A stretch of DNA of 64,000 nt from Nocardioides panacis (lineage in GTDB: Bacteria; Actinomycetota; Actinomycetes; Propionibacteriales; Nocardioidaceae). Location: contig NZ_CP077062.1 in NCBI RefSeq assembly GCF_019039255.1, forward strand, positions 4,526,001-4,590,000, written 5' to 3'. Positions 1 through 64,000 of this stretch are shown one piece after another. The first letter of the stretch is position 1; every line of letters starts with the position of its first letter. The notes beneath the pieces were generated by a model. It was not told the origin of the DNA and did no database searches. It worked only from the letters and a program-made list of their open reading frames with translations. A program made the translations under genes and the position numbers.

Positions 1-1
1 C

Positions 2-1303
<1,302 letters not shown>

Positions 1304-1337
1304 CCGGCCCCCGAACGCACGCGAAGGCAGGAGCCCC

Positions 1338-2432
1338 ATGACCGAGCAGCAGCCGCCGAGCGGTGCGACGTACGAAGCGGCCGGGGTGTCCATCGACGCC
1401 GGGGACAAGGCCGTCGAGCTGATGAAGGTGTGGATCGACAAGGCCCGCCGCCCCGAGATGCTGGGCGGGATCGGCGGCTTCGCCGGCCTGTTCGACGCCA
1501 GCGCGCTGAAGTCCTTCGACCGCCCGATCCTGGCCACCTCGGCCGACGGGGTGGGCACCAAGGTCGCGATCGCGCAGGCGATGGACATCCACCACACGAT
1601 CGGCTTCGACCTGGTCGGGATGCTCGTCGACGACCTCGTCGTGTGCGGCGCCGAGCCGCTGTTCCTCACCGACTACATCGCCACCGGCCGGGTCGTCCCC
1701 GAGCGGGTGGCCGCGATCGTGCAGGGCATCGCCGAGGCCTGCGTGCAGGCCGGCTGCGCCCTGGTCGGCGGCGAGACCGCCGAGCACCCGGGGCTGCTCG
1801 GCCCCGACGAGTACGACGTCGCGGGCTCGACCACCGGCGTGGTGGAGGCCGCCGACCTGCTCGGCCCCGGCCGGGTCGAGGCCGGCGACGTGGTCATCGC
1901 GATGGCGTCCAGCGGACTGCACTCCAACGGCTACTCCCTGGTCCGGCACGTGCTGCTGAGCACCGCGGGCTGGTCCCTGGAGCGGCACGTCGACGAGCTC
2001 GGCCGCACGCTCGGCGAGGAGCTCCTCGAGCCCACCACGATCTACGCCAAGGCCTGCCTCGACCTGGCGCGCAGCACCGCCACGCACGCGATGTCGCACA
2101 TCACCGGCGGCGGCCTGGCCGCGAACCTCGAGCGGGTGCTGCCGGACAGCAAGGTGGCCACCCTGGACCGCGGCACCTGGACCCCGGCGCCGATCTTCGA
2201 CCTGGTCCGCCAGGTCGGCTCGGTGGAGCAGGCGGCGCTGGAGCGCACCCTGAACTGCGGCGTGGGGATGGTCGCGATCACCGCGGCCGCGGACGCCGAC
2301 CGGGCGCGCAGCGTGCTGGCCGGCCACGGTGTCGACAGCTGGGTGTGCGGCGAGATCGGCGAGGCCACCGGCGCGGTCGGCGCGCCGGCCGGCGGCACGG
2401 TCACGTTGCGGGGCCAGCACCCGGGCTGGTGA
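1338..2432 (+). CDS. purM: phosphoribosylformylglycinamidine cyclo-ligase (AIR synthetase)
   Basis: Fifth step of purine synthesis: ATP-dependent ring closure of FGAM to AIR in the cytoplasm. 364 residues, normal family length. GVGTK (71-75), the IGFDLVGMLVDDL segment, GGETAEHPG and the glycine-rich ITGGGLAANL segment are all present. The ATG at 1338 is preceded by AGGAG at a usual distance and gives a standard N-terminus (MTEQQPPSG). The same frame is open further upstream inside purF, but that part does not resemble PurM. It lies directly downstream of purF as in many actinobacteria. Confidence 0.97.
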   Translation: MTEQQPPSGATYEAAGVSIDAGDKAVELMKVWIDKARRPEMLGGIGGFAGLFDASALKSFDRPILATSADGVGTKVAIAQAMDIHHTIGFDLVGMLVDDLVVCGAEPLFLTDYIATGRVVPERVAAIVQGIAEACVQAGCALVGGETAEHPGLLGPDEYDVAGSTTGVVEAADLLGPGRVEAGDVVIAMASSGLHSNGYSLVRHVLLSTAGWSLERHVDELGRTLGEELLEPTTIYAKACLDLARSTATHAMSHITGGGLAANLERVLPDSKVATLDRGTWTPAPIFDLVRQVGSVEQAALERTLNCGVGMVAITAAADADRARSVLAGHGVDSWVCGEIGEATGAVGAPAGGTVTLRGQHPGW

Positions 2433-2635
2433 CCGGCTGCGATTAAGCCGACAGCCGACATCGTGCCCATTTCGGGGGCCTGGCGTGCGATATCGACCCC
2501 CGGGCAGGTACCGTGGGCCCACGAGAAACTACAGGTGAGACCGGACGCGCGTGTGGCTCAGTCGCGGCTTCGTGAGACGAACCGCCGACACAGGGTCAGA
2601 CGTGACTCCGGCCGAGTGGCGAGGGGGTCGACCCT

Positions 2636-2833
2636 ATGGGGCGCGGCCGAGCGAAGGCGAAGCAGACGAAGGTTGCCCGCGATCTGAAGTACCGCTCTCA
2701 CGAGACGGACCTCAGCGCGCTGGCCCAGGAGCTGCACGGCAGAGAGCCGAAGACGTCCGACGGCGCCGGTGACGGCTCCCCGGACGACCACGACGACTGG
2801 GCGGACTACTCCGAGTCCCGCAGTCGCGACTAG
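2636..2833 (+). CDS. DUF3073 family small protein
   Basis: 65-residue protein beginning MGRGRAKAKQTKVARDLKY and ending in an acidic tail (DGSPDDHDDWADYSES). The basic start and short length match the actinobacterial DUF3073 family, whose function is unknown. A strong GA-rich ribosome-binding site (GAGGGGG) lies just before the ATG. It sits between purM and a Leu/Val-type dehydrogenase, the same position as its counterpart next to purM in Streptomyces. No catalytic motif or membrane segment is visible. The basic head followed by an acidic tail would allow nucleic-acid or protein contacts, but that is a guess. Confidence 0.85.
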   Translation: MGRGRAKAKQTKVARDLKYRSHETDLSALAQELHGREPKTSDGAGDGSPDDHDDWADYSESRSRD

Positions 2834-2873
2834 CAGCAGTCACTTCTCGCCGGTTCCGACCGGCGGCACCGTC

Positions 2874-2915
2874 AAGACGTCCCGTCCCGCGACCTGGTCG
2901 CGGGAGGGACGTCTT
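2874..2915. terminator. hairpin terminator between convergent genes
   Basis: A stem of about 19 base pairs (AAGACGTCCC... paired with ...GGGACGTCTT) with one bulged base and a 3-nt loop lies between the stop of the DUF3073 gene and the stop of the dehydrogenase on the other strand. Its place between convergent genes and the A/T-ended arms fit a bidirectional intrinsic terminator. Confidence 0.75.
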
Positions 2916-2938
2916 GCGGCGCAGTGTCGAGCGCGGGC

Positions 2939-4040
2939 TCAGCCGAGCCAGATGCCGCGCAGCCGGCCGACCTCGGTCATCCGGCGCTCCGCGAGGCGGT
3001 CGGCGGCGACCGCCGGCGGGACACCGTCGGCCTCGGCGAGGTCGAACACCCGGGCGGTGGTGTCGAAGATCTTCTCGGCGCGCTGCCGGGCGCGCTCGAA
3101 GGAGAAGCCCTCGAGCTCGTCGGCGACCTGGATCAGGCCACCCGCGTTGACCATGTAGTCGGGGGCGTAGAGCACCCCGCGGTCCTGCAGCTGCTTCTCG
3201 ATGCCCTCGTGGGCGAGCTGGTTGTTGGCGGCGCCGCAGACGATCTTCGCGGACAGCTGCCCGACGACCTCGTCGGTGAGCGCGCCGCCGAGCGCGCAGG
3301 GTGCGTAGACGTCGAGCCCGGAGGCGACCAGCGCGTCCGCGTCGGCGACGGAGCGTACGTCGACGTGCTCGGCCTGCACCGCCGCGACCGCGGCCTGGTC
3401 CACGTCGGTCACGACGACCGTCGCGCCGTCCTCGACGAGGTGCCGGACCAGGTGCCGGCCGACCTTGCCGACGCCCGCGACGCCGACCGTGCGGCCGTGC
3501 AGCGTGGGGGCGCCCCAGACCCGTTCGGCCGCGGCGCGCATGCCCTGGAACACGCCGTACGCGGTGAGCACCGAGGAGTCCCCGGCCCCGCCGTGCGCGA
3601 CGGTGCGCCCGGTGACGTAGGAGCACTCCCGGGCGATGTGGTCCATGTCGTCGCTGTTCGTGCCCACGTCGCAGGCCGTGTAGTAGCGGCCGTTGAGGGA
3701 CTGCACGAAGCGGCCGTAGGCGCGCAGCAGGGCCTCGGTCTTGAGCTGGGCCGGGTCACCGATGATGACCGCCTTGCCGCCGCCGAGGTCGAGCCCGGCC
3801 AGCGCTGCCTTGTAGGCCATCCCGCGGGACAGGTTGAGGACGTCCTCGAGGGCGTCCTGCTCGGAGGCGTAGGGGTAGAAGCGGGTGCCGCCGAGGGCGG
3901 GGCCGAGGGCAGTGGAGTAGACGGCGATGATCGCCTTGAGGCCGGTCGGCTCGTCGTGGCAGTAGACGACCTGCTCGTGCCCGGAGGCCCGTCCGAAGAC
4001 GCCCTCCGCGTGCGGGGGGGACCTGTGCTGTGCCGGTCAC
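2939..4040 (-). CDS. Glu/Leu/Phe/Val dehydrogenase (valine dehydrogenase-like), one frameshift
   Basis: NAD-dependent amino-acid dehydrogenase catalysing oxidative deamination of a branched-chain amino acid. The body (from [18 protein letters not shown]) has the catalytic-lysine segment [15 protein letters not shown] and the dinucleotide fold [13 protein letters not shown]. The N-terminus ([32 protein letters not shown]) is in the same frame but has no start codon. It joins a GTG at 4040, preceded by AGGGAAGG, if the seven-G run at 4014-4020 is shortened by one. Corrected length is 366 residues, normal for the family. Position between DUF3073 and bldC matches Streptomyces vdh. Substrate choice (Val versus Leu) cannot be read from the sequence. 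Confidence 0.88.
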
Positions 4041-4217
4041 GGTGGTGACCCTTCCCTGTCGTGCCCGCGGGGTGTGCGAGCGGTTCGTGTCGGTGGTGTG
4101 CGCGCGGCCGCGGGGGTGGTGCGGCGCGTTGGGGCCAGCCTACGGAAGCCGGACGGGGGATGCGACCTGGGTCACATCGGGGAAAGACGGGGGCCCGAAA
4201 TGACTAGTCCGGGAGTG

Positions 4218-4247
4218 TTGGTGACTCATATAGGCCATTGTCATAGT
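4218..4247 (+). promoter_or_regulatory. possible sigma-70-type promoter for bldC
   Basis: TTGGTG and CATAGT are separated by 18 bases in the unusually AT-richer stretch 86 bases before bldC. Both are only partial matches to vegetative consensus hexamers. The 292-base divergent intergenic region (4041-4332) must hold promoters for both bldC and the dehydrogenase. This is the best candidate I can see for bldC. Confidence 0.3.
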
Positions 4248-4332
4248 TTCGCTCAGCCCAATAGTCTGAGACCGAAGGGTGCCCGGAGTCTCGGTGCACC
4301 ACGGTTAGGAACAACTGTGAGGGAGGCCCGCT

Positions 4333-4548
4333 ATGAATACGCGGCCACCTGAGTCCGAACCGCTGCTCACGCCTGCTGAGGTCGCGGCCATGTTCAGGGT
4401 AGACCCGAAGACGGTCACCCGATGGGCCAAAGCCGGCAAGCTGAGCTCGATCCGGACTCTCGGCGGACATCGCCGTTATCGCGAGTCCGAAGTACGCGAC
4501 CTGCTGACCGGGATGGTTCCCGAGCAGCGGCGCAGCGACGAGGACTGA
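4333..4548 (+). CDS. bldC: BldC-family MerR-type DNA-binding regulator
   Basis: 71-residue protein consisting of a single MerR-like winged helix: LLTPAEVAAMFRVDPKTVTR (about 11-30), then WAKAGKLSS and the wing GGHRRYRESEVRDLL. Streptomyces BldC binds DNA as head-to-tail oligomers on direct repeats and controls entry into development. Size and sequence leave little doubt about orthology. ATG at 4333 is preceded by GAGGGAGG. No MerR effector domain is present, as expected for BldC. It is followed by a clear terminator, so it is monocistronic. What it controls in a host that probably does not sporulate is open. Confidence 0.93.
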   Translation: MNTRPPESEPLLTPAEVAAMFRVDPKTVTRWAKAGKLSSIRTLGGHRRYRESEVRDLLTGMVPEQRRSDED

Positions 4549-4642
4549 CTCCCCAGGTCAGTTGGACGTCGTTCCACAAGCTTTTGGCCGGTCTGTTGGC
4601 GGTTCGCCGCCGGCGAGGGGAACGGGCAAAGGCCTTGGAGAG

Positions 4643-4670
4643 GCCCCCGAGCCGAAGGCTCGGGGGCTTT
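4643..4670 (+). terminator. intrinsic terminator after bldC
   Basis: Perfect 11-bp GC stem (GCCCCCGAGCC / GGCTCGGGGGC) with a GAA loop followed by TTT, 95 bases after the bldC stop. It lies between convergent genes and may serve both. Confidence 0.85.
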
Positions 4671-4691
4671 CTCGCGCCCGGACGTCCGGGG

Positions 4692-7208
4692 TCAGCGCAG
4701 CGCCCGGACGTAGCCGGCCAGGTGCCGGGCGTCGGCGAGCCGGCGCTCCCAGGTGGCGCCGACCGTGATCAGCACGGCTCCGGCTCCGCCGATCAGCACC
4801 CACCGCGGCACCGCGTCCCCGACGTACGGCGCCGCGAGCCGCAGCACGAGCAGCGCGCCCACCGCGGCGCCCAGGGCCAGCGGCGCGGTCCAGCGCAGCC
4901 GCAGCCCGGCCAGCACCAGCGCGAAGCAGCCCAGGCCGAGCAGCAGCGCGCGCAGCCCGGTGGGCTCGACGAGCACCCACAGCAGGCTCGGGACCAGGGC
5001 CAGCGAGAGCCCGGGTGCCAGGGCGGTCATCGTGCCGGCCTCCGCACGCCGGTGCAGGTGCAGGCCGCCCACCACCAGCAGGGCGAGCGCGGCCGGGAGC
5101 GTGTAGGCCTCGGGCTGGTGCACGCCGATGTCCCACAGCCGCACCCAGCTGGCCAGCGCGAGCAGCGCGCCGCCGGCCCAGCCCAGCGCGCGCCGGTCGG
5201 CTCGCAGCAGGGAGTTCGCGGTCACCAGCGCACCGGCGACGGTGAGCAGCACCGCGGCCCAGGACGCGGTCTCCGAGACCGGCGCGAGGAGCACCCCGGC
5301 CAGGCCCAGCGGCACCGCGGCGGCCGCGGCACCGGCCTCCAGCCCGGTCCGGCAGAGCACCGGGGCGTCCGAGGCCCACCAGCGGTCCGGCAGGTACGGC
5401 GCACCGAGGACCAGCGCCCCGAGGGCCAGCAGCCCGGCGGTCGCGACCCAGGACGGCTGGGCGTCCAGGAGGTGACCGAGGCTCCAGACCTCGGCGCCCA
5501 GCGCCCCGGCCAGCACCACCCCGGCGCCGGAGGCGAGCACGACCGAGCGGGCGGAGAGGTGCACCAGCCCGGTGAGCGCCAGGGCGACCGCGAGCACGAC
5601 AGAGGTCAGCACGGCCGCGTGCAGCGACACGACGAGCGCCGCGACCAGGAACACGGCGGCGGGCACCAGCGGACCGAGCGTGCGACCGGCCACGCTCCAG
5701 GCGGCGAACGTGGAGGCCAGGACCAGCAGCAGACCCACGACCAGCCAGAGGGCGACGGGGTACAGCGCGACCGCGCCCACCACCGACCCCGCGAGCAGGG
5801 TCGGCACCACGACCTGGAGGCCGGGGACCGCGCCCACGGCCCGGTCGACCGCGCGGCTGCTCTCGGCGAGCACCGCCAGCGTCGCGAGCAGGACGAGGAC
5901 CATCAGCGGCAGCAGCCAGGGGGCCGGCAGGTCGTGCACGGTCGGCAGGGGCAGGGTGTCGGCCGCCCCACCGGACCACACCGGGGTCGCGCCCTCGAGC
6001 AGCCGGCCGGCCGCGAACGAGGCGTGCACGGTCACGGCGGTCAGCAGGGCGGTCCCGACGACCGCCTGGGTGGCGGCACCGGTCAGCCCCCAGGGGTGCG
6101 GCAGCCGCCAGGAGACCGCGCCGACGACCACGAGGACGACGACCCCGACGAGCACCTGGGTGGTCGCGGTGGCCCCGTCGAACGGCGCCACGACCGCGCA
6201 GACCAGCAGCAGCTCCCCGAGGGCAGCCCCGGTCACCCGGGCCGCGCGCGGCAGCCGGGACGCCAGGGCGGGCGCGGCGGCCAGGCCGGCGGCCACGAGC
6301 AACGGCCAGACGTGCCGCCCGGCCCACAGCTGCTGCCAGGAGGAATGCGTGAACGTCCGGTCCAGCGCGACCGCGACCAGCCAGACCCAGGCCACCGCGG
6401 CGACCACGGCGGCGAGGGCGGTGCCGACCCGGGCCCGGAGCCCGTGCAGCGCCACGACGGCGCCGGCGGCGAGCAGCGTGGCCAGCACCAGGGACGGCGC
6501 GACCGGCAGCCAGGCGGCGCTGCCGACCCCGAGGCACACCAGCGCCGCCCCGGTCCCGGCCACGACCTCTCCGGCGACCAGCGCCCGTGCCGCGGTCCGT
6601 CGTACGGCGGTCAGGCCGGTGGTGCCCGCCACGGCCAGCACGACGCCGACCAGCACCAGCAGTCCCTCGCCGGACAGGTCGCCGAACCAGCCGGCGTGGT
6701 CCGCGCCGACCACGTCGAGGGTGAGCAGGCCGTAGCCGACCAGTGCCAGCGCCTCGGTCGCACCCCGCAGGCCGCGCCGGGCCATCCAGGCCGCGAGCAC
6801 GCCGGCGACGACCGTGAACCCCACGAGCGTGGCGGTCCGGCCACCGACGCCCATCACCGACCAGGTGACCGCGAGGAACACCAGCGCGGCGACGAGCAGG
6901 CAGCCGGCGCCGAGGGCGAGCAGGATCTGCGGCACGGTGGCCGAGCTGAGCCGGCCCCGCGGGGGGCGGGGCGGCGTCGCGGGGGCCGGGGTCAGCGATG
7001 CGGTCATCGAGGCGGACGCGGGCACCGCGCCGGGCGTCGGCGCGCGGCGCAGCACGGTCAGCAGCTCGTCGGCCCGGGACAGCGTCGTGAACAGGTCGCG
7101 CGCGGTCTCCCCGCGCAGGGACAGCGCGCAGGCGGGGCAGGACGGGGAGCCCGGGGTGATCGAGGCGCCGCAGTCGGGGCAGCGGGTCGGGTCGGCGTAG
7201 CGAGTCAT
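4692..7208 (-). CDS. zinc-ribbon, polytopic membrane protein (SCO7613 C-terminal-domain type)
   Basis: 838 residues starting MTRYADPTRCPDCGASI. Cys10, 13, 24 and 27 form a CxxC...CxxC zinc ribbon in the cytoplasmic N-terminus. After a linker rich in Pro and Ala (about 60-90), the rest is almost continuous hydrophobic segments rich in Ala, Leu and Val, by eye more than 20 membrane spans, with small charged loops. This architecture is that of actinobacterial membrane proteins annotated after Streptomyces SCO7613. The function of the family is not known. An upstream GTG would extend it to 847 residues, but the ATG at 7208 places the first Cys pair in the usual place. It stands alone, with a 230-base divergent gap before the next gene. 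Confidence 0.8.
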   Translation of the reverse strand: MTRYADPTRCPDCGASITPGSPSCPACALSLRGETARDLFTTLSRADELLTVLRRAPTPGAVPASASMTASLTPAPATPPRPPRGRLSSATVPQILLALGAGCLLVAALVFLAVTWSVMGVGGRTATLVGFTVVAGVLAAWMARRGLRGATEALALVGYGLLTLDVVGADHAGWFGDLSGEGLLVLVGVVLAVAGTTGLTAVRRTAARALVAGEVVAGTGAALVCLGVGSAAWLPVAPSLVLATLLAAGAVVALHGLRARVGTALAAVVAAVAWVWLVAVALDRTFTHSSWQQLWAGRHVWPLLVAAGLAAAPALASRLPRAARVTGAALGELLLVCAVVAPFDGATATTQVLVGVVVLVVVGAVSWRLPHPWGLTGAATQAVVGTALLTAVTVHASFAAGRLLEGATPVWSGGAADTLPLPTVHDLPAPWLLPLMVLVLLATLAVLAESSRAVDRAVGAVPGLQVVVPTLLAGSVVGAVALYPVALWLVVGLLLVLASTFAAWSVAGRTLGPLVPAAVFLVAALVVSLHAAVLTSVVLAVALALTGLVHLSARSVVLASGAGVVLAGALGAEVWSLGHLLDAQPSWVATAGLLALGALVLGAPYLPDRWWASDAPVLCRTGLEAGAAAAAVPLGLAGVLLAPVSETASWAAVLLTVAGALVTANSLLRADRRALGWAGGALLALASWVRLWDIGVHQPEAYTLPAALALLVVGGLHLHRRAEAGTMTALAPGLSLALVPSLLWVLVEPTGLRALLLGLGCFALVLAGLRLRWTAPLALGAAVGALLVLRLAAPYVGDAVPRWVLIGGAGAVLITVGATWERRLADARHLAGYVRALR

Positions 7209-7288
7209 GTCCCCATCAACCCACGTGCGGGGCACCCGGCGTCACCGCCGAACGCCTCAGTGCAGCTGAGTACCCGCACTCACCCCCC

Positions 7289-7338
7289 GAGTTGTCAGGC
7301 GGTGGAGCGGCTGGGGCCGCTCCACCGCCTGACAACTC
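7289..7338. repeat. perfect 22-bp inverted repeat in a divergent promoter region
   Basis: Positions 7289-7310 are an exact reverse complement of 7317-7338, separated by CTGGGG. The element sits between two divergently transcribed genes, where a terminator would not be expected, about 80 bases before the first and 100 bases before the second start. It could be a large operator, a small mobile palindrome or a transcript hairpin in the desaturase leader. Confidence 0.85.
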
Positions 7339-7438
7339 CCGCCGGCGACCCATGGGAAGAGCCTGATTCCCGAGGTACCGTGGGACGTCAGGCTGTTCCG
7401 GACCCCGACGGCGTCACGTCCCCGTTCGGAGCGTCCTC

Positions 7439-8479
7439 GTGTCCCTCGCCGACCCGCCCACCCCGTCCATGCACCCCGGCGGGTACGCCGAGCTGGCCAC
7501 CGAGATCCGCTCGCTCGGTCTGCTCCGTCCCCAGCCGGGCTTCTACGCCGCGCTCCTGGTCGTCGACCTGGCTGCGCTGGCCGCGATCGTCGCCGGCATG
7601 GTGGTGCTGCGCGACTCCTGGTGGGCCGTGCTGCTCGCCCCGGTCCTGGCCGTCGTGTCCACCCAGGTCGGCTTCCTCGGCCACGAGGCGGGGCACCGGC
7701 AGGTGACCCGTCGTCGCGGGGTGACGCTGGCGCTCGGGCTGCTGTGCGGCAACCTGCTCAACGGGATGAGCTGGTCCTGGTGGATCGAGAAGCACAACGC
7801 GCACCACGCCCGTCCCAACGACCTCGCCACCGACCCGGACGTGCACCCGGGAGCGCTGGTGTTCGACGCCGGCCAGGCGGTCGGCCGTCGCGGGATCGCC
7901 GGGTGGACGACCCGGCACCAGGCCTGGCTGTTCTTCCCGTTCCTGACGCTCGAGGCGGTCAACCTGCACGCGTCGAGCGTGCGGGCGCTCGGCCGGCCCG
8001 GTGCCCGGCACCGCGTCCTCGAGGGCGCCCTGCTGCTCGCGCACTACGTGGCGTACGGCGCCCTGCTGGTCGGCACGCTGACCTGGCCGCAGGCGCTGGT
8101 GTTCGTCGCGGTGCACCAGGCGGTGTTCGGCATCTACCTCGGCTGCTCGTTCGCCCCGGGCCACAAGGGGATGCCGGTGCTGTCGGCCGAGCAGTCCGAG
8201 GACCCGCTGCTGCGGCAGGTGCTGACCTCCCGCAACGTGCGCGGCGGGGTCCTCGTGGACTACGCGCTCGGCGGGCTCAACTACCAGATCGAGCACCACC
8301 TGTTCCCGAGCATGCCGCGCCCGCACCTGGCGCACGCACAACGCGTGGTGCGCCGGTTCTGCGAGCAGCGCGGCGTGCCCTACGCGGAGACCTCGGCCTG
8401 GTCGTCGTACGCCCAGGTGCTCCGGCACCTGGAAGCAGTAGGAGCCGACCTAAGAGCGAAAAGAACCACGACGCCCTAG
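7439..8479 (+). CDS. membrane fatty-acid desaturase
   Basis: 346 residues with the three di-iron histidine boxes of the acyl-lipid/acyl-CoA desaturase family: HEAGH (82-86), HNAHH (119-123) and QIEHH (283-287). Hydrophobic stretches around 36-58 and 63-80 and near 195-235 would span the membrane. It introduces a double bond into a membrane or CoA-bound acyl chain using electrons from an iron-sulfur or flavoprotein partner, plausibly the reductase encoded at 9960-11078. The start is a GTG at 7439. QIEHH rather than HxxHH for the third box is typical of front-end and delta-6-type desaturases, but the regiochemistry cannot be decided here. It is monocistronic and convergent with the second desaturase. 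Confidence 0.9.
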   Translation: MSLADPPTPSMHPGGYAELATEIRSLGLLRPQPGFYAALLVVDLAALAAIVAGMVVLRDSWWAVLLAPVLAVVSTQVGFLGHEAGHRQVTRRRGVTLALGLLCGNLLNGMSWSWWIEKHNAHHARPNDLATDPDVHPGALVFDAGQAVGRRGIAGWTTRHQAWLFFPFLTLEAVNLHASSVRALGRPGARHRVLEGALLLAHYVAYGALLVGTLTWPQALVFVAVHQAVFGIYLGCSFAPGHKGMPVLSAEQSEDPLLRQVLTSRNVRGGVLVDYALGGLNYQIEHHLFPSMPRPHLAHAQRVVRRFCEQRGVPYAETSAWSSYAQVLRHLEAVGADLRAKRTTTP

Positions 8480-8499
8480 GCGGCCGACCGCCCCCCGCC

Positions 8500-8689
8500 G
8501 CTGTAACGCGGGGTTATGGACGCTGGACCCGAGGTACGCCGCGTGCGAACCGTCCGCGGCACGTGCGGAGCGAGGCGCCGCGAGGGCGACCGGCCCCGCG
8601 GCGTACGACGGGCGCGGGCTGGTCGTGCGCCGTGGACGGTTCGCCGGCGTCATACCTCAGGTCCAGCGTCCATAACCCCGCGTTACAGC
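8500..8689. repeat. 190-bp palindromic element with perfect 30-bp terminal inverted repeats
   Basis: Bases 8500-8529 are the exact reverse complement of 8660-8689, and the pairing continues imperfectly inward for about 40 further bases on each side. It contains no credible gene and lies between two convergent desaturase genes. It could fold as one long hairpin and act as a bidirectional terminator, but the long perfect ends also resemble a miniature inverted-repeat transposable element. Confidence 0.85.
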
Positions 8690-8719
8690 TGCGCGCGGGG
8701 GGCGCGGTGGCCCCGCGGG

Positions 8720-9883
8720 TCAGGCGGCGGCGGACGCTTCCGACTCGGCCGGCTGGCGGCCGATCTGCAGCACCTTGGCCTGCGCGGTGCGCGCGAAGTC
8801 GTTGGGCAGCGCGAGACGGAAGACCTTCTTCCAGGCCGAGCCGACCTGGCGGGGCAGCGAGCCGGTGGTGTAGGTCAGGCCGTACTTCGCGAACAGCGCC
8901 TGCACCTGCGGGGCGATCTCGGCGTACCGGTTGCTCGGCAGGTCGGGGAACAGGTGGTGCTCGACCTGGAACGACAGGTTGCCGGTCATGAAGTGCATCG
9001 CCGGGGAGCCGGTGATGTTCGCCGAGCCGAGCATCTGGCGGAGGTACCACTCGCCGCGGGTCTCGCCGGTGATCGAGCGACGCTCGAAGGTCTCGACGCC
9101 CTCGGGGAAGTGGCCGCACATGATCACGGAGTGGGTCCACAGGTTGCGGACCAGGTTCGCGGTCGCGTTCGCGGTCAGCGTGCCGAGGAACGACGGGCCG
9201 GACAGCAGCGGGTGCACCACGTAGTCCTTGGTGACCTGGCCGCGGATCTTGCGGAGCACCTGCTTGCCGCGGGCCCGGAACTCGGGGCTGGACCGGCGCT
9301 TCTTGGTGGCCAGGTTCTTGCCGAGCTCGAGGTCGTAGGCCGCGATGCCGTACTCGAAGAAGCACGCGTTGAGGAAGTTCCACAGCGGCTGCGCGAGGTA
9401 GAGCGGCACCCAGCGCTGGTCCTCGTCGACGCGCATGATGCCGTAGCCGAGGTCGTTGTCCTTGCCGATCACGTTCGTGTAGGTGTGGTGCAGCTCGTTG
9501 TGCGAGTGCTTCCACTGCTCCGACGGCGACGCGTTGTCCCACTCCCAGGTGGTCGAGTGGATCTTCGGGTCGCGCATCCAGTCCCACTGGCCGTGCATGA
9601 CGTTGTGGCCGATCTCCATGTTCTCGATGATCTTGGCGATCGAGAGGCCGGCGGTGCCGAGCACCCAGGCCGGCGGGAACAGCGAGACCAGCAGGACCGC
9701 GCGGCTGCCGAGCTCGAGCTTGCGCTGGGCGGCGATGACCTTGCGGATGTACGCCGCGTCGTCGGCGCCGCGGGCGTCGATCACGGACTGCCGGATCGCG
9801 TCCAGCTCGACGCCGAGCTGCTCGACGTCGGCGGCGCTGAGGTGCGCGGTCGGGTCCTGTGCCTTCTTCTGCATGACGGTCAT
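8720..9883 (-). CDS. stearoyl-CoA desaturase (DesA3-like)
   Basis: 387 residues with histidine boxes HNVMH (93-97), HNELHH (128-133) and QVEHH (306-310), and a hydrophobic segment near 62-82. The sequence around them (IENMEIGHNVMHGQW, HHTYTNVIGKDNDLGYG) is that of actinobacterial DesA3-type acyl-CoA desaturases, which make oleoyl-CoA from stearoyl-CoA at the membrane. It is the second gene of an operon with the upstream ferredoxin-reductase-like gene, the same pairing as desA3 with its oxidoreductase in Mycobacterium tuberculosis. ATG at 9883 follows a good ribosome-binding site (GAAGGAG). A second ATG three codons later is possible. Probably regulated by the divergent PucR-like gene. Confidence 0.93.
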   Translation of the reverse strand: MTVMQKKAQDPTAHLSAADVEQLGVELDAIRQSVIDARGADDAAYIRKVIAAQRKLELGSRAVLLVSLFPPAWVLGTAGLSIAKIIENMEIGHNVMHGQWDWMRDPKIHSTTWEWDNASPSEQWKHSHNELHHTYTNVIGKDNDLGYGIMRVDEDQRWVPLYLAQPLWNFLNACFFEYGIAAYDLELGKNLATKKRRSSPEFRARGKQVLRKIRGQVTKDYVVHPLLSGPSFLGTLTANATANLVRNLWTHSVIMCGHFPEGVETFERRSITGETRGEWYLRQMLGSANITGSPAMHFMTGNLSFQVEHHLFPDLPSNRYAEIAPQVQALFAKYGLTYTTGSLPRQVGSAWKKVFRLALPNDFARTAQAKVLQIGRQPAESEASAAA

Positions 9884-9959
9884 GGGGATCTCCTTCGGGT
9901 CGCGCGGGAACAGGTGAGTGGGGGAGCGGCCGCGACGAGCGCGGCCACCCGGGGTGTCG

Positions 9960-11078
9960 CTAGTGGTCGAGGTGGCAGGGTCCGGCTGCCGCGTTGATGC
10001 AGGTCTGCACGAGCACGTTGTCGCCGGGGGCGGCGGTGGTGACCTCGCCGGTGCGCAGGTCGCGTACGGCGCCCTCGCGCATCGGCAGCACGCAGCCGTA
10101 GCAGATGCCCATCCGGCACCCGGACGGCATCAGCACCCCGGCCTCCTCGGCGGCGTCGAGGATCGGCGTGGACCCGTCCACCTCGACCGTCGTACCGGTC
10201 TTGCCGAAGGCGACCGTGCCGCCCTCGCCGGCCACGACGGTGGCCACCTTGAACTGCTCGGTGAGCAGCGGGATGCCCAGCTCGGCGTGGTGGGTGCCGA
10301 GCGCCTCGAGCAGCCCGGCGGGGCCGCAGGCGAACGTGGTGCGCTCCTGCACGTCGGGCACCAGGTCGACCAGGTCGGCGACGTCGAGCACGCCGTGCAC
10401 GTCGTCGTAGCGGGCGACGAGCCGGATCATCCCGGCCGCGTGGAGCTCGCGCAGGTTGGCCAGGAAGATCGAGTCCGGCTCGCTCGGGGCGACGTGCACG
10501 ACGGTGATGTCGTAGCCGGCGCTGCGGGCCAGCCGCACCACGCCGGAGTCGGCGACCGGGAACAGGTTGCGGAGCATCCCGATCACCGGGGTGATCCCGG
10601 AGCCGGCGGTCACGAACAGCAGCTTGGTGCCCTCGGCCGGCAGCACGAACTCGCCGGCCGCCTGCTCGAGGTGGACCAGGGTGCCCGGCCGGGCCCGGCG
10701 GACCAGGTGGTTGCTGACCTTGCCGTCCGGGACGGCCTTGACGGTGATCGAGATCAGCCCGTCGGGCCGCGGGCCGTGGGTCAGGGAGTAGGCGCGCCAC
10801 AGCCGGACGCCGTCGACGTCGATGCCGATGCGGACGTACTGGCCCGGCACGTGCCCGGCCCAGTCGGCGCCGGGGCGGATCACCAGGGTGGCTGCGTCGG
10901 CGGTCTCGGGCTGGACCTCCACGATCCGGCCGCGCAGGTCGGCGCCGGAGCGCAGCGGGTGGAACAGGTCGAGGTAGTCGGCCGGGAGCAGGGGCGTCGT
11001 CGCGCGCTCGGCCAGCCGGGCGACCCGCTGGACGAGCGGGCGGGTGCCGGAGCGGCGGGTCGGGACGGAAGTGCTCAT
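9960..11078 (-). CDS. ferredoxin-NAD(P)H reductase with C-terminal 2Fe-2S domain (desaturase partner)
   Basis: 372 residues. An FAD-binding beta-barrel (about 48-150, flavin motif RAYSLT at 95-100) is followed by an NAD(P)-binding domain (VTAGSGITPVIGML). The C-terminal plant-type ferredoxin domain has cysteine ligands in PSGCRMGICYGCVL and a last Cys in QTCINA. This is a self-contained electron chain from NAD(P)H to a di-iron enzyme. M. tuberculosis Rv3230c has the same build and drives DesA3. The ATG at 11078 (MSTSVPTRR) is chosen because the upstream in-frame extension runs into the divergent promoter region. The desaturase gene follows after a 76-base gap. Confidence 0.92.
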   Translation of the reverse strand: MSTSVPTRRSGTRPLVQRVARLAERATTPLLPADYLDLFHPLRSGADLRGRIVEVQPETADAATLVIRPGADWAGHVPGQYVRIGIDVDGVRLWRAYSLTHGPRPDGLISITVKAVPDGKVSNHLVRRARPGTLVHLEQAAGEFVLPAEGTKLLFVTAGSGITPVIGMLRNLFPVADSGVVRLARSAGYDITVVHVAPSEPDSIFLANLRELHAAGMIRLVARYDDVHGVLDVADLVDLVPDVQERTTFACGPAGLLEALGTHHAELGIPLLTEQFKVATVVAGEGGTVAFGKTGTTVEVDGSTPILDAAEEAGVLMPSGCRMGICYGCVLPMREGAVRDLRTGEVTTAAPGDNVLVQTCINAAAGPCHLDH

Positions 11079-11164
11079 GTATCCATACTGACTGGCTCCA
11101 CGGGGTAAAGTAATGACCGGTGCGCGTGAAGTTCCGGGCACTCATTGTTCGGAGGGAACAAAAA

Positions 11165-12436
11165 ATGACCTCAGAGGTGCGCAGCGCCACTGCCCGGGGC
11201 GCGGCGGCGCTGGAGATGGACGAGCGGGTGGTCCGCGCGCTGCGCGACCGGCTCCCCGACGTGGCCACCCAGACCGTGGCGGCCGTGACGGTCGAGGTGC
11301 CCGGCTACACCGGGGCGCTGAGCGGCTCGATGGGGGCCAACATCGAGGCGGCCGTGACGATGGCGCTCGGCGGCTTCCTGAGGCTGGCCGCCGGCAGCCG
11401 CGAGTCCGACCCGAGCACCCCGCTCGGTCCCACGCTGGAGGGTGCCTACGCGCTGGGCCGGGGTGAGGCGCGCAGCGGCCGCTCGATGGACGCCCTGCTG
11501 GCGGCGTACCGCGTCGGGGCCCGGGTGGCGTGGCGGGAGATGGCCCGGGCCGCGGCGGAGGCCGGGGTCGGTGCGGCGACGATGGCGCAGTTCGCCGAGC
11601 TGGTGTTCGCCTACATCGACGAGCTGTCGGCGTCCAGCGTCGCCGGGCACACCGACGAGCTCTCCACCAGCGGCCGGGTGCGCGAGCGCTACCGCGAGCG
11701 GCTCGGCCAGCACCTGCTCGCCGGCGCCAACCTCGACGTGCTCACCGCGGCGGCCGAGCGCGCCGGCTGGCCGGTGCCGGAGACCCTGACCGCGGTGCTG
11801 CTCCCCGCGGCCCAGGTCCGCGGGGTGCTCGCCTCACTTGGCCCGGACACCGTGCAGGTCGGCGAGGACCTCCCGGGCGCCGAGCCGGTCGACCACGGCC
11901 AGCCGTTCGCCCTGCTGCTGGTGCCCGACGTCGAGGCGGCCGGACGCCGGCACCTGCTCCGGGTGCTCGACGGGCGGCAGGCGGTGGTCGGGCCGCCCCG
12001 CCCGTGGCTGCGCGCCCGGTCGTCGTACGACCGTGCGGCCCGGACCGCGGCCCTCGCGCCCGCGTCGCGGGAGGGGGCGGCCGTCGACAGCGAGGAGCAC
12101 CTCGCCGACCTGGTGGTGGGCGCGGACCCCGAGGCGCTCGCCGACCTGCGGGCCCGGGTGCTGGCGCCGCTGGCCGACCTGCGGGCGGCGACCCGGGACC
12201 GGCTCGCGGAGACGCTGCGGTCCTGGCTGCTGCACCAGGGCCGGCGCGACGAGGTGGCCGCGGAGCTGCACGTCCACGCGCAGACGGTGCGCTACCGGAT
12301 GGGGCAGCTGCGGGAGCTGTACGGCGCCCGGCTCGACGACCCGCGGACGGTGCTGGAGGTGGTCGTCGCGCTGCACGGCACGGCGACGGCGTCCGCCGCC
12401 GGGGGAACGGCGACCGGTCCGGGGGGTTCGTCCTAG
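11165..12436 (+). CDS. PucR/CdaR-type transcriptional regulator
   Basis: 423 residues. The C-terminus has the PucR-type helix-turn-helix (GRRDEVAAELHVHAQTVRYR, starting near 359). The N-terminal about 190 residues are helical and resemble the sensory domain found in many actinobacterial PucR-like proteins. No ligand motif is recognisable. It is divergent from the ferredoxin-reductase/desaturase operon with an 86-base shared promoter region, so control of unsaturated fatty-acid synthesis is the likely job (inference from context). ATG 11165 follows GGAGGGAAC and is preferred over a GTG 45 bases upstream. Confidence 0.82.
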   Translation: MTSEVRSATARGAAALEMDERVVRALRDRLPDVATQTVAAVTVEVPGYTGALSGSMGANIEAAVTMALGGFLRLAAGSRESDPSTPLGPTLEGAYALGRGEARSGRSMDALLAAYRVGARVAWREMARAAAEAGVGAATMAQFAELVFAYIDELSASSVAGHTDELSTSGRVRERYRERLGQHLLAGANLDVLTAAAERAGWPVPETLTAVLLPAAQVRGVLASLGPDTVQVGEDLPGAEPVDHGQPFALLLVPDVEAAGRRHLLRVLDGRQAVVGPPRPWLRARSSYDRAARTAALAPASREGAAVDSEEHLADLVVGADPEALADLRARVLAPLADLRAATRDRLAETLRSWLLHQGRRDEVAAELHVHAQTVRYRMGQLRELYGARLDDPRTVLEVVVALHGTATASAAGGTATGPGGSS

Positions 12437-12507
12437 ACTCGCGGCAGGCACCGTCCGTGGCAGCGGGTCGGTGCCCTGGTCCCGGTCGACGACGAAGGTG
12501 GCTCTCC

Positions 12508-15500
12508 GTGCAGGGGATGTTTCAGCGATCCGGCGAAGTGGGCAGCGACCTGCTGAAGGTCGACTGGGCCGCGACGCCGCTGGGGCCGTTGGACACCTGG
12601 CCGCGCAGCCTCGAGTCGGTCGTCCGCCTGATGCTCACGTCGCGGTTCTCGATGTGGATGGCGTGGGGACCCGAGCTGACCTTCTTGTGCAACGAGGCCT
12701 ACCGCCGCGACACCCTGGGCGACAAGTACCCGTGGGCGCTCGGCCGGCCGGCCGCCGAGGTGTGGTCGGAGATCTGGGACGACATCTCCGACCGGATCGC
12801 GAAGGTCATGTCGACCGGTGTCGCGACCTGGGACGAGTCGCTGATGCTGTTCCTGGAGCGCAGCGGCTACACCGAGGAGTCGTTCCACACCTTCTCCTAC
12901 AGCCCGATCTTCGACGACTTCGGCGTGGTCGCCGGGATGCTCTGCGTGGTCAAGGAGGACACCGAGGAGGTCGTCGCCCACCGTCGCATGCAGACGCTGC
13001 GCGACCTCGGCTCGCGGCGCGCCTCGAACCTCACCGAGACCGAGACGATCTCGGCTGCGTGCGAGGAGCTCGAGTCGTGCCCGTCCGACCTGCCGTTCTC
13101 GCTGGTCTACCTGTTCGACGGGGACGAGACCGCCCGGCTGGTCGGCTCGGTCGGGTTCACCGGCGAGCACCCGGGCGCCCCGGACACCATCGCCGTCGGC
13201 GCCCCGGACGAGGTCTGGCCGGCCGCGGCCGCCGCGCGGGGTGCCTCCACGGTGGTCCGCGAGCTCGAGGACCGGTTCTTCGACCTGCCCACCGGCTCCT
13301 GGCAGGTCAGCCCGCGCGAGGCCCTCGTCCTGCCGCTCGCCGCCAGCGCCGGCGGACGGCCCTACGGCTTCCAGGTGTTCGGGCTGAACCGGTTCCGCCC
13401 GCTCGACGACGGCTACCGGGACTTCTGCGACCTGGTCGCCGGCCAGCTCGCCGCCAGCCTCACCGACGCCCGTGCCTACGAGTTCGAGCGGGACCGGGCC
13501 GAGACGCTCGCGGAGCTCGACCAGGCCAAGACCGACTTCTTCACCAACGTCAGCCACGAGTTCCGCACCCCGCTGACCCTGCTGCTCGGGCCGGCCGAGG
13601 ACGCGGTCACCGACGAGGACGACCCGCTGACCGGGCGGCAGCGCGACCGGGTCGAGGTGATCCTGCGCAACGGCCAGCGGCTGCTCAAGCTGGTGAACAC
13701 CCTGCTGGACTTCTCCCGGCTCGAGTCCGGCCGGGTCGAGGCCCGCTTCGAGCCCGTCGACCTCGGGCAGTACACCCGCGAGCTGGCCAGCATGTTCGAC
13801 ACCGCCGCGCAGCGCCTGGCGCTCGAGCTGACCGTGGACTCGCCGTCGCTGTCCGAGCCGGTGTACGTCGACCGCGACCTCTGGGCCAAGGTGGTCTTGA
13901 ACCTGCTGTCGAACGCCCTGAAGTTCACCTTCGAGGGCGGGATCACCGTGCGCCTGGCGGTCGGGGACGACGGCGACGCCGAGCTCACGGTCAGCGACAC
14001 CGGCACCGGCATCCCCGAGCACGAGGTCGGGCACCTCTTCGAGCGGTTCCACCGGGTCTCTGGTGCCCGCTCGCGCACCCACGAGGGATCCGGCATCGGC
14101 CTCGCCCTGGTCGCCGAGCTCGTCGCGCTGCACGGCGGCCGGGTCAGCGCCGAGAGCGAGGTGGGCCGGGGGACCACGTTCACGGTGCGGCTGCCGTTGG
14201 GCGACACGCACCTGCCCGCCGACCAGGTCGCCGCCCCGCGCGGGAGCACGTCGGCGGCCGTCACCGCGGTGGCCGAGGGGTTCATCGCCGAGGCGACGCA
14301 CTGGACCGACCCGGACGCCGCCGACCTGTCCCGGGCGCCCGGCGACACCGGCCAGGACCGGCCGCGGATCCTGGTGGTGGACGACAACGCCGACATCCGG
14401 GAGTACGTCGCCGGGCTGCTCGCCGACGACTACGCCGTGCAGACCGCCGTGGACGGCGTGGACGGTCTCGAGCAGGCCCGCCGGCTGCCGCCCGACCTGG
14501 TGCTGACCGACGTGATGATGCCCCGGATGGACGGCTTCGCGCTGCTGGCCGCGCTCCAGGGCGACGCCACCACGGTCGGCGTCCCGGTCGTGATGCTCTC
14601 GGCCCGGGCCGGCGAGGAGGGCACCCTGGAGGGCCTCGACGCCGGCGCGGACGACTACCTGGTCAAGCCGTTCACGGCCCGCGAGCTGCTCGCCCGGGTC
14701 CGGTCCAACCTCGAGCTCGACCGTGCCCGTCGTACCCGTCGGCAGCTCGAGCGCAGCCGCAGCCTGCTCGCCGAGGCGCAGCGGCTGGCGCGGGTCGGCA
14801 GCTGGGAGATCGACCTGGCCACCGGTCAGGCGGAGTTCTCCGACGAGTACCTCCGGGTGATGGGGCGGACCCGCGAGGAGCTCGCCGGGTGGGCCTGGGG
14901 CGAGCTCATCGACCGGGTCGTGCACCCCGAGGACAAGCACCGGGTCGCCGAGGACCTGTCGAACGAGGAGTCCGGCTTCCACTACGAGTTCCGGGTGATC
15001 CGCGGTGACGGGTCGGAGATCCTGGTCGCGATCTTCGGCGAGGCGGTGCTCGACGACGACGGCAAGCGGGTCGGGCTGCGCGGGTCGGTGCAGGACATCA
15101 CCGAGCGCCGGGCCGCCGAGGAGGCCCTGGCGATGGCCGCCGCGAACGCCGAGGCGGCCGCGCGCGAGCACGCGATCGCCGACCAGCTGCAGCGCAGCCT
15201 GCTGCCCCAGAAGGGCTTCGACCTCGACCACCTCGAGGTGGCCACCTACTACCGCGCCGGCGTCGAGGGCACCCAGGTCGGCGGCGACTGGTACGACGTC
15301 ATCGAGCTCGGCGGCGGGCGGACCGCGCTGGTGGTCGGCGACGTGATGGGCCGCGGGGTGCGCGCGGCGGCCGTGATGGGCCAGCTGCGCTCGGCGGTGC
15401 GCGCCTACGCCCGGCTGGACCTCCCGCCGGCCGACCTGCTGGAGTCCCTCGACGGCCTGGTCCGCGACCTCGGCGAGGACCAGATCGTCACCTGCATCTA

Positions 15501-16254
15501 CGCCGTCTTCGACCCGGCGGACCGATGCCTGCGGTTCGCCAACGCCGGGCACCTGCCGCCGATCGTGGCCGTCCCGGGCGGCGAGTGCCGGCTGGTCGGC
15601 GGCGACGAGAACCCGCCGCTCGGCGTCGGGCCGTTCAACCTCACCCAGCACCACGTCGAGCTCGAGCCCAACGCCCGGGTGGTGCTCTACACCGACGGGC
15701 TGGTGGAGCGGCGCGGGGAGGACATCGACGTCGGCATCGAGACGCTGGCCAGCCGGGTCGCGCAGATGGTCGGCCCGGTCGACGGCGTCCCGGAGGAGCT
15801 GGTCGCGGCGATGCTGCCCGACGGCCCGGACGACGACGTGGCGATCCTGGTGGCCCGCGTCGACCCGCCGACCGGCGAGGAGAGCCTGTCGCGCAGGCTC
15901 GAGCCGAGCGAGACCGCGGTGGCGGTGGCCCGGCACCTGGTCACCTCCTACCTCGAGGAGCGCGCGATGCCGGCCCCGCTGGTCGCCGACGCCGCGCTGG
16001 CCACCAGCGAGCTGGTCACCAACGCGGTGCTGCACGGGCGTGCGCCGGTGGAGCTGCGACTGCGGCTCGAGGGCTCCGACGTGCTCGTCGAGGTCCGCGA
16101 CCGGGCCACCTACCAGCCCCGCAAGCAGCGGCCGGACGAGAACGACGAGCACGGCCGCGGCCTGCAGATCGTCTCGGCGCTGGCGGCCCGCTGGGGCACC
16201 CGGCCCACCGAGCACGGCAAGGCCGTCTGGTGCATCCTGTCGGCGAAGGGCTGA
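12508..16254 (+). CDS. multidomain hybrid histidine kinase / PP2C phosphatase
   Basis: 1248-residue soluble sensor. Domains in order: PAS-like sensor (about 1-140, WMAWGPELTFLCNEAY); GAF-like (about 150-330); HisKA with phospho-acceptor His350 in SHEFRTPL; HATPase (about 430-565); receiver (619-735) with Asp668 in TDVMMPRMDG and the conserved Lys in VKPF; second PAS (about 745-870, VGSWEIDLATG); SpoIIE/PP2C phosphatase (about 880-1110, metal motif GGDWYDV with Asp927); and a C-terminal RsbW-like HATPase with Asn1172. It could take a signal through phosphorelay and issue it by dephosphorylating an anti-sigma antagonist and binding a sigma factor. No membrane segment is visible. The start is a GTG at 12508 (an ATG at 12517 is an alternative). 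It ends 3 bases before a thioesterase gene. Confidence 0.9.
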   Translation: MQGMFQRSGEVGSDLLKVDWAATPLGPLDTWPRSLESVVRLMLTSRFSMWMAWGPELTFLCNEAYRRDTLGDKYPWALGRPAAEVWSEIWDDISDRIAKVMSTGVATWDESLMLFLERSGYTEESFHTFSYSPIFDDFGVVAGMLCVVKEDTEEVVAHRRMQTLRDLGSRRASNLTETETISAACEELESCPSDLPFSLVYLFDGDETARLVGSVGFTGEHPGAPDTIAVGAPDEVWPAAAAARGASTVVRELEDRFFDLPTGSWQVSPREALVLPLAASAGGRPYGFQVFGLNRFRPLDDGYRDFCDLVAGQLAASLTDARAYEFERDRAETLAELDQAKTDFFTNVSHEFRTPLTLLLGPAEDAVTDEDDPLTGRQRDRVEVILRNGQRLLKLVNTLLDFSRLESGRVEARFEPVDLGQYTRELASMFDTAAQRLALELTVDSPSLSEPVYVDRDLWAKVVLNLLSNALKFTFEGGITVRLAVGDDGDAELTVSDTGTGIPEHEVGHLFERFHRVSGARSRTHEGSGIGLALVAELVALHGGRVSAESEVGRGTTFTVRLPLGDTHLPADQVAAPRGSTSAAVTAVAEGFIAEATHWTDPDAADLSRAPGDTGQDRPRILVVDDNADIREYVAGLLADDYAVQTAVDGVDGLEQARRLPPDLVLTDVMMPRMDGFALLAALQGDATTVGVPVVMLSARAGEEGTLEGLDAGADDYLVKPFTARELLARVRSNLELDRARRTRRQLERSRSLLAEAQRLARVGSWEIDLATGQAEFSDEYLRVMGRTREELAGWAWGELIDRVVHPEDKHRVAEDLSNEESGFHYEFRVIRGDGSEILVAIFGEAVLDDDGKRVGLRGSVQDITERRAAEEALAMAAANAEAAAREHAIADQLQRSLLPQKGFDLDHLEVATYYRAGVEGTQVGGDWYDVIELGGGRTALVVGDVMGRGVRAAAVMGQLRSAVRAYARLDLPPADLLESLDGLVRDLGEDQIVTCIYAVFDPADRCLRFANAGHLPPIVAVPGGECRLVGGDENPPLGVGPFNLTQHHVELEPNARVVLYTDGLVERRGEDIDVGIETLASRVAQMVGPVDGVPEELVAAMLPDGPDDDVAILVARVDPPTGEESLSRRLEPSETAVAVARHLVTSYLEERAMPAPLVADAALATSELVTNAVLHGRAPVELRLRLEGSDVLVEVRDRATYQPRKQRPDENDEHGRGLQIVSALAARWGTRPTEHGKAVWCILSAKG

Positions 16255-16257
16255 GGC

Positions 16258-16677
16258 ATGCCCGACGCCCCTGAAGGCGCTGACGCCGGGACCGTCCGGC
16301 TGCCGCTGCGGTTCCGGGACCTCGACGCGTTCGGGCACGTCTACCACGCGGAGTACCTCACCCTGCTCGACGAGGCCCGCACCGCGTGGTTCCGCGACGG
16401 GCTGCGCCTCGACGACGCCGGCGACTACGTGCTGGCCCGGGTCGAGGTCGACTACCTGAGCAGCCTGGTCCGCACGGACCGGTGGGTCGGCGCCGTCTTC
16501 GCCGTCGAGCGGGTCGGTGGCACCAGCCTGACCCTGCGCGAGGAGCTGCGCGCCGACGACGGCCGGGTGGTCGCCCGCGGCCGCTCGGTGTGCGTGCTGC
16601 GCGACCTCGCCACCGGCGGCTCGCGGCCGGTCACCGACGCCGAGCGGGCCCGCATCGAGGCGTACGCCGCGCGCTGA
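16258..16677 (+). CDS. acyl-CoA thioesterase, 4HBT hot-dog family
   Basis: 139 residues with the 4-hydroxybenzoyl-CoA-thioesterase-type active segment RDLDAFGHVYHAEYL (20-34), typical of YbgC/FadM-like enzymes that hydrolyse acyl-CoA. It is complete and of family length. It starts 3 bases after the stop of the hybrid kinase gene and so is probably translated from the same message, although no functional link between the two is evident. It is convergent with the receiver/phosphatase gene, only 6 bases away, and I see no terminator in that gap. Confidence 0.85.
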   Translation: MPDAPEGADAGTVRLPLRFRDLDAFGHVYHAEYLTLLDEARTAWFRDGLRLDDAGDYVLARVEVDYLSSLVRTDRWVGAVFAVERVGGTSLTLREELRADDGRVVARGRSVCVLRDLATGGSRPVTDAERARIEAYAAR

Positions 16678-16683
16678 GCCGGG

Positions 16684-18240
16684 TCAGGCCCCGAGCACGT
16701 CCAGGACGATCAGGCAGATGTCGTCCTCGCTGTCGCCCCAGCGCTCCATCAGCGCGTCGCAGAGCGCCTCGGCGTCGACCTCGCTGCGGGCCACCTGCGC
16801 GGCCAGCTCGTCCAGCGCGCCGCCGAGCGAGGCGTTGCGCCGCTCGACGAGCCCGTCGGTCATCACCACGATCCGGTCCCCCGGCTGCACCGGGAGCGTG
16901 GCGGGCCGCCGTACGCCGCCGTGGACACCGAGCAGGATGCCGCCGGGGTCGAGGTACGTCGCGGCGCCGTCCCGCAGCACCAGCGGCGGCAGGTGGCCGC
17001 CGTTGGTGACGGTGACGGTGGCCCGGTCGGGAGGGAACACCAGCACGCACACCGTCGCGGTCATCTCGGGGTGGCTGCGCAGCAGCATCCGGTTGAGCCT
17101 GTCCAGGGTCGCGAGCGCGGTGTGCCCCTCGTGCATGAACGCCCGCAGGCCGTAGCGCAGCTCGGCCATCACGATGGCCGCCTCCAGCGAGTGGCCCTGC
17201 ACGTCGCCGATCACCACCACGCCGTCGCCGTCGTCGGTCTCGAACGCGTCGTAGAAGTCGCCGCCGACCTCGAGCTGCTTGCCGGAGGCCTGGTAGCGAG
17301 CGGCCACCGCGAGGCCGGGCAGCGGCGGCAGCCCGGCCGGCAGCAGGCTGCGCTGCAGGGTGAGCGCCGTGCGGTGCTCCTCCTCGAAGATCCGCAGGTT
17401 GCCGAGCGCGACCGCCGTGGTCTGCGCCAGCCGGACCAGCAGCACCTGGTCCTCGTCGTGGGGGGCCTCCTCGGCCGGGACCGCGAGCAGGCCGACCGGG
17501 CCGGCGGCCCCGGGGACCGGCACCACCCACCACCGCGGCACCTGCGTGCCGCCGAGCAGCGTGGGCCAGGGACCCTCGGCGGGGTCGACGAGCCGGGCCC
17601 CGGCGGCGGCGGCCAGCAGGGCAGCCGCCGTCCCGGGCGAGAGCCCCCAGGCCGTCGTGGTCCCGTCTGCGGTGGTCCGCGCGGCGCTGCTGGCGTCGAC
17701 GTCCTCGACCAGCAGGACGGCCGCCTCGGTGTCGAAGAGCCGCCCGGCGCCCTCGACGGAGGCCGCGGCCAGCCGGGGAGCCGTCATCGCGACGTTGATG
17801 CGCAGGCTCGCCGCGCCCAGGCGGTCCAGGCGTACGGCGAGCCGCTCGGCGCTGCGCCGGGCGCTCGCCGAGCGGAGCAGGGAGCGGACCGTCGCGAGCA
17901 TCTCCTGCGGCTCGATCGGGTCGGTGAGGTAGGCGTCCGCGCCGCCGTCCAGCCCGGCGGTGCGGTCGCGGGGCTCCACCGCGACGGCGGAGATGTGCAC
18001 CACCGGCGTCGACGCGGTGCGGGGGTCCGCCTTGATCCGGGCGCAGACGTCGAGGCCGTTCATGTCCGGCAGGTGCACGTCGAGCACGGCGAGGTCGACG
18101 GTGCCCTCGGCGACCAGGGCCAGGGCCTGGCCCCCGGTCTCGGCCTCCAGGACGTCGTACCCGTCACGGCGCAGCCAGCTGGAGATGACGTAGCGCTTCG
18201 CGGCGGTGTCGTCGCAGACCAGGACGGAGACCGGGCTCAC
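16684..18240 (-). CDS. receiver domain-PP2C (SpoIIE/RsbU-type) phosphatase
   Basis: 518 residues. The N-terminal receiver (about 4-120) has acidic residues Asp10/Asp11 and phospho-acceptor Asp54 (VLDVHLPDMNG), but the lysine that normally precedes the final Pro is replaced: AYLTDPIEP has Asp107. The middle is a GAF-like region (about 150-280). The C-terminal PP2C domain has EVGGDFYDAF and SEDDICLIVL metal motifs. RsbU-type enzymes dephosphorylate an STAS-domain anti-anti-sigma factor. The GTG start overlaps the stop of the upstream histidine kinase (GTGA), so it is the last gene of the rsbRST operon and the likely response partner of that kinase. The missing Lys suggests altered receiver switching. 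Confidence 0.88.
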   Translation of the reverse strand: MSPVSVLVCDDTAAKRYVISSWLRRDGYDVLEAETGGQALALVAEGTVDLAVLDVHLPDMNGLDVCARIKADPRTASTPVVHISAVAVEPRDRTAGLDGGADAYLTDPIEPQEMLATVRSLLRSASARRSAERLAVRLDRLGAASLRINVAMTAPRLAAASVEGAGRLFDTEAAVLLVEDVDASSAARTTADGTTTAWGLSPGTAAALLAAAAGARLVDPAEGPWPTLLGGTQVPRWWVVPVPGAAGPVGLLAVPAEEAPHDEDQVLLVRLAQTTAVALGNLRIFEEEHRTALTLQRSLLPAGLPPLPGLAVAARYQASGKQLEVGGDFYDAFETDDGDGVVVIGDVQGHSLEAAIVMAELRYGLRAFMHEGHTALATLDRLNRMLLRSHPEMTATVCVLVFPPDRATVTVTNGGHLPPLVLRDGAATYLDPGGILLGVHGGVRRPATLPVQPGDRIVVMTDGLVERRNASLGGALDELAAQVARSEVDAEALCDALMERWGDSEDDICLIVLDVLGA

Positions 18241-19607
18241 GCGGGCCGCACCGCCTCGGGCTCCGGGCCGGCCAGGGGCAGCGCGAACGAGAACGTGGTG
18301 CCCTGGCCGGGAGCGCTGGCCAGCCGCAGGTCGCCGCCGAGGATCCGGCACACGCGGCGGGCGAACGGCAGCCCCAGGCCGGAGCCGGTCACGGAGGACT
18401 GCAGCCGCCCGCGGACCTGGAAGAACTCCTCGAACACCTTGGCCTGGTCGGCCCCGGCGATGCCCACCCCGGTGTCGCGGACCCGGAACGTCACCGTGGC
18501 GTCGGTGCCGGCCTCGGCGGTCATCGTGACGCTGCCGGACTCGGTGAACTTCACGGCGTTGCTGAGCAGGTTGCGCAGCAGGTGGCGCAGCAGGGTGCGG
18601 TCCGTGCGGAAGCCGGTCACGCCGCGGGGCGGCTCGACGACGAGCGCCACCCCGGGCCGGGTCACCAGCGGCGCGGTGGTGCCGCGCAGCTCGTCGAACA
18701 GGGCCGCGAGGTCGACGTCGTCGACGGCCACCTCCAGCCGCCCGGACTCGGCCTTGGCCAGGTCGAGCAGCTCGTTGACCAGGCGGAGCAGGTCCTCGGC
18801 GCTGGTCGAGATGAGCTGCACCTGGTGGCGCTGCTCGTCGGTCAGCAGCTCGGCGGCCGGGTCCAGCAGCAGCCGGGAGAGCCCGAGCACGGAGTTGCCG
18901 GGGGTGCGCAGCTCGTGGCTGATGTTGTTCAGGAACCGGGTCTTGGACTCGCTGGCCTCGGCCAGCAGCCGGTTCTTGTCGTCGATCTCGGCGTAGAGCG
19001 CGACCACGCCCTGGTTGGTGCGCTCGAGCTCGTCGGAGAGCTCGCCGTAGAGCGCGAGCACGCCCTTGTTGGTCTCCTCGAGCTCGGCGTTGACCCGCTC
19101 GAGCTCCTCCTTGCGGGCCTGCACCTCCTCCAGGACCGCGACCAGGTCGCGGTTCTGCAGCCGCAGCTCGTCGACCGAGGTCCGGCCGGCGGTGTCGCTG
19201 AGCCGCCGGCGCAGCTCGCGGCGCAGGTGCTCGTCGACGGGCCGGACGGACCGGGCGCGCTTCTCCAGGACGACGACCGTCCGGCCGCCCTCGTCACCGG
19301 CCACCGTGACGGTGTCCATCAGCCGGCGGGCGGCGTCGAGACCGCTCGCGGAGTGCCACGCGGTCCCGGGGCCCGAGGCATCCCCGGTCAGGGTCACCCG
19401 CAGCAGGTCGGGCGCCACCGAGGTGAACGACACCCGGCCGCCGCCCGCGGCGAGCAGGTCCCGGGTCACCTCGCTGAGCGCGGTGGCCACCCGGATCACG
19501 TCCTGGCCCTCGACACCGACCGCGGTGGCCACGTCCCGGGCGGCCTGCCGGGAGGCGAAGACGTCGGTCTCGTGGTGCACCTCGAGACCGTAGATCTCGC
19601 CGGTCAC
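18237..19607 (-). CDS. histidine kinase with coiled coil and RsbT-like N-terminus
   Basis: 456 residues, no membrane span. The N-terminal about 130 residues look like a small RsbW/RsbT-type ATP-binding domain (ATALSEVTRDLLAAGGGRV, and a late acidic region). A long coiled coil follows (about 145-225) containing two near-identical units built on E-T-N-x-G-V-x-A-L-Y. HisKA has His231 in ISHELRTP, then HATPase with NLLSNAVKF, DTGVGI and GSGLGL. GTG at 19607 overlaps the previous stop by GTGA, and its own stop overlaps the next gene in the same way. Being between stressosome genes and a receiver/phosphatase, it probably phosphorylates that receiver. Cytoplasmic location is inferred. Confidence 0.87.
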   Translation of the reverse strand: MTGEIYGLEVHHETDVFASRQAARDVATAVGVEGQDVIRVATALSEVTRDLLAAGGGRVSFTSVAPDLLRVTLTGDASGPGTAWHSASGLDAARRLMDTVTVAGDEGGRTVVVLEKRARSVRPVDEHLRRELRRRLSDTAGRTSVDELRLQNRDLVAVLEEVQARKEELERVNAELEETNKGVLALYGELSDELERTNQGVVALYAEIDDKNRLLAEASESKTRFLNNISHELRTPGNSVLGLSRLLLDPAAELLTDEQRHQVQLISTSAEDLLRLVNELLDLAKAESGRLEVAVDDVDLAALFDELRGTTAPLVTRPGVALVVEPPRGVTGFRTDRTLLRHLLRNLLSNAVKFTESGSVTMTAEAGTDATVTFRVRDTGVGIAGADQAKVFEEFFQVRGRLQSSVTGSGLGLPFARRVCRILGGDLRLASAPGQGTTFSFALPLAGPEPEAVRPA

Positions 19608-20632
19608 CGGGCACCTGCCCGGCAGACCAGCACGCCCGCGTCGTCGCGCCGGACGGCCGCGTCGCGCAGCAGGGTGGCGCCGACGACCAGCGGAGAGCAG
19701 GCCAGCAGGCCGGGGTAGTCCCCGACGTCCCACTTGTCGGTCAGGCCGTCGCTGTGCATCACCACCCAGGAGTCCGGGGCCAGGTCGTAGACCGTCTCGC
19801 GGGCGTTGCGGATGTTCTGCCCGACGATGCCGGGCATCGACACCAGGCCCTGCGGACGCCCGGCGCCCACCACCCGGCCGGCGATGTTGCCGATCCCGGC
19901 GTAGGTCAGCCGGCCGGCCGCGACGTCGAGGTGCCCGATGGCGGTGGCGGCCCCGCGGGTGCCCGACATCCGGGTGTGCAGCTCGCGCAGCAGCGCCAGC
20001 GGCGACTCCTGCTCGGACTCCCGGAACGCCCGCAGCGCCTCGGCCGAGGCCCGCGCCGCCAGCGGCCCGTGGCCGAGCCCGTCGTTGACCAGCAGCAGCA
20101 GCCCGCGCCCGGTCCGTCGTACCTGGTAGGCGTCACCGCACTCGGTCTCGCCCTCGATCGGACGGGTCATCCCGGCGGCCGGCTCGTCGGCGTCCACCCC
20201 GGCGGGCCAGAACGTCGCGGTCAGCACGGTGCCCTGGCCGGGCAGCGAGTAGACGTCGTAGGCGTTCGCCAGCCGTCGTACGGCGCCCAGGCCGATGCCG
20301 AGCGTCCCCGACGTGGACGTGCCGTCCACGAACAGGGAGCGGGCGTCCCGCATGCCCGGGCCGCGGTCGAGGGCCACGATCTCCACGCCCCCGAGCGTGT
20401 CGCGGCGCAGCAGCCGCAGCACCATCACGCCCTGCTGGGCGTACTTCGTCAGGTTGGTCGCCAGCTCGGTCACCACGATCGCGATCTCCCCGGTGCGCTG
20501 CTCGTCGAGGCCGACGCGCTCCGCGAGCTCGACGGCGCGCCGCCGCAGGGCTCCGGGACTGCTCTCGTCCTCGACCCGCACCCAGGCGACGTCCTCGGCC
20601 CGCAGCTCCCCGGGCCGGTCCGGGTCGGTCAT
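19604..20632 (-). CDS. RsbT-like ATPase fused to RsbX/SpoIIE-like phosphatase
   Basis: 342 residues. Residues about 20-150 are a GHKL ATPase domain of the RsbT/RsbW type (IVVTELATNLTKYAQQG with the Mg-binding Asn, DRGPGM, GTLGIGLGAVRR). Residues about 165-340 are a compact PP2C-like domain (VNDGLGHGPLA, MHSDGLTDKW) resembling RsbX, the phosphatase that resets the B. subtilis stressosome. Fusing kinase-type and phosphatase-type stressosome modifiers in one chain is known in some bacteria, but direction and targets here are inferred. ATG at 20632 overlaps the rsbT stop (ATGA). A GTG three codons upstream is an alternative. Confidence 0.85.
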   Translation of the reverse strand: MTDPDRPGELRAEDVAWVRVEDESSPGALRRRAVELAERVGLDEQRTGEIAIVVTELATNLTKYAQQGVMVLRLLRRDTLGGVEIVALDRGPGMRDARSLFVDGTSTSGTLGIGLGAVRRLANAYDVYSLPGQGTVLTATFWPAGVDADEPAAGMTRPIEGETECGDAYQVRRTGRGLLLLVNDGLGHGPLAARASAEALRAFRESEQESPLALLRELHTRMSGTRGAATAIGHLDVAAGRLTYAGIGNIAGRVVGAGRPQGLVSMPGIVGQNIRNARETVYDLAPDSWVVMHSDGLTDKWDVGDYPGLLACSPLVVGATLLRDAAVRRDDAGVLVCRAGAR

Positions 20633-21051
20633 CGGGTCCACTTGACGATCCGGACGACGGTGCCCTCCCCGGAGCTGGTCTGCAGGTCGAAGTCGTCGAC
20701 CAGCCGCTTGGCGCCGGACAGCCCGAGGCCCATGCCGGTGCCGCTGGTCCAGCCGTCGGTCAGGGCCAGGGACACGTCGGCGATGCCCGGGCCCCGGTCG
20801 GCGAAGGAGGCCCGCACGCCCCGGCGCAGGCCGGCGCGGATCAGCTCGACGGTGACGGTCCCGCCGCCGCCGTACACCAGGGTGTTGCGGGCCAGCTCGC
20901 TCGCGGCGGTGACCAGCTTGGTCTGGTCGACCAGCGAGAGCTTGGCGTCGACGGCCAGCGCCCGGACGGCCTGGCGCACCCGGACGACGTCGGCGTCGGA
21001 CGCGATGGCGTGGGACGCCTCGCTCTCGACGTCGACGGCGGCCTCACTCAT
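20629..21051 (-). CDS. rsbT: RsbT-type serine/threonine kinase (switch protein)
   Basis: 140 residues, the size of RsbT. GHKL ATPase with ASELARNTLVYGGGG (Asn for Mg-ATP), DRGPGI and GMGLGLSGAKRL. In B. subtilis RsbT sits on the stressosome, phosphorylates RsbS and RsbR under stress and then leaves to activate the phosphatase RsbU. Here ATG at 21051 overlaps the rsbS stop (ATGA). The downstream gene is a second RsbT-like domain fused to a phosphatase, so output may be split. Assignment rests on fold motifs plus the perfect rsbR-rsbS-rsbT order. Confidence 0.92.
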   Translation of the reverse strand: MSEAAVDVESEASHAIASDADVVRVRQAVRALAVDAKLSLVDQTKLVTAASELARNTLVYGGGGTVTVELIRAGLRRGVRASFADRGPGIADVSLALTDGWTSGTGMGLGLSGAKRLVDDFDLQTSSGEGTVVRIVKWTR

Positions 21052-21455
21052 CCAACGGGCCCGCTGGTCTCGTCCTCGACGTGGTCGACCCGGACCGCGT
21101 GCTCGAGGTCGGCCTGCAGCATCGCCATGCCGCGGTCGACGTCCAGGGCGGTGCGGACCCCGTCGAGGGACAGGCCGAGCTCGACCAGGGTGATCGCCAC
21201 GGCCGGACGCATGCCGACCACGACGGTCTGGGCGTCGAGCACCCGGGACACCGACGCGATCGTGGAGATCATCCGGCCGATGAAGCTGTCGACGATCTCC
21301 AGCGCCGAGATGTCGATGAGCACGCCGTGCGAGCCGCTGCTGACGATCCGCTCGGCGAGGTCCTCCTGGAGCGCCACCGCGATGTGGTCCTGCAGGTCGA
21401 CCTGGATCGAGACCAGCAGGATGTCGCCGATGCGCAGGATCGGGATGCGCTCCAT
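21048..21455 (-). CDS. rsbS: RsbS-type STAS scaffold protein
   Basis: 135 residues forming a single STAS domain. DISALEIVDSFIGR carries the conserved phosphorylatable serine (Ser57 here, equivalent to B. subtilis RsbS Ser59). The C-terminal about 18 residues are an acidic extension beyond the usual length. RsbS is the stressosome core partner that holds RsbT until phosphorylated. ATG at 21455 shares one base with the rsbR stop (TGATG). Order and motif conservation make this a confident assignment. Confidence 0.93.
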   Translation of the reverse strand: MERIPILRIGDILLVSIQVDLQDHIAVALQEDLAERIVSSGSHGVLIDISALEIVDSFIGRMISTIASVSRVLDAQTVVVGMRPAVAITLVELGLSLDGVRTALDVDRGMAMLQADLEHAVRVDHVEDETSGPVG

Positions 21456-22339
21456 CAGCCGTTCCCGGGGGAGCCGGCCGCGCCGCCCGCGCGGGCCGAG
21501 CCGGAGCGACGTACGACGTCGGAGCCCGAGCGGCGCAGCGCGAGGAGCAGCGCGTCGGCCAGGCTCGCCTTGGTGGCCACGTCGCCGAACTCGATGCCGA
21601 GGGCGACCACGGTCTGGGCGATCTGCGGGCGGATGCCGGAGATGATGCACTCGGCGCCGAGCAGCCGCGCCGCCATCACGGTCTTGAGCAGGTGCTGGGC
21701 GACCTGGGTGTCCACGGCCGAGACGCCGGTGATGTCGATGATGGCGTGCTCGGAGCCGGTGTCGACCAGCGCCTGGAGCAGCTTCTCCATCACCACCTGG
21801 GTGCGTGCCGAGTCCAGCGTGCCGACCAGCGGCAGCGCGACGATGCCGTCCCAGAGCTTGACCACCGGCGTGGACAGCTCGAGGAGCGCGTCGGCCTGCT
21901 CGGAGATCACCTGCTCGCGGGCCTGCGAGTAGGTCTCGAGCATCAGCAGGCCGAGCTCGTCGACGAACCGGGAGAACTCGGCGAAGAACCGGTACGACGC
22001 GAGGTCGCCCTGGCCGCCGAGCACGTCGAGCACCGCCTCCTTGACCGCGAACACGCTGACCGCCGTCTCGGTGGGGGAGAACCCCTGGCGGGCCCGGGTG
22101 CGGGCCAGGTCCGCGAGCAGCCCGCGCAGCGGCGCCGAGCTGGTGCCGTCGGCCTCGTGGCTGCCGCCGTCGGTGGCCGCGATCATCCCGTCGAGCATCT
22201 CGGCGACGTCGCGCTGCAGCTCGGCGTGGGTCATCCGGCCGGCCAGCGACCGGCTCGCGGCGGCGACCCATCCCTCGGTGATGGCGGTGCGGTTCTGCTC
22301 GAGTACTGCCCAGCCGCCGGCTGCGGACGTGTCGTTCAC
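21455..22339 (-). CDS. rsbR: RsbR-type stressosome sensor
   Basis: 294 residues. N-terminal helical sensor (about 10-140) resembles the RsbRD N-terminal domain rather than the globin fold of B. subtilis RsbRA. The C-terminal STAS domain (about 155-270) keeps both phosphorylated threonines: Thr211 in VSAVDTQVAQH and Thr243 in GIRPQIAQTVV. RsbR with RsbS forms the stressosome shell, and the N-terminal turrets are the signal input. GTG at 22339 is preceded by AGAGAGGG. It is the first gene of the six-gene minus-strand operon 22339-16684. The signal sensed is unknown. Confidence 0.92.
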   Translation of the reverse strand: MNDTSAAGGWAVLEQNRTAITEGWVAAASRSLAGRMTHAELQRDVAEMLDGMIAATDGGSHEADGTSSAPLRGLLADLARTRARQGFSPTETAVSVFAVKEAVLDVLGGQGDLASYRFFAEFSRFVDELGLLMLETYSQAREQVISEQADALLELSTPVVKLWDGIVALPLVGTLDSARTQVVMEKLLQALVDTGSEHAIIDITGVSAVDTQVAQHLLKTVMAARLLGAECIISGIRPQIAQTVVALGIEFGDVATKASLADALLLALRRSGSDVVRRSGSARAGGAAGSPGNG

Positions 22340-22480
22340 GTGGACCCTCTCTGGTCGCGCAAGGGGGGTCCTCGACCCCGATCTTGGCGCTGATCCTTCC
22401 ACGGCCCGCGCGCGGGAGGGAGGACCCCGCGCGGTCTGGGCCGATTTGCCGTCTCGGACGAGGTTTCCTACGGTCGATCG

Positions 22481-23404
22481 ATGCCCCCCCGCACCGCACG
22501 CCCCCTGTTCCGCCGCACCGCCGGCCTCGGCGCGCTGCTCGCCGTCACGGTCGGAGGCGGGGCGTTGACGCCCGCCGACGCGGCCGACGTGCCGGCCGCG
22601 GCGCCGGCGACCTCCCAGCAGCCCGCGCCGACCGACCTGACCCTCGCGTCGTTCAACGTGCTCGGCAGCAGCCACACCCGCGGTCCCGGCGGCTACGCCA
22701 GCGGCGTGCGTCGTACCGCGGGGGTGGTGCGGCTGCTGGCCCGCCACCACGTCGAGGTCGTCGGGCTGCAGGAGATGCAGGCGGACCAGATGCGCAGCTT
22801 CCGCCGGCGCACCGACGGCCGGTACGCGATGTTCCCCGGGCCGAACGGGAGGCGCGAGATCGACGGCGAGAACTCGGTGGCCTGGGACCGCTCGGCCTGG
22901 CAGGCCGTGGAGACCCGCACCTTCTCGATCCCCTACTTCCACGGCAACCGGCGCGCGATGCCGCTGGTCAAGCTGCAGAACCGGGAGACCGGGATGACCG
23001 CCTGGTTCGCGAACGTGCACAACCCGGCGTCGACCACGGGCCACCGGGGCTCCGCGAAGTGGCGCGCGAAGGCGATCGCCCAGGAGGCCCGGCTGGTCCG
23101 CCGGCTGCACGACACCGGCCTGCCGGTGTTCCTGACCGGTGACATGAACGAGCGCGAGCAGGCGTTCTGCCCGCTCACCGCCCGGGCGCCGCTCCAGGCC
23201 GCACGCGGTGGCAGCCACGCCGGCGGCGCCTGCCGGGCGGGCAACCCGCGCTACGTGGACTGGGCGTTCGGCAGCCCGGACCTCACGTTCAGCGGGTACG
23301 TCGAGGACCGCGGCCCGCTGGACAAGCGGACCAGCGACCACCCGATGATCGTCACCCAGGCCAGCATCGACAGCACGGAGTACGCCGGCGCCTCCCAGCC
23401 CTGA
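22481..23404 (+). CDS. secreted endonuclease/exonuclease/phosphatase-family protein
   Basis: 307 residues. N-terminal signal peptide (RRTAGLGALLAVTVGGGAL, cleavage around the AxA near residue 35). The mature part has the EEP fold motifs: LASFNVLG at the start, GLQEMQ (catalytic Glu), LTGDMNER (Asp/Asn) and the final SDHPMI (Asp-His). Family members hydrolyse phosphodiester bonds in nucleic acids, sphingolipids or inositol phosphates. The substrate here is not evident. It is divergent from rsbR with a 141-base gap and stands alone. No lipobox or sortase signal is visible, so release outside the cell is most likely. Confidence 0.85.
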   Translation: MPPRTARPLFRRTAGLGALLAVTVGGGALTPADAADVPAAAPATSQQPAPTDLTLASFNVLGSSHTRGPGGYASGVRRTAGVVRLLARHHVEVVGLQEMQADQMRSFRRRTDGRYAMFPGPNGRREIDGENSVAWDRSAWQAVETRTFSIPYFHGNRRAMPLVKLQNRETGMTAWFANVHNPASTTGHRGSAKWRAKAIAQEARLVRRLHDTGLPVFLTGDMNEREQAFCPLTARAPLQAARGGSHAGGACRAGNPRYVDWAFGSPDLTFSGYVEDRGPLDKRTSDHPMIVTQASIDSTEYAGASQP

Positions 23405-23407
23405 CGG

Positions 23408-23493
23408 CCGACCCGGGCCGGAGTCCGGGCCGACCCGGGCCGGAGTTCATGCCGACCCGGGTCGGAGTCCGGGCCGACCCGGGTCCCGGGTCA
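23408..23493. repeat. 22-bp tandem repeat, about 3.9 copies
   Basis: Three consecutive 22-base units based on CCGACCCGGGCCGGAGTCCGGG with a few substitutions, followed by a partial fourth. It begins 3 bases after the phosphoesterase stop and runs into the last codon of the DUF998 gene on the other strand. Each unit contains the palindrome CCCGGG and could form several alternative hairpins, so it may also end transcription from both sides. Confidence 0.8.
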
Positions 23494-24039
23494 GGCCCGG
23501 GTGCGGCGGGCGCCGGCGCGGACGCCCAGCACCACGGCGAGCGGCCAGAGCGCCTCGGCGCCGGCCACCACGCGCTCGCTGAGGCCGAGCAGGTCGCCGT
23601 CGCCGAGCTCGACCGTGAGCCAGCCGAGCATCGCGAGCAGCCCGGCGGTGGCCCACCGTCCGGCCGCCCGGGTCGGCAGGCCCGAGAGGGCCGGCCACAG
23701 GGCGAGCGCCGCGAAGCTGGCCGTGGCGGCGGGGAAGTGGCCGGCAGCCGGCTGCGGGAACGCTGCGACCAGGACGGCGGTCACTCCGCCGACCGCCAGC
23801 GCGACCCGTCCCGCGGGCGCGGCCTCCTCGAGCCCGGCCGCGGTGGCGACGTGGGCGCCGCCGAGGACGACGAGCGCCGAGGTCATCAGCCAGCGGTCGT
23901 CGGCACCGTGCGCGGCCAGGGCGCTGATGGTGTCGCGCACCTGGTCGAACCCGCCACGCTGCCGGGAGGCGGCCAGCGTCCATCCGCCGACCAACGCCGT
24001 CGGAGCAACCGTGGCCGAGGCGAGCACCCATCTGCGCAT
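23491..24039 (-). CDS. DUF998-family membrane protein
   Basis: 182 residues, about six hydrophobic segments with few charges (for example [16 protein letters not shown] and [16 protein letters not shown]). [20 protein letters not shown] after the first span and AAGHFPAA further on match the pattern of actinobacterial DUF998 proteins, whose function is unknown. ATG at 24039 ([11 protein letters not shown]) is chosen as the first start giving a signal-anchor-like N-terminus. It stands between convergent and co-directional genes with no obvious operon partner. Confidence 0.75.
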
Positions 24040-24118
24040 CCGGCGAGTATGCCGGGTCCGTCGTACGACGTCCGGGTCGGACTGACAGGAGGCCCGGGTC
24101 GGGGTGGACCGGGGCCCG

Positions 24119-24150
24119 GGTCGACCCGCCACGGGGGTGGCGGGTCGACC
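24119..24150 (-). terminator. hairpin terminator downstream of the alcohol dehydrogenase
   Basis: Perfect 14-bp stem (GGTCGACCCGCCAC / GTGGCGGGTCGACC) with a GGGG loop, 6 bases beyond the stop of the minus-strand alcohol dehydrogenase gene. Confidence 0.75.
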
Positions 24151-24156
24151 GGTGGG

Positions 24157-25201
24157 TCAGAGGGTCGCGAGGTCGATCACGAAGCGGTAGCGCACGTCGC
24201 TCTTCACGACGCGGTCGTAGGCGCCGTCCACGTCGTCCGCACCGATGGTCTCGATCTCGGCGCCCAGGCCGTGCTCGGCGCAGAAGTCCAGCATCTCCTG
24301 GGTCTCGCGGATGCCACCGATCTTCGAGCCGGCCATCCGGCGGCGCATCGCGGCCAGCGAGAACGCCTGGAAGCTGTCGGGGCTCTCCGGGATGCCCACG
24401 TTGACCATCGTGCCGTCCAGCCGGAGCAGCGACAGGTAGTCGTCGACCGGCAGGTTCGCCGCGACCGTGTTCACGATCAGGTCGAAGCTGTTGGCCAGCG
24501 TCTCGAAGGTCTTCGGGTCGCTGGTCGCGTAGTAGTGGTCCGCCCCGAACCGCTTGCCGTCGTCCTCCTTGGAGAGCGTCTGGCTGAGCACGGTCACCTC
24601 GGCGCCGAGGGCGTGCGCGATCTTGACGCCCATGTGGCCGAGGCCGCCCATGCCGACGATCGCGACCTTCTGCCCCGGGCCGGCGCCCCAGTGCTTGAGC
24701 GGGGGAGTACAGCGTGATGCCGGCGCACAGCAGCGGCGCCGCCTCGTCGAGACCGATGCCCTCGGGGATCCCGAGGACGTAGTTCTCGTCGACCACGACG
24801 GACTTGCTGTAGCCGCCGAACGTGGGCTCGCCGTCGTACCCGGTCCCGTTGTACGTCGCCACCTCACCCTTGAGGCAGTACTGCTCCTCGCCGGCCTTGC
24901 AGTTCTCGCACTCGCGGCAGGAGTCCACGAAGCAGCCCACGCCGACGCGGTCGCCGACGGCGTACCTCGAGACCTCGCTGCCGACCTCGCGGACCACGCC
25001 GGCGATCTCGTGGCCGGGCACCATCGGGAACAGCGCGGTGCCCCACTCCTCGCGGGCCTGGTGGATGTCGCTGTGGCAGATGCCGGCGTAGGCGATGTCG
25101 ATCACCACGTCGTGCGGGCGCGGGTCGCGGCGCTCGATGGTGCCCCGCTCGAACGGCTTGCTCGCGCCGGCGGTCACCAGGGCGTCAACGGTCTGCGTCA
25201 T
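24157..25201 (-). CDS. zinc-dependent NAD(P) alcohol dehydrogenase (AdhC/CAD-like), one frameshift
   Basis: Corrected length 347 residues. N-terminal GroES-like domain has catalytic zinc motifs YAGICHSD and GHEIAGVV and the structural zinc set [16 protein letters not shown]. The Rossmann domain has [14 protein letters not shown]. The family reduces a broad range of aldehydes to alcohols with NADPH. The two halves are in different frames, joined at 24701-24705, where a five-G run should be four: the corrected join reads GITLYSPLKHWG, exactly the family sequence. The start is the ATG at 25201, with GGAGAC before it. Monocistronic, ended by a hairpin. Confidence 0.88.
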
Positions 25202-25278
25202 ACGGGATGTCTCCTCGGGGGGTGCGGGGGTCGAACCGGTCGAACCAGGCACAACGTCGTGCGGGGGCCCGGACATTC

Positions 25279-26535
25279 CTAGGGGTGCCCCACGAGCTCC
25301 GGTTCGATGAGCGTGACGTCCCGCACAGGGCGGTCGTCGGGCGTGAGGTGCCGGAACCGCCAGGCGGCCAGCAGGGCGAGCACGTAGAAGAAGAACGTCC
25401 CGGACGCCATCGTCAGCACGGTCTGGCTGCCGAGCAGCCCGGTCAGCGGCGTGGTCAGCGCGCCGACGAAGAACGGCACCCCGCCCCCGAGCGCCGCGGC
25501 GGTGCCGGCCGACCGCCGTCCCGCCGCCTGGACGATCGCGGTGCTGGCCGGCAGGAACATCCCCAGGCCGCCGAGCATGACGGCCAGCGGTGCCCACACG
25601 AGCGGCAGCGCCGGGGTGTGGTCCGGGGCGACCAGGCAGACCAGGAACAGCACCGCGCCTGCGGAGATCGCGACGGTGAGGGCCACCCGGCGCAGCACGG
25701 CCGCCCCGGTGCGTACGACGAGCAGGCGGAACGTCACGCTGGCCGAGACCATCACGAGCGCGTTGGACGCGAACACCAGCGCGTAGCGACCCGGGCTCAG
25801 GTCGAGCTGCGACTGCAGCACGATCGACGAGCCGCCGATGTAGACGAAGAAGCCGGCGCTGACCAGGCACTGCACGAGCACCGGCGCGACGAAGGCCCGG
25901 TCGCCGATCAGGTCGCGCATCCGCAGCCCCACGTCGTGGAGCCCGGTCGCCTGGCGTCGCTCGACGGGCAGCGTCTCGGGGATGCCCAGGAACGCCAGCC
26001 CGGTCATCAGCACGCCGAGGCCGCCCAGGAACAGGAAGACCGTCCGCCAGTCGCCGACCGTCAGCAGCGCGCTGCCGATCGCGGGGGCGACGACCGGCCC
26101 GATCAGCGAGAAGGACGCCAGCGTGCCGAACATCGCGGCGGCCCGCGGACCGGCGTACCGGTCGCTGACCACCGCGCGGCCCACGGCGACGCCGACGCCC
26201 GCGACCAGGCCCTGCACGCCCCGCTCGGCCACCAGCGTCCAGCCGGTCGGTGCGAACGCGCAGAGCACCGACACCGCCGTGAAGGTGGCGGTGCCGCCCA
26301 GGATCATCCCGCGCCGGCCCCGGCCGTCGCTGACCGGTCCGGCGAGCAGCTGGCCGACGGCCATCCCGGCGATGAAGAACGTCATCGTCAGCTGGACCAC
26401 CGTGGAGCTGGTGCCGAGGCTCGCGCGCACCTGGGGGAGCGAGGCGAGGTACGTGTCGGTGGCGAGCGGGCCGACGCCGGTCACGAGGACGAGCGCGAGC
26501 ACCCAGGGCCGCCCGGTGCGGAGGGGGAGGGGCAT
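25279..26535 (-). CDS. MFS drug-efflux transporter, Bcr/CflA type
   Basis: 418 residues, 12 predicted spans. The N-terminus ([22 protein letters not shown]) and the loop 2-3 motif [11 protein letters not shown] are those of the Bcr/CflA subfamily of drug:proton antiporters. No regulator is adjacent. The gene follows the sugar porter on the same strand with a 38-base gap, so they may share a message. ATG at 26535 gives the normal N-terminus. The long upstream open frame is a shadow of the neighbouring gene. Substrate not predictable. Confidence 0.88.
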
Positions 26536-26573
26536 CACCCCTACTGTACCGGTAGAGAGAAGCGCGCCGGTCC

Positions 26574-28000
26574 TCAGCTGGTGCGGAAGTCCGCGGGCCG
26601 GAACGCGCCGTCCTGCAGGTGCTGCTCGACGTCCTCCAGGCTGTGGCCGGTCAGCTCGGGCATCCGGCGCCACACGAAGACGAACGCGGCGACGTTGAAC
26701 AGCCCGTAGATCCAGAACACCTGGCCCACGCCGAACGTGTCGATCATCGTCAGCAACGTGAGGGTGATCAGCAGGTTCGTGCCCCAGAGGCTGGCCGACT
26801 GCACGCTGGTGCCGGCGCCCCGGACCGCCAGCGGGTAGATCTCCGACCCGGTCAGCCAGCCCATCAGCTGCAGCCCGCCGGCGTTGAAGAACATGAACAC
26901 CATCAGCGTGGCGATGATGTACGGCGTGCTGGCGCGGCCGTCGTTGCCGGTGACGAAGAACGCACCCAGCACGAACAGGCTCAGCGCGGCCCCCGGCACC
27001 ATGATCATCGTCAGGCGGCGGCGGCCGACCCGGTCCACGACGGCCAGTCCGACGACCATCATCACCAGGTAGGTCAGGCCCAGCCCGACGCTGACCCGCA
27101 GCGCCGCGGTCGTGGAGAACCCGTTGTCGGTCAGGATCGTCGGCGAGTAGTAGATGATCATCTCGATCCCGGACAGCTGGGTGAAGACCGCGATCCCGCA
27201 GCCCACGACCAGCGCCGGACGCACCCACGGCTGGCGCAATCCGCTCCAGCCCCGGTGGCTGCGGCTGGTCTCCTGCTTGCGCTCCTCCAGCTCGACGATG
27301 CTGCGCAGCTCGGGGTCGACCTCGTAGTCGGCGGGCCGCACCGACTCCAGCACGCGCCGGGCGGCGTCCGGCTCGTCGTGCTTGACCAGCCAGCGGGGGC
27401 TCTCCGGCAGCCGGAGCATCACCAGCAGCATCAGCAGGGCCGGCACGGCGGCCGCGCCGATGGAGATCCGCCAGGACACCGACTCGCTCGCGCCCACGAG
27501 CGTGGAGATCACGATGCCCACGCCGATCGCCAGCTGGAAGCAGAGCACCAGCCGCCCGCGCAGGTTGGCCGGCGCCAGCTCGGCGACGTACATCGGGACG
27601 GTCTGGGTCGCGCCGCCCACCGCGAACCCGAGGACCACCCGGCCCAGGGCGAGCAGCAGAGGGGCGGGCGCCAGGGCGCTGGCCAGCGTGCCGGCCACGA
27701 ACACCGCGCAGACCACCAGGATCGTGCGCTTGCGGCCCAGCCGCTCGGACAGCAGGCTGCAGGTCAGCGCGCCGATCACGGCGCCGAGCAGGATGCTGGC
27801 GGCGATCACCTGCTCCATGCCGTTGCCGGTGTCGAACTCCTTGCTGATCTGCAGCAGTGCGCCGGAGATGATCCCGGTGTCGTAGCCGTAGAGCAGCCCG
27901 GACACCCGGAGACGACCGCGGCGGCGAGCATCAGCCCGGTCAGCCCGGCGGGTGGCACGTCCTGGCCGGTGCCGCGTCGCTGCTGCGTGGACTCGGCCAT
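26574..28000 (-). CDS. MFS sugar porter, one frameshift
   Basis: Corrected length 475 residues with 12 spans. Sugar-porter signatures: [15 protein letters not shown] in TM1, RLGRKRT between TM2 and 3, [10 protein letters not shown] before the central loop, DRVGRRRLT after TM8, and EIYPLAVRG late. These are typical of proton-coupled hexose, pentose or polyol uptake in actinobacteria. The first 35 residues (from ATG 28000) are in another frame, because one C is missing from the CCC at 27905-27907. Adding it restores [16 protein letters not shown]. This is the only apparent deletion among the frameshifts in the window. Substrate unknown. Confidence 0.87.
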
Positions 28001-28091
28001 GGTGCCTCCCGGGTGCGGACGTCGTGGAGGACGCCGTACCCGGTCGGCGAGATCCGACACCGGTGCGTACCGGAGGGGTCCGGGAAGACGA

Positions 28092-28122
28092 ACCGCAGGC
28101 CAGCCGGGGGCTGACCTGCGGT
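28092..28122 (-). terminator. terminator of tRNA-Phe
   Basis: Stem ACCGCAGG...CCTGCGGT extended by CAGCC/GGCTG across one mismatch, with a GGG loop, starting 10 bases beyond the 3' end of the tRNA gene on the same strand. Confidence 0.7.
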
Positions 28123-28131
28123 CGCTGCTTG

Positions 28132-28205
28132 TGGGCAGGGGCGGGGTCGAACCGCCGACCTTCCACTTTTCAGGCGGACGCTCGTACCAACTGAGCTACC
28201 TGCCC
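28132..28205 (-). tRNA. tRNA-Phe (GAA)
   Basis: Cloverleaf on the minus strand: acceptor stem GGGCAGG/CCTGCCC, D-arm GCTCAGTTGGTACGAGC, anticodon arm TCCGC-CTGAAAA-GTGGA with anticodon GAA, T-arm with GGTTCGACCCC, discriminator A. CCA is not encoded. Read by eye. Fold is complete. Confidence 0.95.
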
Positions 28206-28253
28206 AAGCGAGGCGAAACTCTACAACAGGCGTACGTCGATCCCGGAATCGGT

Positions 28254-30623
28254 TCAGCCCGCCGAGGCCACGTCGACCTCGGCCGCGGACCCGGCGTCTG
28301 CGCGGTTCCAGCGCTGGAGATAGGGCTCGAGGTCCTCGGGGGAGGCCGGCCGGGCGAACAGGTAGCCCTGCCCGAGCTGGCAGCCGAGGCCGCGCAGCGT
28401 GTCGGACTCGGCGGTCTGCTCGATGCCCTCGGCGACGACGAGGTAGCCGAGGCTCTCACCGAGGGAGAGCACCGCCTGCGCCACCGAGAGGTTGTCGCCG
28501 CCGCGGTCCACGCCGTCGACGAACGGGGCCGCGAGCTTCAGGATGTCGATGGGCAGCTGGGTGAGGTAGGCCAGCGAGGAGAACCCGGTGCCGAAGTCGT
28601 CGATGGCGATCCGGCAGCCGCGGCGGCGCAGCTCGTGCAGCACCTCGACGTCGGCGGCGCTGCCGATCAGCGAGGACTCGGTGAGCTCGAGCACCAGCAC
28701 CCGGTCCTGGCCGAGCGCCGCGACCGCCCGGGTGACGGCCTCGACGAAGCCGGGGTCGCGGAGCTGCTGGCCGGACACGTTGACGGCGATGTTCAGCTGG
28801 ATCCCGCGCTCCCGCCAGGCCCGGGCCTGGGCGGTCGCCTGGCGCAGGACGTAGCGCCCGAGCGGCCGGATCAGGCCGGTCTCCTCGGCCAGCTCGATGA
28901 AGTCCGGGGTGGGCACCACCGTCCCGTCGCGCCGGGTCCAGCGGACCAGCGCCTCGATGCCGTCGACGCGGCCGCTGTTCAGGTCCACGACCGGCTGGTA
29001 GACCACGTGCAGCTCGTCGTGGTCGATGGCAGCGCGCAGCTCGGACCGCAGGTCGATCCGGTCCAGTCGGCTGCGACGCATGGAGTCCTCGAACACCGCC
29101 AGCCGGGACTTGCCGGACTCCTTGGCGTGGTACATCGCGATGTCCGCGTTGCGGAGCAGGTCGTCCTTGTCCTCGGCGTCCCGGGAGTGCGCGATGCCGA
29201 GGCTGATGCCGAGGTCCAGCGTCGTACCGCCCGCGACGACCGGCTCGCGCGCCGCGGCCAGCAGCCGCTCGCCCAGCATCAGCAGGCCGTCGTCGCTGGG
29301 GTCGGGGACGAGGACGGCGAACTCGTCGCCGCCGAGCCGGGCCACGACGTCGTCGGTGCGCAGGTGCTCCTCGATCCGCCGGGCCAGCGCGACCAGGGCC
29401 AGGTCGCCGACGGCGTGCCCGAGGGAGTCGTTGATGTTCTTGAAGTCGTCGAGGTCGATGAACATCACCGCGCAGGTGCGGCCGTCGAGGGCCAGCGCCT
29501 GGTCGAGCCGCTCCTGGAACAGCCGGCGGTTGGCGAGCCCGGTCAGGGGGTCGTAGAGCGCGGTGTGCAGCAGCTCCTCGTGCAGCTGCTCGCGCTCGAA
29601 CAGCGCCTCGGTGAGCCGGGCGCTCAGCGCCTGGGACGCCTCGGCGGTGTTGCGGGACTGGCGCACCATCTCCGCGGTCCGGGCCACCCCGGCCACGGCG
29701 AGCAGCGTGGAGCCGGCCAGGACCACCGGCATGGCCTGCTCGATGGAGCCGCCGAGCAGGGCGAGCGCGGAGATCGCGATCGGCACCGAGAACGCGCCGA
29801 AGCCGACCAGGAACACCCGTATCCAGGTGATCCGCAGGTGGTCGCCCTGCCGGGCGGCGGCGAACTCGCGCATCGTCGGGTGCAGCGCCGCGGCGCCCAG
29901 GCAGGTCATCGGCAGGACCCAGAACGCGTCGCTGACGCTGCCCCACACGTAGCCGCCACTGGTGGCCGTCGTGGCGTACCAGAAGTCGGTGATCACGCTG
30001 GAGGCCAGCGCCGCGGACACCATCACGAACGGGAACTGCCGCGAGATCGACGAGGTGGTGATCCGGATCAGCACCACGATCAGCAGCAGGTCGTAGATCG
30101 GCCAGACCACGCCGGTCACCACGGAGTGGAAGGACAGCGTGGTGGTCAGGGTCGGGTCGACCTCGTAGTACCAGAACAGCGTGGCGCCGGCGATCGCCAT
30201 CGTGACGGCGTCGAGGATGCCGGCCCAGTCGCGGTCCGGGCCGCGCCGCGGGAGCGCCACGAGCCCGGCGACGACCAGCATCGTGTAGCCCAGCAGGTAC
30301 GTCGCGTCGATCAGCGTCACCGTGCGAGGGCTGACCGGGAGCGTGACGGTGAACAGGCCGGCCAGCACGCTGGCGCCGAGCGCCCAGGCGCACAGCGACC
30401 AGAACCGTCGGTTGAGCGGCCGGTGCCGGCGGATGCCGACCACGATGGAGACGATCGCGCCCACCGAGACCACCGTGAGGGCGGCCCCGGTGTACGCGGC
30501 GTCGCGGACCAGGGACACGCTCGCGGCCAGCAGCAGGCCGAGCGCGAGCAGCGTCCAGGCGGCGACCGGCCGGCGGGCAGGGGCCGCCGTCCGCTCCGCC
30601 TGGTGCGTGGGCGCGAGTGTCAT
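28254..30623 (-). CDS. membrane-bound GGDEF-EAL protein (cyclic di-GMP synthesis/breakdown)
   Basis: 789 residues. The N-terminal about 320 residues hold eight or so hydrophobic spans (a putative integral-membrane sensor). The GGDEF domain has the intact active motif GGDEF (431-435) preceded by YDPLTGLANRR. The EAL domain has GIEALVRW, NIAVNVSGQQL, LELTESS, IDDFGTGFSS, the ILKL lysine and AEGIEQ, so all usual catalytic residues are there. Both activities are therefore possible, and which dominates cannot be told. ATG at 30623. Divergent from a two-component system across 172 bases. Cyclic di-GMP represses development through BldD in Streptomyces, a possible but unproven link to bldC. Confidence 0.92.
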   Translation of the reverse strand: MTLAPTHQAERTAAPARRPVAAWTLLALGLLLAASVSLVRDAAYTGAALTVVSVGAIVSIVVGIRRHRPLNRRFWSLCAWALGASVLAGLFTVTLPVSPRTVTLIDATYLLGYTMLVVAGLVALPRRGPDRDWAGILDAVTMAIAGATLFWYYEVDPTLTTTLSFHSVVTGVVWPIYDLLLIVVLIRITTSSISRQFPFVMVSAALASSVITDFWYATTATSGGYVWGSVSDAFWVLPMTCLGAAALHPTMREFAAARQGDHLRITWIRVFLVGFGAFSVPIAISALALLGGSIEQAMPVVLAGSTLLAVAGVARTAEMVRQSRNTAEASQALSARLTEALFEREQLHEELLHTALYDPLTGLANRRLFQERLDQALALDGRTCAVMFIDLDDFKNINDSLGHAVGDLALVALARRIEEHLRTDDVVARLGGDEFAVLVPDPSDDGLLMLGERLLAAAREPVVAGGTTLDLGISLGIAHSRDAEDKDDLLRNADIAMYHAKESGKSRLAVFEDSMRRSRLDRIDLRSELRAAIDHDELHVVYQPVVDLNSGRVDGIEALVRWTRRDGTVVPTPDFIELAEETGLIRPLGRYVLRQATAQARAWRERGIQLNIAVNVSGQQLRDPGFVEAVTRAVAALGQDRVLVLELTESSLIGSAADVEVLHELRRRGCRIAIDDFGTGFSSLAYLTQLPIDILKLAAPFVDGVDRGGDNLSVAQAVLSLGESLGYLVVAEGIEQTAESDTLRGLGCQLGQGYLFARPASPEDLEPYLQRWNRADAGSAAEVDVASAG

Positions 30624-30795
30624 GGGTCCGTTTCGTCGGGTAGTGGTGTCCTAGGACTATCGACCCTGGGTGGTTTCGCATGAAAGACGCCCCGGAATCG
30701 TCGCGATCGGTCTAGACCACCCGCGGACCCAGGGCGTCCGCGGACTAGCCCGTTCGAGCCTTTCCCGGGCCCGCGCGGCGGCGCACGATCGAGAG

Positions 30796-31477
30796 ATGGA
30801 CAGCCTGCTCCTGGTGGACGACGAGGTCGCCTTCGCCCGCACGCTGGCGGAGGGCATGGCCGACCGCGGGTTCGACGTGCACCTCGCCCACGACGGGTTC
30901 GAGGGTTACCGGCAGGCCAAGCAGCCCGGCTTCGACGTGGTCGTCCTCGACATCATGCTGCCCCGGATGTCCGGGGTGGAGGTCTGCCGACGGCTGCGCA
31001 CCGAGGACGTCACGACGCCGATCCTGATGCTCACCGCGCGCGAGGGCGACTCGGACGAGGCGGACTCGCTGGACTCGGGGGCGGACGACTACCTGCGCAA
31101 GCCGTTCTCCTTCCAGGTGCTGGTCGCCCGGTGCCGCGCCCTCGTGAGGCGAGGGGGGGCGGGAGGGCTGGTCCGAGCTGATCGCCGGTGACCTCGTGCT
31201 CGAGCCCGCACGGCGCGAGGTCCGGCTGGGACGGAGCGAGCCCGTCCACCTGAGCCGTCGGGAGTCCGCGCTGCTCGAGTACCTCATCCGGACCGGCGGT
31301 GACGTGCGGTCCAAGGAGGAGATCCTCGAGAACGTGTGGGGCGACGTCCAGGATCCCGGGGCGAACCTGGTCGAGGTGTACATCGGGTACCTCAGGCGGA
31401 AGCTCGACCCGCCGGGCGCCGACAGCCTGATCCGCACGCACCGCGGGCAGGGCTACCGGCTGGTGGTCCCTTCGTGA
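30796..31477 (+). CDS. OmpR/PhoB-type response regulator, one frameshift
   Basis: Corrected length 226 residues. Receiver (1-120) with LLVDDE, phospho-acceptor Asp in VVLDIMLPRMSG and LRKPF. Winged-helix DNA-binding domain (about 135-225) with LSRRESALLEYLI and THRGQGYRLV. The two halves lie in different frames, separated by the seven-G run at 31153-31159. Removing one G gives VRRGGREGWSELIAGDLVLE and restores the domain. The downstream kinase overlaps by GTGA, so this is a classical two-component pair. Targets unknown. ATG at 30796 follows a GAGAG-type site. Confidence 0.9.
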
Positions 31478-32899
31478 GCCGGCGGGGCCGCCCTCGCCGC
31501 GAGCCGTCGATGCGCTGGCGCATGGTCGTGGTGGCGACCTCGCTCGTCGCCGTGGTGGTCGCCCTCACCGGGGTGCTCGTCGGCATCGCCATCCGCGAGG
31601 AGCTGGTCGACAACGCCGACGAGGTGGCCCTGGCGCGGGCCGAGCAGCTCTCGGAGCTCGCGGCCCGCGGCGTGCTCCCCGCGGGGATCGCGCGGGCGGA
31701 CGAGTTCGAGGCCGCCGTACAGGTGGTTCGCGCGGGCCGGGTGATCAGCTCCACGTCGAACGCGCCCGGCACCGACTTCTTCCACCTGCCCGCGCAGCCC
31801 GTCGGTGAGGAGGACGTGACCCCGGTGGGCTACCTGCCGATCGACGACGACGGGCCCTACCGGGTGGCTGCAGTGGGGATCGCGACGCCCCGGGGGGACG
31901 CCACGGTGTACGTCGCGGTCGACGTCGAGGACATCGGCGAGTTCCTGGCGACGCTGGCCCGCAAGGGGGGCCGTCGGGCTGACGGTCCTGCTCGCCGTGT
32001 TCGCCTGCGCGCTCTGGCTGGTCGTCGGGCGGACGATCGGCTCGGTGGAGGCGATCCGCCGGCGCGCGGAGCTGATCACCGGGCGACGGCTGGACGAGCG
32101 CGTCCCGGAGCCGACCACGCAGGACGAGATCTTCCGTCTGGCCCGCACGCTCAACGGCATGCTCAGCCGGTTGGAGCGCAGCGCGAAGCGGCAGGAGCGC
32201 TTCGTCGCCGACGCCGCGCACGAGCTCAGGACCCCGCTGACGACGCTGCGCACGCGGCTCGAGACCGCGATGCTGCGCGGCGGCGGCGACGGCGACCCGG
32301 ACCCGGCGCTGCTGTCGGAGCTGTGGAGCCAGACGGTGCGGATGGGCTCGCTGGTCGACCAGCTGCTGCTGCTCGCGCGCAGCGACGCCGGGACGCTCCC
32401 GCACCTCGACCAGCCGGTGGACCTCGAGGACGTGCTGCACGACGTCGTGACGTCCACCCCGTCGGACGGGGTGTCCGTCCGGACCGGGCACGTGGAGCCC
32501 GTGCAGGTGCGGGGCAACGCGGCGCTGCTCGAGCTGGTGGTGCGCAACCTGGTGGAGAACGCGGTGCGGCACGCGACCAGCACGGTGGACCTGTCGTCCA
32601 GCTCGGACGGCACGACCGCGGTGCTCACGGTGGACGACGACGGACCGGGCGTCGCGCCCACGGACCGCGCGGACGTGTTCCATCGGTTCGTCCGGCTCGA
32701 CACCTCCCGGGACCGCTCCCGAGGAGGTGTCGGTCTGGGCCTGGCCATCGTGGCCGAGATCGTCCGGATCCACTCCGGGTCGGTGCAGGTGACCGACTCG
32801 CCGGCCGGCGGCGCGAGGTTCACCGTCCGGCTCCCCGCCGGGCGGCCACCCGCCGAGCACGACGCACCTGCGCCCCAGCGGGTCACCTCGCTCCGCTGA
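31474..32899 (+). CDS. two-component sensor histidine kinase, one frameshift
   Basis: Corrected length 474 residues. TM1 (VVVATSLVAVVVALTGVLVG), an extracytoplasmic region of about 130 residues, TM2 (LTVLLAVFACALWLVV), HAMP, HisKA with VADAAHELRTPL, and HATPase with NLVENAVRHA, DDDGPGV and GGVGLGLAIV. GTG at 31474 overlaps the regulator stop (GTGA). The frame breaks at 31965-31970, where six Gs should be five. The corrected sequence reads LARKGAVGLTVLL, directly into TM2. The break lies exactly between sensor and kinase halves, but this looks like a homopolymer error rather than two genes. Confidence 0.9.
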
Positions 32900-32924
32900 C
32901 CCGGCGCCTCCGGCGGCGAAAGCA

Positions 32925-32979
32925 CCGTCGACCCGGCGACTCTGGCGGCGGGGCGCCGCCAGACCCGCCGGGTCGACGG
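32925..32979. terminator. long bidirectional hairpin terminator
   Basis: Nested inverted repeat of about 24 base pairs with small mismatches (outer CCGTCGACCCGGCG / CGCCGGGTCGACGG, inner TCTGGCGGC / GCCGCCAGA) between the stops of the sensor kinase (+) and ino1 (-). Further partial copies of the CCGGCGCC-type motif flank it on both sides (32900-33004). Confidence 0.75.
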
Positions 32980-33004
32980 GCCGGGCGCCGCCAGACGCGC
33001 CGGG

Positions 33005-34084
33005 TCAGCGGTCGACGTCGCCGCGGATGAAGGCTTCGAGTGCGAGCCGGCCTTGGTCGTCGGCCATCTGCACGGGTGGGGACTTCATCAGGTAGGTCGA
33101 GGCGGACAGGATGGGTCCGCCGATGCCGCGGTCCAGGGCGATCTTGGCGGCGCGGACGGCGTCGATGATGATGCCGGCGCTGTTGGGGGAGTCCCAGACC
33201 TCGAGCTTGTACTCCAGGTTGAGGGGGACGTCGCCGAACGCGCGGCCCTCGAGGCGGACGTAGGCCCACTTGCGGTCGTCGAGCCAGGCGACGTAGTCGG
33301 AGGGGCCGATGTGCACGTTGCGGGCGCCCATGTCGTGGGTCATGTTGGAGGTGACGGCCTGGGTCTTGGAGATCTTCTTGGACTCCAGGCGGTCGCGTTC
33401 GAGCATGTTCTTGAAGTCCATGTTGCCGCCGACGTTGAGCTGGTAGGTGCGGTCCAGGACCACGCCGCGGTCCTCGAAGAGCTTGGCCATCACCCGGTGG
33501 GTGATGGTGGCGCCGACCTGGGACTTGATGTCGTCGCCGACGATGGGGATGCCGGCGTCGGTGAACTTCTGGGCCCACACGGGGTCCGAGGCGATGAACA
33601 CCGGCAGGGCGTTGACGAAGGCGACGCCGGCGTCGATGGCGCACTGGGCGTAGAACTTGTCGGCCTGCTCGGAGCCGACCGGGAGGTAGGCGACCAGGAC
33701 GTCGACCTGCTGCTCCTTGAGGACCGCGACGACGTCGACGGGGTCGGCGTCGGACTCCTCGATGGTCTCGCGGTAGTACTTGCCGAGCCCGTCGTAGGTG
33801 GGGCCGCGTTGCACGCTGACACCCAGCGGTGGGACGTCGGCGATCTTGATGGTGTTGTTCTCGGAGTTGTTGATCGCCTCGGACAGGTCGAAGCCGACCT
33901 TCTTGGCGTCCACGTCGAAGGCGGCCACGAACTCCACGTCGGAGACGTGGTAGTCGCCGAACTTGACGTGCATCAGCCCGGGCACCGCAGCGCTCGGGTC
34001 GGCGTCGCGGTAGTACTCGACGCCCTGGACCAGGGAGCTCGCGCAGTTGCCGACCCCCACGACGGCCAGTCGGAGCAGACCCAT
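33005..34084 (-). CDS. ino1: myo-inositol-1-phosphate synthase
   Basis: 359 residues from ATG 34084 (a GTG at 34093 would add three residues, and both have a plausible GAGG site). Converts glucose-6-phosphate to inositol-1-phosphate, the precursor of phosphatidylinositol, lipomannan-type glycolipids and mycothiol in actinobacteria. Motifs: NAD-binding [76 protein letters not shown]. It closely follows the mycobacterial enzyme. Transcribed away from the glycosyltransferase/kinase cluster across a 374-base gap. The proximity raises the question whether inositol is a substrate of that cluster (inference only). Confidence 0.95.
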
Positions 34085-34093
34085 CTTCGCCAC

Positions 34094-34458
34094 CTCTTCC
34101 CTCGATTCCGAAGAGGGCGGAATGAGTCACGGGCCGGGCAGACGGCTGTTGGGATGAGGGAGACCCTATCCCCGACGGGCTCCACGAGTCAGAGCCCAGA
34201 CAGACCATCCACCGGGCCCGGACAGTCCGAGCGGACCATCCCATCAGGCCATGGGCGGTGGTAGGTCCCAGGGTGAAAGTTAAGAAGAGGGCGGAAAATT
34301 CACAGGCTGTAGGCGAGACGTTCGCCCGCTGCCCAGCCAGCGTTCAACCGGAAACCACTCGTTCGCCTTGAGTCGGGGGGGGCAACCCACATGACGCGAA
34401 CTCTTCTCAGCGTTCCTACGCCTGCCAGGGGTCATCATCCTCGGACAGGCGGTCACTG
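34094..34458. other. divergent intergenic region (365 bp) before the glycosyltransferase cluster
   Basis: No gene of family character is seen. It must carry the promoters of ino1 and of the long plus-strand cluster. The segment near 34270-34310 is clearly AT-richer than its surroundings and is a likely promoter area, but no convincing hexamer pair stands out. An eight-G run lies just before a possible 22-codon leader ORF at 34391. Confidence 0.5.
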
Positions 34459-34459
34459 A
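34391..34459 (+). CDS. possible 22-residue leader peptide
   Basis: ATG at 34391 opens a 22-codon frame (MTRTLLSVPTPARGHHPRTG...) whose TGA shares its last base with the ATG of the glycosyltransferase (TGATG), the same junction used twice elsewhere in this window. A G-rich stretch precedes it. Translational coupling would make sense, but an ORF this short can arise by chance and there is no homology to lean on. Confidence 0.2.
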   Translation: MTRTLLSVPTPARGHHPRTGGH

Positions 34460-35732
34460 TGCGCACCGATCCTTCCGAGCCGCGCCTGCTGATCTACTCG
34501 CAGGACGGGCTCGGCCTGGGGCACCTGCGCCGGACGACCCTGCTCGCAGGGGAGTTCCTGGCCACACGGCCGGGGGGGCAGCGTGCTGACGATCTCGGAC
34601 TCCCCCGCTCGGCCAGTTCTTCACCGCCGCCGCGGGGCACGACTACCTCAAGCTGCCGTCGATCCGGAAGGTGCGGCCGGGCCACTGGGCACCGGTCTCG
34701 CTGTCCGCGCCGTTCCAGGACGTGCTGGCGCTCCGCAAGGAGACCATCCGCAGCGTCGCGTCGAGCTTCGTGCCGGACGTGGTGCTCGTGGACCACATGC
34801 CGCACGGGGCGATGGGCGAGCTCGTCCCGACCCTCCAGGCACTGTCGGAGACGCCGGCGCGGATGGTGCTCGGGCTGCGCGACATCCTGGACGCGCCGGC
34901 CACCGTCCGCCGCCGCTGGCGGCTGGAGGGAGCGCTCGAGGCCCTCGAGAGCTACTTCGACGAGGTGCTGGTCTACGGCTCGGAGGACGTCTTCGACGTC
35001 GCGGGGCAGTACGCCTGGCCCACCAGCATCCGGGACCGGCTCCGCTACTGCGGCTACGTCTGCGCCCCGGCCCCGGCTCCGCTGGCCGACACGGTGCGGC
35101 GGCTGCACCTGGCCGACCATCCGGACGCCCAGCTCCTGGTGGCGATGGCCGGCGGCGGTGCGGACGGGTTCGAGCTGTTCGACGCGCTGCTGCGGGCCCT
35201 CCCGGCCGTCGCGGAGGAGCAGCCCTGCGTCCTGGTCCTCGTCACCGGTCCCTTCCTCCCCGAGGAGGAACGCGCGCGCCTGGAGCGGCTCGCCGTCGGG
35301 CTGCCGGTGCACATCCTTCACCAGGTCGACGACTCCCTGAGCTACCTGAGCGCGGCCGACCTGGTGATCGCGATGGCGGGCTACAACACCACCTCGGAGA
35401 TCCTGAGCACGGGTGCCCGGGCCCTGCTCGTGCCCCGGAAGGGACCCAGCGCCGAGCAGCAGATGCGGGCCAGCCGCTTCGCTGAGCGAGGGTGGGTGAA
35501 GTGGCTTCCCCCGGCCGAGCTGTCGAGCACCACCCTGGCGGCCGCGGTCCTGGACGCCCTGGACCGGCCGGTCGGCTGCGCGGGTCGTCCCCCGGACCTG
35601 CTGGGCCGCCAGCGTGCCGCGCGCCACCTGCTCAACGGCGGTGCCCAGGAGGACACGGACGCAGCGGTGCTGTCCGCGACCGGGTCCGACGACCTTCTCG
35701 GGGTGGGCCCGCAGCTGCTCGGCAAGGTCTGA
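34459..35732 (+). CDS. GT-B fold glycosyltransferase (MurG/GT28-like), two frameshifts
   Basis: Corrected length 423 residues. N-terminus RLLIYSQDGLGLGHLRRT is the glycine-rich acceptor loop of MurG/GT28-like enzymes. Later VTGPFLP, HQVDDSLSYLSAADLVIAM and GYNTTSEIL...ALLVPRKG form the nucleotide-sugar binding half. Two +1 errors near the start (seven-G run at 34572-34578 and five-C run at 34602-34606) split the frame. Removing one base from each gives VLTISDSPLGQFFTAAAGHD. First gene of a co-directional cluster with kinase-fold proteins and an exporter. The next start is 2 bases away. Donor and acceptor unknown. Confidence 0.8.
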
Positions 35733-35734
35733 CC

Positions 35735-37121
35735 GTGGAGCTGTCGGAACGCCCCAGGAGCGCGGGGCCGGCCGCGCTCGGCCCGCTGCTGGGGGGGGAC
35801 CCTCGGGCAGGACCCGGTACGTCGCCTGTGCGCGGACCCGCTCGGGCACGGCGTGGGCGAGCTGCTCGGCGAGTGCCTGTCGGACGCCGGGGCCTGGCGG
35901 CTGGACCTGCTGCAGTCGAAGTTCAAGCCGGGCCGCAAGCTGACCGCCTACTACCGCCTGGCGCCCGCCCGGCCCTCCCCGCCGACCGCCGGCGAGGACG
36001 GGGTCCGCGCCCGGCACCTGGCCGTCACCTGGTCCGTGGACCGGCAGCCGGCGGCGTCCGCGATGCCCGGGACCGGGCGTCCCCAGCCACCCTTCGAGCG
36101 GCTGGTCACGGCCTCCGAGGACGGCCGGATCGTCGTCCGCATCTGCCCCGACGACCCGGCGATGCCGCAGCTGCCGCGGCTGGCCGACCCCGGCCACCTC
36201 GCCGGCCTGGTCGCGGACCTGTGCGGGCGCCGCTTCGCCACCCGGCAGCTCACGGTCGACACCGTGCGGTACCGGCCCGGGCAACGTCACGTCGAGCGGG
36301 TCCGGCTCGACGGCCACCCGTGGATGTACGTGAAGACGGACCGGGACTGCTCCGGTGCGCGCGCCGTCGCCGTCGCGACGTACCTGCGCGACCTCGTCGG
36401 CCAGCACCCCGTGCACGCAGCGGTCGCGCTGCCGCTGGGGTACGTCGCCGAGGACGCCGCGGCCCTCTGGTGGAACGTGCCCGGGGTGCCGCTGTCGACG
36501 CGGCTGCGGGCGCCCCGCGCGGACGGATCGGTGCGGGCGGTCGCCCAGGCCGGCCGGGTGCTCAGGGTGCTGCACGAGAGCCCGACCGGGCCCGAGTCGT
36601 TGCGGGACAGGGGCGGGCCGGAGGCGGTGCACGTCGAGGCGGAGGAGACGCTCCGGGCCGGCGAGCACGTGCGGGCGCTGCTCCCGGACGTCGGCCCGGC
36701 CTACGAGGACGCCGTCGAGCAAGTGGTCGAGGAGCTGGACCGGATGCCGGGGGAGGCCGCGGTCGTCAGCCACGGCGACTTCAAGTCGGACAACCTCGTC
36801 GTCGGCGACGACCGGCTCACGGTCCTCGACCTTGACCGGGCGGCGTGGGCGGACCCGGCGAGGGACCTCGGCAAGCTCCTGGCGGACCTGCACTGGTGGT
36901 GCCCCGACCCGTCCGCCGCCACCGTCCTCGGCAGGTCGTTCCGCGAGGGGTACGGCGCCTGCGACCCGGCCCGGTGGGGCCGGGCCCGGCTCTGGACGGC
37001 GCTGTTCCGGCTCCGGATGACCGCGCGCCGCCTCCCGGTGCACGACGTCGACTGGGCCGACCGGGCCCGCGGCGGGGTCGCCGACGTCGTCGAGGGCCTG
37101 CGGGCGTCGCGAGGCTCCTGA
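35735..37121 (+). CDS. APH/maltokinase-fold phosphotransferase, one frameshift
   Basis: Corrected length 461 residues. The kinase core is intact: His346 and Asp348 in HGDFKSDNLVV and the DxD of VLDLDRAAWADP. The N-terminal half carries two signatures shared with its neighbours, MPQLPRLADP and VRYRPGQR, followed by a Lys (MYVKTD) that could contact ATP. These proteins transfer phosphate to sugars, choline, aminoglycosides and similar small hydroxyl compounds. The frame breaks in the eight-G run at 35791-35798 (should be seven). The GTG at 35735 is 2 bases after the glycosyltransferase stop. It is the only copy with a canonical Asn after HGD. Acceptor unknown. Confidence 0.75.
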
Positions 37122-39298
37122 TGGCCGGACCAGCGACGCTCGACACCTCCACGGCCCGCCGCCTCGCGAGGCTCGACCCCGCGCTACGGCTGCTGCCGCA
37201 CGCGCTCCCCGCGGCCTGGACGACCGCCCCGTACGTGCTGCACGACCTCCAGTGGGCACCCGGCGAGCGGTGCCGGCTCGTCGTGCGGCTCCGGGACCCG
37301 AGCGGGGCCGGGACGTTCGTGTCCGTCGACGTACGGCCGGACGGCTGGTCGCGCCACGACTACCGCGACGACGCCGGGCTGCCCGGCCTGCCGGGCGCCG
37401 CGGACCCCGAGCAGGTGTGCGCCCTGCTGGCGCCGCGGCTCGACGGCCCGGTCCGCACGTGCCGGGTCGAGGCGGTCCGCTACCGGCCGGGTTCGAGGTG
37501 CGTGCTGCGCTACGACGTCCGGACCGGGACGACCTGGACGGCCCTGTACGCCAAGGTCCTGGCGCCCGCCCCGTTCGTCGAGGCGGTCCGCGTGCAGCAG
37601 GCGCTGGCCGCTCCCGTCGACGACCGGCCGGTGCTGGTGCCGCGGCTCGTGTCGGTCTGGCCGGACCAGCAGACGATGGTCGCCGAGGCGGTGCCCGGGA
37701 GCTCCGTGTCCACGCTGATCGCCGGACCGGGGACGACGGAGGGTGGGCGGCTGCGCGTCGCCCACGACCTCGGCGCCCTGCTCGCCGCCTTCCACGCCCA
37801 CCGGGCCGCTCCCGCGCGCCGGTGGTGCCCGTCCGAGCAGCTCGCCGCGCTGGAGTCCCTGCTCGCCGCCGCCCGGGTCTGCGACCCCGCCACGGCCGAC
37901 CGGGCGAGCCAGCTGCTGGACCGGCTGGCCTCCCGGCCTCCGCCGCCCCCCGCCGAGGTGCTGGCGCACGGCGGCTTCCGGGCAGGGCAGGTGCTCCGCT
38001 CTCCCGCGGGGCGGCTGGTGGTCCTCGACACCGACGGCGCCCGCAGGTCGGACCCGTGCGCGGACCTGGGCACCGCCCTGGCCCACCTGCGCTGGTGCGC
38101 GGTGCGCAGCCCCGGCCGGCGCACCACGCTGCTCGGGGCGGAGCAGGCCTTCCTCTCGGGGTACGCCGCCGGGGCCGGCGACCCGGACCCGGCGGCGCTC
38201 GCGTGGTGGCACGCCGCCGGGCTGCTGCAGGTGGCGTTGCGGCGCTATCGGCGGCTGGAGGTGGCCGCGTGGGGACGGCTGCCCGCGCTCGTCGACGCAG
38301 CCTCGGACCTGCTGGACCGTCACCGCCACCCGGGAGCGTCGACGGTGGCCGACCCGCTCGACGTCCGGCAGATGACCCGGGTGCTGCGAGAGGCGGTGAC
38401 CCGGCGCGCGGGGTGCGGGACGCCCGTCGTGGTCGAGTCGGCCACCGAGCTCCGCTCCGCGCACGGCGGGCGCAGCGTCGTCCGGTACTCCGTGCGGGGT
38501 CTCGACGGTGCCGCGCCGGTGTCGGTCGTCGCCAAGCGGTTCACCGAGCAGCGGCGCGCCCAGCTGCTCTACGACCACCTCGGCCAGCTCGACGCCGGGC
38601 CGTTCGCCGACGGACCGCTCCGGGTCCCCGCCCCGGTCGCCTGGGTCCCCGACCTGCGGCTGGTCGTCTACCGGCACTGCGAGGGACTCCCGCTGCACCG
38701 GCTCACGCCGCCCGCGAGCGCGGTGCACGGCGCCCGCCGGGCCGCGCGGTGGCTGGCGCGCCTGCACGCGTCCGACGTACGCCTGCCGCGGACCCTCTCG
38801 CTGGACCAGGAGGCGCGCAGCACCCGGGAGTGGGCGTGGCTGATCGGCGACCGTCACCCCCGCCTGGCCGCGCAGGCCGACGAGCTCGCGCAGGCCTGGC
38901 TGGCCGCGGCCCGGGCCGCCACCGGGGTGACCGTCGTGCCGATCCACAAGGACTTCCACCCGGGGCACGTGCTCGTCGGCGGCGACCTCTCGGTCATCGA
39001 CCTCGACGAGGCGCGGAGCGGCGACCCGACCTTCGACGTCGCGCACTTCTGCTGCTACCTCGGGCTGCTGTCCCCGGACGGGGGCGGAGCCGCCCGGGAC
39101 GCCTTCCTCGCGGAGTACGTGGGAGCGACGGGCTGGCGGGACCCCGGCAGCCGCGGCGCGTTCTCCGCCTACACGTGGCTCAAGATCGCCAAGCAGTACG
39201 CCGTCGGCACCGGACCCCAGCAGCCCGTCCCGGCCGCGCGGCGTGCCGACGAGGTCGGGCGAGCGCTCGCCGAGGGGGCGCGATGCCTGAGCGGGTGA
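37121..39298 (+). CDS. double APH/maltokinase-fold protein, first domain degenerate
   Basis: 725 residues with two kinase-fold domains. Domain 1 (about 1-410) has the cluster signatures LPGLPGAADP and VRYRPGSRC plus an ATP-contact-like Lys (ALYAKVLA), but its catalytic loop is HGGFRAGQV: Gly285 replaces the catalytic Asp, while the later DTD remains. Domain 2 (about 440-720) has VVAKRF, Asp611 in HKDFHPGHV and VIDLDEA, so it should be active. The first half may be a regulatory or binding pseudokinase. ATG at 37121 shares a base with the previous stop (TGATG). The end overlaps the next gene by 16 bases. The acceptor cannot be predicted. Confidence 0.75.
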   Translation: MAGPATLDTSTARRLARLDPALRLLPHALPAAWTTAPYVLHDLQWAPGERCRLVVRLRDPSGAGTFVSVDVRPDGWSRHDYRDDAGLPGLPGAADPEQVCALLAPRLDGPVRTCRVEAVRYRPGSRCVLRYDVRTGTTWTALYAKVLAPAPFVEAVRVQQALAAPVDDRPVLVPRLVSVWPDQQTMVAEAVPGSSVSTLIAGPGTTEGGRLRVAHDLGALLAAFHAHRAAPARRWCPSEQLAALESLLAAARVCDPATADRASQLLDRLASRPPPPPAEVLAHGGFRAGQVLRSPAGRLVVLDTDGARRSDPCADLGTALAHLRWCAVRSPGRRTTLLGAEQAFLSGYAAGAGDPDPAALAWWHAAGLLQVALRRYRRLEVAAWGRLPALVDAASDLLDRHRHPGASTVADPLDVRQMTRVLREAVTRRAGCGTPVVVESATELRSAHGGRSVVRYSVRGLDGAAPVSVVAKRFTEQRRAQLLYDHLGQLDAGPFADGPLRVPAPVAWVPDLRLVVYRHCEGLPLHRLTPPASAVHGARRAARWLARLHASDVRLPRTLSLDQEARSTREWAWLIGDRHPRLAAQADELAQAWLAAARAATGVTVVPIHKDFHPGHVLVGGDLSVIDLDEARSGDPTFDVAHFCCYLGLLSPDGGGAARDAFLAEYVGATGWRDPGSRGAFSAYTWLKIAKQYAVGTGPQQPVPAARRADEVGRALAEGARCLSG

Positions 39299-40548
39299 TC
39301 TACGTGGTCCGGAGCTGGCCCCGGCTCTCGCAGACCTTCATCGTGAACGAGGTGCTGGCACTGGAGCGCCGGGGGCTGGAGCTGGTCGTCTGCAGCCTGG
39401 TGCGCTCCGGGGAGGTCATCGTCCAGCCGCAGGTCGCGGACGTGCGCGCCGAGGTGCGCTACCTCGACGACCTCGAGCACGGTGCGCGCAGCGTCCGCCG
39501 GCAGCTGGCCTCGTGCGTCCGCGCGCCGGTCCGGTCGCTGCGCGCGCTGCTCGAGTGCCTGCGCCACCCGCGGCTGGCCGCCGGGTACGGCGAGTGCTCG
39601 GCGCTCGAGTGCCTCCGGCACGCGACGTCCCTCGCGGCCGTCGTCCGGGAGATCCGCGCGCACGGCGACGAGCCGGTCCGGGTGCACGCGCACTTCGCCC
39701 ACGACCCGGCGCTGGTCGGGATGCTCGCCGCCCGGCTCACCGGCGTCCCCTTCAGCTTCACCGCGCACGCCCGCGACCTGTTCGAGATCCCCCCGGAGAG
39801 CCTGGCGGCCCGGGCCCGGGAGGCGACCGCCGTGGTGACGTGCTGCGCGGTGAACGCCGCCTACATCGAGTCGGTGGTCCCGCCCGGGGACAGGCCGCCG
39901 GTGCGGGTGATCCACCACGGCGTCGACCTGCGGCGGTTCGCGCCCTCGGGGCACCCGGCCCCGGGCCCGGTCCCGCTCCTGGTGTCGGTGGGCCGGCTGG
40001 TCGAGAAGAAGGGGTTCCCCGACCTGCTCCGCGCACTGCGCCTGGTCAAGGAGCGCGGGCTGCGGTTCCAGGTCCGCGTCCTCGGTGACGGACCGCTGCT
40101 CGGTGAGCTGGTCCGGCTGCGCGACGAGCTCGGCCTGACCGGCGACGTCGAGCTGCCGGGGGCGGAGGACAGCGACGCCGTCGTCCGGGCGCTGCGGGAC
40201 GCCACCGCGTTCGCGCTGACCCCGCGGGTGCTGGCCGACGGCGACCGGGACGGGATCCCGAACGTGCTCGTGGAGGCGATGGCGTGCGGGCTGCCCGTGG
40301 TGACCACCACCGCGGGCGGGATCACCGAGCTCGTCGCGCACGACGTGAACGGCCTCCTCGCCGAGCCCGGGGACGTCCCCGGCATCGCCGACTCGCTCGC
40401 CCGGGTGCTGACCGACGCGGGGTCGCGGACCAGGCTGGGCGCGGCCGCCCGGCAGACGGTGGAGCGGGGCTACGACACCGACGAGGCCGCCTCCTGCCTC
40501 GAACGGGTGCTCAGGGCCGGCGCCCCGGTCCCGGAGGCCGCCCGATGA
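39283..40548 (+). CDS. GT4-family glycosyltransferase
   Basis: 421 residues, GT-B fold. N-terminal half: VIYVVRSWPRLSQTFIVNEV, a start typical of GT4 enzymes of capsule and exopolysaccharide loci. C-terminal half: VSVGRLVEKKGFPDLLRAL, then the retaining-enzyme EX7E motif in GIPNVLVEAMACGLPVVTT. Transfers a sugar from a nucleotide donor, probably in the cytoplasm at the membrane face. It sits inside the kinase cluster and overlaps both neighbours (16 and 4 bases), so it must belong to the same pathway. Intact, no frameshift. Confidence 0.9.
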   Translation: MPERVIYVVRSWPRLSQTFIVNEVLALERRGLELVVCSLVRSGEVIVQPQVADVRAEVRYLDDLEHGARSVRRQLASCVRAPVRSLRALLECLRHPRLAAGYGECSALECLRHATSLAAVVREIRAHGDEPVRVHAHFAHDPALVGMLAARLTGVPFSFTAHARDLFEIPPESLAARAREATAVVTCCAVNAAYIESVVPPGDRPPVRVIHHGVDLRRFAPSGHPAPGPVPLLVSVGRLVEKKGFPDLLRALRLVKERGLRFQVRVLGDGPLLGELVRLRDELGLTGDVELPGAEDSDAVVRALRDATAFALTPRVLADGDRDGIPNVLVEAMACGLPVVTTTAGGITELVAHDVNGLLAEPGDVPGIADSLARVLTDAGSRTRLGAAARQTVERGYDTDEAASCLERVLRAGAPVPEAAR

Positions 40549-41873
40549 CCACCGCGCCACGCGGTCTCGCCGGGCCGGCCGCCGCCCTGGGACCGGCACG
40601 ACCCGAGGCGGACCGGTTCGCGGAGATCCTGCGCCCGCGGGTGATGGGTCCACGGCTGGCCGACGCGCTCGGCGGCCGGGTGCGCACCTGCCACGTGCTG
40701 GATGCGAAGTACGAGCCGGGCGTCCGGGCGACCGTGCTCTACGAGCACGACGGGGCCTGGGTCCGCGGCGACCTCGTCGCCGAGGGCGACGTCGGGGTCG
40801 GCCGGGCTCTCGTCGTGGCGCCCGGGCTCCGGATCAGCGTCTTCCCGGAGGACCCGGACCTGCCGAGGCTGCCACGGGTCATGGACCCCGCCCACCTGGG
40901 GCCGGCCCTGGCCGACGCCCTGCGGGGCACGGCGCTGCCGGACGCTCCGCACGGCGTCCGGTGCCGCACCGCGCCGATCCGCTACCGGCCGGGCAGACGC
41001 GTCACCCTGCGGGTCGACCTCGTCGGTGCGGCCGGTGCGGCCGGTGCGTACGTCGCGAAGGTCTACCACGACGCCCGGAAGGCGGCCGCCGTCGTCGCGG
41101 AGGCGCCGGCCCTGGCGGAGCACGCCGGCACGTGCGACGTGCTCCGGATCCCCGCCACGGTCGCCCACCTGCCCGCGGACGGCGTGGTGGTCCAGGCAGC
41201 CGTGGCCGGCCGACCGCTCGAGGCGCTGCTGGGCCGGTCCCTCGCCACGCCCGGCGGGGTGGCGGCGGCGACGGAGGCCACGGTGCGCACCGCCCGCGCG
41301 CTGGCCGACCTGCACCGGATGCCGCCCGACACCGGGCGGGCGCGGTCGGCCGACGCCGAGGTGGAGCGGTTCGCCCACCGTGCGCTGGGCGTCGCCGGTG
41401 CCGATCCCCGGACGGGCGCCGCGCTCGTGCGGCTCGCGGACCGGCTGCGGACCGCCCGGGAGCAGGTGCCGGGCGCCGTCCCGGGCACCGTGCACGGGGA
41501 CTTCAAGCCGAGCCAGGTGCTGCTGGGTCGCCGGCACGTGCTGCTGATGGACCTGGACCACCTGGCGGTGGCGGACCAGGCTATGGACGTGGGCACGTTC
41601 CTCGCCTCGCTCCGCCAGCTCCCGCTGCGGAGCTCGGGCGCGGACCCGTGCCGCCTGGGTGAGGTGCTCCCGGTTCTGCGAGCAGCGTTCCTGGCGTCGT
41701 ACCTCGAGGCCCGGGGGTGCGAGGTCTCGCCTGCCCGGATCGGCTGGCAGGAGGCGGTAGCGCTGGAGCGCAAGGCGCTGCGGGCCTGGGCGCGGGCGCC
41801 CGGTTCGCCGGTCGCGCTCGTCCTGGCGGGAGAGGCGGAGGCCTGCCTGGACGGCCTCACGGAGACGCCATGA
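40545..41873 (+). CDS. APH/maltokinase-fold phosphotransferase
   Basis: 442 residues, intact. Shares LPRLPRVMDP and IRYRPGRRVTLRVD with the other cluster kinases, then YVAKVY (candidate ATP Lys). Catalytic loop HGDFKPSQVLL has His317 and Asp319, with Gln where aminoglycoside kinases have Asn. The same Gln is found in actinobacterial maltokinases. LMDLDHLAVAD supplies the metal-binding Asp. ATG overlaps the previous stop by ATGA and its own stop overlaps the ABC exporter by ATGA, the tightest coupling possible. Substrate probably a sugar or polyol inside this cluster's pathway (inference). Confidence 0.8.
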   Translation: MTTAPRGLAGPAAALGPARPEADRFAEILRPRVMGPRLADALGGRVRTCHVLDAKYEPGVRATVLYEHDGAWVRGDLVAEGDVGVGRALVVAPGLRISVFPEDPDLPRLPRVMDPAHLGPALADALRGTALPDAPHGVRCRTAPIRYRPGRRVTLRVDLVGAAGAAGAYVAKVYHDARKAAAVVAEAPALAEHAGTCDVLRIPATVAHLPADGVVVQAAVAGRPLEALLGRSLATPGGVAAATEATVRTARALADLHRMPPDTGRARSADAEVERFAHRALGVAGADPRTGAALVRLADRLRTAREQVPGAVPGTVHGDFKPSQVLLGRRHVLLMDLDHLAVADQAMDVGTFLASLRQLPLRSSGADPCRLGEVLPVLRAAFLASYLEARGCEVSPARIGWQEAVALERKALRAWARAPGSPVALVLAGEAEACLDGLTETP

Positions 41874-44800
41874 GCCACGTCGCGACGACTCCTGGAAGCG
41901 ACCGCGCGGGCGACCTGCGGCGCACGCTGCGCATCTTCCAGCAGTTCACCGGCAGCAGGAAGCCCTACGTCGTGGGCTTCCTGCTGCTGACGATCGAGTC
42001 CGCCACCGCGGTCGTCGAACCCTGGCCGATCTCCTACCTGGTCGACTTCCTGCAGGGGAACAAGCCCCCGCTCACCACGCCGGGCTCCTCGGCGGGACTC
42101 CTCTCGGAGCGGGTCACCACCATCTTGGTGCTCACGGTCGCGATCCTGCTGCTGGCCGCGGCGAACAGCGCCGCGGACTCGCTGACCGAGGTCAGCCTGG
42201 CTCGCGCCGGTCGGTCGCTGGGCTACCGGATCCGGGTCGCGATGTACTCCCACCTGCAGCGGCTCCCGCTGGCCTACCACGACAAGCGGCGCACCGGAGA
42301 CGTGCTCACCCGGGTGACCGGCGACGTCCTGGTCCTCGAGGACTTCGTGGTGAAGTCGGTCAGCAACATCGTGGGCAGCCTGATGGTCCTGGTCGGCAGC
42401 TTCGCCTTCCTGCTCTACCGGTCGTGGCAGGTGGCGGTCGTCGCGATCGTGGTGATCCCGCTGCTCGCCGTGGTGTCGAACCACTACTCGCGCCGGATCA
42501 AGGTCGCGGCCAAGACGCAGCGCACCCGGGAGGGCGAGCTCGCCTCGACGACGCAGGAGATGCTCACCTCGATCCGGCTGGTGCAGAGCTACGGGCGGGG
42601 CGTCGTCGACCTGGCCCGGTTCTCCGGCCAGACCGAGCAGAGCATGCAGGCGTCCCTGACGTCCGCGAACATCCAGGCGCGGTTCAGCTTCGCCATCGCG
42701 CTGCTGGAGGCGCTGTGCATCTCGGCGGTCATCTGGCTGGGGGTGTGGCTGGTCGACCACGACGCCATCACCGTCGGCACCCTCGTGCTGTTCGTCCTGC
42801 TGCTGCAGAACATGTTCCGGCCGGCCCGCAAGATCGTCGGTGAGTGGTACAAGGTCGGCAAGGTCTTCGCCAGCGTCGACAGGATCGTGGACCTCCTGGA
42901 CCGGGAGGTGGTCGTCCAGGACGCCGTGGACGCCGTGGTGGCCCCGCCGCTCAGCGGCCGCCTCGCGTTCCGGCACGTCGGCTTCACCTACCCCGTCGAG
43001 CGCGAGGACGGGACCAGGAGCGCCGGTCGCGCGACGGTGCTGAAGGACGTCGACTTCGAGGTCTCGCCGGGCGAGGTGGTGGCCCTGGTGGGCCCGAGCG
43101 GCGCCGGCAAGAGCACCATCGCCGGGCTGGTGCCGCGGCTGTACGACACCGACGAGGGCGAGGTCCTCGTGGACGGTCGGCCGGTGCGGTCCCTGACCCT
43201 GGAGTCGCTCCGGGCGCAGGTGAGCGTGGTCCTGCAGGACACCGTGCTGCTGACCGGCACCGTGGCCGAGAACATCGGCTACGGGGTCGTCGAGGCCGAC
43301 GACCGGGACATCGAGGCGGCGGCCCGGCTGGCCAACGCCCACGACTTCATCATGGCGATGCCCGAGGGCTACGCCACCCAGCTGGGCGAGCGGGCAGCCA
43401 CCCTGTCCGGGGGCCAGCGCCAGCGTCTGGCCATCGCCCGGGCGTTCATCCGCAAGGCGCCGATCCTGATCCTCGACGAGCCGACGACGGGGCTCGACCG
43501 CGAGTCGGCCGACGTCGTGGTGCAAGCCCTGCGCAGCCTGATGAGCGAGGCGACGACCATCGTCGTCTCGCACGACCCCGCGCTGGTCGCGTGCGCGGAC
43601 CGCGTCCTGCGGGTCTCCGACGGCCGGGTCGTCGAGGACGAACGCCGCGAGCCGCCGCCGGACCTCCTGCAGCCGCCGGTCGCGAAGCCGGTCGGGCAGC
43701 CGGTCGGGCAGCCGGTCGGGACCACCCCGGCGCCGTACGTCGACCGGCCGGCCGCCGACCCGCTGCTGCGCCCGCTGCTGGCCCGGCTCCCCGGCGTCGC
43801 ACGGGCGCTCGACGTCGACCTCGTCGCGGACCGCATCCGGCGGGACCTGCTGCGTGAGGGCGCGCAGATCGAGCGGATCACGGCGGAGAAGCACTGGATG
43901 GCCGCGGACGGCACCTTCGGGCTCCGGTACCTCGTGCGGGCCGGCGCCGAGCGCGGCGACGAGCCCGACGAGCTCCAGGTGAGCGGTCGCGTGCACCGGG
44001 ACCCGGCGTCCGCGCGGGCGTCCCTGGTCGACCTGTCCACGTCGCGGGCGGGGCCGTGGCGACGCCCCACCGCGGTGGTGGAGAAGGCGGGGCTCGCGCT
44101 GACCGGGTTCCCCGTGGACGCGGACCTCCCCACGCTGGCCCGTGCCATGGGGGCGGGGGCGTTGCGGGGGTTCGCCCCCACCCGGACCGGCGCGGGGCCG
44201 TCGGTGGAGGTGGCCCACCGCCCGCGGGAGGGCGCGTGCACGCTGCGGTACCGGTTCGTCTCGGGGCGCGGCCCGTCGCACGGCCAGCCCCGGCGCACGC
44301 TCTACGGCAAGGTCTACCCGGACGACAGCGGGGCGCGGGTCGACGGGTACCTGCGCGCACTGGTGCGGGACCGCGGCAGACGGCTGCCGTTCCCGGCGCG
44401 GTTCCCGACGTCGGTCGCCTACGTCCGGGGCATGCGCCTGCTGGTCACGGCCGAGCTCGCGGGCGAGGCGGTCGTGCCGCGGCTGCTCAAGGCCGCCCTG
44501 GCGCCGACCGGCGACTCGACCGCGCCGGCCGGCACTGCCCTGCACGCCGCCGTCCGGGACTCGGGCCGCGCGCTCGCGTCGCTGCACGCGGCACACGTGG
44601 CCAAGGCGCCGGTGCGGCTGCCGCGGGACGAGCTGGCCACCCTGCGCCGCGACCTCGACCTGGTCGCGGGGGTCTGGCCGGACGTGGCGGCCCGGGTCGT
44701 CAGCGGCGACTGGGCGTCGAGGGACGCGCCTGAGCCCGCGCAGCTCGTCCTGTCGCACGGGGACTTCACGCCGTCGCAGGTGCTGCTGTGCCCGGGGCGC

Positions 44801-45112
44801 ACGCCGGCCGTGCTCGACCTCGACACGCTCTGCTGGGCCGACCCGGCGCAGGACCTCGGCCGCTACCTCGCCCACCTCCTGCTGCTGGCCGGCAGGTACG
44901 GCGACCCGGCCCCGGGCGACACGCTCGAGCGCCTGGCCCAGGAGCTGGTGGGCGGGTACCTCGAGGCGTCCGGCGGCACCGGGCCGTCCCCGGACCCGGA
45001 GCGCATCACGTTCTTCATGACCACGTCGCTGGCCCGGGCGGCCCTCAACTCCTGCCGCCAGCTCAAGAGCCACCGCCTCGAGCTCGCCCTGTCCCTGCTC
45101 GACGACATCTAG
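41870..45112 (+). CDS. ABC exporter fused to an APH/maltokinase-fold domain
   Basis: 1080 residues. Residues about 1-330 are a type-I exporter membrane domain with six spans. The ATPase follows, with Walker A GPSGAGKST (408-416), signature LSGGQ (512-516) and Walker B LILDEP (Asp536, Glu537). A linker with the repeat KPVGQPVGQPVG (about 605-616) leads to a kinase-fold domain (about 630-1080) with catalytic loop HGDFTPSQVLL (His963, Asp965), LDLDTLCWADP and a candidate ATP Lys in LYGKVYPDD. The frame is uninterrupted, so the fusion is real in this sequence. Probably a homodimeric exporter with a cytoplasmic kinase tail, coupling phosphorylation to export or controlling the pump. I know no characterised protein with this build. 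Confidence 0.85.
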   Translation: MSHVATTPGSDRAGDLRRTLRIFQQFTGSRKPYVVGFLLLTIESATAVVEPWPISYLVDFLQGNKPPLTTPGSSAGLLSERVTTILVLTVAILLLAAANSAADSLTEVSLARAGRSLGYRIRVAMYSHLQRLPLAYHDKRRTGDVLTRVTGDVLVLEDFVVKSVSNIVGSLMVLVGSFAFLLYRSWQVAVVAIVVIPLLAVVSNHYSRRIKVAAKTQRTREGELASTTQEMLTSIRLVQSYGRGVVDLARFSGQTEQSMQASLTSANIQARFSFAIALLEALCISAVIWLGVWLVDHDAITVGTLVLFVLLLQNMFRPARKIVGEWYKVGKVFASVDRIVDLLDREVVVQDAVDAVVAPPLSGRLAFRHVGFTYPVEREDGTRSAGRATVLKDVDFEVSPGEVVALVGPSGAGKSTIAGLVPRLYDTDEGEVLVDGRPVRSLTLESLRAQVSVVLQDTVLLTGTVAENIGYGVVEADDRDIEAAARLANAHDFIMAMPEGYATQLGERAATLSGGQRQRLAIARAFIRKAPILILDEPTTGLDRESADVVVQALRSLMSEATTIVVSHDPALVACADRVLRVSDGRVVEDERREPPPDLLQPPVAKPVGQPVGQPVGTTPAPYVDRPAADPLLRPLLARLPGVARALDVDLVADRIRRDLLREGAQIERITAEKHWMAADGTFGLRYLVRAGAERGDEPDELQVSGRVHRDPASARASLVDLSTSRAGPWRRPTAVVEKAGLALTGFPVDADLPTLARAMGAGALRGFAPTRTGAGPSVEVAHRPREGACTLRYRFVSGRGPSHGQPRRTLYGKVYPDDSGARVDGYLRALVRDRGRRLPFPARFPTSVAYVRGMRLLVTAELAGEAVVPRLLKAALAPTGDSTAPAGTALHAAVRDSGRALASLHAAHVAKAPVRLPRDELATLRRDLDLVAGVWPDVAARVVSGDWASRDAPEPAQLVLSHGDFTPSQVLLCPGRTPAVLDLDTLCWADPAQDLGRYLAHLLLLAGRYGDPAPGDTLERLAQELVGGYLEASGGTGPSPDPERITFFMTTSLARAALNSCRQLKSHRLELALSLLDDI

Positions 45113-45128
45113 GCAAGGAGCACCGCCC

Positions 45129-46590
45129 GTGACCACCACCTACGACGCGACCTCGGTCGTCGCATCCCTCGCCGCCTTCGGCCGGCTGCCCGAGTGGCTG
45201 GCCGCCGGGATGGACGCGCCGCGGCTCTGCGCGGGCCTGGCCCGCCGGGTGCCCGAGCTCCGCGACGGACGGCTCCGGCTGCTCGCCTGCTCGCCCGAGC
45301 GGTTGCGCGCCAAGGACGACGAGTGGCGGGCGCGCTACACGGTCGTGGTCGCGGAGCCGGGAGGTGCGCCGCGCGACGTCGTCCTCGTCGGCAACCTGTG
45401 GCCGCCCGGACGGCAGCCGACGCCGACGGAGGGCGACCCCGAGGTCCCCTTCGGCGATCCCGGGTGGCGGTGCGCGCTGCCCGATCCGAGGCTCGACCTG
45501 CAGGTGCAGACCGCGGACGACGCGCTCCCCGCCCTGCCGCAGCTGGCCGACCCGACCCGGGCGGCACGACTGCTGGAGCCGGTCCTGCGGGACGCGGGCT
45601 ACCGGGACGCCACGATCGCCACCTGCGACCCGGTCGTCGTGCGCTACAAGCCCGGGAGCCGCTGCACGGTCGTGGTCGGCCTGACCTACGCCGACCGGTC
45701 GACCGACCCGGTGCCGCCGGACCGGGTCGTCGTCAAGACCCACCACGGCGACAAGGGGGGAGTCCGCGTGGGAGGCGATGAACGCGCTCTGGCAGCCCCC
45801 ACGACCGTGGGCCGCGGCCGTGCGGCTGGCCGAGCCGCTGGGATACCTCGCGGACGAGCGGATCCTGGTGCAGGGCCCGGTGCCGGGGGACCGGCTCCTC
45901 AAGGACCTGGCCCGGGAGGCGATCGTCGAGACCGGCGACCGGCTCGACGCGTTCCGGGTGCAGCTGACGGCCACCGCGCGAGGGCTCGCCGCGGTGCACC
46001 GGTCGGGTGCGTCGTACGGGCGGACGGACACGCTCGAGGAGGAGCTGGACAAGGTGCGCGAGGTCGTCGAGAGGCTGGCGACCAGCGTGCCCGAGCTGGC
46101 CGCCGCCGCACGACCGCTCGTCAGCCGCCTCACCGAGCTGGCCGCGGACACCGACCCGGACCCGGTCGTGCCGTCGCACCACGACTTCCGGCCGGCCCAG
46201 GTGCTGCTCGACGGGGACGACGTCGCGTTCGTCGACTTCGACGGCGCCTGCATGGCCGAGCCCGCGCTCGACGTCGGCAGGTTCCGCGCCAAGCTGCGGG
46301 ACACCGGCATCTCCGCGTTCGGTCCCGACGCCCCGGTGCCGTCCCCGGAGTGGGTCGAGGCGAACCTGGCGCTCGTCGACGACTTCTGCGAGCAATTCCT
46401 GGCCGACTACCAGAGATGGACGCCGGTCTCGCGCGACCGCGTGCTGCTGTGGGAGACCTGCGACCTGCTCACGACCCTGCTGCACGCCTGGACCAAGGTG
46501 CGGGTGGCCCGCGTCGAGCAACGGCTCACCCTGCTCGTGCACCAGATCGGCACCGGCGGACTCCTGGACCGGGACGCGCCACGGTCCTGA
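45129..46590 (+). CDS. APH/maltokinase-fold phosphotransferase, one frameshift
   Basis: Corrected length 486 residues. N-terminal half contains LPQLADP and VRYKPGSRCTVVV plus VVVKTHHGDKG. The C-terminal half has VPSHHDFRPAQVLL (catalytic Asp352, Gln in the Asn position) and VDFDGACMAEP. The halves are in different frames at the six-G run 45755-45760. Removing one G gives KGESAWEAMNALW. GTG at 45129 lies 16 bases after the exporter stop with AGGAG in between. Last kinase of the cluster. The mannosidase follows 31 bases later. Confidence 0.75.
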
Positions 46591-46621
46591 GGCCGCGCCA
46601 CCGACGTGCGAGGGTGGCGGC

Positions 46622-49600
46622 GTGCACCGCAACCTCTACGACCCGGTCCTCCGCATCGAGCGCACCCTGAGCCGGATCCGCTCGGCGACGTACGTCGACC
46701 GGCATCCCGTCGCGGTCGAGGTGCAGCACCTCGCCGGCGAGCCCGAGCCGTTCGCCGACGTCGTACGACGCCCGTTCGAGCCGTGCGAGGTCGGCCTGGC
46801 CTGGGGGCCCGCCTGGTCCACCAGCTGGTTCCACCTGACCGGCGACGTGCCGGCGTCCCTGCGCGGCCGGACCGTCGAGCTGCACGTCGACCTGGGCTTC
46901 ACCGCCGCGACGCCCGGCTTCCAGGCCGAGGGGCTGGCCTACGCCGCGGACGGCCGGGTCCTCAAGGGCATCGAGCCGCGCACGTCCTACGTCCCGGTGA
47001 CCGGCGACCGCGTCGACGTCTACGTCGAGGCGGCCGCCAACCCCACGGTCTTCGTCGCGGGCTTCCCGCGGACCCCGCTGGGCGACGTGCTGACCGCTCC
47101 CCGTGACCCGCTCTACCGGCTGGCCCGGGCCGAGCTGGTCGCCGTCGAGACCGAGGTGCGCGCGCTCGGCCACGACGTCGAGGTGCTGCTCGGCACGGTC
47201 ACCTCGATGCTCGAGGGCGACCCGCGCCGCGCCCGGGTGCTCACCGCGCTCCAGGCGATGGCCGACGGGCTCGACGTGAACGACCTGGCCGGGGGCGCCG
47301 CCGCGGCCCGCGGACGGCTCGCCGACGTCCTCGCCGCACCCGCCAACGCCAGCGCCCCGCTCGTCTCGGCCGCCGGCCACGCGCACATCGACTCGGCCTG
47401 GCTGTGGCCGGTCCGCGAGACCATCCGCAAGTGCGCGCGCACCTTCGCGAACGTCCTCGCGCTGGCAGAGGAGCACGAGGACCTGCGGTTCGCCTGCTCG
47501 TCGGCGCAGCAGTACGCCTGGATGCAGCAGCACCACCCCGACCTCTTCGAGCGGATCCGGGCCGGCGTGGAGTCCGGCCACTTCGTGCCCGTCGGCGGCA
47601 TGTGGGTCGAGTCCGACACGAACCTGCCCGGCGGCGAGGCGCTGGTCCGACAGCTCGTGCACGGCACCCGGTTCTTCGCCGAGGAGCTCGGCGTCGAGAC
47701 CGACGAGGTGTGGCTGCCCGACTCGTTCGGCTACACCGGCTCGCTGCCGCAGATCGCCCGGCTGGCCGGGAAGAAGTGGTTCCTCAGCCAGAAGATGTCC
47801 TGGAACCAGACCGACGACTTCCCGCACCACACGTTCTGGTGGGAGGGCATCGACGGCACCCGGGTGTTCACGCACTTCCCGCCCACGGACACCTACAACG
47901 CCGAGGTGACGCCGGCCGAGCTCGCCCGGGGGATGTCGGAGTTCCGGGAGGCCGGCCCGGCCTCCCGCTCGCTGCTGCTCTTCGGGTACGGCGACGGGGG
48001 CGGCGGCCCGACCCGGGAGATGGTCGAGCGGGCGCACCGGTTCGCCGACCTCGAGGGCATGCCCCGGGTCCGGCTCGAGTCGCCGGCGGAGTTCTTCGTC
48101 GGCGCCCAGGAGGAGTACGCCGACGCGCCGGTGTGGTCCGGGGAGATGTACCTGGAGTACCACCGCGGCGTCTACACCTCGCAGATCGCGATGAAGCAGG
48201 GCAACCGCCGCACCGAGCACCTGCTCCGCGAGGCCGAGCTGTGGTGCACCCTGGCCACCCTGCGCACCGGGGCGGCCTACCCCTACGACGAGCTCGAGCG
48301 GCTCTGGCGCTCGACGCTGCTGCTGCAGTTCCACGACATCCTGCCGGGCAGCTCGATCGCGTGGGTGCACCGCGAGGCCCGCGCGACCTACGCCGAGCTG
48401 GCCGGCGCGCTCGAGACGGTCATCGGCACGGCGCTGCGCGCGCTGGCCGGCGACGGCTCGGTGCCGGTGGCCTTCAACGCCTCCCCGTTCGCCGTCGACG
48501 GGGTGCCCGCGCTGGGCGGCGGTCCGGTCGCGCCCGCGGGTGCGGCGACCACGCTGACCGCGGGCGAGGCCGGCACGATCCTGCAGAACGAGCACCTCCG
48601 CGTCGAGGTGGACGCCCGCGGCCTGGTCGTCTCCGTCCTCGACCTGGCCGCCGGCCGCGAGGTGCTGACCTCCCCGGCGAACCTGCTCCAGCTGCACCCC
48701 GACACCCCGAACCGGTTCGACGCCTGGGACGTCGAGGCCTATGCCACGCACCGCGTCACGTCCCTGCACGACGCGGTCTGCCTGGACAGCCGGCTGCTCG
48801 ACGACGGGACGGCCGAGCTGCACGTCGTACGCACCGAGGGGCCGTCCACGTTCGACCAGTGGGTGCGGCTGGCGCCGGGCAGCCGCCGGGTCGACTTCGA
48901 GACGACGGTGGACTGGCAGCACGACGAGACGCTGCTCAAGGTGGCGTTCCCGCTCGACGTGCACGCGGACCGCTCCACCTCGGAGATCGGCTACGGCCAC
49001 GTGCACCGCGCGACGCACACGAACACCGGCTGGGACGCGGCGCGCTTCGAGATCTGCGCGCACCGGTGGATCCACGTCGGCGAGCCGGGGTACGGCGTCG
49101 CGCTGGTCAACGCCGGCACCTACGGCCACGACGTCGCGCGCTCCCGCAGCGGCGAGCGCCGCGGCCCGAGCCCGACCACGGTGCGGCTCACGCTGGCCCG
49201 CAGCCCGCGCTTCCCGGACCCGGACACCGACCGCGGCACGCACACGTTCCGCTACGGGCTGGTCGCTGGTGCGGAGCTTCCGGCCGCGGTCGAGGAGGGC
49301 TACCGGTTCCACCTGCCCACCCGGTCGGTCCTCGGCGCCCGACCCGTCGAGCCGGTGGTCCGGGTCGTCGCGGGGCACGCGGTGGTCGAGGCCGTGGAAG
49401 CTGGCCGAGGACCGCAGCGGCGACGTCGTGGTGCGCGTCTACGAGCCGTACGGCGGTCGCAGCGACGTGCTGCTGCGGCCGGGGTTCGACGTCGCGGACG
49501 TCCGGGTCACCGACCTGCACGAGCACGACGACGAGGTGGCCGCGACGCTGTGCCCGGTCGACGTACGGGAGGACGGGGTGGCCCTGCGGCTCGGACCCTT

Positions 49601-49643
49601 CCAGATCGTCACCCTCCGCTGGGTGCGCCGACCGGTCGCCTAG
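46622..49643 (+). CDS. alpha-mannosidase, glycoside hydrolase family 38, one frameshift
   Basis: Corrected length 1006 residues, normal for bacterial GH38 enzymes. Zinc-binding motif HAHIDSAWLW (His253, His255, Asp257), catalytic nucleophile region WLPDSFGYTGSLP (Asp367), and QFHDILPGSS further on. No signal peptide, so it acts in the cytoplasm on imported or recycled mannosides. An extra G at 49396-49397 shifts the last about 80 codons. With it removed, EAVKLAEDRSGDVVVR continues the beta-sandwich tail. GTG at 46622 with no strong ribosome-binding site. Its TAG stop overlaps the DeoR regulator stop in one CTAG. It may be co-transcribed with the kinase cluster or belong to the sugar locus downstream. 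Confidence 0.9.
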
Positions 49644-50398
49644 AGCAGCTCCACGTGGTCGCGGTACGGGTCGAGGCGGGCGTCGGAGACGTCGAGCTCG
49701 GTCACCATCAGGTCGATCCCGTCCCAGGGCAGGCATCGCGCCGCGGCGCCGGTCCCGAGCTTCTGTGAGTCGGCCGCCATCACGACGTGGTCGGAGAGCT
49801 CGGCCATCAGCCGCTTGATCTCGCACTCCTCCGCGCTGAACTCGCTCGTCCCGAAGGAGGGGTCGACGGCTGCGCTGGAGAGGAAGGCCCGGGCGAACGA
49901 GAACTGCTTGAGTGCGGCTGACGCGACGGGGCCGATGAGGCTGCCGGCGTTCGGGTCCTTCTGCCCACCGGTCAGGTAGGCGTGCACCCGGAGGTTGCGC
50001 GTCAGGGTCAGGAAGGTCTCGATCCCGTCGGTCACGACCGAGAGGTTCTCCGCGTGCGGCATCGAGCCGGCCAGCACCGAGATCGTGGAGGAGGCGTCCA
50101 TGCAGATCCCGACGCCGCCGGAGGGCACCAGCGCGGCGAGCTTGCGGGCGATCTCCTGCTTGGCCCGCCCGGCCCGGTGCTCGCGGGCCTCGAAGTTGGC
50201 CGCACCGCTCACTGCACCGCCACGGACCCGACGCACCAGGCCGTCGTCCTCCATCGCCTGGAGGTCGCGCCGGATGGTCATGGTGCTGACCTTGAACCGC
50301 GAGGCCAGGTCCTCGATGCGCAGGCTGCCCCCTGAGCTGAGCAGCTCGGCGAGTGCCTGCCGTCTCCCCTCGAGGTCGACGGTGCTCCGAACCACCAT
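49640..50398 (-). CDS. DeoR/GlpR-family sugar-responsive repressor
   Basis: 252 residues. N-terminal winged helix (about 9-65) with LRIEDLASRFKVSTMTIRRD, the family signature. The C-terminal DeoRC sensor domain has CMDASSTISVLA and a late MAADSQKLGTGA. Family members sense a phosphorylated sugar or polyol. It is divergent from the tetritol-type ABC/catabolic operon and almost certainly controls it. ATG at 50398 (MVVRSTVDLEGRRQAL). Stop codon overlaps that of the convergent mannosidase. Confidence 0.9.
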   Translation of the reverse strand: MVVRSTVDLEGRRQALAELLSSGGSLRIEDLASRFKVSTMTIRRDLQAMEDDGLVRRVRGGAVSGAANFEAREHRAGRAKQEIARKLAALVPSGGVGICMDASSTISVLAGSMPHAENLSVVTDGIETFLTLTRNLRVHAYLTGGQKDPNAGSLIGPVASAALKQFSFARAFLSSAAVDPSFGTSEFSAEECEIKRLMAELSDHVVMAADSQKLGTGAAARCLPWDGIDLMVTELDVSDARLDPYRDHVELL

Positions 50399-50427
50399 GG
50401 GCGCTCCCTGCGGGCGTGTTGTGTGTT

Positions 50428-50607
50428 GTGAACATTGACATGAAACCACAAGCCTGGCTCGGGCGACAGTGCAGGAAGTCCCCAGGTCAGCGGGTCTCCA
50501 GGAGGCCGAGCAGCAGCAATCTGCCGGGTTTCGGGGTGGGATTATCGAGCGAACCTCTTGACGGCGAACGTTGGTACGTGTGAACTTCTCACCAATGAAC
50601 ATGTGAC
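50428..50607. promoter_or_regulatory. candidate operator/promoter region of the sugar operon
   Basis: The 240-base divergent region contains repeated GTGAAC-type words: GTGAACAT at 50428-50435, TGTGAAC at 50579-50585 and TGAACATGTGA at 50596-50606, reasonable half-sites for the adjacent DeoR protein. A TTGACG at 50558-50563 could be a -35 element, with a -10 overlapping the second repeat. Read by eye only. Confidence 0.3.
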
Positions 50608-50638
50608 GTGCGCCGCACGTCGGAGGAGAGGAGAGGCC

Positions 50639-52192
50639 GTGACCGCAGCACTCGAGTGTCATGAGCTGACCAAGTCGTTCGGCGGGGTACCCGTGCTGCG
50701 CGGGGTCTCGCTCTCCCTCCAGCCGGGCACCGTCACGGCGCTCGCCGGTGAGAACGGCGCCGGCAAGTCCACGATGATGAAGATCGCCTCCGGGCAGGTG
50801 CGGGCGGACTCCGGGCGGATCCTGATCGGCGGGCAGCCGATGGCTCACGCCGACGCCCATGCGGCCCACCGCCAAGGGGTGGCGATCGTGCCGCAGGAGC
50901 TGGCACCGATCCTGGACATGAAGGTCTACGAGAACCTGTTCCTCGGGCGGGAGATCCGCACCCGGGTCGGGCTGCTGGACCGCCGCGCGATGGTCCGCGA
51001 GGCCAAGGAGCTTCTCGAGGTATTCGGGGTCGACATCGACCCCCAGGCCTCCATGCGGAGCCTGGCCGTCGGACTGCGCCAGCTGGTCGAGATCGCCAAG
51101 AACTCCAGCGGGGGTGCCAAGGTGCTGCTGCTCGACGAGCCCACCTCGGCCATCTCCGAGCGCGAGGTCGGGCGGCTGTACGACGTCGTCAACACCTTGC
51201 GCGACCAGGGAGTGGCGATGCTCTACACCACGCACAAGATGGAGGAGATCCGGGCTCTCGCCGACCAGGTCGTCGTGCTGCGCGACGGGCGGCTCGTGAT
51301 GGACCGTCCTCTCGAGGAGGTCGGCGACGACGACATCATCGAGGCGATGATCGGCCGCGAGCTCGAGGACCTCTTCCCCGACGTCCAGCCGGCCGGCGTC
51401 GAGCCGGGGCTGGAGGTCTCCGGGCTGCAGGTCCTCGGGTCCCCGCAGCCTGTCGACCTGTCCGTCCGTCGCGGCGAGATCCTCGGCCTCGCCGGGCTGG
51501 TGGGCGCCGGCCGCACCGAGCTGCTGGAGGCCGTGTTCGGCGTGCGACGCAGCACGGCGGGAGAGGTGAGCGTGGCCGGCAGGCCGGTGCGCCGCAACTC
51601 GCCGGCCGGCTCCATCGCGCGCGGCATGGCCCTGGTCCCGGAGGACCGCAAGGGCGCCGGCGCAGTGCTGAGCATGAGCGTCCTGGACAACGGGTCGTTG
51701 CCCCGGCTGAGCAGCTTCACCGTGGGCGGCTGGCTGCGGCAACGGGCCCGCGGGCGGGCCGTGGGGGAGGCCATGGCTTCGGTCAACCTGCGGAGCCGGG
51801 GGATGTCCCAGCAGGTTGGCACGCTCTCGGGCGGCAACCAGCAGAAGGTCGTCCTGGCCCGCTGGCTCACCGAGCACGTCGACGTCCTGCTCCTGGACGA
51901 GCCCACCCGTGGGGTCGACGTCGGTGCGCGCAGCGAGATCTACCGGATCATCACCGAGCTCGCCGCCGCGGGCATGGCCGTGGTGATGGCCTCCTCCGAC
52001 ATGCCGGAGGTGCTCAGCCTCTCCCACCGCGTCCTGGTGATGAGGGAAGGCGGCGTCGCCGGTGAGCTGGACCGCCAGGCACTGTCCGCGCCCCACGTGC
52101 AGGAGACCGTGTTCCGCCTCGCGGCCGGCCTCGAGACCTCCCCCGCCACCGCCCCTTCCCGTGCCGCCACCCTCCAGGAGGAAGACCGATGA
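50639..52192 (+). CDS. sugar ABC importer, duplicated ATPase (RbsA-like)
   Basis: 517 residues with two ATPase modules. Module 1 has Walker A GENGAGKST (37-45) and LLLDEPTSAIS. Module 2 has a degenerate Walker A (LVGAGRTE), signature LSGGNQQKV and LLLDEPTRGVDVGAR. This is the build of the CUT2 family ATPases that energise uptake of ribose, xylose, tetritols and other polyols. The GTG at 50639 is chosen over an earlier in-frame ATG because GGAGAGGAGAG directly precedes it and the protein then starts at the family N-terminus. Overlaps the permease gene by ATGA. Confidence 0.93.
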   Translation: MTAALECHELTKSFGGVPVLRGVSLSLQPGTVTALAGENGAGKSTMMKIASGQVRADSGRILIGGQPMAHADAHAAHRQGVAIVPQELAPILDMKVYENLFLGREIRTRVGLLDRRAMVREAKELLEVFGVDIDPQASMRSLAVGLRQLVEIAKNSSGGAKVLLLDEPTSAISEREVGRLYDVVNTLRDQGVAMLYTTHKMEEIRALADQVVVLRDGRLVMDRPLEEVGDDDIIEAMIGRELEDLFPDVQPAGVEPGLEVSGLQVLGSPQPVDLSVRRGEILGLAGLVGAGRTELLEAVFGVRRSTAGEVSVAGRPVRRNSPAGSIARGMALVPEDRKGAGAVLSMSVLDNGSLPRLSSFTVGGWLRQRARGRAVGEAMASVNLRSRGMSQQVGTLSGGNQQKVVLARWLTEHVDVLLLDEPTRGVDVGARSEIYRIITELAAAGMAVVMASSDMPEVLSLSHRVLVMREGGVAGELDRQALSAPHVQETVFRLAAGLETSPATAPSRAATLQEEDR

Positions 52193-53209
52193 CCACCCAG
52201 ACAGCCCCCGAGCAGGGGACGGCCAGCTCCGGCGCGGACCGGGGCGGTCCCGCCCAGCGGTTCAGCGCCGAGTGGTTCCGCGACCAGCTCATCCGGCACG
52301 CCATGGTGGTGGTGATGGTGCTGATCATCGCCTACTTCAGCTACCGCAGCGCCCGGTTCAGCACGCCGGACAACCTGCAGACGATCGCCATCGCCGCGGC
52401 CCCGTTCGCCCTCATCGCGCTCGGCCAGACGCTGGTGATCCTCACCGGGGGGGATCGACCTGTCGGTCGGCAGCGTCATCGCCGTGAGCGCCATGGCCTC
52501 CGCCGCCGTGGTCAAGGGCCACCCGGACCAGCTCTGGCTCAGCGTCCTGGTGGCCCTCCTGGTCGGACTCGCCGCCGGTGCCGTCAACGGGTTCCTGGTC
52601 GCCAGGATCAACGTCCCGCCGTTCATCGCGACGCTCGGGATGCTGACCACCGCCTCTGGGCTGGCCTACGTGATCGGCCACGGCGCACCCATCAACGGGC
52701 TCCCGAGCGACTTCGGGAAGATCGCCAACAACCAGGTCCTCGGGCTGCAGATCCCGGTGATCGTGATGATCGTCGGCATCTTGGCCCTGGCCCTGGTGAT
52801 GGCTCGCACGTCGTACGGCATGCGCATCTACGCCGTCGGCGGCAACCCGGTCGCCGCCCAGATCGCCGGGGTCAAGACCGGTCGCATCCTGTTCAGCGTG
52901 TACGCCATCAGCGGGCTGCTGGCCGGCCTCTCGGGCGTGATGCTGGCCTCCCGGGTGATCTCCGGTCCGCCCAACCTCGGGCAGGGCTACGAGCTGGACG
53001 CGATCGCGGCGGTCGTCATCGGCGGCGCCAGCCTGCTCGGTGGGCGCGGCAGCATCTGGGGCACCGCGCTCGGCCTGCTGCTGATCCAGACCCTCAACAA
53101 CGGCCTCGACATCCTGATCGTCCCCGCCTACTGGCAGAGCGTCATCAAGGGCGTCCTCATCGTCGCCGCCGTGGCGGTGGACGTCTGGTCCGCCAAGCGT
53201 CGCGTCTAG
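52189..53209 (+). CDS. sugar ABC importer permease (RbsC-like), one frameshift
   Basis: Corrected length 339 residues, about 9-10 spans. The CUT2 permease motif GGIDLSVGSVIAVSAM follows TM3, and later GGNPVAAQIAGVKTGR and AVVIGGASLLGGRGSIWGT are family signatures. The frame breaks within the seven-G run at 52447-52453, exactly in that first motif. With six Gs the protein is continuous. ATG overlaps the ATPase stop. It forms the membrane channel with the ATPase and the binding protein. Confidence 0.92.
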
Positions 53210-53290
53210 CCGCACCAAGCGGCGCCTGTCTCGCCACTCCTCTCTCGTCACTCCTCCGCGCCACCCACTCACAACCAGATGGAGAATGCT

Positions 53291-54337
53291 GTGCTCAACC
53301 GTCCCCTGCGAAACCTCGCACTGCTCGCCACGGGCCTCACCATGATGCTCACCGCCGCCTGCGGCGCCGGTGACCCCAGCGCCGACGCCGGATCCGGCGG
53401 CAAGGACCGTCTGCGGGTCGGCGTCAGCGTCTACGACATGTCCTCGTTCATCACCGCCGGCAAGGCGGGCGTGGAGGCCTACGCGAAGGCCAACGACATC
53501 GACATCCTGTGGAACTCCGCCAACCTGGACGTGAGCACCCAGGCCAACCAGGTGGACCAGTTCGTCAACGCCGGCGTCGACGCGATCATCGTCGTCCCCG
53601 TGCAGGCGGACTCGCTCGGCCCGCAGGTGGCTGCCGCGAAGGCCAAGGACATCCCGTTCCTCGCCGTCAACGCCGGCCTCAACAGCGACGCGCTCGCCGG
53701 CACCGTGCTGCCCGACGACGTGAAGGCGGGCGAGCAGGAAATGCAGATGATGGCCGACGAGCTGGGCGGCAAGGGCAACATCGTCGTCCTGCAGGGCCCG
53801 CTGGGCCAGTCCGGGGAGCTCGACCGGACCAAGGGCATCGAGAACATCCTGGCCAAGAACCCGGGGATGAAGATCCTCGCCAAGGACACCGCCAACTGGA
53901 AGCGCGACGAGGCGGTCAACAAGATGAAGAACTGGATCTCCAGCTTCGGTGACCAGATCGACGGGGTCGTGGCGGAGAACGACGACATGGGTCTGGGTGC
54001 CCTCCAGGCCACCCGCGAGGCCAAGGTGAAGCTGCCGATCGTGGGCGTGGACGGCATCGAGGACGGTCTCAAGGCCGTCAAGAACGGCGACTTCATCGGC
54101 ACCAACCTGCAGCACGGAACCGTGGAGCTCGCGGCCGGTGTCGCCGTCGCCGCCAAGATCGCCCGCAAGGAGCAGGTCGACGTGAACCCGGTCTACCTGA
54201 TGCCCGAGGTGACCAGCAAGAACGTCGACCAGTTCATGGAGCACGTGGTCACCGACCCCGACGGCTTCCTCGAGCAGCTGCCCGCCCTGATCGACAAGAA
54301 CCTCCAGTCCGGCGACATCGCGAACGAGAACGGCTGA
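53291..54337 (+). CDS. sugar/polyol ABC importer substrate-binding lipoprotein
   Basis: 348 residues. Lipoprotein signal: [19 protein letters not shown] with lipobox LTAAC, then a Gly/Ser/Asp linker. The mature part is a periplasmic-binding-protein type 1 fold ([49 protein letters not shown]) of the CUT2 class. GTG at 53291 is chosen because GGAGA lies just before it, while the ATG at 53279 lacks a site. Third gene of the importer set. A strong hairpin follows it. Confidence 0.9.
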
Positions 54338-54347
54338 CAGTGCCTCC

Positions 54348-54377
54348 GGGGCCGGCCGAGCGGACTCGGCCGGCCCC
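54348..54377 (+). terminator. intercistronic hairpin after the binding-protein gene
   Basis: Perfect 13-bp stem GGGGCCGGCCGAG / CTCGGCCGGCCCC with a CGGA loop, 10 bases after the stop. No T-run follows. Hairpins here often protect or truncate the message so that the binding protein is made in excess over downstream enzymes. Confidence 0.65.
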
Positions 54378-54428
54378 ACCCTCGCCCCGTGACCTCGGTC
54401 CGGGCCGACCACTTCTGAAGGGATTCCC

Positions 54429-55451
54429 ATGAGCACCATGCGAGCCTGCGTCCTGAGGTCGCCGGGCGACCTCGTCATCGAGGAGCGGCCCGTCCCCGAC
54501 CCCGCACGCCACGAGGTCCAGGTCCGGGTCACGGCCGTGGGCGTCTGCGGTTCGGACGTGCACTACTTCCAGCACGGTCGCATCGGTGACTTCGTCGTCG
54601 AGAGCCCGATGGTGCTCGGGCACGAGTCGGCCGGCGTCGTCATCGGGGTCGGCGCGGACGTCGACCCGTCCCGCATCGGCCAGCGCGTCTCGCTCGAGCC
54701 GGGGGTGCCGGACCTGACCTGCGCGCAGTGCCGGGCCGGGAAGTACAACCTGTGTCCCGGGATGCGCTTCTTCGCCACCCCGCCGATCGACGGCTCGCTC
54801 GCCGAGGTGGTGACCCTGCACGCCGGCTTCGCCTACCCGGTGCCCGACTCGATCAGTGACGACGCCGCGGCCCTGCTCGAGCCTCTCTCGGTGGGGGTCT
54901 GGGCGAACCAGAAGGCCCACGTCGGGCCGGGCAGCCGGGTCCTGGTCACCGGGGCCGGCGCCATCGGGTTGGTTGCGGCCCAGTGCGCCCTCGCCTTCGG
55001 AGCCCAGGAGGTGGTGGTGGCCGACATCAACCCGCACCGGCTGGAGCTCGCCCGCGAGCTCGGTGCCACCGCGGTGCTGGACTCCGGTTCCGGGAGCGTG
55101 GCCGACAGCGGCTTCGAGCCGGACGTCCTTCTCGAGTGCTCCGGACACTCCGGGGTCACCGACGAGGGCCTCAGGTCGTTGGCCCGCGCCGGGCGTGCGG
55201 TCCTCGTGGGCATGGGCGGCGACGAGCTCGCCGTTCCGTTGGGGGTGATCCAGAGCCGGGAGATCCAGCTGACCGGCACCTTCCGCTACGCCAACACGTG
55301 GCCGACGGCGATCGGGCTCGCCGCCTCCGGGCGCGTCTCGCTCGATCGGCTCGTCACGGGCCACTTCCCGCTCAAGAGTTCCGAGGACGCCTTGCTCGCG
55401 GCCACCGTCGACGCTCGCGCAGTGAAGTCGATCATCAACCCTCAGCACTGA
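54429..55451 (+). CDS. zinc-dependent polyol dehydrogenase (sorbitol/erythritol dehydrogenase-like MDR)
   Basis: 340 residues. Catalytic zinc residues Cys40 (VCGSDVHYF), His65 and Glu66 (LGHESAG). The structural-zinc lobe is reduced (CAQCRAGKYNLC). NAD fold VLVTGAGAIGLVAAQ. Motifs and length match the L-iditol/xylitol/erythritol dehydrogenases. In M. smegmatis an enzyme of this family (EltD) oxidises erythritol and L-threitol to erythrulose. With the DhaK-type kinase, RpiB-type isomerase and SDR downstream, that role is the best reading, though xylitol or another polyol is possible. ATG follows GAAGGGA. Confidence 0.88.
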   Translation: MSTMRACVLRSPGDLVIEERPVPDPARHEVQVRVTAVGVCGSDVHYFQHGRIGDFVVESPMVLGHESAGVVIGVGADVDPSRIGQRVSLEPGVPDLTCAQCRAGKYNLCPGMRFFATPPIDGSLAEVVTLHAGFAYPVPDSISDDAAALLEPLSVGVWANQKAHVGPGSRVLVTGAGAIGLVAAQCALAFGAQEVVVADINPHRLELARELGATAVLDSGSGSVADSGFEPDVLLECSGHSGVTDEGLRSLARAGRAVLVGMGGDELAVPLGVIQSREIQLTGTFRYANTWPTAIGLAASGRVSLDRLVTGHFPLKSSEDALLAATVDARAVKSIINPQH

Positions 55452-55485
55452 CCCCGGCGCCTCCCGCCGGCAGAAAGGACCTTCG

Positions 55486-57213
55486 ATGACGCGTCTGTAC
55501 GACGATCCCCATCGGTTCACCGATGACATGCTGGAAGGTTTCCTGGACGTTCACCGAGGGTCCGTCGTGGGCGTGCCGGGAGGCGTCGTACGTGCGCACC
55601 AGACCCCGGCCGACAAGGTCGCCGTGGTCGTGGGCGGCGGGTCCGGTCACTACCCGGCGTTCTGCGGGGTCGTGGGGCACGGGTTCGCCGACGGCGCGGT
55701 CGTGGGCAACATCTTCACCTCCCCCTCGGCCGAGGACGCCTACGAGGTGGGGCGGGCCGCCGCGTCCGGGGCCGGGCTGCTCTTCAGCACCGGCAACTAC
55801 GCAGGCGACGTCATGAACTTCACCTTGGCCCAGAAGCGGCTGGCCGACGAGGGCGTCGACACTCGCGTGGTGTTCGTCACCGACGACGTCGCCAGCGCGC
55901 CGGTGGAGGAGAAGCACAAGCGACGCGGGATCGCCGGTGACTTCGTGGTCTTCAAGGTAGCCGGTGCGGCTGCCGAGGAGAGGTACGACCTCGACGGTGT
56001 CGAGCGGGTCGCGCGTCTCGCGAACGACCGGACCCGCACGCTTGGCGTCGCCTTCGCGGGCTGCACGATGCCGGGCGCAGACGAGCCGCTCTTCACGGTC
56101 CCCGACCGGCGGATGGGCGTCGGTCTCGGCATCCACGGCGAGCCCGGTGTCGGCGAGGACGAGCTGCCTCGAGCAGCGGTCCTCGCCCAGCGCCTGGTGG
56201 AGGGCGTGCTTGCGGAGCGACCGCCTGGCTCGGGCCCCAAGGTCGGGGCGATCCTGAACGGACTGGGGACCACCAAGTACGAAGAGCTGTTCGTGGTCTG
56301 GCGCACGGTCTCCCGGCTGCTCGCCGAGCAAGGACTGGAGGTCGTGGAGCCGGAGGTCGGCGAGCTGGTCACCAGCCTGGACATGGCGGGATGCTCACTC
56401 ACCCTGGTCTACCTCGACGACGAGCTCGAGCGCCTGTGGCGAGCCCCGGCGCAGACCCCCGCCTACCGCAAGGGGGCGGCCCAGCCGTCGGCCGCGCCGC
56501 TCCGCTCGACCCAGCACACCACCTTGCCCGACGCGCCGGCGGCGACGCTGGTGCCCGGGTCAGAGGCCTCCCAGCGGTGCGCCCGCGTGGTCGTGGCGGC
56601 GCTCGAGGCCATGCAGGGCGAGCTGGTGGGGCACGAGGAGGAGCTCGGTCGGATCGACGCCGTCGCCGGAGACGGCGACCACGGTCGCGGCATGGCCAAG
56701 GGGATCAGCGCGGCCGTCGACGCGGCACGCGAGGCCGTTGCCCGCGGCTCGGGAGCGGCAACCGTGCTGGGTGCGGCCGGAGACAGCTGGGCCGCCCGCG
56801 CGGGTGGGACGTCGGGCGTTCTCTGGGGAGCGGCGTTGCGCAGTTTCGGCGCGCGTCTCAGCGACCAGGCGCAGCCTGCGCCGGCGGACGTGGCCGCGGC
56901 AGCTCGAGCCGGGCTCGAGGCGATCCAGCGTCTCGGCGAGGCGAAGCCGGGCGACAAGACGATGGTGGACGCGTTCCTGCCCTTCGTGGACGCGCTCGAC
57001 GAGTCGCTCCGCGACGGCGTCGGTCTCGCCGAGGCCTGGACCGGCGCGGCCGACCTCAGCGCCGAGGCAGCAGTGGCCACGGCCGCTCTCCGGCCCCGGC
57101 TGGGCCGGGCCCGGCCGCTGGCCGAGCGCAGCGTCGGCACGCCGGACGCGGGAGCGACGTCGTTCGCCCTGTGCGTCCGCGCGGTGGCACCCTTCCTGGC
57201 CACGACACCGTGA
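55486..57213 (+). CDS. DhaK-DhaL single-chain ketose kinase (dihydroxyacetone/erythrulose kinase-like)
   Basis: 575 residues. The DhaK domain (about 1-330) has [27 protein letters not shown] and [10 protein letters not shown]. The DhaL domain (about 360-575) has the ATP/Mg motif [12 protein letters not shown] and [13 protein letters not shown]-dependent fused kinases phosphorylate dihydroxyacetone or C4 ketoses. M. smegmatis DerK and LerK, erythrulose kinases, belong to this family. 34 bases after the dehydrogenase stop, with AGAAAGGA before the ATG. Intact. The neighbourhood favours erythrulose over dihydroxyacetone (inference). Confidence 0.88.
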
Positions 57214-57247
57214 CCCGGTCACAACCAGAACGAGGAAGGTCTTCTTG

Positions 57248-57790
57248 ATGACTGCCAAGTGGCGGATCGCGGTCGGGAGCGACGATGCCGGTCTCGCGTA
57301 CAAGGAGGTGCTCAAAGGAGTCCTCCGGGACGACGCGCGGGTCCTCGAGGTCGTGGACGTCGGCGTGGGCGAGGACGATCAGACGCCGTACCCGCACGTC
57401 GCGGTGGCGGCGGCCCGGCTGGTGGCCGAGGAACGCGTCGACCGGGCCCTGTTGGTCTGCGGCACGGGACTGGGAGTGGCCATCAGTGCCAACAAGGTGG
57501 CGGGTGTGCGGGCCGTGACCGCTCACGACAGCTTCTCCGTGGAGCGGTCGGTGCTCAGCAACAACGCCCAGGTCCTGTGCTTCGGACAGCGGGTGATCGG
57601 CCTGGGCCTCGCGCGCCGGCTGGCCCTCGAGTGGCTGGACTACCGCTTCGACGAGTCATCGGGCTCGGCGACGAAGGTTCGCGCGCTCTCGGCGTACGAG
57701 CTCGGCAACGGCGACGCGGACCGCGCAGACACGCTGCGCGACGACGAGGAGCTGGCCAGAACCCCGCGTCCCGATGGCGTGCGTGGGTGA
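57248..57790 (+). CDS. RpiB/LacAB-family sugar-phosphate isomerase
   Basis: 180 residues, about 30 longer than E. coli RpiB because of a charged C-terminal tail. The active-site region is [19 protein letters not shown] with Cys71, and [18 protein letters not shown] follows. RpiB homologues interconvert ribose- or allose-phosphates. In M. smegmatis, RpiB-family DerI and LerI isomerise erythrulose phosphates to D-erythrose-4-phosphate for the pentose phosphate pathway. Position right after the ketose kinase supports that role. ATG 57248 follows GAGGAAGG. Its stop overlaps a GTG in frame with the next gene. Confidence 0.87.
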
Positions 57791-57819
57791 CCGAAGTGAC
57801 GACAGGTGAGGAGCGCTCG

Positions 57820-58590
57820 ATGAAGGACGTGTCAGGCAGCATCGATCTCGACTTCGGGCTCACGGGCTCGGTGGCGGTGATCACCGGAGGGGCATCGGGC
57901 ATCGGAGCGTCGATCGCTCGCACCTTCGCCGCCAAGGGGGCGCTCGTCGCCGTCCTGGACCTGGACGGATCGGCTGCCGCCGCCGTGGCGAGCGAGCTGG
58001 GGGACGGAAGCCTCGGCGTCGCCTGCGACGTCACGGTGGAGTCCTCCGTGACGGCCGCGGTGGAGCAGGTGATGGAGAGGTTCGGCCGGATCGACGTCCT
58101 GGTCAACAGCGCCGGGGTCGCGATCCTCGGGCCCGCGGAGGAGCTGTCCGTGACCGCGTTCGACACCACCTTGGCGGTCAACCTGCGCGGTACCTTCCTG
58201 GTCTGCCAGGCCGTGGGCCGTCACATGCTCCGCGCCGGCCGCGGCAAGATCGTGAACCTGGCCTCCCAGGCGGCCACGGTCGCCCTGGACCAGCACGCGG
58301 CGTACTGCGCCTCGAAGTTCGCGGTCGTGGGGCTCTCGAAGGTGCTCGCCTCGGAGTGGGCCGGGCGCGGTGTCACGGTCAACACGCTCTCGCCGACCGT
58401 CGTGATGACCGATCTGGGACGCAAGGCGTGGGCCGGCCCGAAGGGCGATGCCCTCAAGAGCCAGATCCCCACGGGCCGGTTCGCGGAGCCCGAGGAGATC
58501 GCGGCCTCCGCGCTGTTCCTGGCGTCCAACGCCTCCGACATGATCAACGGCGCCGACCTGCTGGTGGACGGCGGCTACACCATCCGCTGA
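57820..58590 (+). CDS. SDR-family dehydrogenase (D-threitol dehydrogenase-like)
   Basis: 256 residues. NAD-binding GGASGIG (23-29), VNSAGVA, catalytic Ser and YxxxK (LASQ...AAYCASK) and the C-terminal GADLLVDGGYTIR, all classical short-chain dehydrogenase. In M. smegmatis an SDR (DthD) oxidises D-threitol to D-erythrulose in a locus of this composition. The ATG at 57820 with AGGTGAGGAG is preferred to the GTG at 57787 that overlaps the isomerase stop. Last gene of the operon. It ends inside a 9-bp tandem repeat. Confidence 0.85.
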   Translation: MKDVSGSIDLDFGLTGSVAVITGGASGIGASIARTFAAKGALVAVLDLDGSAAAAVASELGDGSLGVACDVTVESSVTAAVEQVMERFGRIDVLVNSAGVAILGPAEELSVTAFDTTLAVNLRGTFLVCQAVGRHMLRAGRGKIVNLASQAATVALDQHAAYCASKFAVVGLSKVLASEWAGRGVTVNTLSPTVVMTDLGRKAWAGPKGDALKSQIPTGRFAEPEEIAASALFLASNASDMINGADLLVDGGYTIR

Positions 58591-58648
58591 CCGCGCTGAC
58601 CGCGCTGACCGCGCTGACCGCGCTGACCCCGCTGACCCCGCTGGCCCC
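58586..58648. repeat. 9-bp tandem repeat, seven copies
   Basis: Seven consecutive 9-base units: GCTGACCGC four times, GCTGACCCC twice, GCTGGCCCC once. It starts within the stop codon region of the SDR and ends just before the nitroreductase stop on the other strand. A slippage-prone simple repeat. Confidence 0.95.
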
Positions 58649-58654
58649 GCCCGC

Positions 58655-59248
58655 TCATGCCTCGAGGATGACCTCGTCGTGGTCGAGGCGGGGGAGCCGG
58701 TCGAACCAGGCGTTCTCGGCGGGGCGACCGATGTTGACCACCAGCAGCGACTTGAGGTTGCGGCCGGCGAAGAACTCCTCGTCGATGCCGGCGGCGTCGA
58801 AGCCCCCCATCGGTCCGGCGGCGAGACCCGCGGCGCGGACGCCCAGCAGGAAGTAGCCGATCTGCAGCGTGGCGTTGAACGTCGCCGCCTGCTCGCGCGC
58901 GGCGTCGTCGGCGAACACGTCGCGGGCACCCGGGAAGTGCGGGAAGGTCCGGGCGAGGTGGTCGTGGAAGTCGGTGTCGGCGGCCAGCACGGCCACCAGG
59001 GGCGCACCGGCGGTCTTGTCGCGGTTGCCGTCGGCCATGTGCTTGAGCAGCCGCTCGCGCGGCTCGCCGTCCCGGACCAGCAGCACGCGCAGCGGCTGGG
59101 TGTTCATCGCGGTGGGGGCGTACTTCACGAGGTCGTAGATCGCCGCGACCTGCTCGTCGGTGACCGGCTCGTCGGTGAAGGCGTTCGCGGTGCGGGCCTC
59201 GCGGAAGAGCAGGTCCTGGGCCTCGGGGGACAGCGTCAAGGAAGTCAT
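58655..59248 (-). CDS. nitroreductase-family FMN oxidoreductase (RutE/malonic semialdehyde reductase-like)
   Basis: 197 residues. The family pattern is visible: REARTANAFTDEPV near the N-terminus, YDLVKYAPTAMNTQPLRVLLV for FMN binding, and AAGLAAGPMGGFD. Members of this branch reduce malonic semialdehyde or nitro/ene substrates with NAD(P)H. The uracil-degradation genes that would confirm RutE are not nearby. ATG at 59248 (MTSLTLSPEAQ). Upstream in-frame codons lack homology. Convergent with the SDR. A tRNA gene follows on the same strand upstream. Confidence 0.85.
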   Translation of the reverse strand: MTSLTLSPEAQDLLFREARTANAFTDEPVTDEQVAAIYDLVKYAPTAMNTQPLRVLLVRDGEPRERLLKHMADGNRDKTAGAPLVAVLAADTDFHDHLARTFPHFPGARDVFADDAAREQAATFNATLQIGYFLLGVRAAGLAAGPMGGFDAAGIDEEFFAGRNLKSLLVVNIGRPAENAWFDRLPRLDHDEVILEA

Positions 59249-59369
59249 GCACACCAGAACTATGATTGACGCTTCAACATTCCTGGTGAGGTGCGTGAGG
59301 CGGGTCACCTGCGGGCGGGAGTGGTCAGGCTCGACCAGCCGGAGGCGGGTTCGCCCCGTCGGTTAAATG

Positions 59370-59408
59370 CAGCTCGCCCCGGACGACTGGGTCGTCCGGG
59401 GCGAGCTG
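59370..59408 (-). terminator. terminator of tRNA-Asp
   Basis: Perfect 18-bp stem (CAGCTCGCCCCGGACGAC with its complement) and a 3-base loop, followed on the minus strand by ATTTAA, 5 bases past the end of tRNA-Asp. Confidence 0.85.
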
Positions 59409-59413
59409 AGGTC

Positions 59414-59490
59414 TGGCGACCCCGACGGGACTCGAACCCGCGGCCTCCGCCGTGACAGGGCGGCGCGCTAACCAACTGCGCTACGGGGCC
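59414..59490 (-). tRNA. tRNA-Asp (GTC)
   Basis: Acceptor stem GGCCCCG/CGGGGTC (one G-T pair), D-arm GCGCAGTTGGTTAGCGC, anticodon arm CCGCC-CTGTCAC-GGCGG with anticodon GTC, T-arm GGTTCGAGTCC, discriminator G followed by encoded CCA. Confidence 0.96.
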
Positions 59491-59565
59491 TTGCTGTGCT
59501 GCTGCTCATTGCTGGGCGGTGGAAAGGCTAACCCATCCCTGCCCGCCGCTCCGAATCGAGTGCCT

Positions 59566-59586
59566 TCCAGCGGGATTCGAACCTGC
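59566..59586 (-). other. possible tRNA T-arm fragment
   Basis: TCCAGCGGGATTCGAACCTGC read on the minus strand gives GGTTCGAATCCCGC, a T-arm-like sequence without the rest of a tRNA. It lies 125 bases before the first SGNH gene. Similarity to tRNA-Glu is limited to the T-arm core, so this is weaker than the fragment at 60550. Confidence 0.4.
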
Positions 59587-59710
59587 GCGCACCCGCGCCA
59601 GGAGGCGTCGTACGAGCCTAGCCCACCCCCTCCGGAGGCAGGTGGGCACCCCGGCACGAGGGCCCACCCGACCGGGTGGGCCGACCCGGGCCGGCCGGTA
59701 TCCTCCGCCC

Positions 59711-60491
59711 ATGAGGCTTCGGGGGGATCATCGCCGTCCTCCTCGCGTTCGTGCTGGGGGCCGTGCTGAGTGCCTCGGCCGTCCTCCTCACCAGGCCCAC
59801 CGCGACCGGTCCGGGCGCCAGGACCGGCCCGAGCGTCACGACCGCCACCCCCAGCCCGACCGCCACCCCCAGCCCGACCGCCCCGAGCCCCTCGTCGGCT
59901 CGGATGCTCTACCTGGTCGGTGACTCGATCACGGTCGGGCTCGGGATAGCCCCGGAGCTCCGGCCGCGCGACGCCTGGCCCGCACGTGCCCGGAACCTGA
60001 TCTGCGGCTACGGCTGCACCCAGACCCGGGCCGTCGGACACACCGGCCAGTGCCTCGCGAAACCGCGCTGCTACTACCCGCAGACCCTGCTGGACACCTT
60101 CGGGCCCGAGGTGCTCGACGCCCAGCCCGCACCGAGCGAGGTGGTCGTCGAGATCGGCGTGAACGACCTGGCGCACCTCTCCGACGCCGGGTACCAGGCC
60201 GGCTACCGCGAGCTGGTCGCCCGGGGCGCCGCCCGCGGGATCCCGGTGTACGTCGCGACGATCCCCCCGACGAACACGAACTGGCCGTGGCACTCCGCCA
60301 TCCAGGCCCAGCGGCTCCGGATCAACGACTGGATCCGCAGGCAGTGGCCGACCACGCACGTCGAGTTCGCCCGGAGCCTCGAGGGCACGGACCAGGCCCT
60401 GGACCCGCGGTACGACTCCGGTGACGGGATCCACCCGAACGCGTTCGGTGCCATGCGCATGGCGGACGCCACCGTGGGGCTGGGGCTCTAG
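59711..60491 (+). CDS. secreted SGNH/GDSL hydrolase, copy 1, one frameshift
   Basis: Corrected length 259 residues. N-terminal signal or anchor (GIIAVLLAFVLGAVLSASAV), then a low-complexity linker with repeated Thr-Pro-Ser and an SGNH-hydrolase domain: LVGDSITVG (block I Ser), GVNDL (Asn) and DGIHPN (Asp-His). Four Cys (CGYGC, QC, RC) may form disulfides outside the cell. The frame breaks at the six-G run 59721-59726, right after MRLRG. One G fewer restores the signal segment. Probably an acyl-esterase or carbohydrate deacetylase. Paralogue of the next gene, with about 70 percent identity by eye in the catalytic part. Confidence 0.8.
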
Positions 60492-60549
60492 GCCGTCGGG
60501 ACGGGCCGACCAGGGCCGGACCGCACCGGTGCGTCGCGCACCTGAGGTC

Positions 60550-60571
60550 CAGCACCCCACGGGATTCGAAC
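60550..60571 (-). other. tRNA-Glu 3'-end fragment
   Basis: These 22 bases match 61434-61457, the 3' end of the intact tRNA-Glu including T-loop, acceptor and flank, except for two missing bases. The remaining part of a tRNA is absent. It stands 68 bases before the second SGNH gene, in the position of an att-like duplication. Confidence 0.6.
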
Positions 60572-60638
60572 GGTTTGTACCCGGGCCGGGCACTGGGGTG
60601 AGCCGAAGCGACCAGATCCGGCCGGTATCGTCCCGCAT

Positions 60639-61342
60639 ATGAAGCTTCGGGGGGATCACAGCGGCCGTGCTCGGGTTCCTGCTGGGAACGATGCTGGGTG
60701 GTTCGGCCACCCTCACCACCACCGGCTCGCCGGCCAAGGCGCCGCGGATGCTCTACATGGTCGGTGACTCCCTCACCGCCGGCCGCGGGATCGCGCCGGC
60801 GTCCCGGCTGCGCGACCGGTGGCCGTCACGCGCGCGGAACCTGCTCTGCGGCTACCGCTGCACCCAGACCCGGGCCATCGGTCACCCGGGCCAGTGCCTC
60901 GCGACCCCAGGGTGCATCTACCCGCAGACCCTGCTGGAGACCTTCGGCCCCGAGGTGCTCCGCGCCCGACCCGCACCCAGCGCGGTGATCGTCGAGATCG
61001 GCGTCAACGACCTGGCGCACCTCACCGACGCCCAGTACCGGGCCGACTACCGCAAGCTCGTGAAGAGGGGCGCCGCCCGGGGGATCCGCGTCTACGTCGC
61101 GACGATTCCCCCCGACGAACCTCAACTGGCCGTGGCACCCGGTGATGCAGGACCAGCGGCTCCGGGTCAACGACTGGATCCGCAGCGAGTGGCCGACCAC
61201 CCACATCGACTTCGCCCGGCGGCTCGAGGGCGCCGACCACACGCTGGACCCGCAGTACGACTCCGGTGACGGGATCCACCCCAACGCGTTCGGGGCGATG
61301 CGGATGGCGGACGCCACGGCGGGCAAGGGCCTGCTGCGCTGA
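60639..61342 (+). CDS. secreted SGNH/GDSL hydrolase, copy 2, two frameshifts
   Basis: Corrected length 233 residues. Starts MKLRG then GITAAVLGFLLGTMLGG (signal or anchor). The catalytic motifs MVGDSLTAGRG, GVNDL and SGDGIHPN are as in copy 1, as are the conserved Cys. It lacks most of the Thr-Pro linker. Frame breaks at six Gs (60649-60654), the same place as in copy 1, and at six Cs (61108-61113). With five each, the sequence reads ATIPPTNLNWPWHPVM. A tandem duplicate of copy 1 with 928 bases between start codons. Followed by the tRNA-Glu gene on the other strand. Confidence 0.8.
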
Positions 61343-61436
61343 GCTGCACGACGCGGGCCGGCTGTCAGGCCCGGGTGCGTCCACGAAGCCCGGGCCCCGG
61401 CCCGCGGTTCGCAGGTCAGAGGCCCTGTTGGATCAG

Positions 61437-61509
61437 CACCCCCAACGGGATTCGAACCCGTGCTACCGCCGTGAAAGGGCGGGGTCCTAGGCCGCTAGAC
61501 GATGGGGGC
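61437..61509 (-). tRNA. tRNA-Glu (TTC)
   Basis: Acceptor stem GCCCCCA/TGGGGGT (first pair G-T), D-arm TCTAGCGGCCTAGGA, anticodon arm CCGCC-CTTTCAC-GGCGG with anticodon TTC, T-arm CGGGTTCGAATCCCG. Discriminator G. CCA not encoded. Confidence 0.96.
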
Positions 61510-61616
61510 AAGCTCCCTCGAAGAGGCCGTCAGGCACGACTGCCGTCGGGGACCGTCACAGCATAGGGCCCGCTCCGCAGCGCCACAAAATTCGCCGCAC
61601 CGGACACAATGGGGCC

Positions 61617-61967
61617 GTGATCGACATGTCCCGCGCCCGCTTCGAGGAGCTGGTGACCGACGCGATGGACACCGTGCCGGCCGAGCTGGCGGCGCTGGTG
61701 GACAACTGCGTGGTGCTCGTCGAGGACGACCCGCCGGCCGGCGACCCGGACCTGCTGGGGGTGTACGACGGCACGCCGCTGACCGAGCGCGGGCAGGGCT
61801 ACACGATGGCGCTGCCGGACCGGATCACGATCTTCCGCGCCCCCACGCTGGCGATGTGCGAGAGCGAGGAGCAGGTCGTCGACGAGGTCCGGATCACCGT
61901 CGTGCACGAGATCGCGCACCACTTCGGCATCGACGACGACCGGCTGCACGACCTCGGCTACGCCTGA
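61617..61967 (+). CDS. small zincin metallopeptidase-family protein
   Basis: 116 residues. VVHEIAHHFGIDDDRLHDLGY carries the HExxH zinc motif with the extra His and a downstream Asp, as in the small actinobacterial metallopeptidase family (MMP_TTHA0227-like). FEELVTDAMDTVPAELAALV at the start is also typical. GTG at 61617 or ATG at 61626 could be the start. No signal peptide, hence cytoplasmic. Peptidase activity in this family is predicted, not proven. The last 10 bases overlap the convergent crcB gene. Confidence 0.83.
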   Translation: MIDMSRARFEELVTDAMDTVPAELAALVDNCVVLVEDDPPAGDPDLLGVYDGTPLTERGQGYTMALPDRITIFRAPTLAMCESEEQVVDEVRITVVHEIAHHFGIDDDRLHDLGYA

Positions 61968-62293
61968 GCGGCGCCGACCCAGAAGCCCACGGCACACAGC
62001 GCCAGGGCCGGTACGACGGTCAGCAGCACGTTCACCGCTCCCAGCCGCGCACCGCGGTCGTGGGTCTGCACGGCGAAGGAGGAGAACGTCGTCAGCCCTC
62101 CGCAGAAGCCGGTGCCGAGCAGGGCGAGCCCGTCGCCGCTCAGGGCGAGGCCGGCGAACCAGCCCAGCAGCAGCGAGCCGGCCCAGTTGACCAGGATCGT
62201 GCCGCGGGGCAGGCGGCCGTCGAGCAGGTTCCCCGCGACGTACCGCAGCGGGGCGCCGACGGCCGCCCCGATCGCCACCAGCAGCCAGCTCAC
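61958..62293 (-). CDS. crcB: CrcB/Fluc fluoride channel subunit 2
   Basis: 111 residues, four predicted spans. GFCGGLTTFSSFAVQT is the pore signature and VNWAGSLLLGWFAGL the Asn-bearing TM2 motif of Fluc fluoride channels. GTG at 62293 overlaps the stop of the first crcB (GTGA). Paired genes in actinobacteria often encode heterodimeric channels that let cytoplasmic fluoride leak out. No fluoride riboswitch is visible in the short junctions. Confidence 0.9.
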   Translation of the reverse strand: MSWLLVAIGAAVGAPLRYVAGNLLDGRLPRGTILVNWAGSLLLGWFAGLALSGDGLALLGTGFCGGLTTFSSFAVQTHDRGARLGAVNVLLTVVPALALCAVGFWVGAAQA

Positions 62294-62715
62294 TGGTCGC
62301 CCTCCTCGCCCAGGAACTCCACCCGGGCCACCACCGAGCTGAGCCGGTCCGCGAGGGCGACGGCGACCAGGCCGACCGCCACGCTGCCGACGACGTAGGC
62401 GGTGGCCGTGACCACGTGGCCCCCCGCGACCAGGGCCCGGGCCTGCTCGGCGAACGTGGACAGCGTGGTGAACCCGCCCAGCACCCCCGGGCCGAGCAGC
62501 GGGGGCAGGACGGGGTGCAGCCGGAGCACGGGGATCGCCGGCAGCGTCGCGAGGACCGCGCAGCCGACCACGTTGATCGCGAAGATCGTCCACGGGAACC
62601 CGTCGGACGGGTCCGGGAAGGCCAGCGTCAGGGCGTAGCGCAGCACCGCGCCGATCGCGCCGCCCACGGCGACGGCGCCCACCAGGGACGGTCGCAGGGC
62701 GGACCGGGGGGTCAC
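62290..62715 (-). CDS. crcB: CrcB/Fluc fluoride channel subunit 1
   Basis: 141 residues, four spans. IFAINVVGCAVLATL and GGFTTLSTFAEQA correspond to the pore Asn and Phe/Ser/Thr motifs. GTG at 62715 overlaps the stop of the upstream ATP-binding regulator (GTGA) and the end overlaps its partner crcB. C-terminal acidic tail EFLGEEGDQ. Forms a dual-topology pair with the next gene. Confidence 0.9.
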   Translation of the reverse strand: MTPRSALRPSLVGAVAVGGAIGAVLRYALTLAFPDPSDGFPWTIFAINVVGCAVLATLPAIPVLRLHPVLPPLLGPGVLGGFTTLSTFAEQARALVAGGHVVTATAYVVGSVAVGLVAVALADRLSSVVARVEFLGEEGDQ

Positions 62716-63638
62716 CGCGGGTCGGCCTCGACGCTCAGGGATCCGGACCAGGGCACCGGCTGCTCGCCGGCGGCCTGGCGGGTGAACTCGCCGAGGTACC
62801 AGGTCCGCAGCGCCAGCTGCTGGGCGGTCGGCTCGAGGGTGAGCAGCCGCTGCTCGCGGCAGAAGACGTCGGCCTCCTCGAGCAGCTCGCGCAGCCGCCC
62901 CATCGTCTCGCCGGCGGTGACCGGGACGCGGTACACCAGGTCCACGCGCTGCTCGCCGGCGGCGATGGCCGCGTCGAGACGGTCCAAGCCGACCGCCTGC
63001 CGGCGCTCCTGCTCGACCTGCAGGGTCAGCGCGGACAGCTCGCTCGCGAGCGGGTAGACCCGGCCGTGGTTGAGCGCCAGCAGCCGCAGCTCGCGGCGCA
63101 GCTCCTCGTACCAGCCGCGGTAGTGCGCGAAGACCTGCACCGGCATCGAGAGCAGGTGCACCGCGAGCCGCTCGGCGGGCTCGCCGGCCCCGGCCAGCCG
63201 CTGCTCGACGTAGCCGCCCAGGTCGAAGACCTCCCCGACGGGCGCCGGGCCCTCCCCGACGTCCTCGCCGGCCGGCTCGAACCAGACGACCTTGCCCCGC
63301 GGGGTCACCTCGGCGCCCCAGCTCGTGGAGTACGTCGCCACGATGCCCAGGCCGCGCCCGACCGTCGCGAGCAGCCGGTCGTCGTCGTTCATGTCGCGGA
63401 TCCGCGGCGGTGCAGGCGAGGTGTCGTGCACCTCCACGCGCGGGTGCGCGACGGTGCCGCCGACGCGGACCGTGATCGGCGGGTCGGCGTGCAGGATCGC
63501 GTTGGTGACCAGCTCGGAGACGCCGAGCTCGGCGGCGTCCCCGAGGTCGGAGCGGCCGATCGCGGACAGCGCCTCGATCACCCAGACGCGCGCCCGGCGG
63601 ACCGAGCGCGGCTCGGGCTCGAGCACCAGCACGCTCAC
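62712..63638 (-). CDS. RsbW-like ATP-binding regulator with unknown C-terminal domain
   Basis: 308 residues. N-terminal HATPase of the anti-sigma/serine-kinase type (about 10-125): LGVSELVTNAILHADPP (Mg Asn) and GRGLGIVATYS. The C-terminal about 180 residues are helical (WYEELRRELRLLALNHGR, ELSALTLQVEQERRQAVGL) and resemble nothing I can name. Similar long RsbW-like proteins occur widely in actinobacteria. It may bind an anti-anti-sigma factor or sense through its helical part. Overlaps the ion-channel gene upstream (GTGA) and crcB downstream, forming a four-gene unit. Confidence 0.75.
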   Translation of the reverse strand: MSVLVLEPEPRSVRRARVWVIEALSAIGRSDLGDAAELGVSELVTNAILHADPPITVRVGGTVAHPRVEVHDTSPAPPRIRDMNDDDRLLATVGRGLGIVATYSTSWGAEVTPRGKVVWFEPAGEDVGEGPAPVGEVFDLGGYVEQRLAGAGEPAERLAVHLLSMPVQVFAHYRGWYEELRRELRLLALNHGRVYPLASELSALTLQVEQERRQAVGLDRLDAAIAAGEQRVDLVYRVPVTAGETMGRLRELLEEADVFCREQRLLTLEPTAQQLALRTWYLGEFTRQAAGEQPVPWSGSLSVEADPR

Positions 63639-64000
63639 GACTGCCTCCCGGCGGCCCGCTGGCCCCGGAGCGCGACCAGCCGGGTCACCACCATCGCGAT
63701 GTAGAACACCCCGGCCACCTGCTCGATCATGACCACGCTGCGGGCATGGCCCGAGATCGGCGTGATGTCCGAGAGACCGGTGCTGGAGAGCGTGGTGAAG
63801 GACAGGAACAGCAGCTCCATCCAGGTCCGGGTGCCCTGGCCGCCGGTGCTGAACCCGCCCGGGTCGAGCGCCTGGACCACGACGAAGAGGTAGGCGAAGG
63901 CCCAGGCCAGCAGGGTGAACACCGCGGGGATCGCGAACAGCTCGTCGGTGGTGACCCGGTCGTCGCGGAGCATGTAGGCCAGCATGCTCAGCGCGGCGTA
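63635..64000 (-). CDS. two-TM ion channel-family protein, 5' end outside window
   Basis: 122 codons are visible and the frame is still open at the window edge (YAALSMLAYML), so the ATG at 63985 need not be the start. Hydrophobic span LFAIPAVFTLLAWAFAYLFVV, a pore-helix-like segment LLFLSFTTLSSTGLSD, then MIEQVAGVFYIAMVVTRLVAL. Position and ITPISGHARS match the Ion_trans_2 potassium-channel family, but the filter is STGLSD instead of the usual TxGYGD. It may conduct differently or not be K-selective. Co-transcribed with the regulator and crcB pair. Confidence 0.75.
   Translation of the reverse strand, partial: YAALSMLAYMLRDDRVTTDELFAIPAVFTLLAWAFAYLFVVVQALDPGGFSTGGQGTRTWMELLFLSFTTLSSTGLSDITPISGHARSVVMIEQVAGVFYIAMVVTRLVALRGQRAAGRQS

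Follow-up and report, generated by a model that had tools for sequence, protein, structure and literature searches.

A seven-gene block of glycosyltransferases, kinase-fold proteins and an ABC exporter in Nocardioides panacis: a putative variant of ABC-dependent glycoconjugate assembly

The block, its glycosyltransferases and its exporter

The window (the whole 64,000-nucleotide stretch of Nocardioides panacis DNA that was analysed) carries on its plus strand, at 34459–46590, seven linked genes which Pfam and NCBIfam scans read, in order, as GT28-C, APH, double APH, GT4, kinase-like, ABC_membrane + ABC_tran + APH, and APH. There is a gap of 2 nts between g1 and g2, overlaps of 1, 16, 4 and 4 nts at the next four junctions (g2/g3, g3/g4, g4/g5 and g5/g6) and a gap of 16 nts between g6 and g7. 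An initial annotation of this DNA had put gaps and overlaps at 16 bases or fewer, and 16 is indeed the measured maximum (g3/g4 and g6/g7). Its list of gene families is borne out too, but in this assembly g1, g2 and g7 are each broken across reading frames. The shifts fall close to G/C runs, at about 34.57–34.61 kb in g1, about 35.78 kb in g2 (by N-terminal comparison with relatives) and about 45.76 kb in g7. In relatives all three genes are single frames, with both pieces of g7 sharing one; ORF coordinates such as 45778–46590 are part of that gene only. In the N. panacis genome 18 of 38 long G/C runs within clearly coding DNA lie at a frame change (some flags may be ordinary gene boundaries, and of the block's three breaks the scan flagged that of g7 only), whereas the counts are 0 of 9 for a genome of the same genus and 3 of 23 for other relatives, all three in L037. 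Because of this disparity homopolymer assembly error is more likely than gene decay, which the genome-wide counts disfavour. Ortholog comparison at the chromosome ends gave no comparable pairs and thus bears neither way on decay.

The first gene, g1 (34459–35732), encodes a glycosyltransferase of GT-B fold by family, with a GT28 C-terminal domain (PF04101, 2.9e-12). While this domain is shared with MurG, a chain of which is the best PDB profile match (1.2e-6), the larger g1 piece scores 33.6 bits against a cut-off of 250.25 for the MurG model TIGR01133; the whole protein is unscored since the gene is frame-broken here. In relatives it is intact and 63–64% identical. The second glycosyltransferase, g4 (39283–40548), is of GT4 type (PF00534, 1.2e-31), with a match below cut-off to NF041876 EpsE (2.7e-51), PDB matches to BshA and PimB-type enzymes, and a weak match to TuaC.

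The product of g6 (41870–45112) is an ABC exporter (PF00664, 144.6 bits; PF00005, 118.8 bits), carrying Walker A, LSGGQ, Walker B and H-loop, to which a C-terminal kinase domain (PF01636) is fused. The fusion is not universal: 5 of 13 relatives encode the two parts in separate frames. Though the whole exporter architecture is like that of MsbA-type lipid A exporters, the 389.9 bits scored fall below the cut-off of 602 (TIGR02203), g6 has the fused kinase, and the actinobacterial host is without lipid A, unlike the MsbA setting. PADLOC models, run on 7 proteins or pieces, matched in the g6 ABC ATPase region only (mad3 at 5.6e-35, mad8 and AriA), and an anti-phage defence system was rejected.

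Conservation and neighbouring genes

Eleven of the 13 relatives with enough flank (Actinopolymorpha, Nocardioidaceae, Geodermatophilaceae, Phycicoccus and Georgenia) have all seven families in unchanged order. The exceptions are L035, which lacks g2, and L083, which is rearranged with no g2 seen. The core of GT28, GT4, ABC exporter and kinases lies within 12 kb in 13/13 relatives and in 19 of the 31 diverged loci that span 10 kb or more; the other 12, including all four alphaproteobacterial loci, do not show the whole core, and diverged loci often have one to three kinases rather than the full set. The initial annotation had named, as evidence against its reading, homologous blocks elsewhere lacking most members; close relatives have no such blocks, but diverged loci are often short of kinases. 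Looser versions are present in other Actinobacteriota, Dormibacterota, Planctomycetota and KSB1, and relatives of GT28 and GT4 in alphaproteobacterial plasmids. A plasmid search with the GT28 gave 275 records, every one below 60% identity, and one with g5 gave no match. GT28 of the window type (>600 bits) was found in 3 of 197 sampled genomes of the family; across the phylum, 18 of 396 sampled genomes had a GT28 match of some kind. Titles and abstract openings in the open-access literature disclosed no paper tied to the seven-gene block.

Two kinds of neighbouring gene hint at the chemistry, those for uronic acid donors and one for inositol phosphate synthesis. A UDP-glucuronate 4-epimerase-like gene adjoins GT28 in 14 of 16 relatives (14 of 17 loci with the window included), the linked gene being absent from the window, L030 and L083. 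Chain 6zl6, which we take to be the Bacillus cereus UDP-glucuronic acid 4-epimerase, as the match in numbering supports, provides the residue numbers. Pro85, Arg185, Gln211 and Thr280 are invariant in all 12 aligned rows (11 of the 14 GT28 neighbours and a further SDR of L038), and PMC12338863 ties these residues to UDP-glucuronic acid 4-epimerase, the predicted identity of these genes. UDP-Glc dehydrogenases, matching TuaD below cut-off, are encoded no more than about 10 kb from GT28 in L028, L029/L061, L044, L059, L062, L096 and L023. In N. panacis, homologues of the two UDP-uronate enzymes (51% and 62% identical) are encoded some 60–75 kb away.

On the minus strand, divergent from the block, is a myo-inositol-1-phosphate synthase (MIPS) gene (33005–34093; TIGR03450, 700 bits against a cut-off of 638). 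It is the second copy in the genome, 97% identical to the other at G000:C1:4121223. MIPS is near the cluster in the window, L028, L039, L043 and L044, three lineages only, and is common generally (15 of 20 genomes or records; 6 of 14 controls); the chance estimate for the linkage, P 0.0016–0.005, assumes gene density and locus number. Further upstream, at 30655–32899 on the plus strand, a response regulator and histidine kinase (PF00072, PF02518) are a possible, weakly linked candidate regulator of the block, and could be generic. Similar upstream response regulators are found in L030, L031, L033 and L035 (42–46% identity), with a similar histidine kinase in L030 (39%). The GH38 alpha-mannosidase directly downstream was rejected as an eighth member, having no relative among 103 loci.

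Six kinase domains, one a predicted pseudokinase

The six kinase-fold domains counted in the initial annotation are there as folds: g2 (35735–37121; PF01636, 1.5e-18), the two domains g3a and g3b of g3 (37121–39298; PF01636, two stretches), g5 (40545–41873), the g6 C-terminus and g7 (45129–46590; PF01636, 5.8e-10 on the second piece). Five of them, g2, g3b, g5, the g6 kinase and g7, have the HxD catalytic loop and DxD metal site of the APH superfamily; g3a is without the catalytic Asp. This residue is Gly, Ala or Ser (HG[GAS]F) in all 13 alignment rows, and by its sequence the first domain of g3 is a conserved pseudokinase. Its partner g3b keeps the Asp in 13/13 rows, in a loop that is mostly HKDFHxGH (the exceptions being one HRDFHAGH, one HRDLHAGH and one HKDLHLGH). 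Retention is equally strict elsewhere: HGDxKxDN in g2 in 12/12 (the window and the 11 relatives where g2 was found), HGDxKPxQ in g5 and HGD[FLY]TPxQ in the fused kinase in 14/14 rows each, and the g7 motif (HHDFRPAQ) in 8/8 where covered.

The six positions fall into six single clades (support 96–100/87–100; g7 sampled in 6 rows), and by these sequence relationships the kinases are therefore old, specialised paralogues. Since, in addition, the seven families are ordered alike in those 11 relatives, the view of the initial annotation that the genes serve one pathway is strongly supported.

Although g5 has no Pfam APH match, its predicted structure (AlphaFold2, pLDDT 87.6) has the APH/maltokinase fold in Foldseek and VIA-align comparisons. 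It shares with maltokinase and glucosamine kinase (4u94, 6hwl) the fold, an N-terminal extension and a loop of HGDxxxxQ type. Both are among its Foldseek neighbours at 14–18% identity. The block differs from actinobacterial glucosamine kinases also in its neighbourhood, and their signature Q-x(2)-RE-x(2)-YA-x(3)-LP-x-W, as given in PMC6520443, is absent from every block protein piece searched. Several block kinases have a weak profile match to LxmK, the class V lanthipeptide kinase, to which g5 also has a fold match. However, among the matches listed (for g6, the best 25 families) the highest score is 43.1 bits against a cut-off of 315 (NF038156) and the block has glycosyltransferases; a class V lanthipeptide system was rejected.

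A proposed pathway and its rivals

The block looks like a putative variant of ABC-dependent glycoconjugate assembly. Chances seem about even that it is one pathway by which a small glycoconjugate containing uronic acid, and probably lipid-linked, is built, phosphorylated and exported. UDP-glucose would be converted to UDP-glucuronate and UDP-galacturonate by the enzymes that are beside the cluster in relatives and elsewhere in the N. panacis genome. At the inner face of the membrane the MurG-like g1 would then attach a sugar to an acceptor that is probably a lipid, possibly inositol-containing, and g4 would extend the glycan. The kinases may phosphorylate different positions, with the g3 pseudokinase domain as regulator or scaffold, before the MsbA-like exporter flips the product. 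As the fused kinase is proposed to add or recognise the last phosphate, export would depend on phosphorylation.

Kinase-fold enzymes phosphorylate glycans in certain LPS and O-antigen systems, most of them Gram-negative. The nearest parallel to the proposal is E. coli O9a, where, according to PMC3482155, the glycan is assembled in the cytoplasm, phosphorylation by WbdD ends the chain, and this termination is required for ABC export. WbdD itself, however, is similar to eukaryotic protein kinases and has a methyltransferase attached, in contrast to the six APH-type domains here, and O9a chains leave through Wzm/Wzt, with its carbohydrate-binding module, rather than through a kinase-fused MsbA-like exporter.

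Of the working idea in the initial annotation, glycan assembly and export draw support from the genes present and from the UDP-uronic-acid genes near the cluster in relatives, while it is an inference that the kinases act on the glycan itself rather than on free sugars or something else. As the block has no priming or lipid-carrier enzyme, the lipid linkage rests on the MurG and MsbA resemblances, and that both cut-offs are missed counts against it. Counting against the proposal more generally are that all member activities are predicted, that g3a is a pseudokinase, that the epimerase is unlinked at three loci, that the kinases could use free sugars and that diverged loci often fall short of kinases.

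A soluble phosphorylated pseudo-oligosaccharide, an antibiotic or signal secreted by the exporter and for which the kinases provide self-protection or activation, is an unlikely product, although the patchy distribution (3/197 and 18/396 genomes), the presence of corramycin phosphotransferase and APHs among the nearest solved kinases, and the siting of actinobacterial GlcN kinases in predicted biosynthetic clusters (PMC6520443) all favour it. The block lacks genes for a scaffold synthase, an aminotransferase or a cyclitol dehydrogenase, six kinase domains of separate ancient lineages exceed the needs of self-protection, and the Dormibacterota, Planctomycetota and KSB1 versions, with the alphaproteobacterial plasmid GT28 and GT4, better fit a surface glycan. 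It is similarly improbable that the product is a cell-envelope glycopolymer, teichuronic-acid-like or capsule-like, built on a carrier made elsewhere, modified in its repeat units by the kinases and exported by g6. The sub-threshold TuaD and weak TuaC matches suggest this, as do a polysaccharide deacetylase in 4/4 and a histidine phosphatase in 3/4 of the alphaproteobacterial loci examined and an alginate-lyase-family gene on a Manganitrophus plasmid, but the block has only two glycosyltransferases and no polymerase, ligase or Wzm/Wzt-type transporter. That the kinases instead make sugar phosphates from free sugars for nucleotide-sugar salvage seems very unlikely: the glucosamine kinase and maltokinase folds nearest g5 are in its favour, but the block has no nucleotidyltransferase, the GlcN kinase signature is absent from the pieces searched, and an exporter-fused kinase would be odd for salvage.

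A wider form of the glycoconjugate proposal, doubtful but possible, is of a new class of machinery in which specialised APH-fold glycan kinases, including the tandem kinase-pseudokinase and the exporter-built kinase, would stepwise phosphorylate a uronic-acid (perhaps inositol-anchored) glycolipid and gate its export, with looser versions in several phyla. Through an operon of this kind, with its six dedicated kinase domains, one of them exporter-fused, the gating of glycan export by phosphate would become open to test in actinobacteria.

Aminoglycoside resistance or biosynthesis was rejected, as APH family models score far below cut-off and the window ORFs scanned (10 flanking ORFs at E 1e-3 and 20 more at E 1e-10, short and ambiguous ones aside) hold no supporting genes. 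The absence of aminotransferase, polymerase and lipid-carrier enzymes noted in the initial annotation holds for these ORFs, and the gene content agrees with its exclusion of both an aminoglycoside and a standard capsule locus. The block is a hint that the label 'aminoglycoside phosphotransferase' is attached to some genes that have no part in resistance. The zinc dehydrogenase and the SDR encoded at 54.4–58.6 kb lie away from the block, alongside genes for a Dak kinase and for sugar uptake.

Conserved order of the seven genes

Pfam and profile scans, together with gene spacing, bear out the initial annotation of seven tightly coupled plus strand genes (g1–g7, 34459–46590). Alignment of the GT28 glycosyltransferase (g1) yielded 19 named loci. 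The order GT28, kinase, double kinase, GT4, kinase, ABC exporter plus kinase, kinase was recovered by tblastn with the block genes in 11 of the 13 relatives with enough flank (L028, L032 and L036, on short contigs, are outside this count; in L030, L031, L033, L034 and L037, which are in it, the last gene is only partly covered). The full order occurs in five Actinopolymorpha-group genomes, a Nocardioidaceae MAG, Blastococcus, Modestobacter, another Geodermatophilaceae genome, Phycicoccus and Georgenia. Geodermatophilus L035 is without g2, a kinase. In the rearranged locus L083, GT28 and a kinase like g3a (part of the double kinase) are on the opposite strand, and tblastn did not find g2. The window and eight relatives encode the ABC exporter and its kinase in a single frame; in L030, L031, L033, L035 and L037 the two are separate frames, and L037 has run-linked frame changes of its own. 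[In Phycicoccus a second, divergent exporter/kinase pair, 51% and 32% identical, lies beside the main block at L034:478-4614.]

The reported absence of aminotransferases, glycan polymerases and lipid-carrier enzymes from the window holds for the 10 flanking and 20 further ORFs, the longer and clearer ones, scanned with Pfam. A GH38 alpha-mannosidase gene (46595–49768, same strand) is directly downstream of the block; no relative turned up when 103 fetched loci were searched. Upstream is a two-component system (30655–32899); response regulators like that of the window stand before the block in four Geodermatophilaceae loci.

Frame breaks and homopolymer runs

The window spans positions 4526001–4590000 of its source genome, which is closed, at 4.9 Mb. 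Codon-position GC and frame comparison reveal frame changes within g1, g2 and g7 (the final kinase), all single frames in relatives. Among G/C runs of at least 6 in clear coding sequence, 18 of 38 in nine stretches of this genome coincide with a same-strand frame change, as against 0/9 in a same-genus genome and 3/23 in 14 other relative stretches (all three in L037). The 18 suggest homopolymer errors across the assembly, in the window and the eight other stretches, and gene calls close to its long G/C runs are to be treated with care. Within the block the scan flagged the g7 break only. We read the g1, g2 and g7 breaks as probable assembly error, not decay.

Clues to the product

An extended SDR (epimerase-like) gene adjoins GT28 in 14 of 17 loci, being absent in L030, L083 and the window (L036, with too little flank, is not counted). 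Among PDB entries it matches 6zl6 and MoeE5 best; we take both to be UDP-glucuronate 4-epimerases. Pro85, Arg185, Gln211 and Thr280 are invariant in all 12 aligned SDR rows (11 of the 14 GT28 neighbours and one further SDR of L038). According to PMC12338863, Arg185 of UDP-glucuronate 4-epimerase contacts the product carboxylate, and the other three positions differ in UDP-xylose and UDP-glucose 4-epimerases. Seven loci have a UDP-glucose 6-dehydrogenase gene no more than about 10 kb from GT28. Homologues of both enzymes are present in the window's genome, unlinked to the block.

The window, L028, L039, L043 and L044, from three lineages, each have a myo-inositol-1-phosphate synthase (MIPS) gene close to the cluster, and these genes are of two types; in L028 the MIPS gene is followed in turn by dehydrogenase, epimerase and GT28. 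MIPS genes are common in general (15/20 genomes or records, 6/14 controls). A rough Poisson estimate, with gene density and the number of loci (40–60) both assumed, gives P 0.0016–0.005 for chance linkage in three lineages. The window copy (33005–34093) and the other copy in its genome (G000:C1:4121223-4122302) encode proteins 97% identical.

We propose as the block product a uronic-acid glycoconjugate that carries phosphate and is probably linked to a lipid; enzyme activities, acceptor and lipid linkage are what we infer. Uronic-acid donors would be supplied to the pathway, a MurG-like transferase would make the first transfer, GT4 would extend the glycan, the kinases would phosphorylate it and the MsbA-like exporter with its fused kinase would export it. 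A possible precedent for such phosphate-gated ABC export is WbdD, where phosphorylation capping can gate export, according to PMC3482155.

Wider distribution and diverged loci

At E 1e-20, GT28 of the block's kind is present in 10/197 family, 15/296 class and 18/396 phylum genomes, in overlapping samples that include the window's genome. GT28, GT4, ABC exporter and kinases occur within 12 kb in 19 of 31 diverged loci, from other Actinobacteriota, Dormibacterota, Planctomycetota and KSB1. The remaining 12, some on short contigs, include all four alphaproteobacterial plasmid loci. These retain GT28 and GT4 relatives, with a deacetylase in 4/4 and a histidine phosphatase in 3/4; no APH kinase was seen in the four. 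In the diverged-locus search GT4 is the only core member missing from the Rokubacteria locus, where MIPS, GT28, four kinases, ABC exporter and UDP-glucose dehydrogenase form a single run (L044:7251-18789).

Near 1.65 Mb the window's genome carries another, diverged cluster (L057, G000:C1:1641000-1660900), comprising GT28, ABC exporter, two GT4, APH, GT28 and kinase and adjoining a GH16 gene; it likewise has frame breaks. A 37 kb Manganitrophus plasmid (L021, CP114557.1) has relatives of GT28, GT4 and kinase and also carries alginate-lyase-family, radical SAM and histidine phosphatase genes. In the plasmid collection search the GT28 query also matches ten Escherichia plasmid records.
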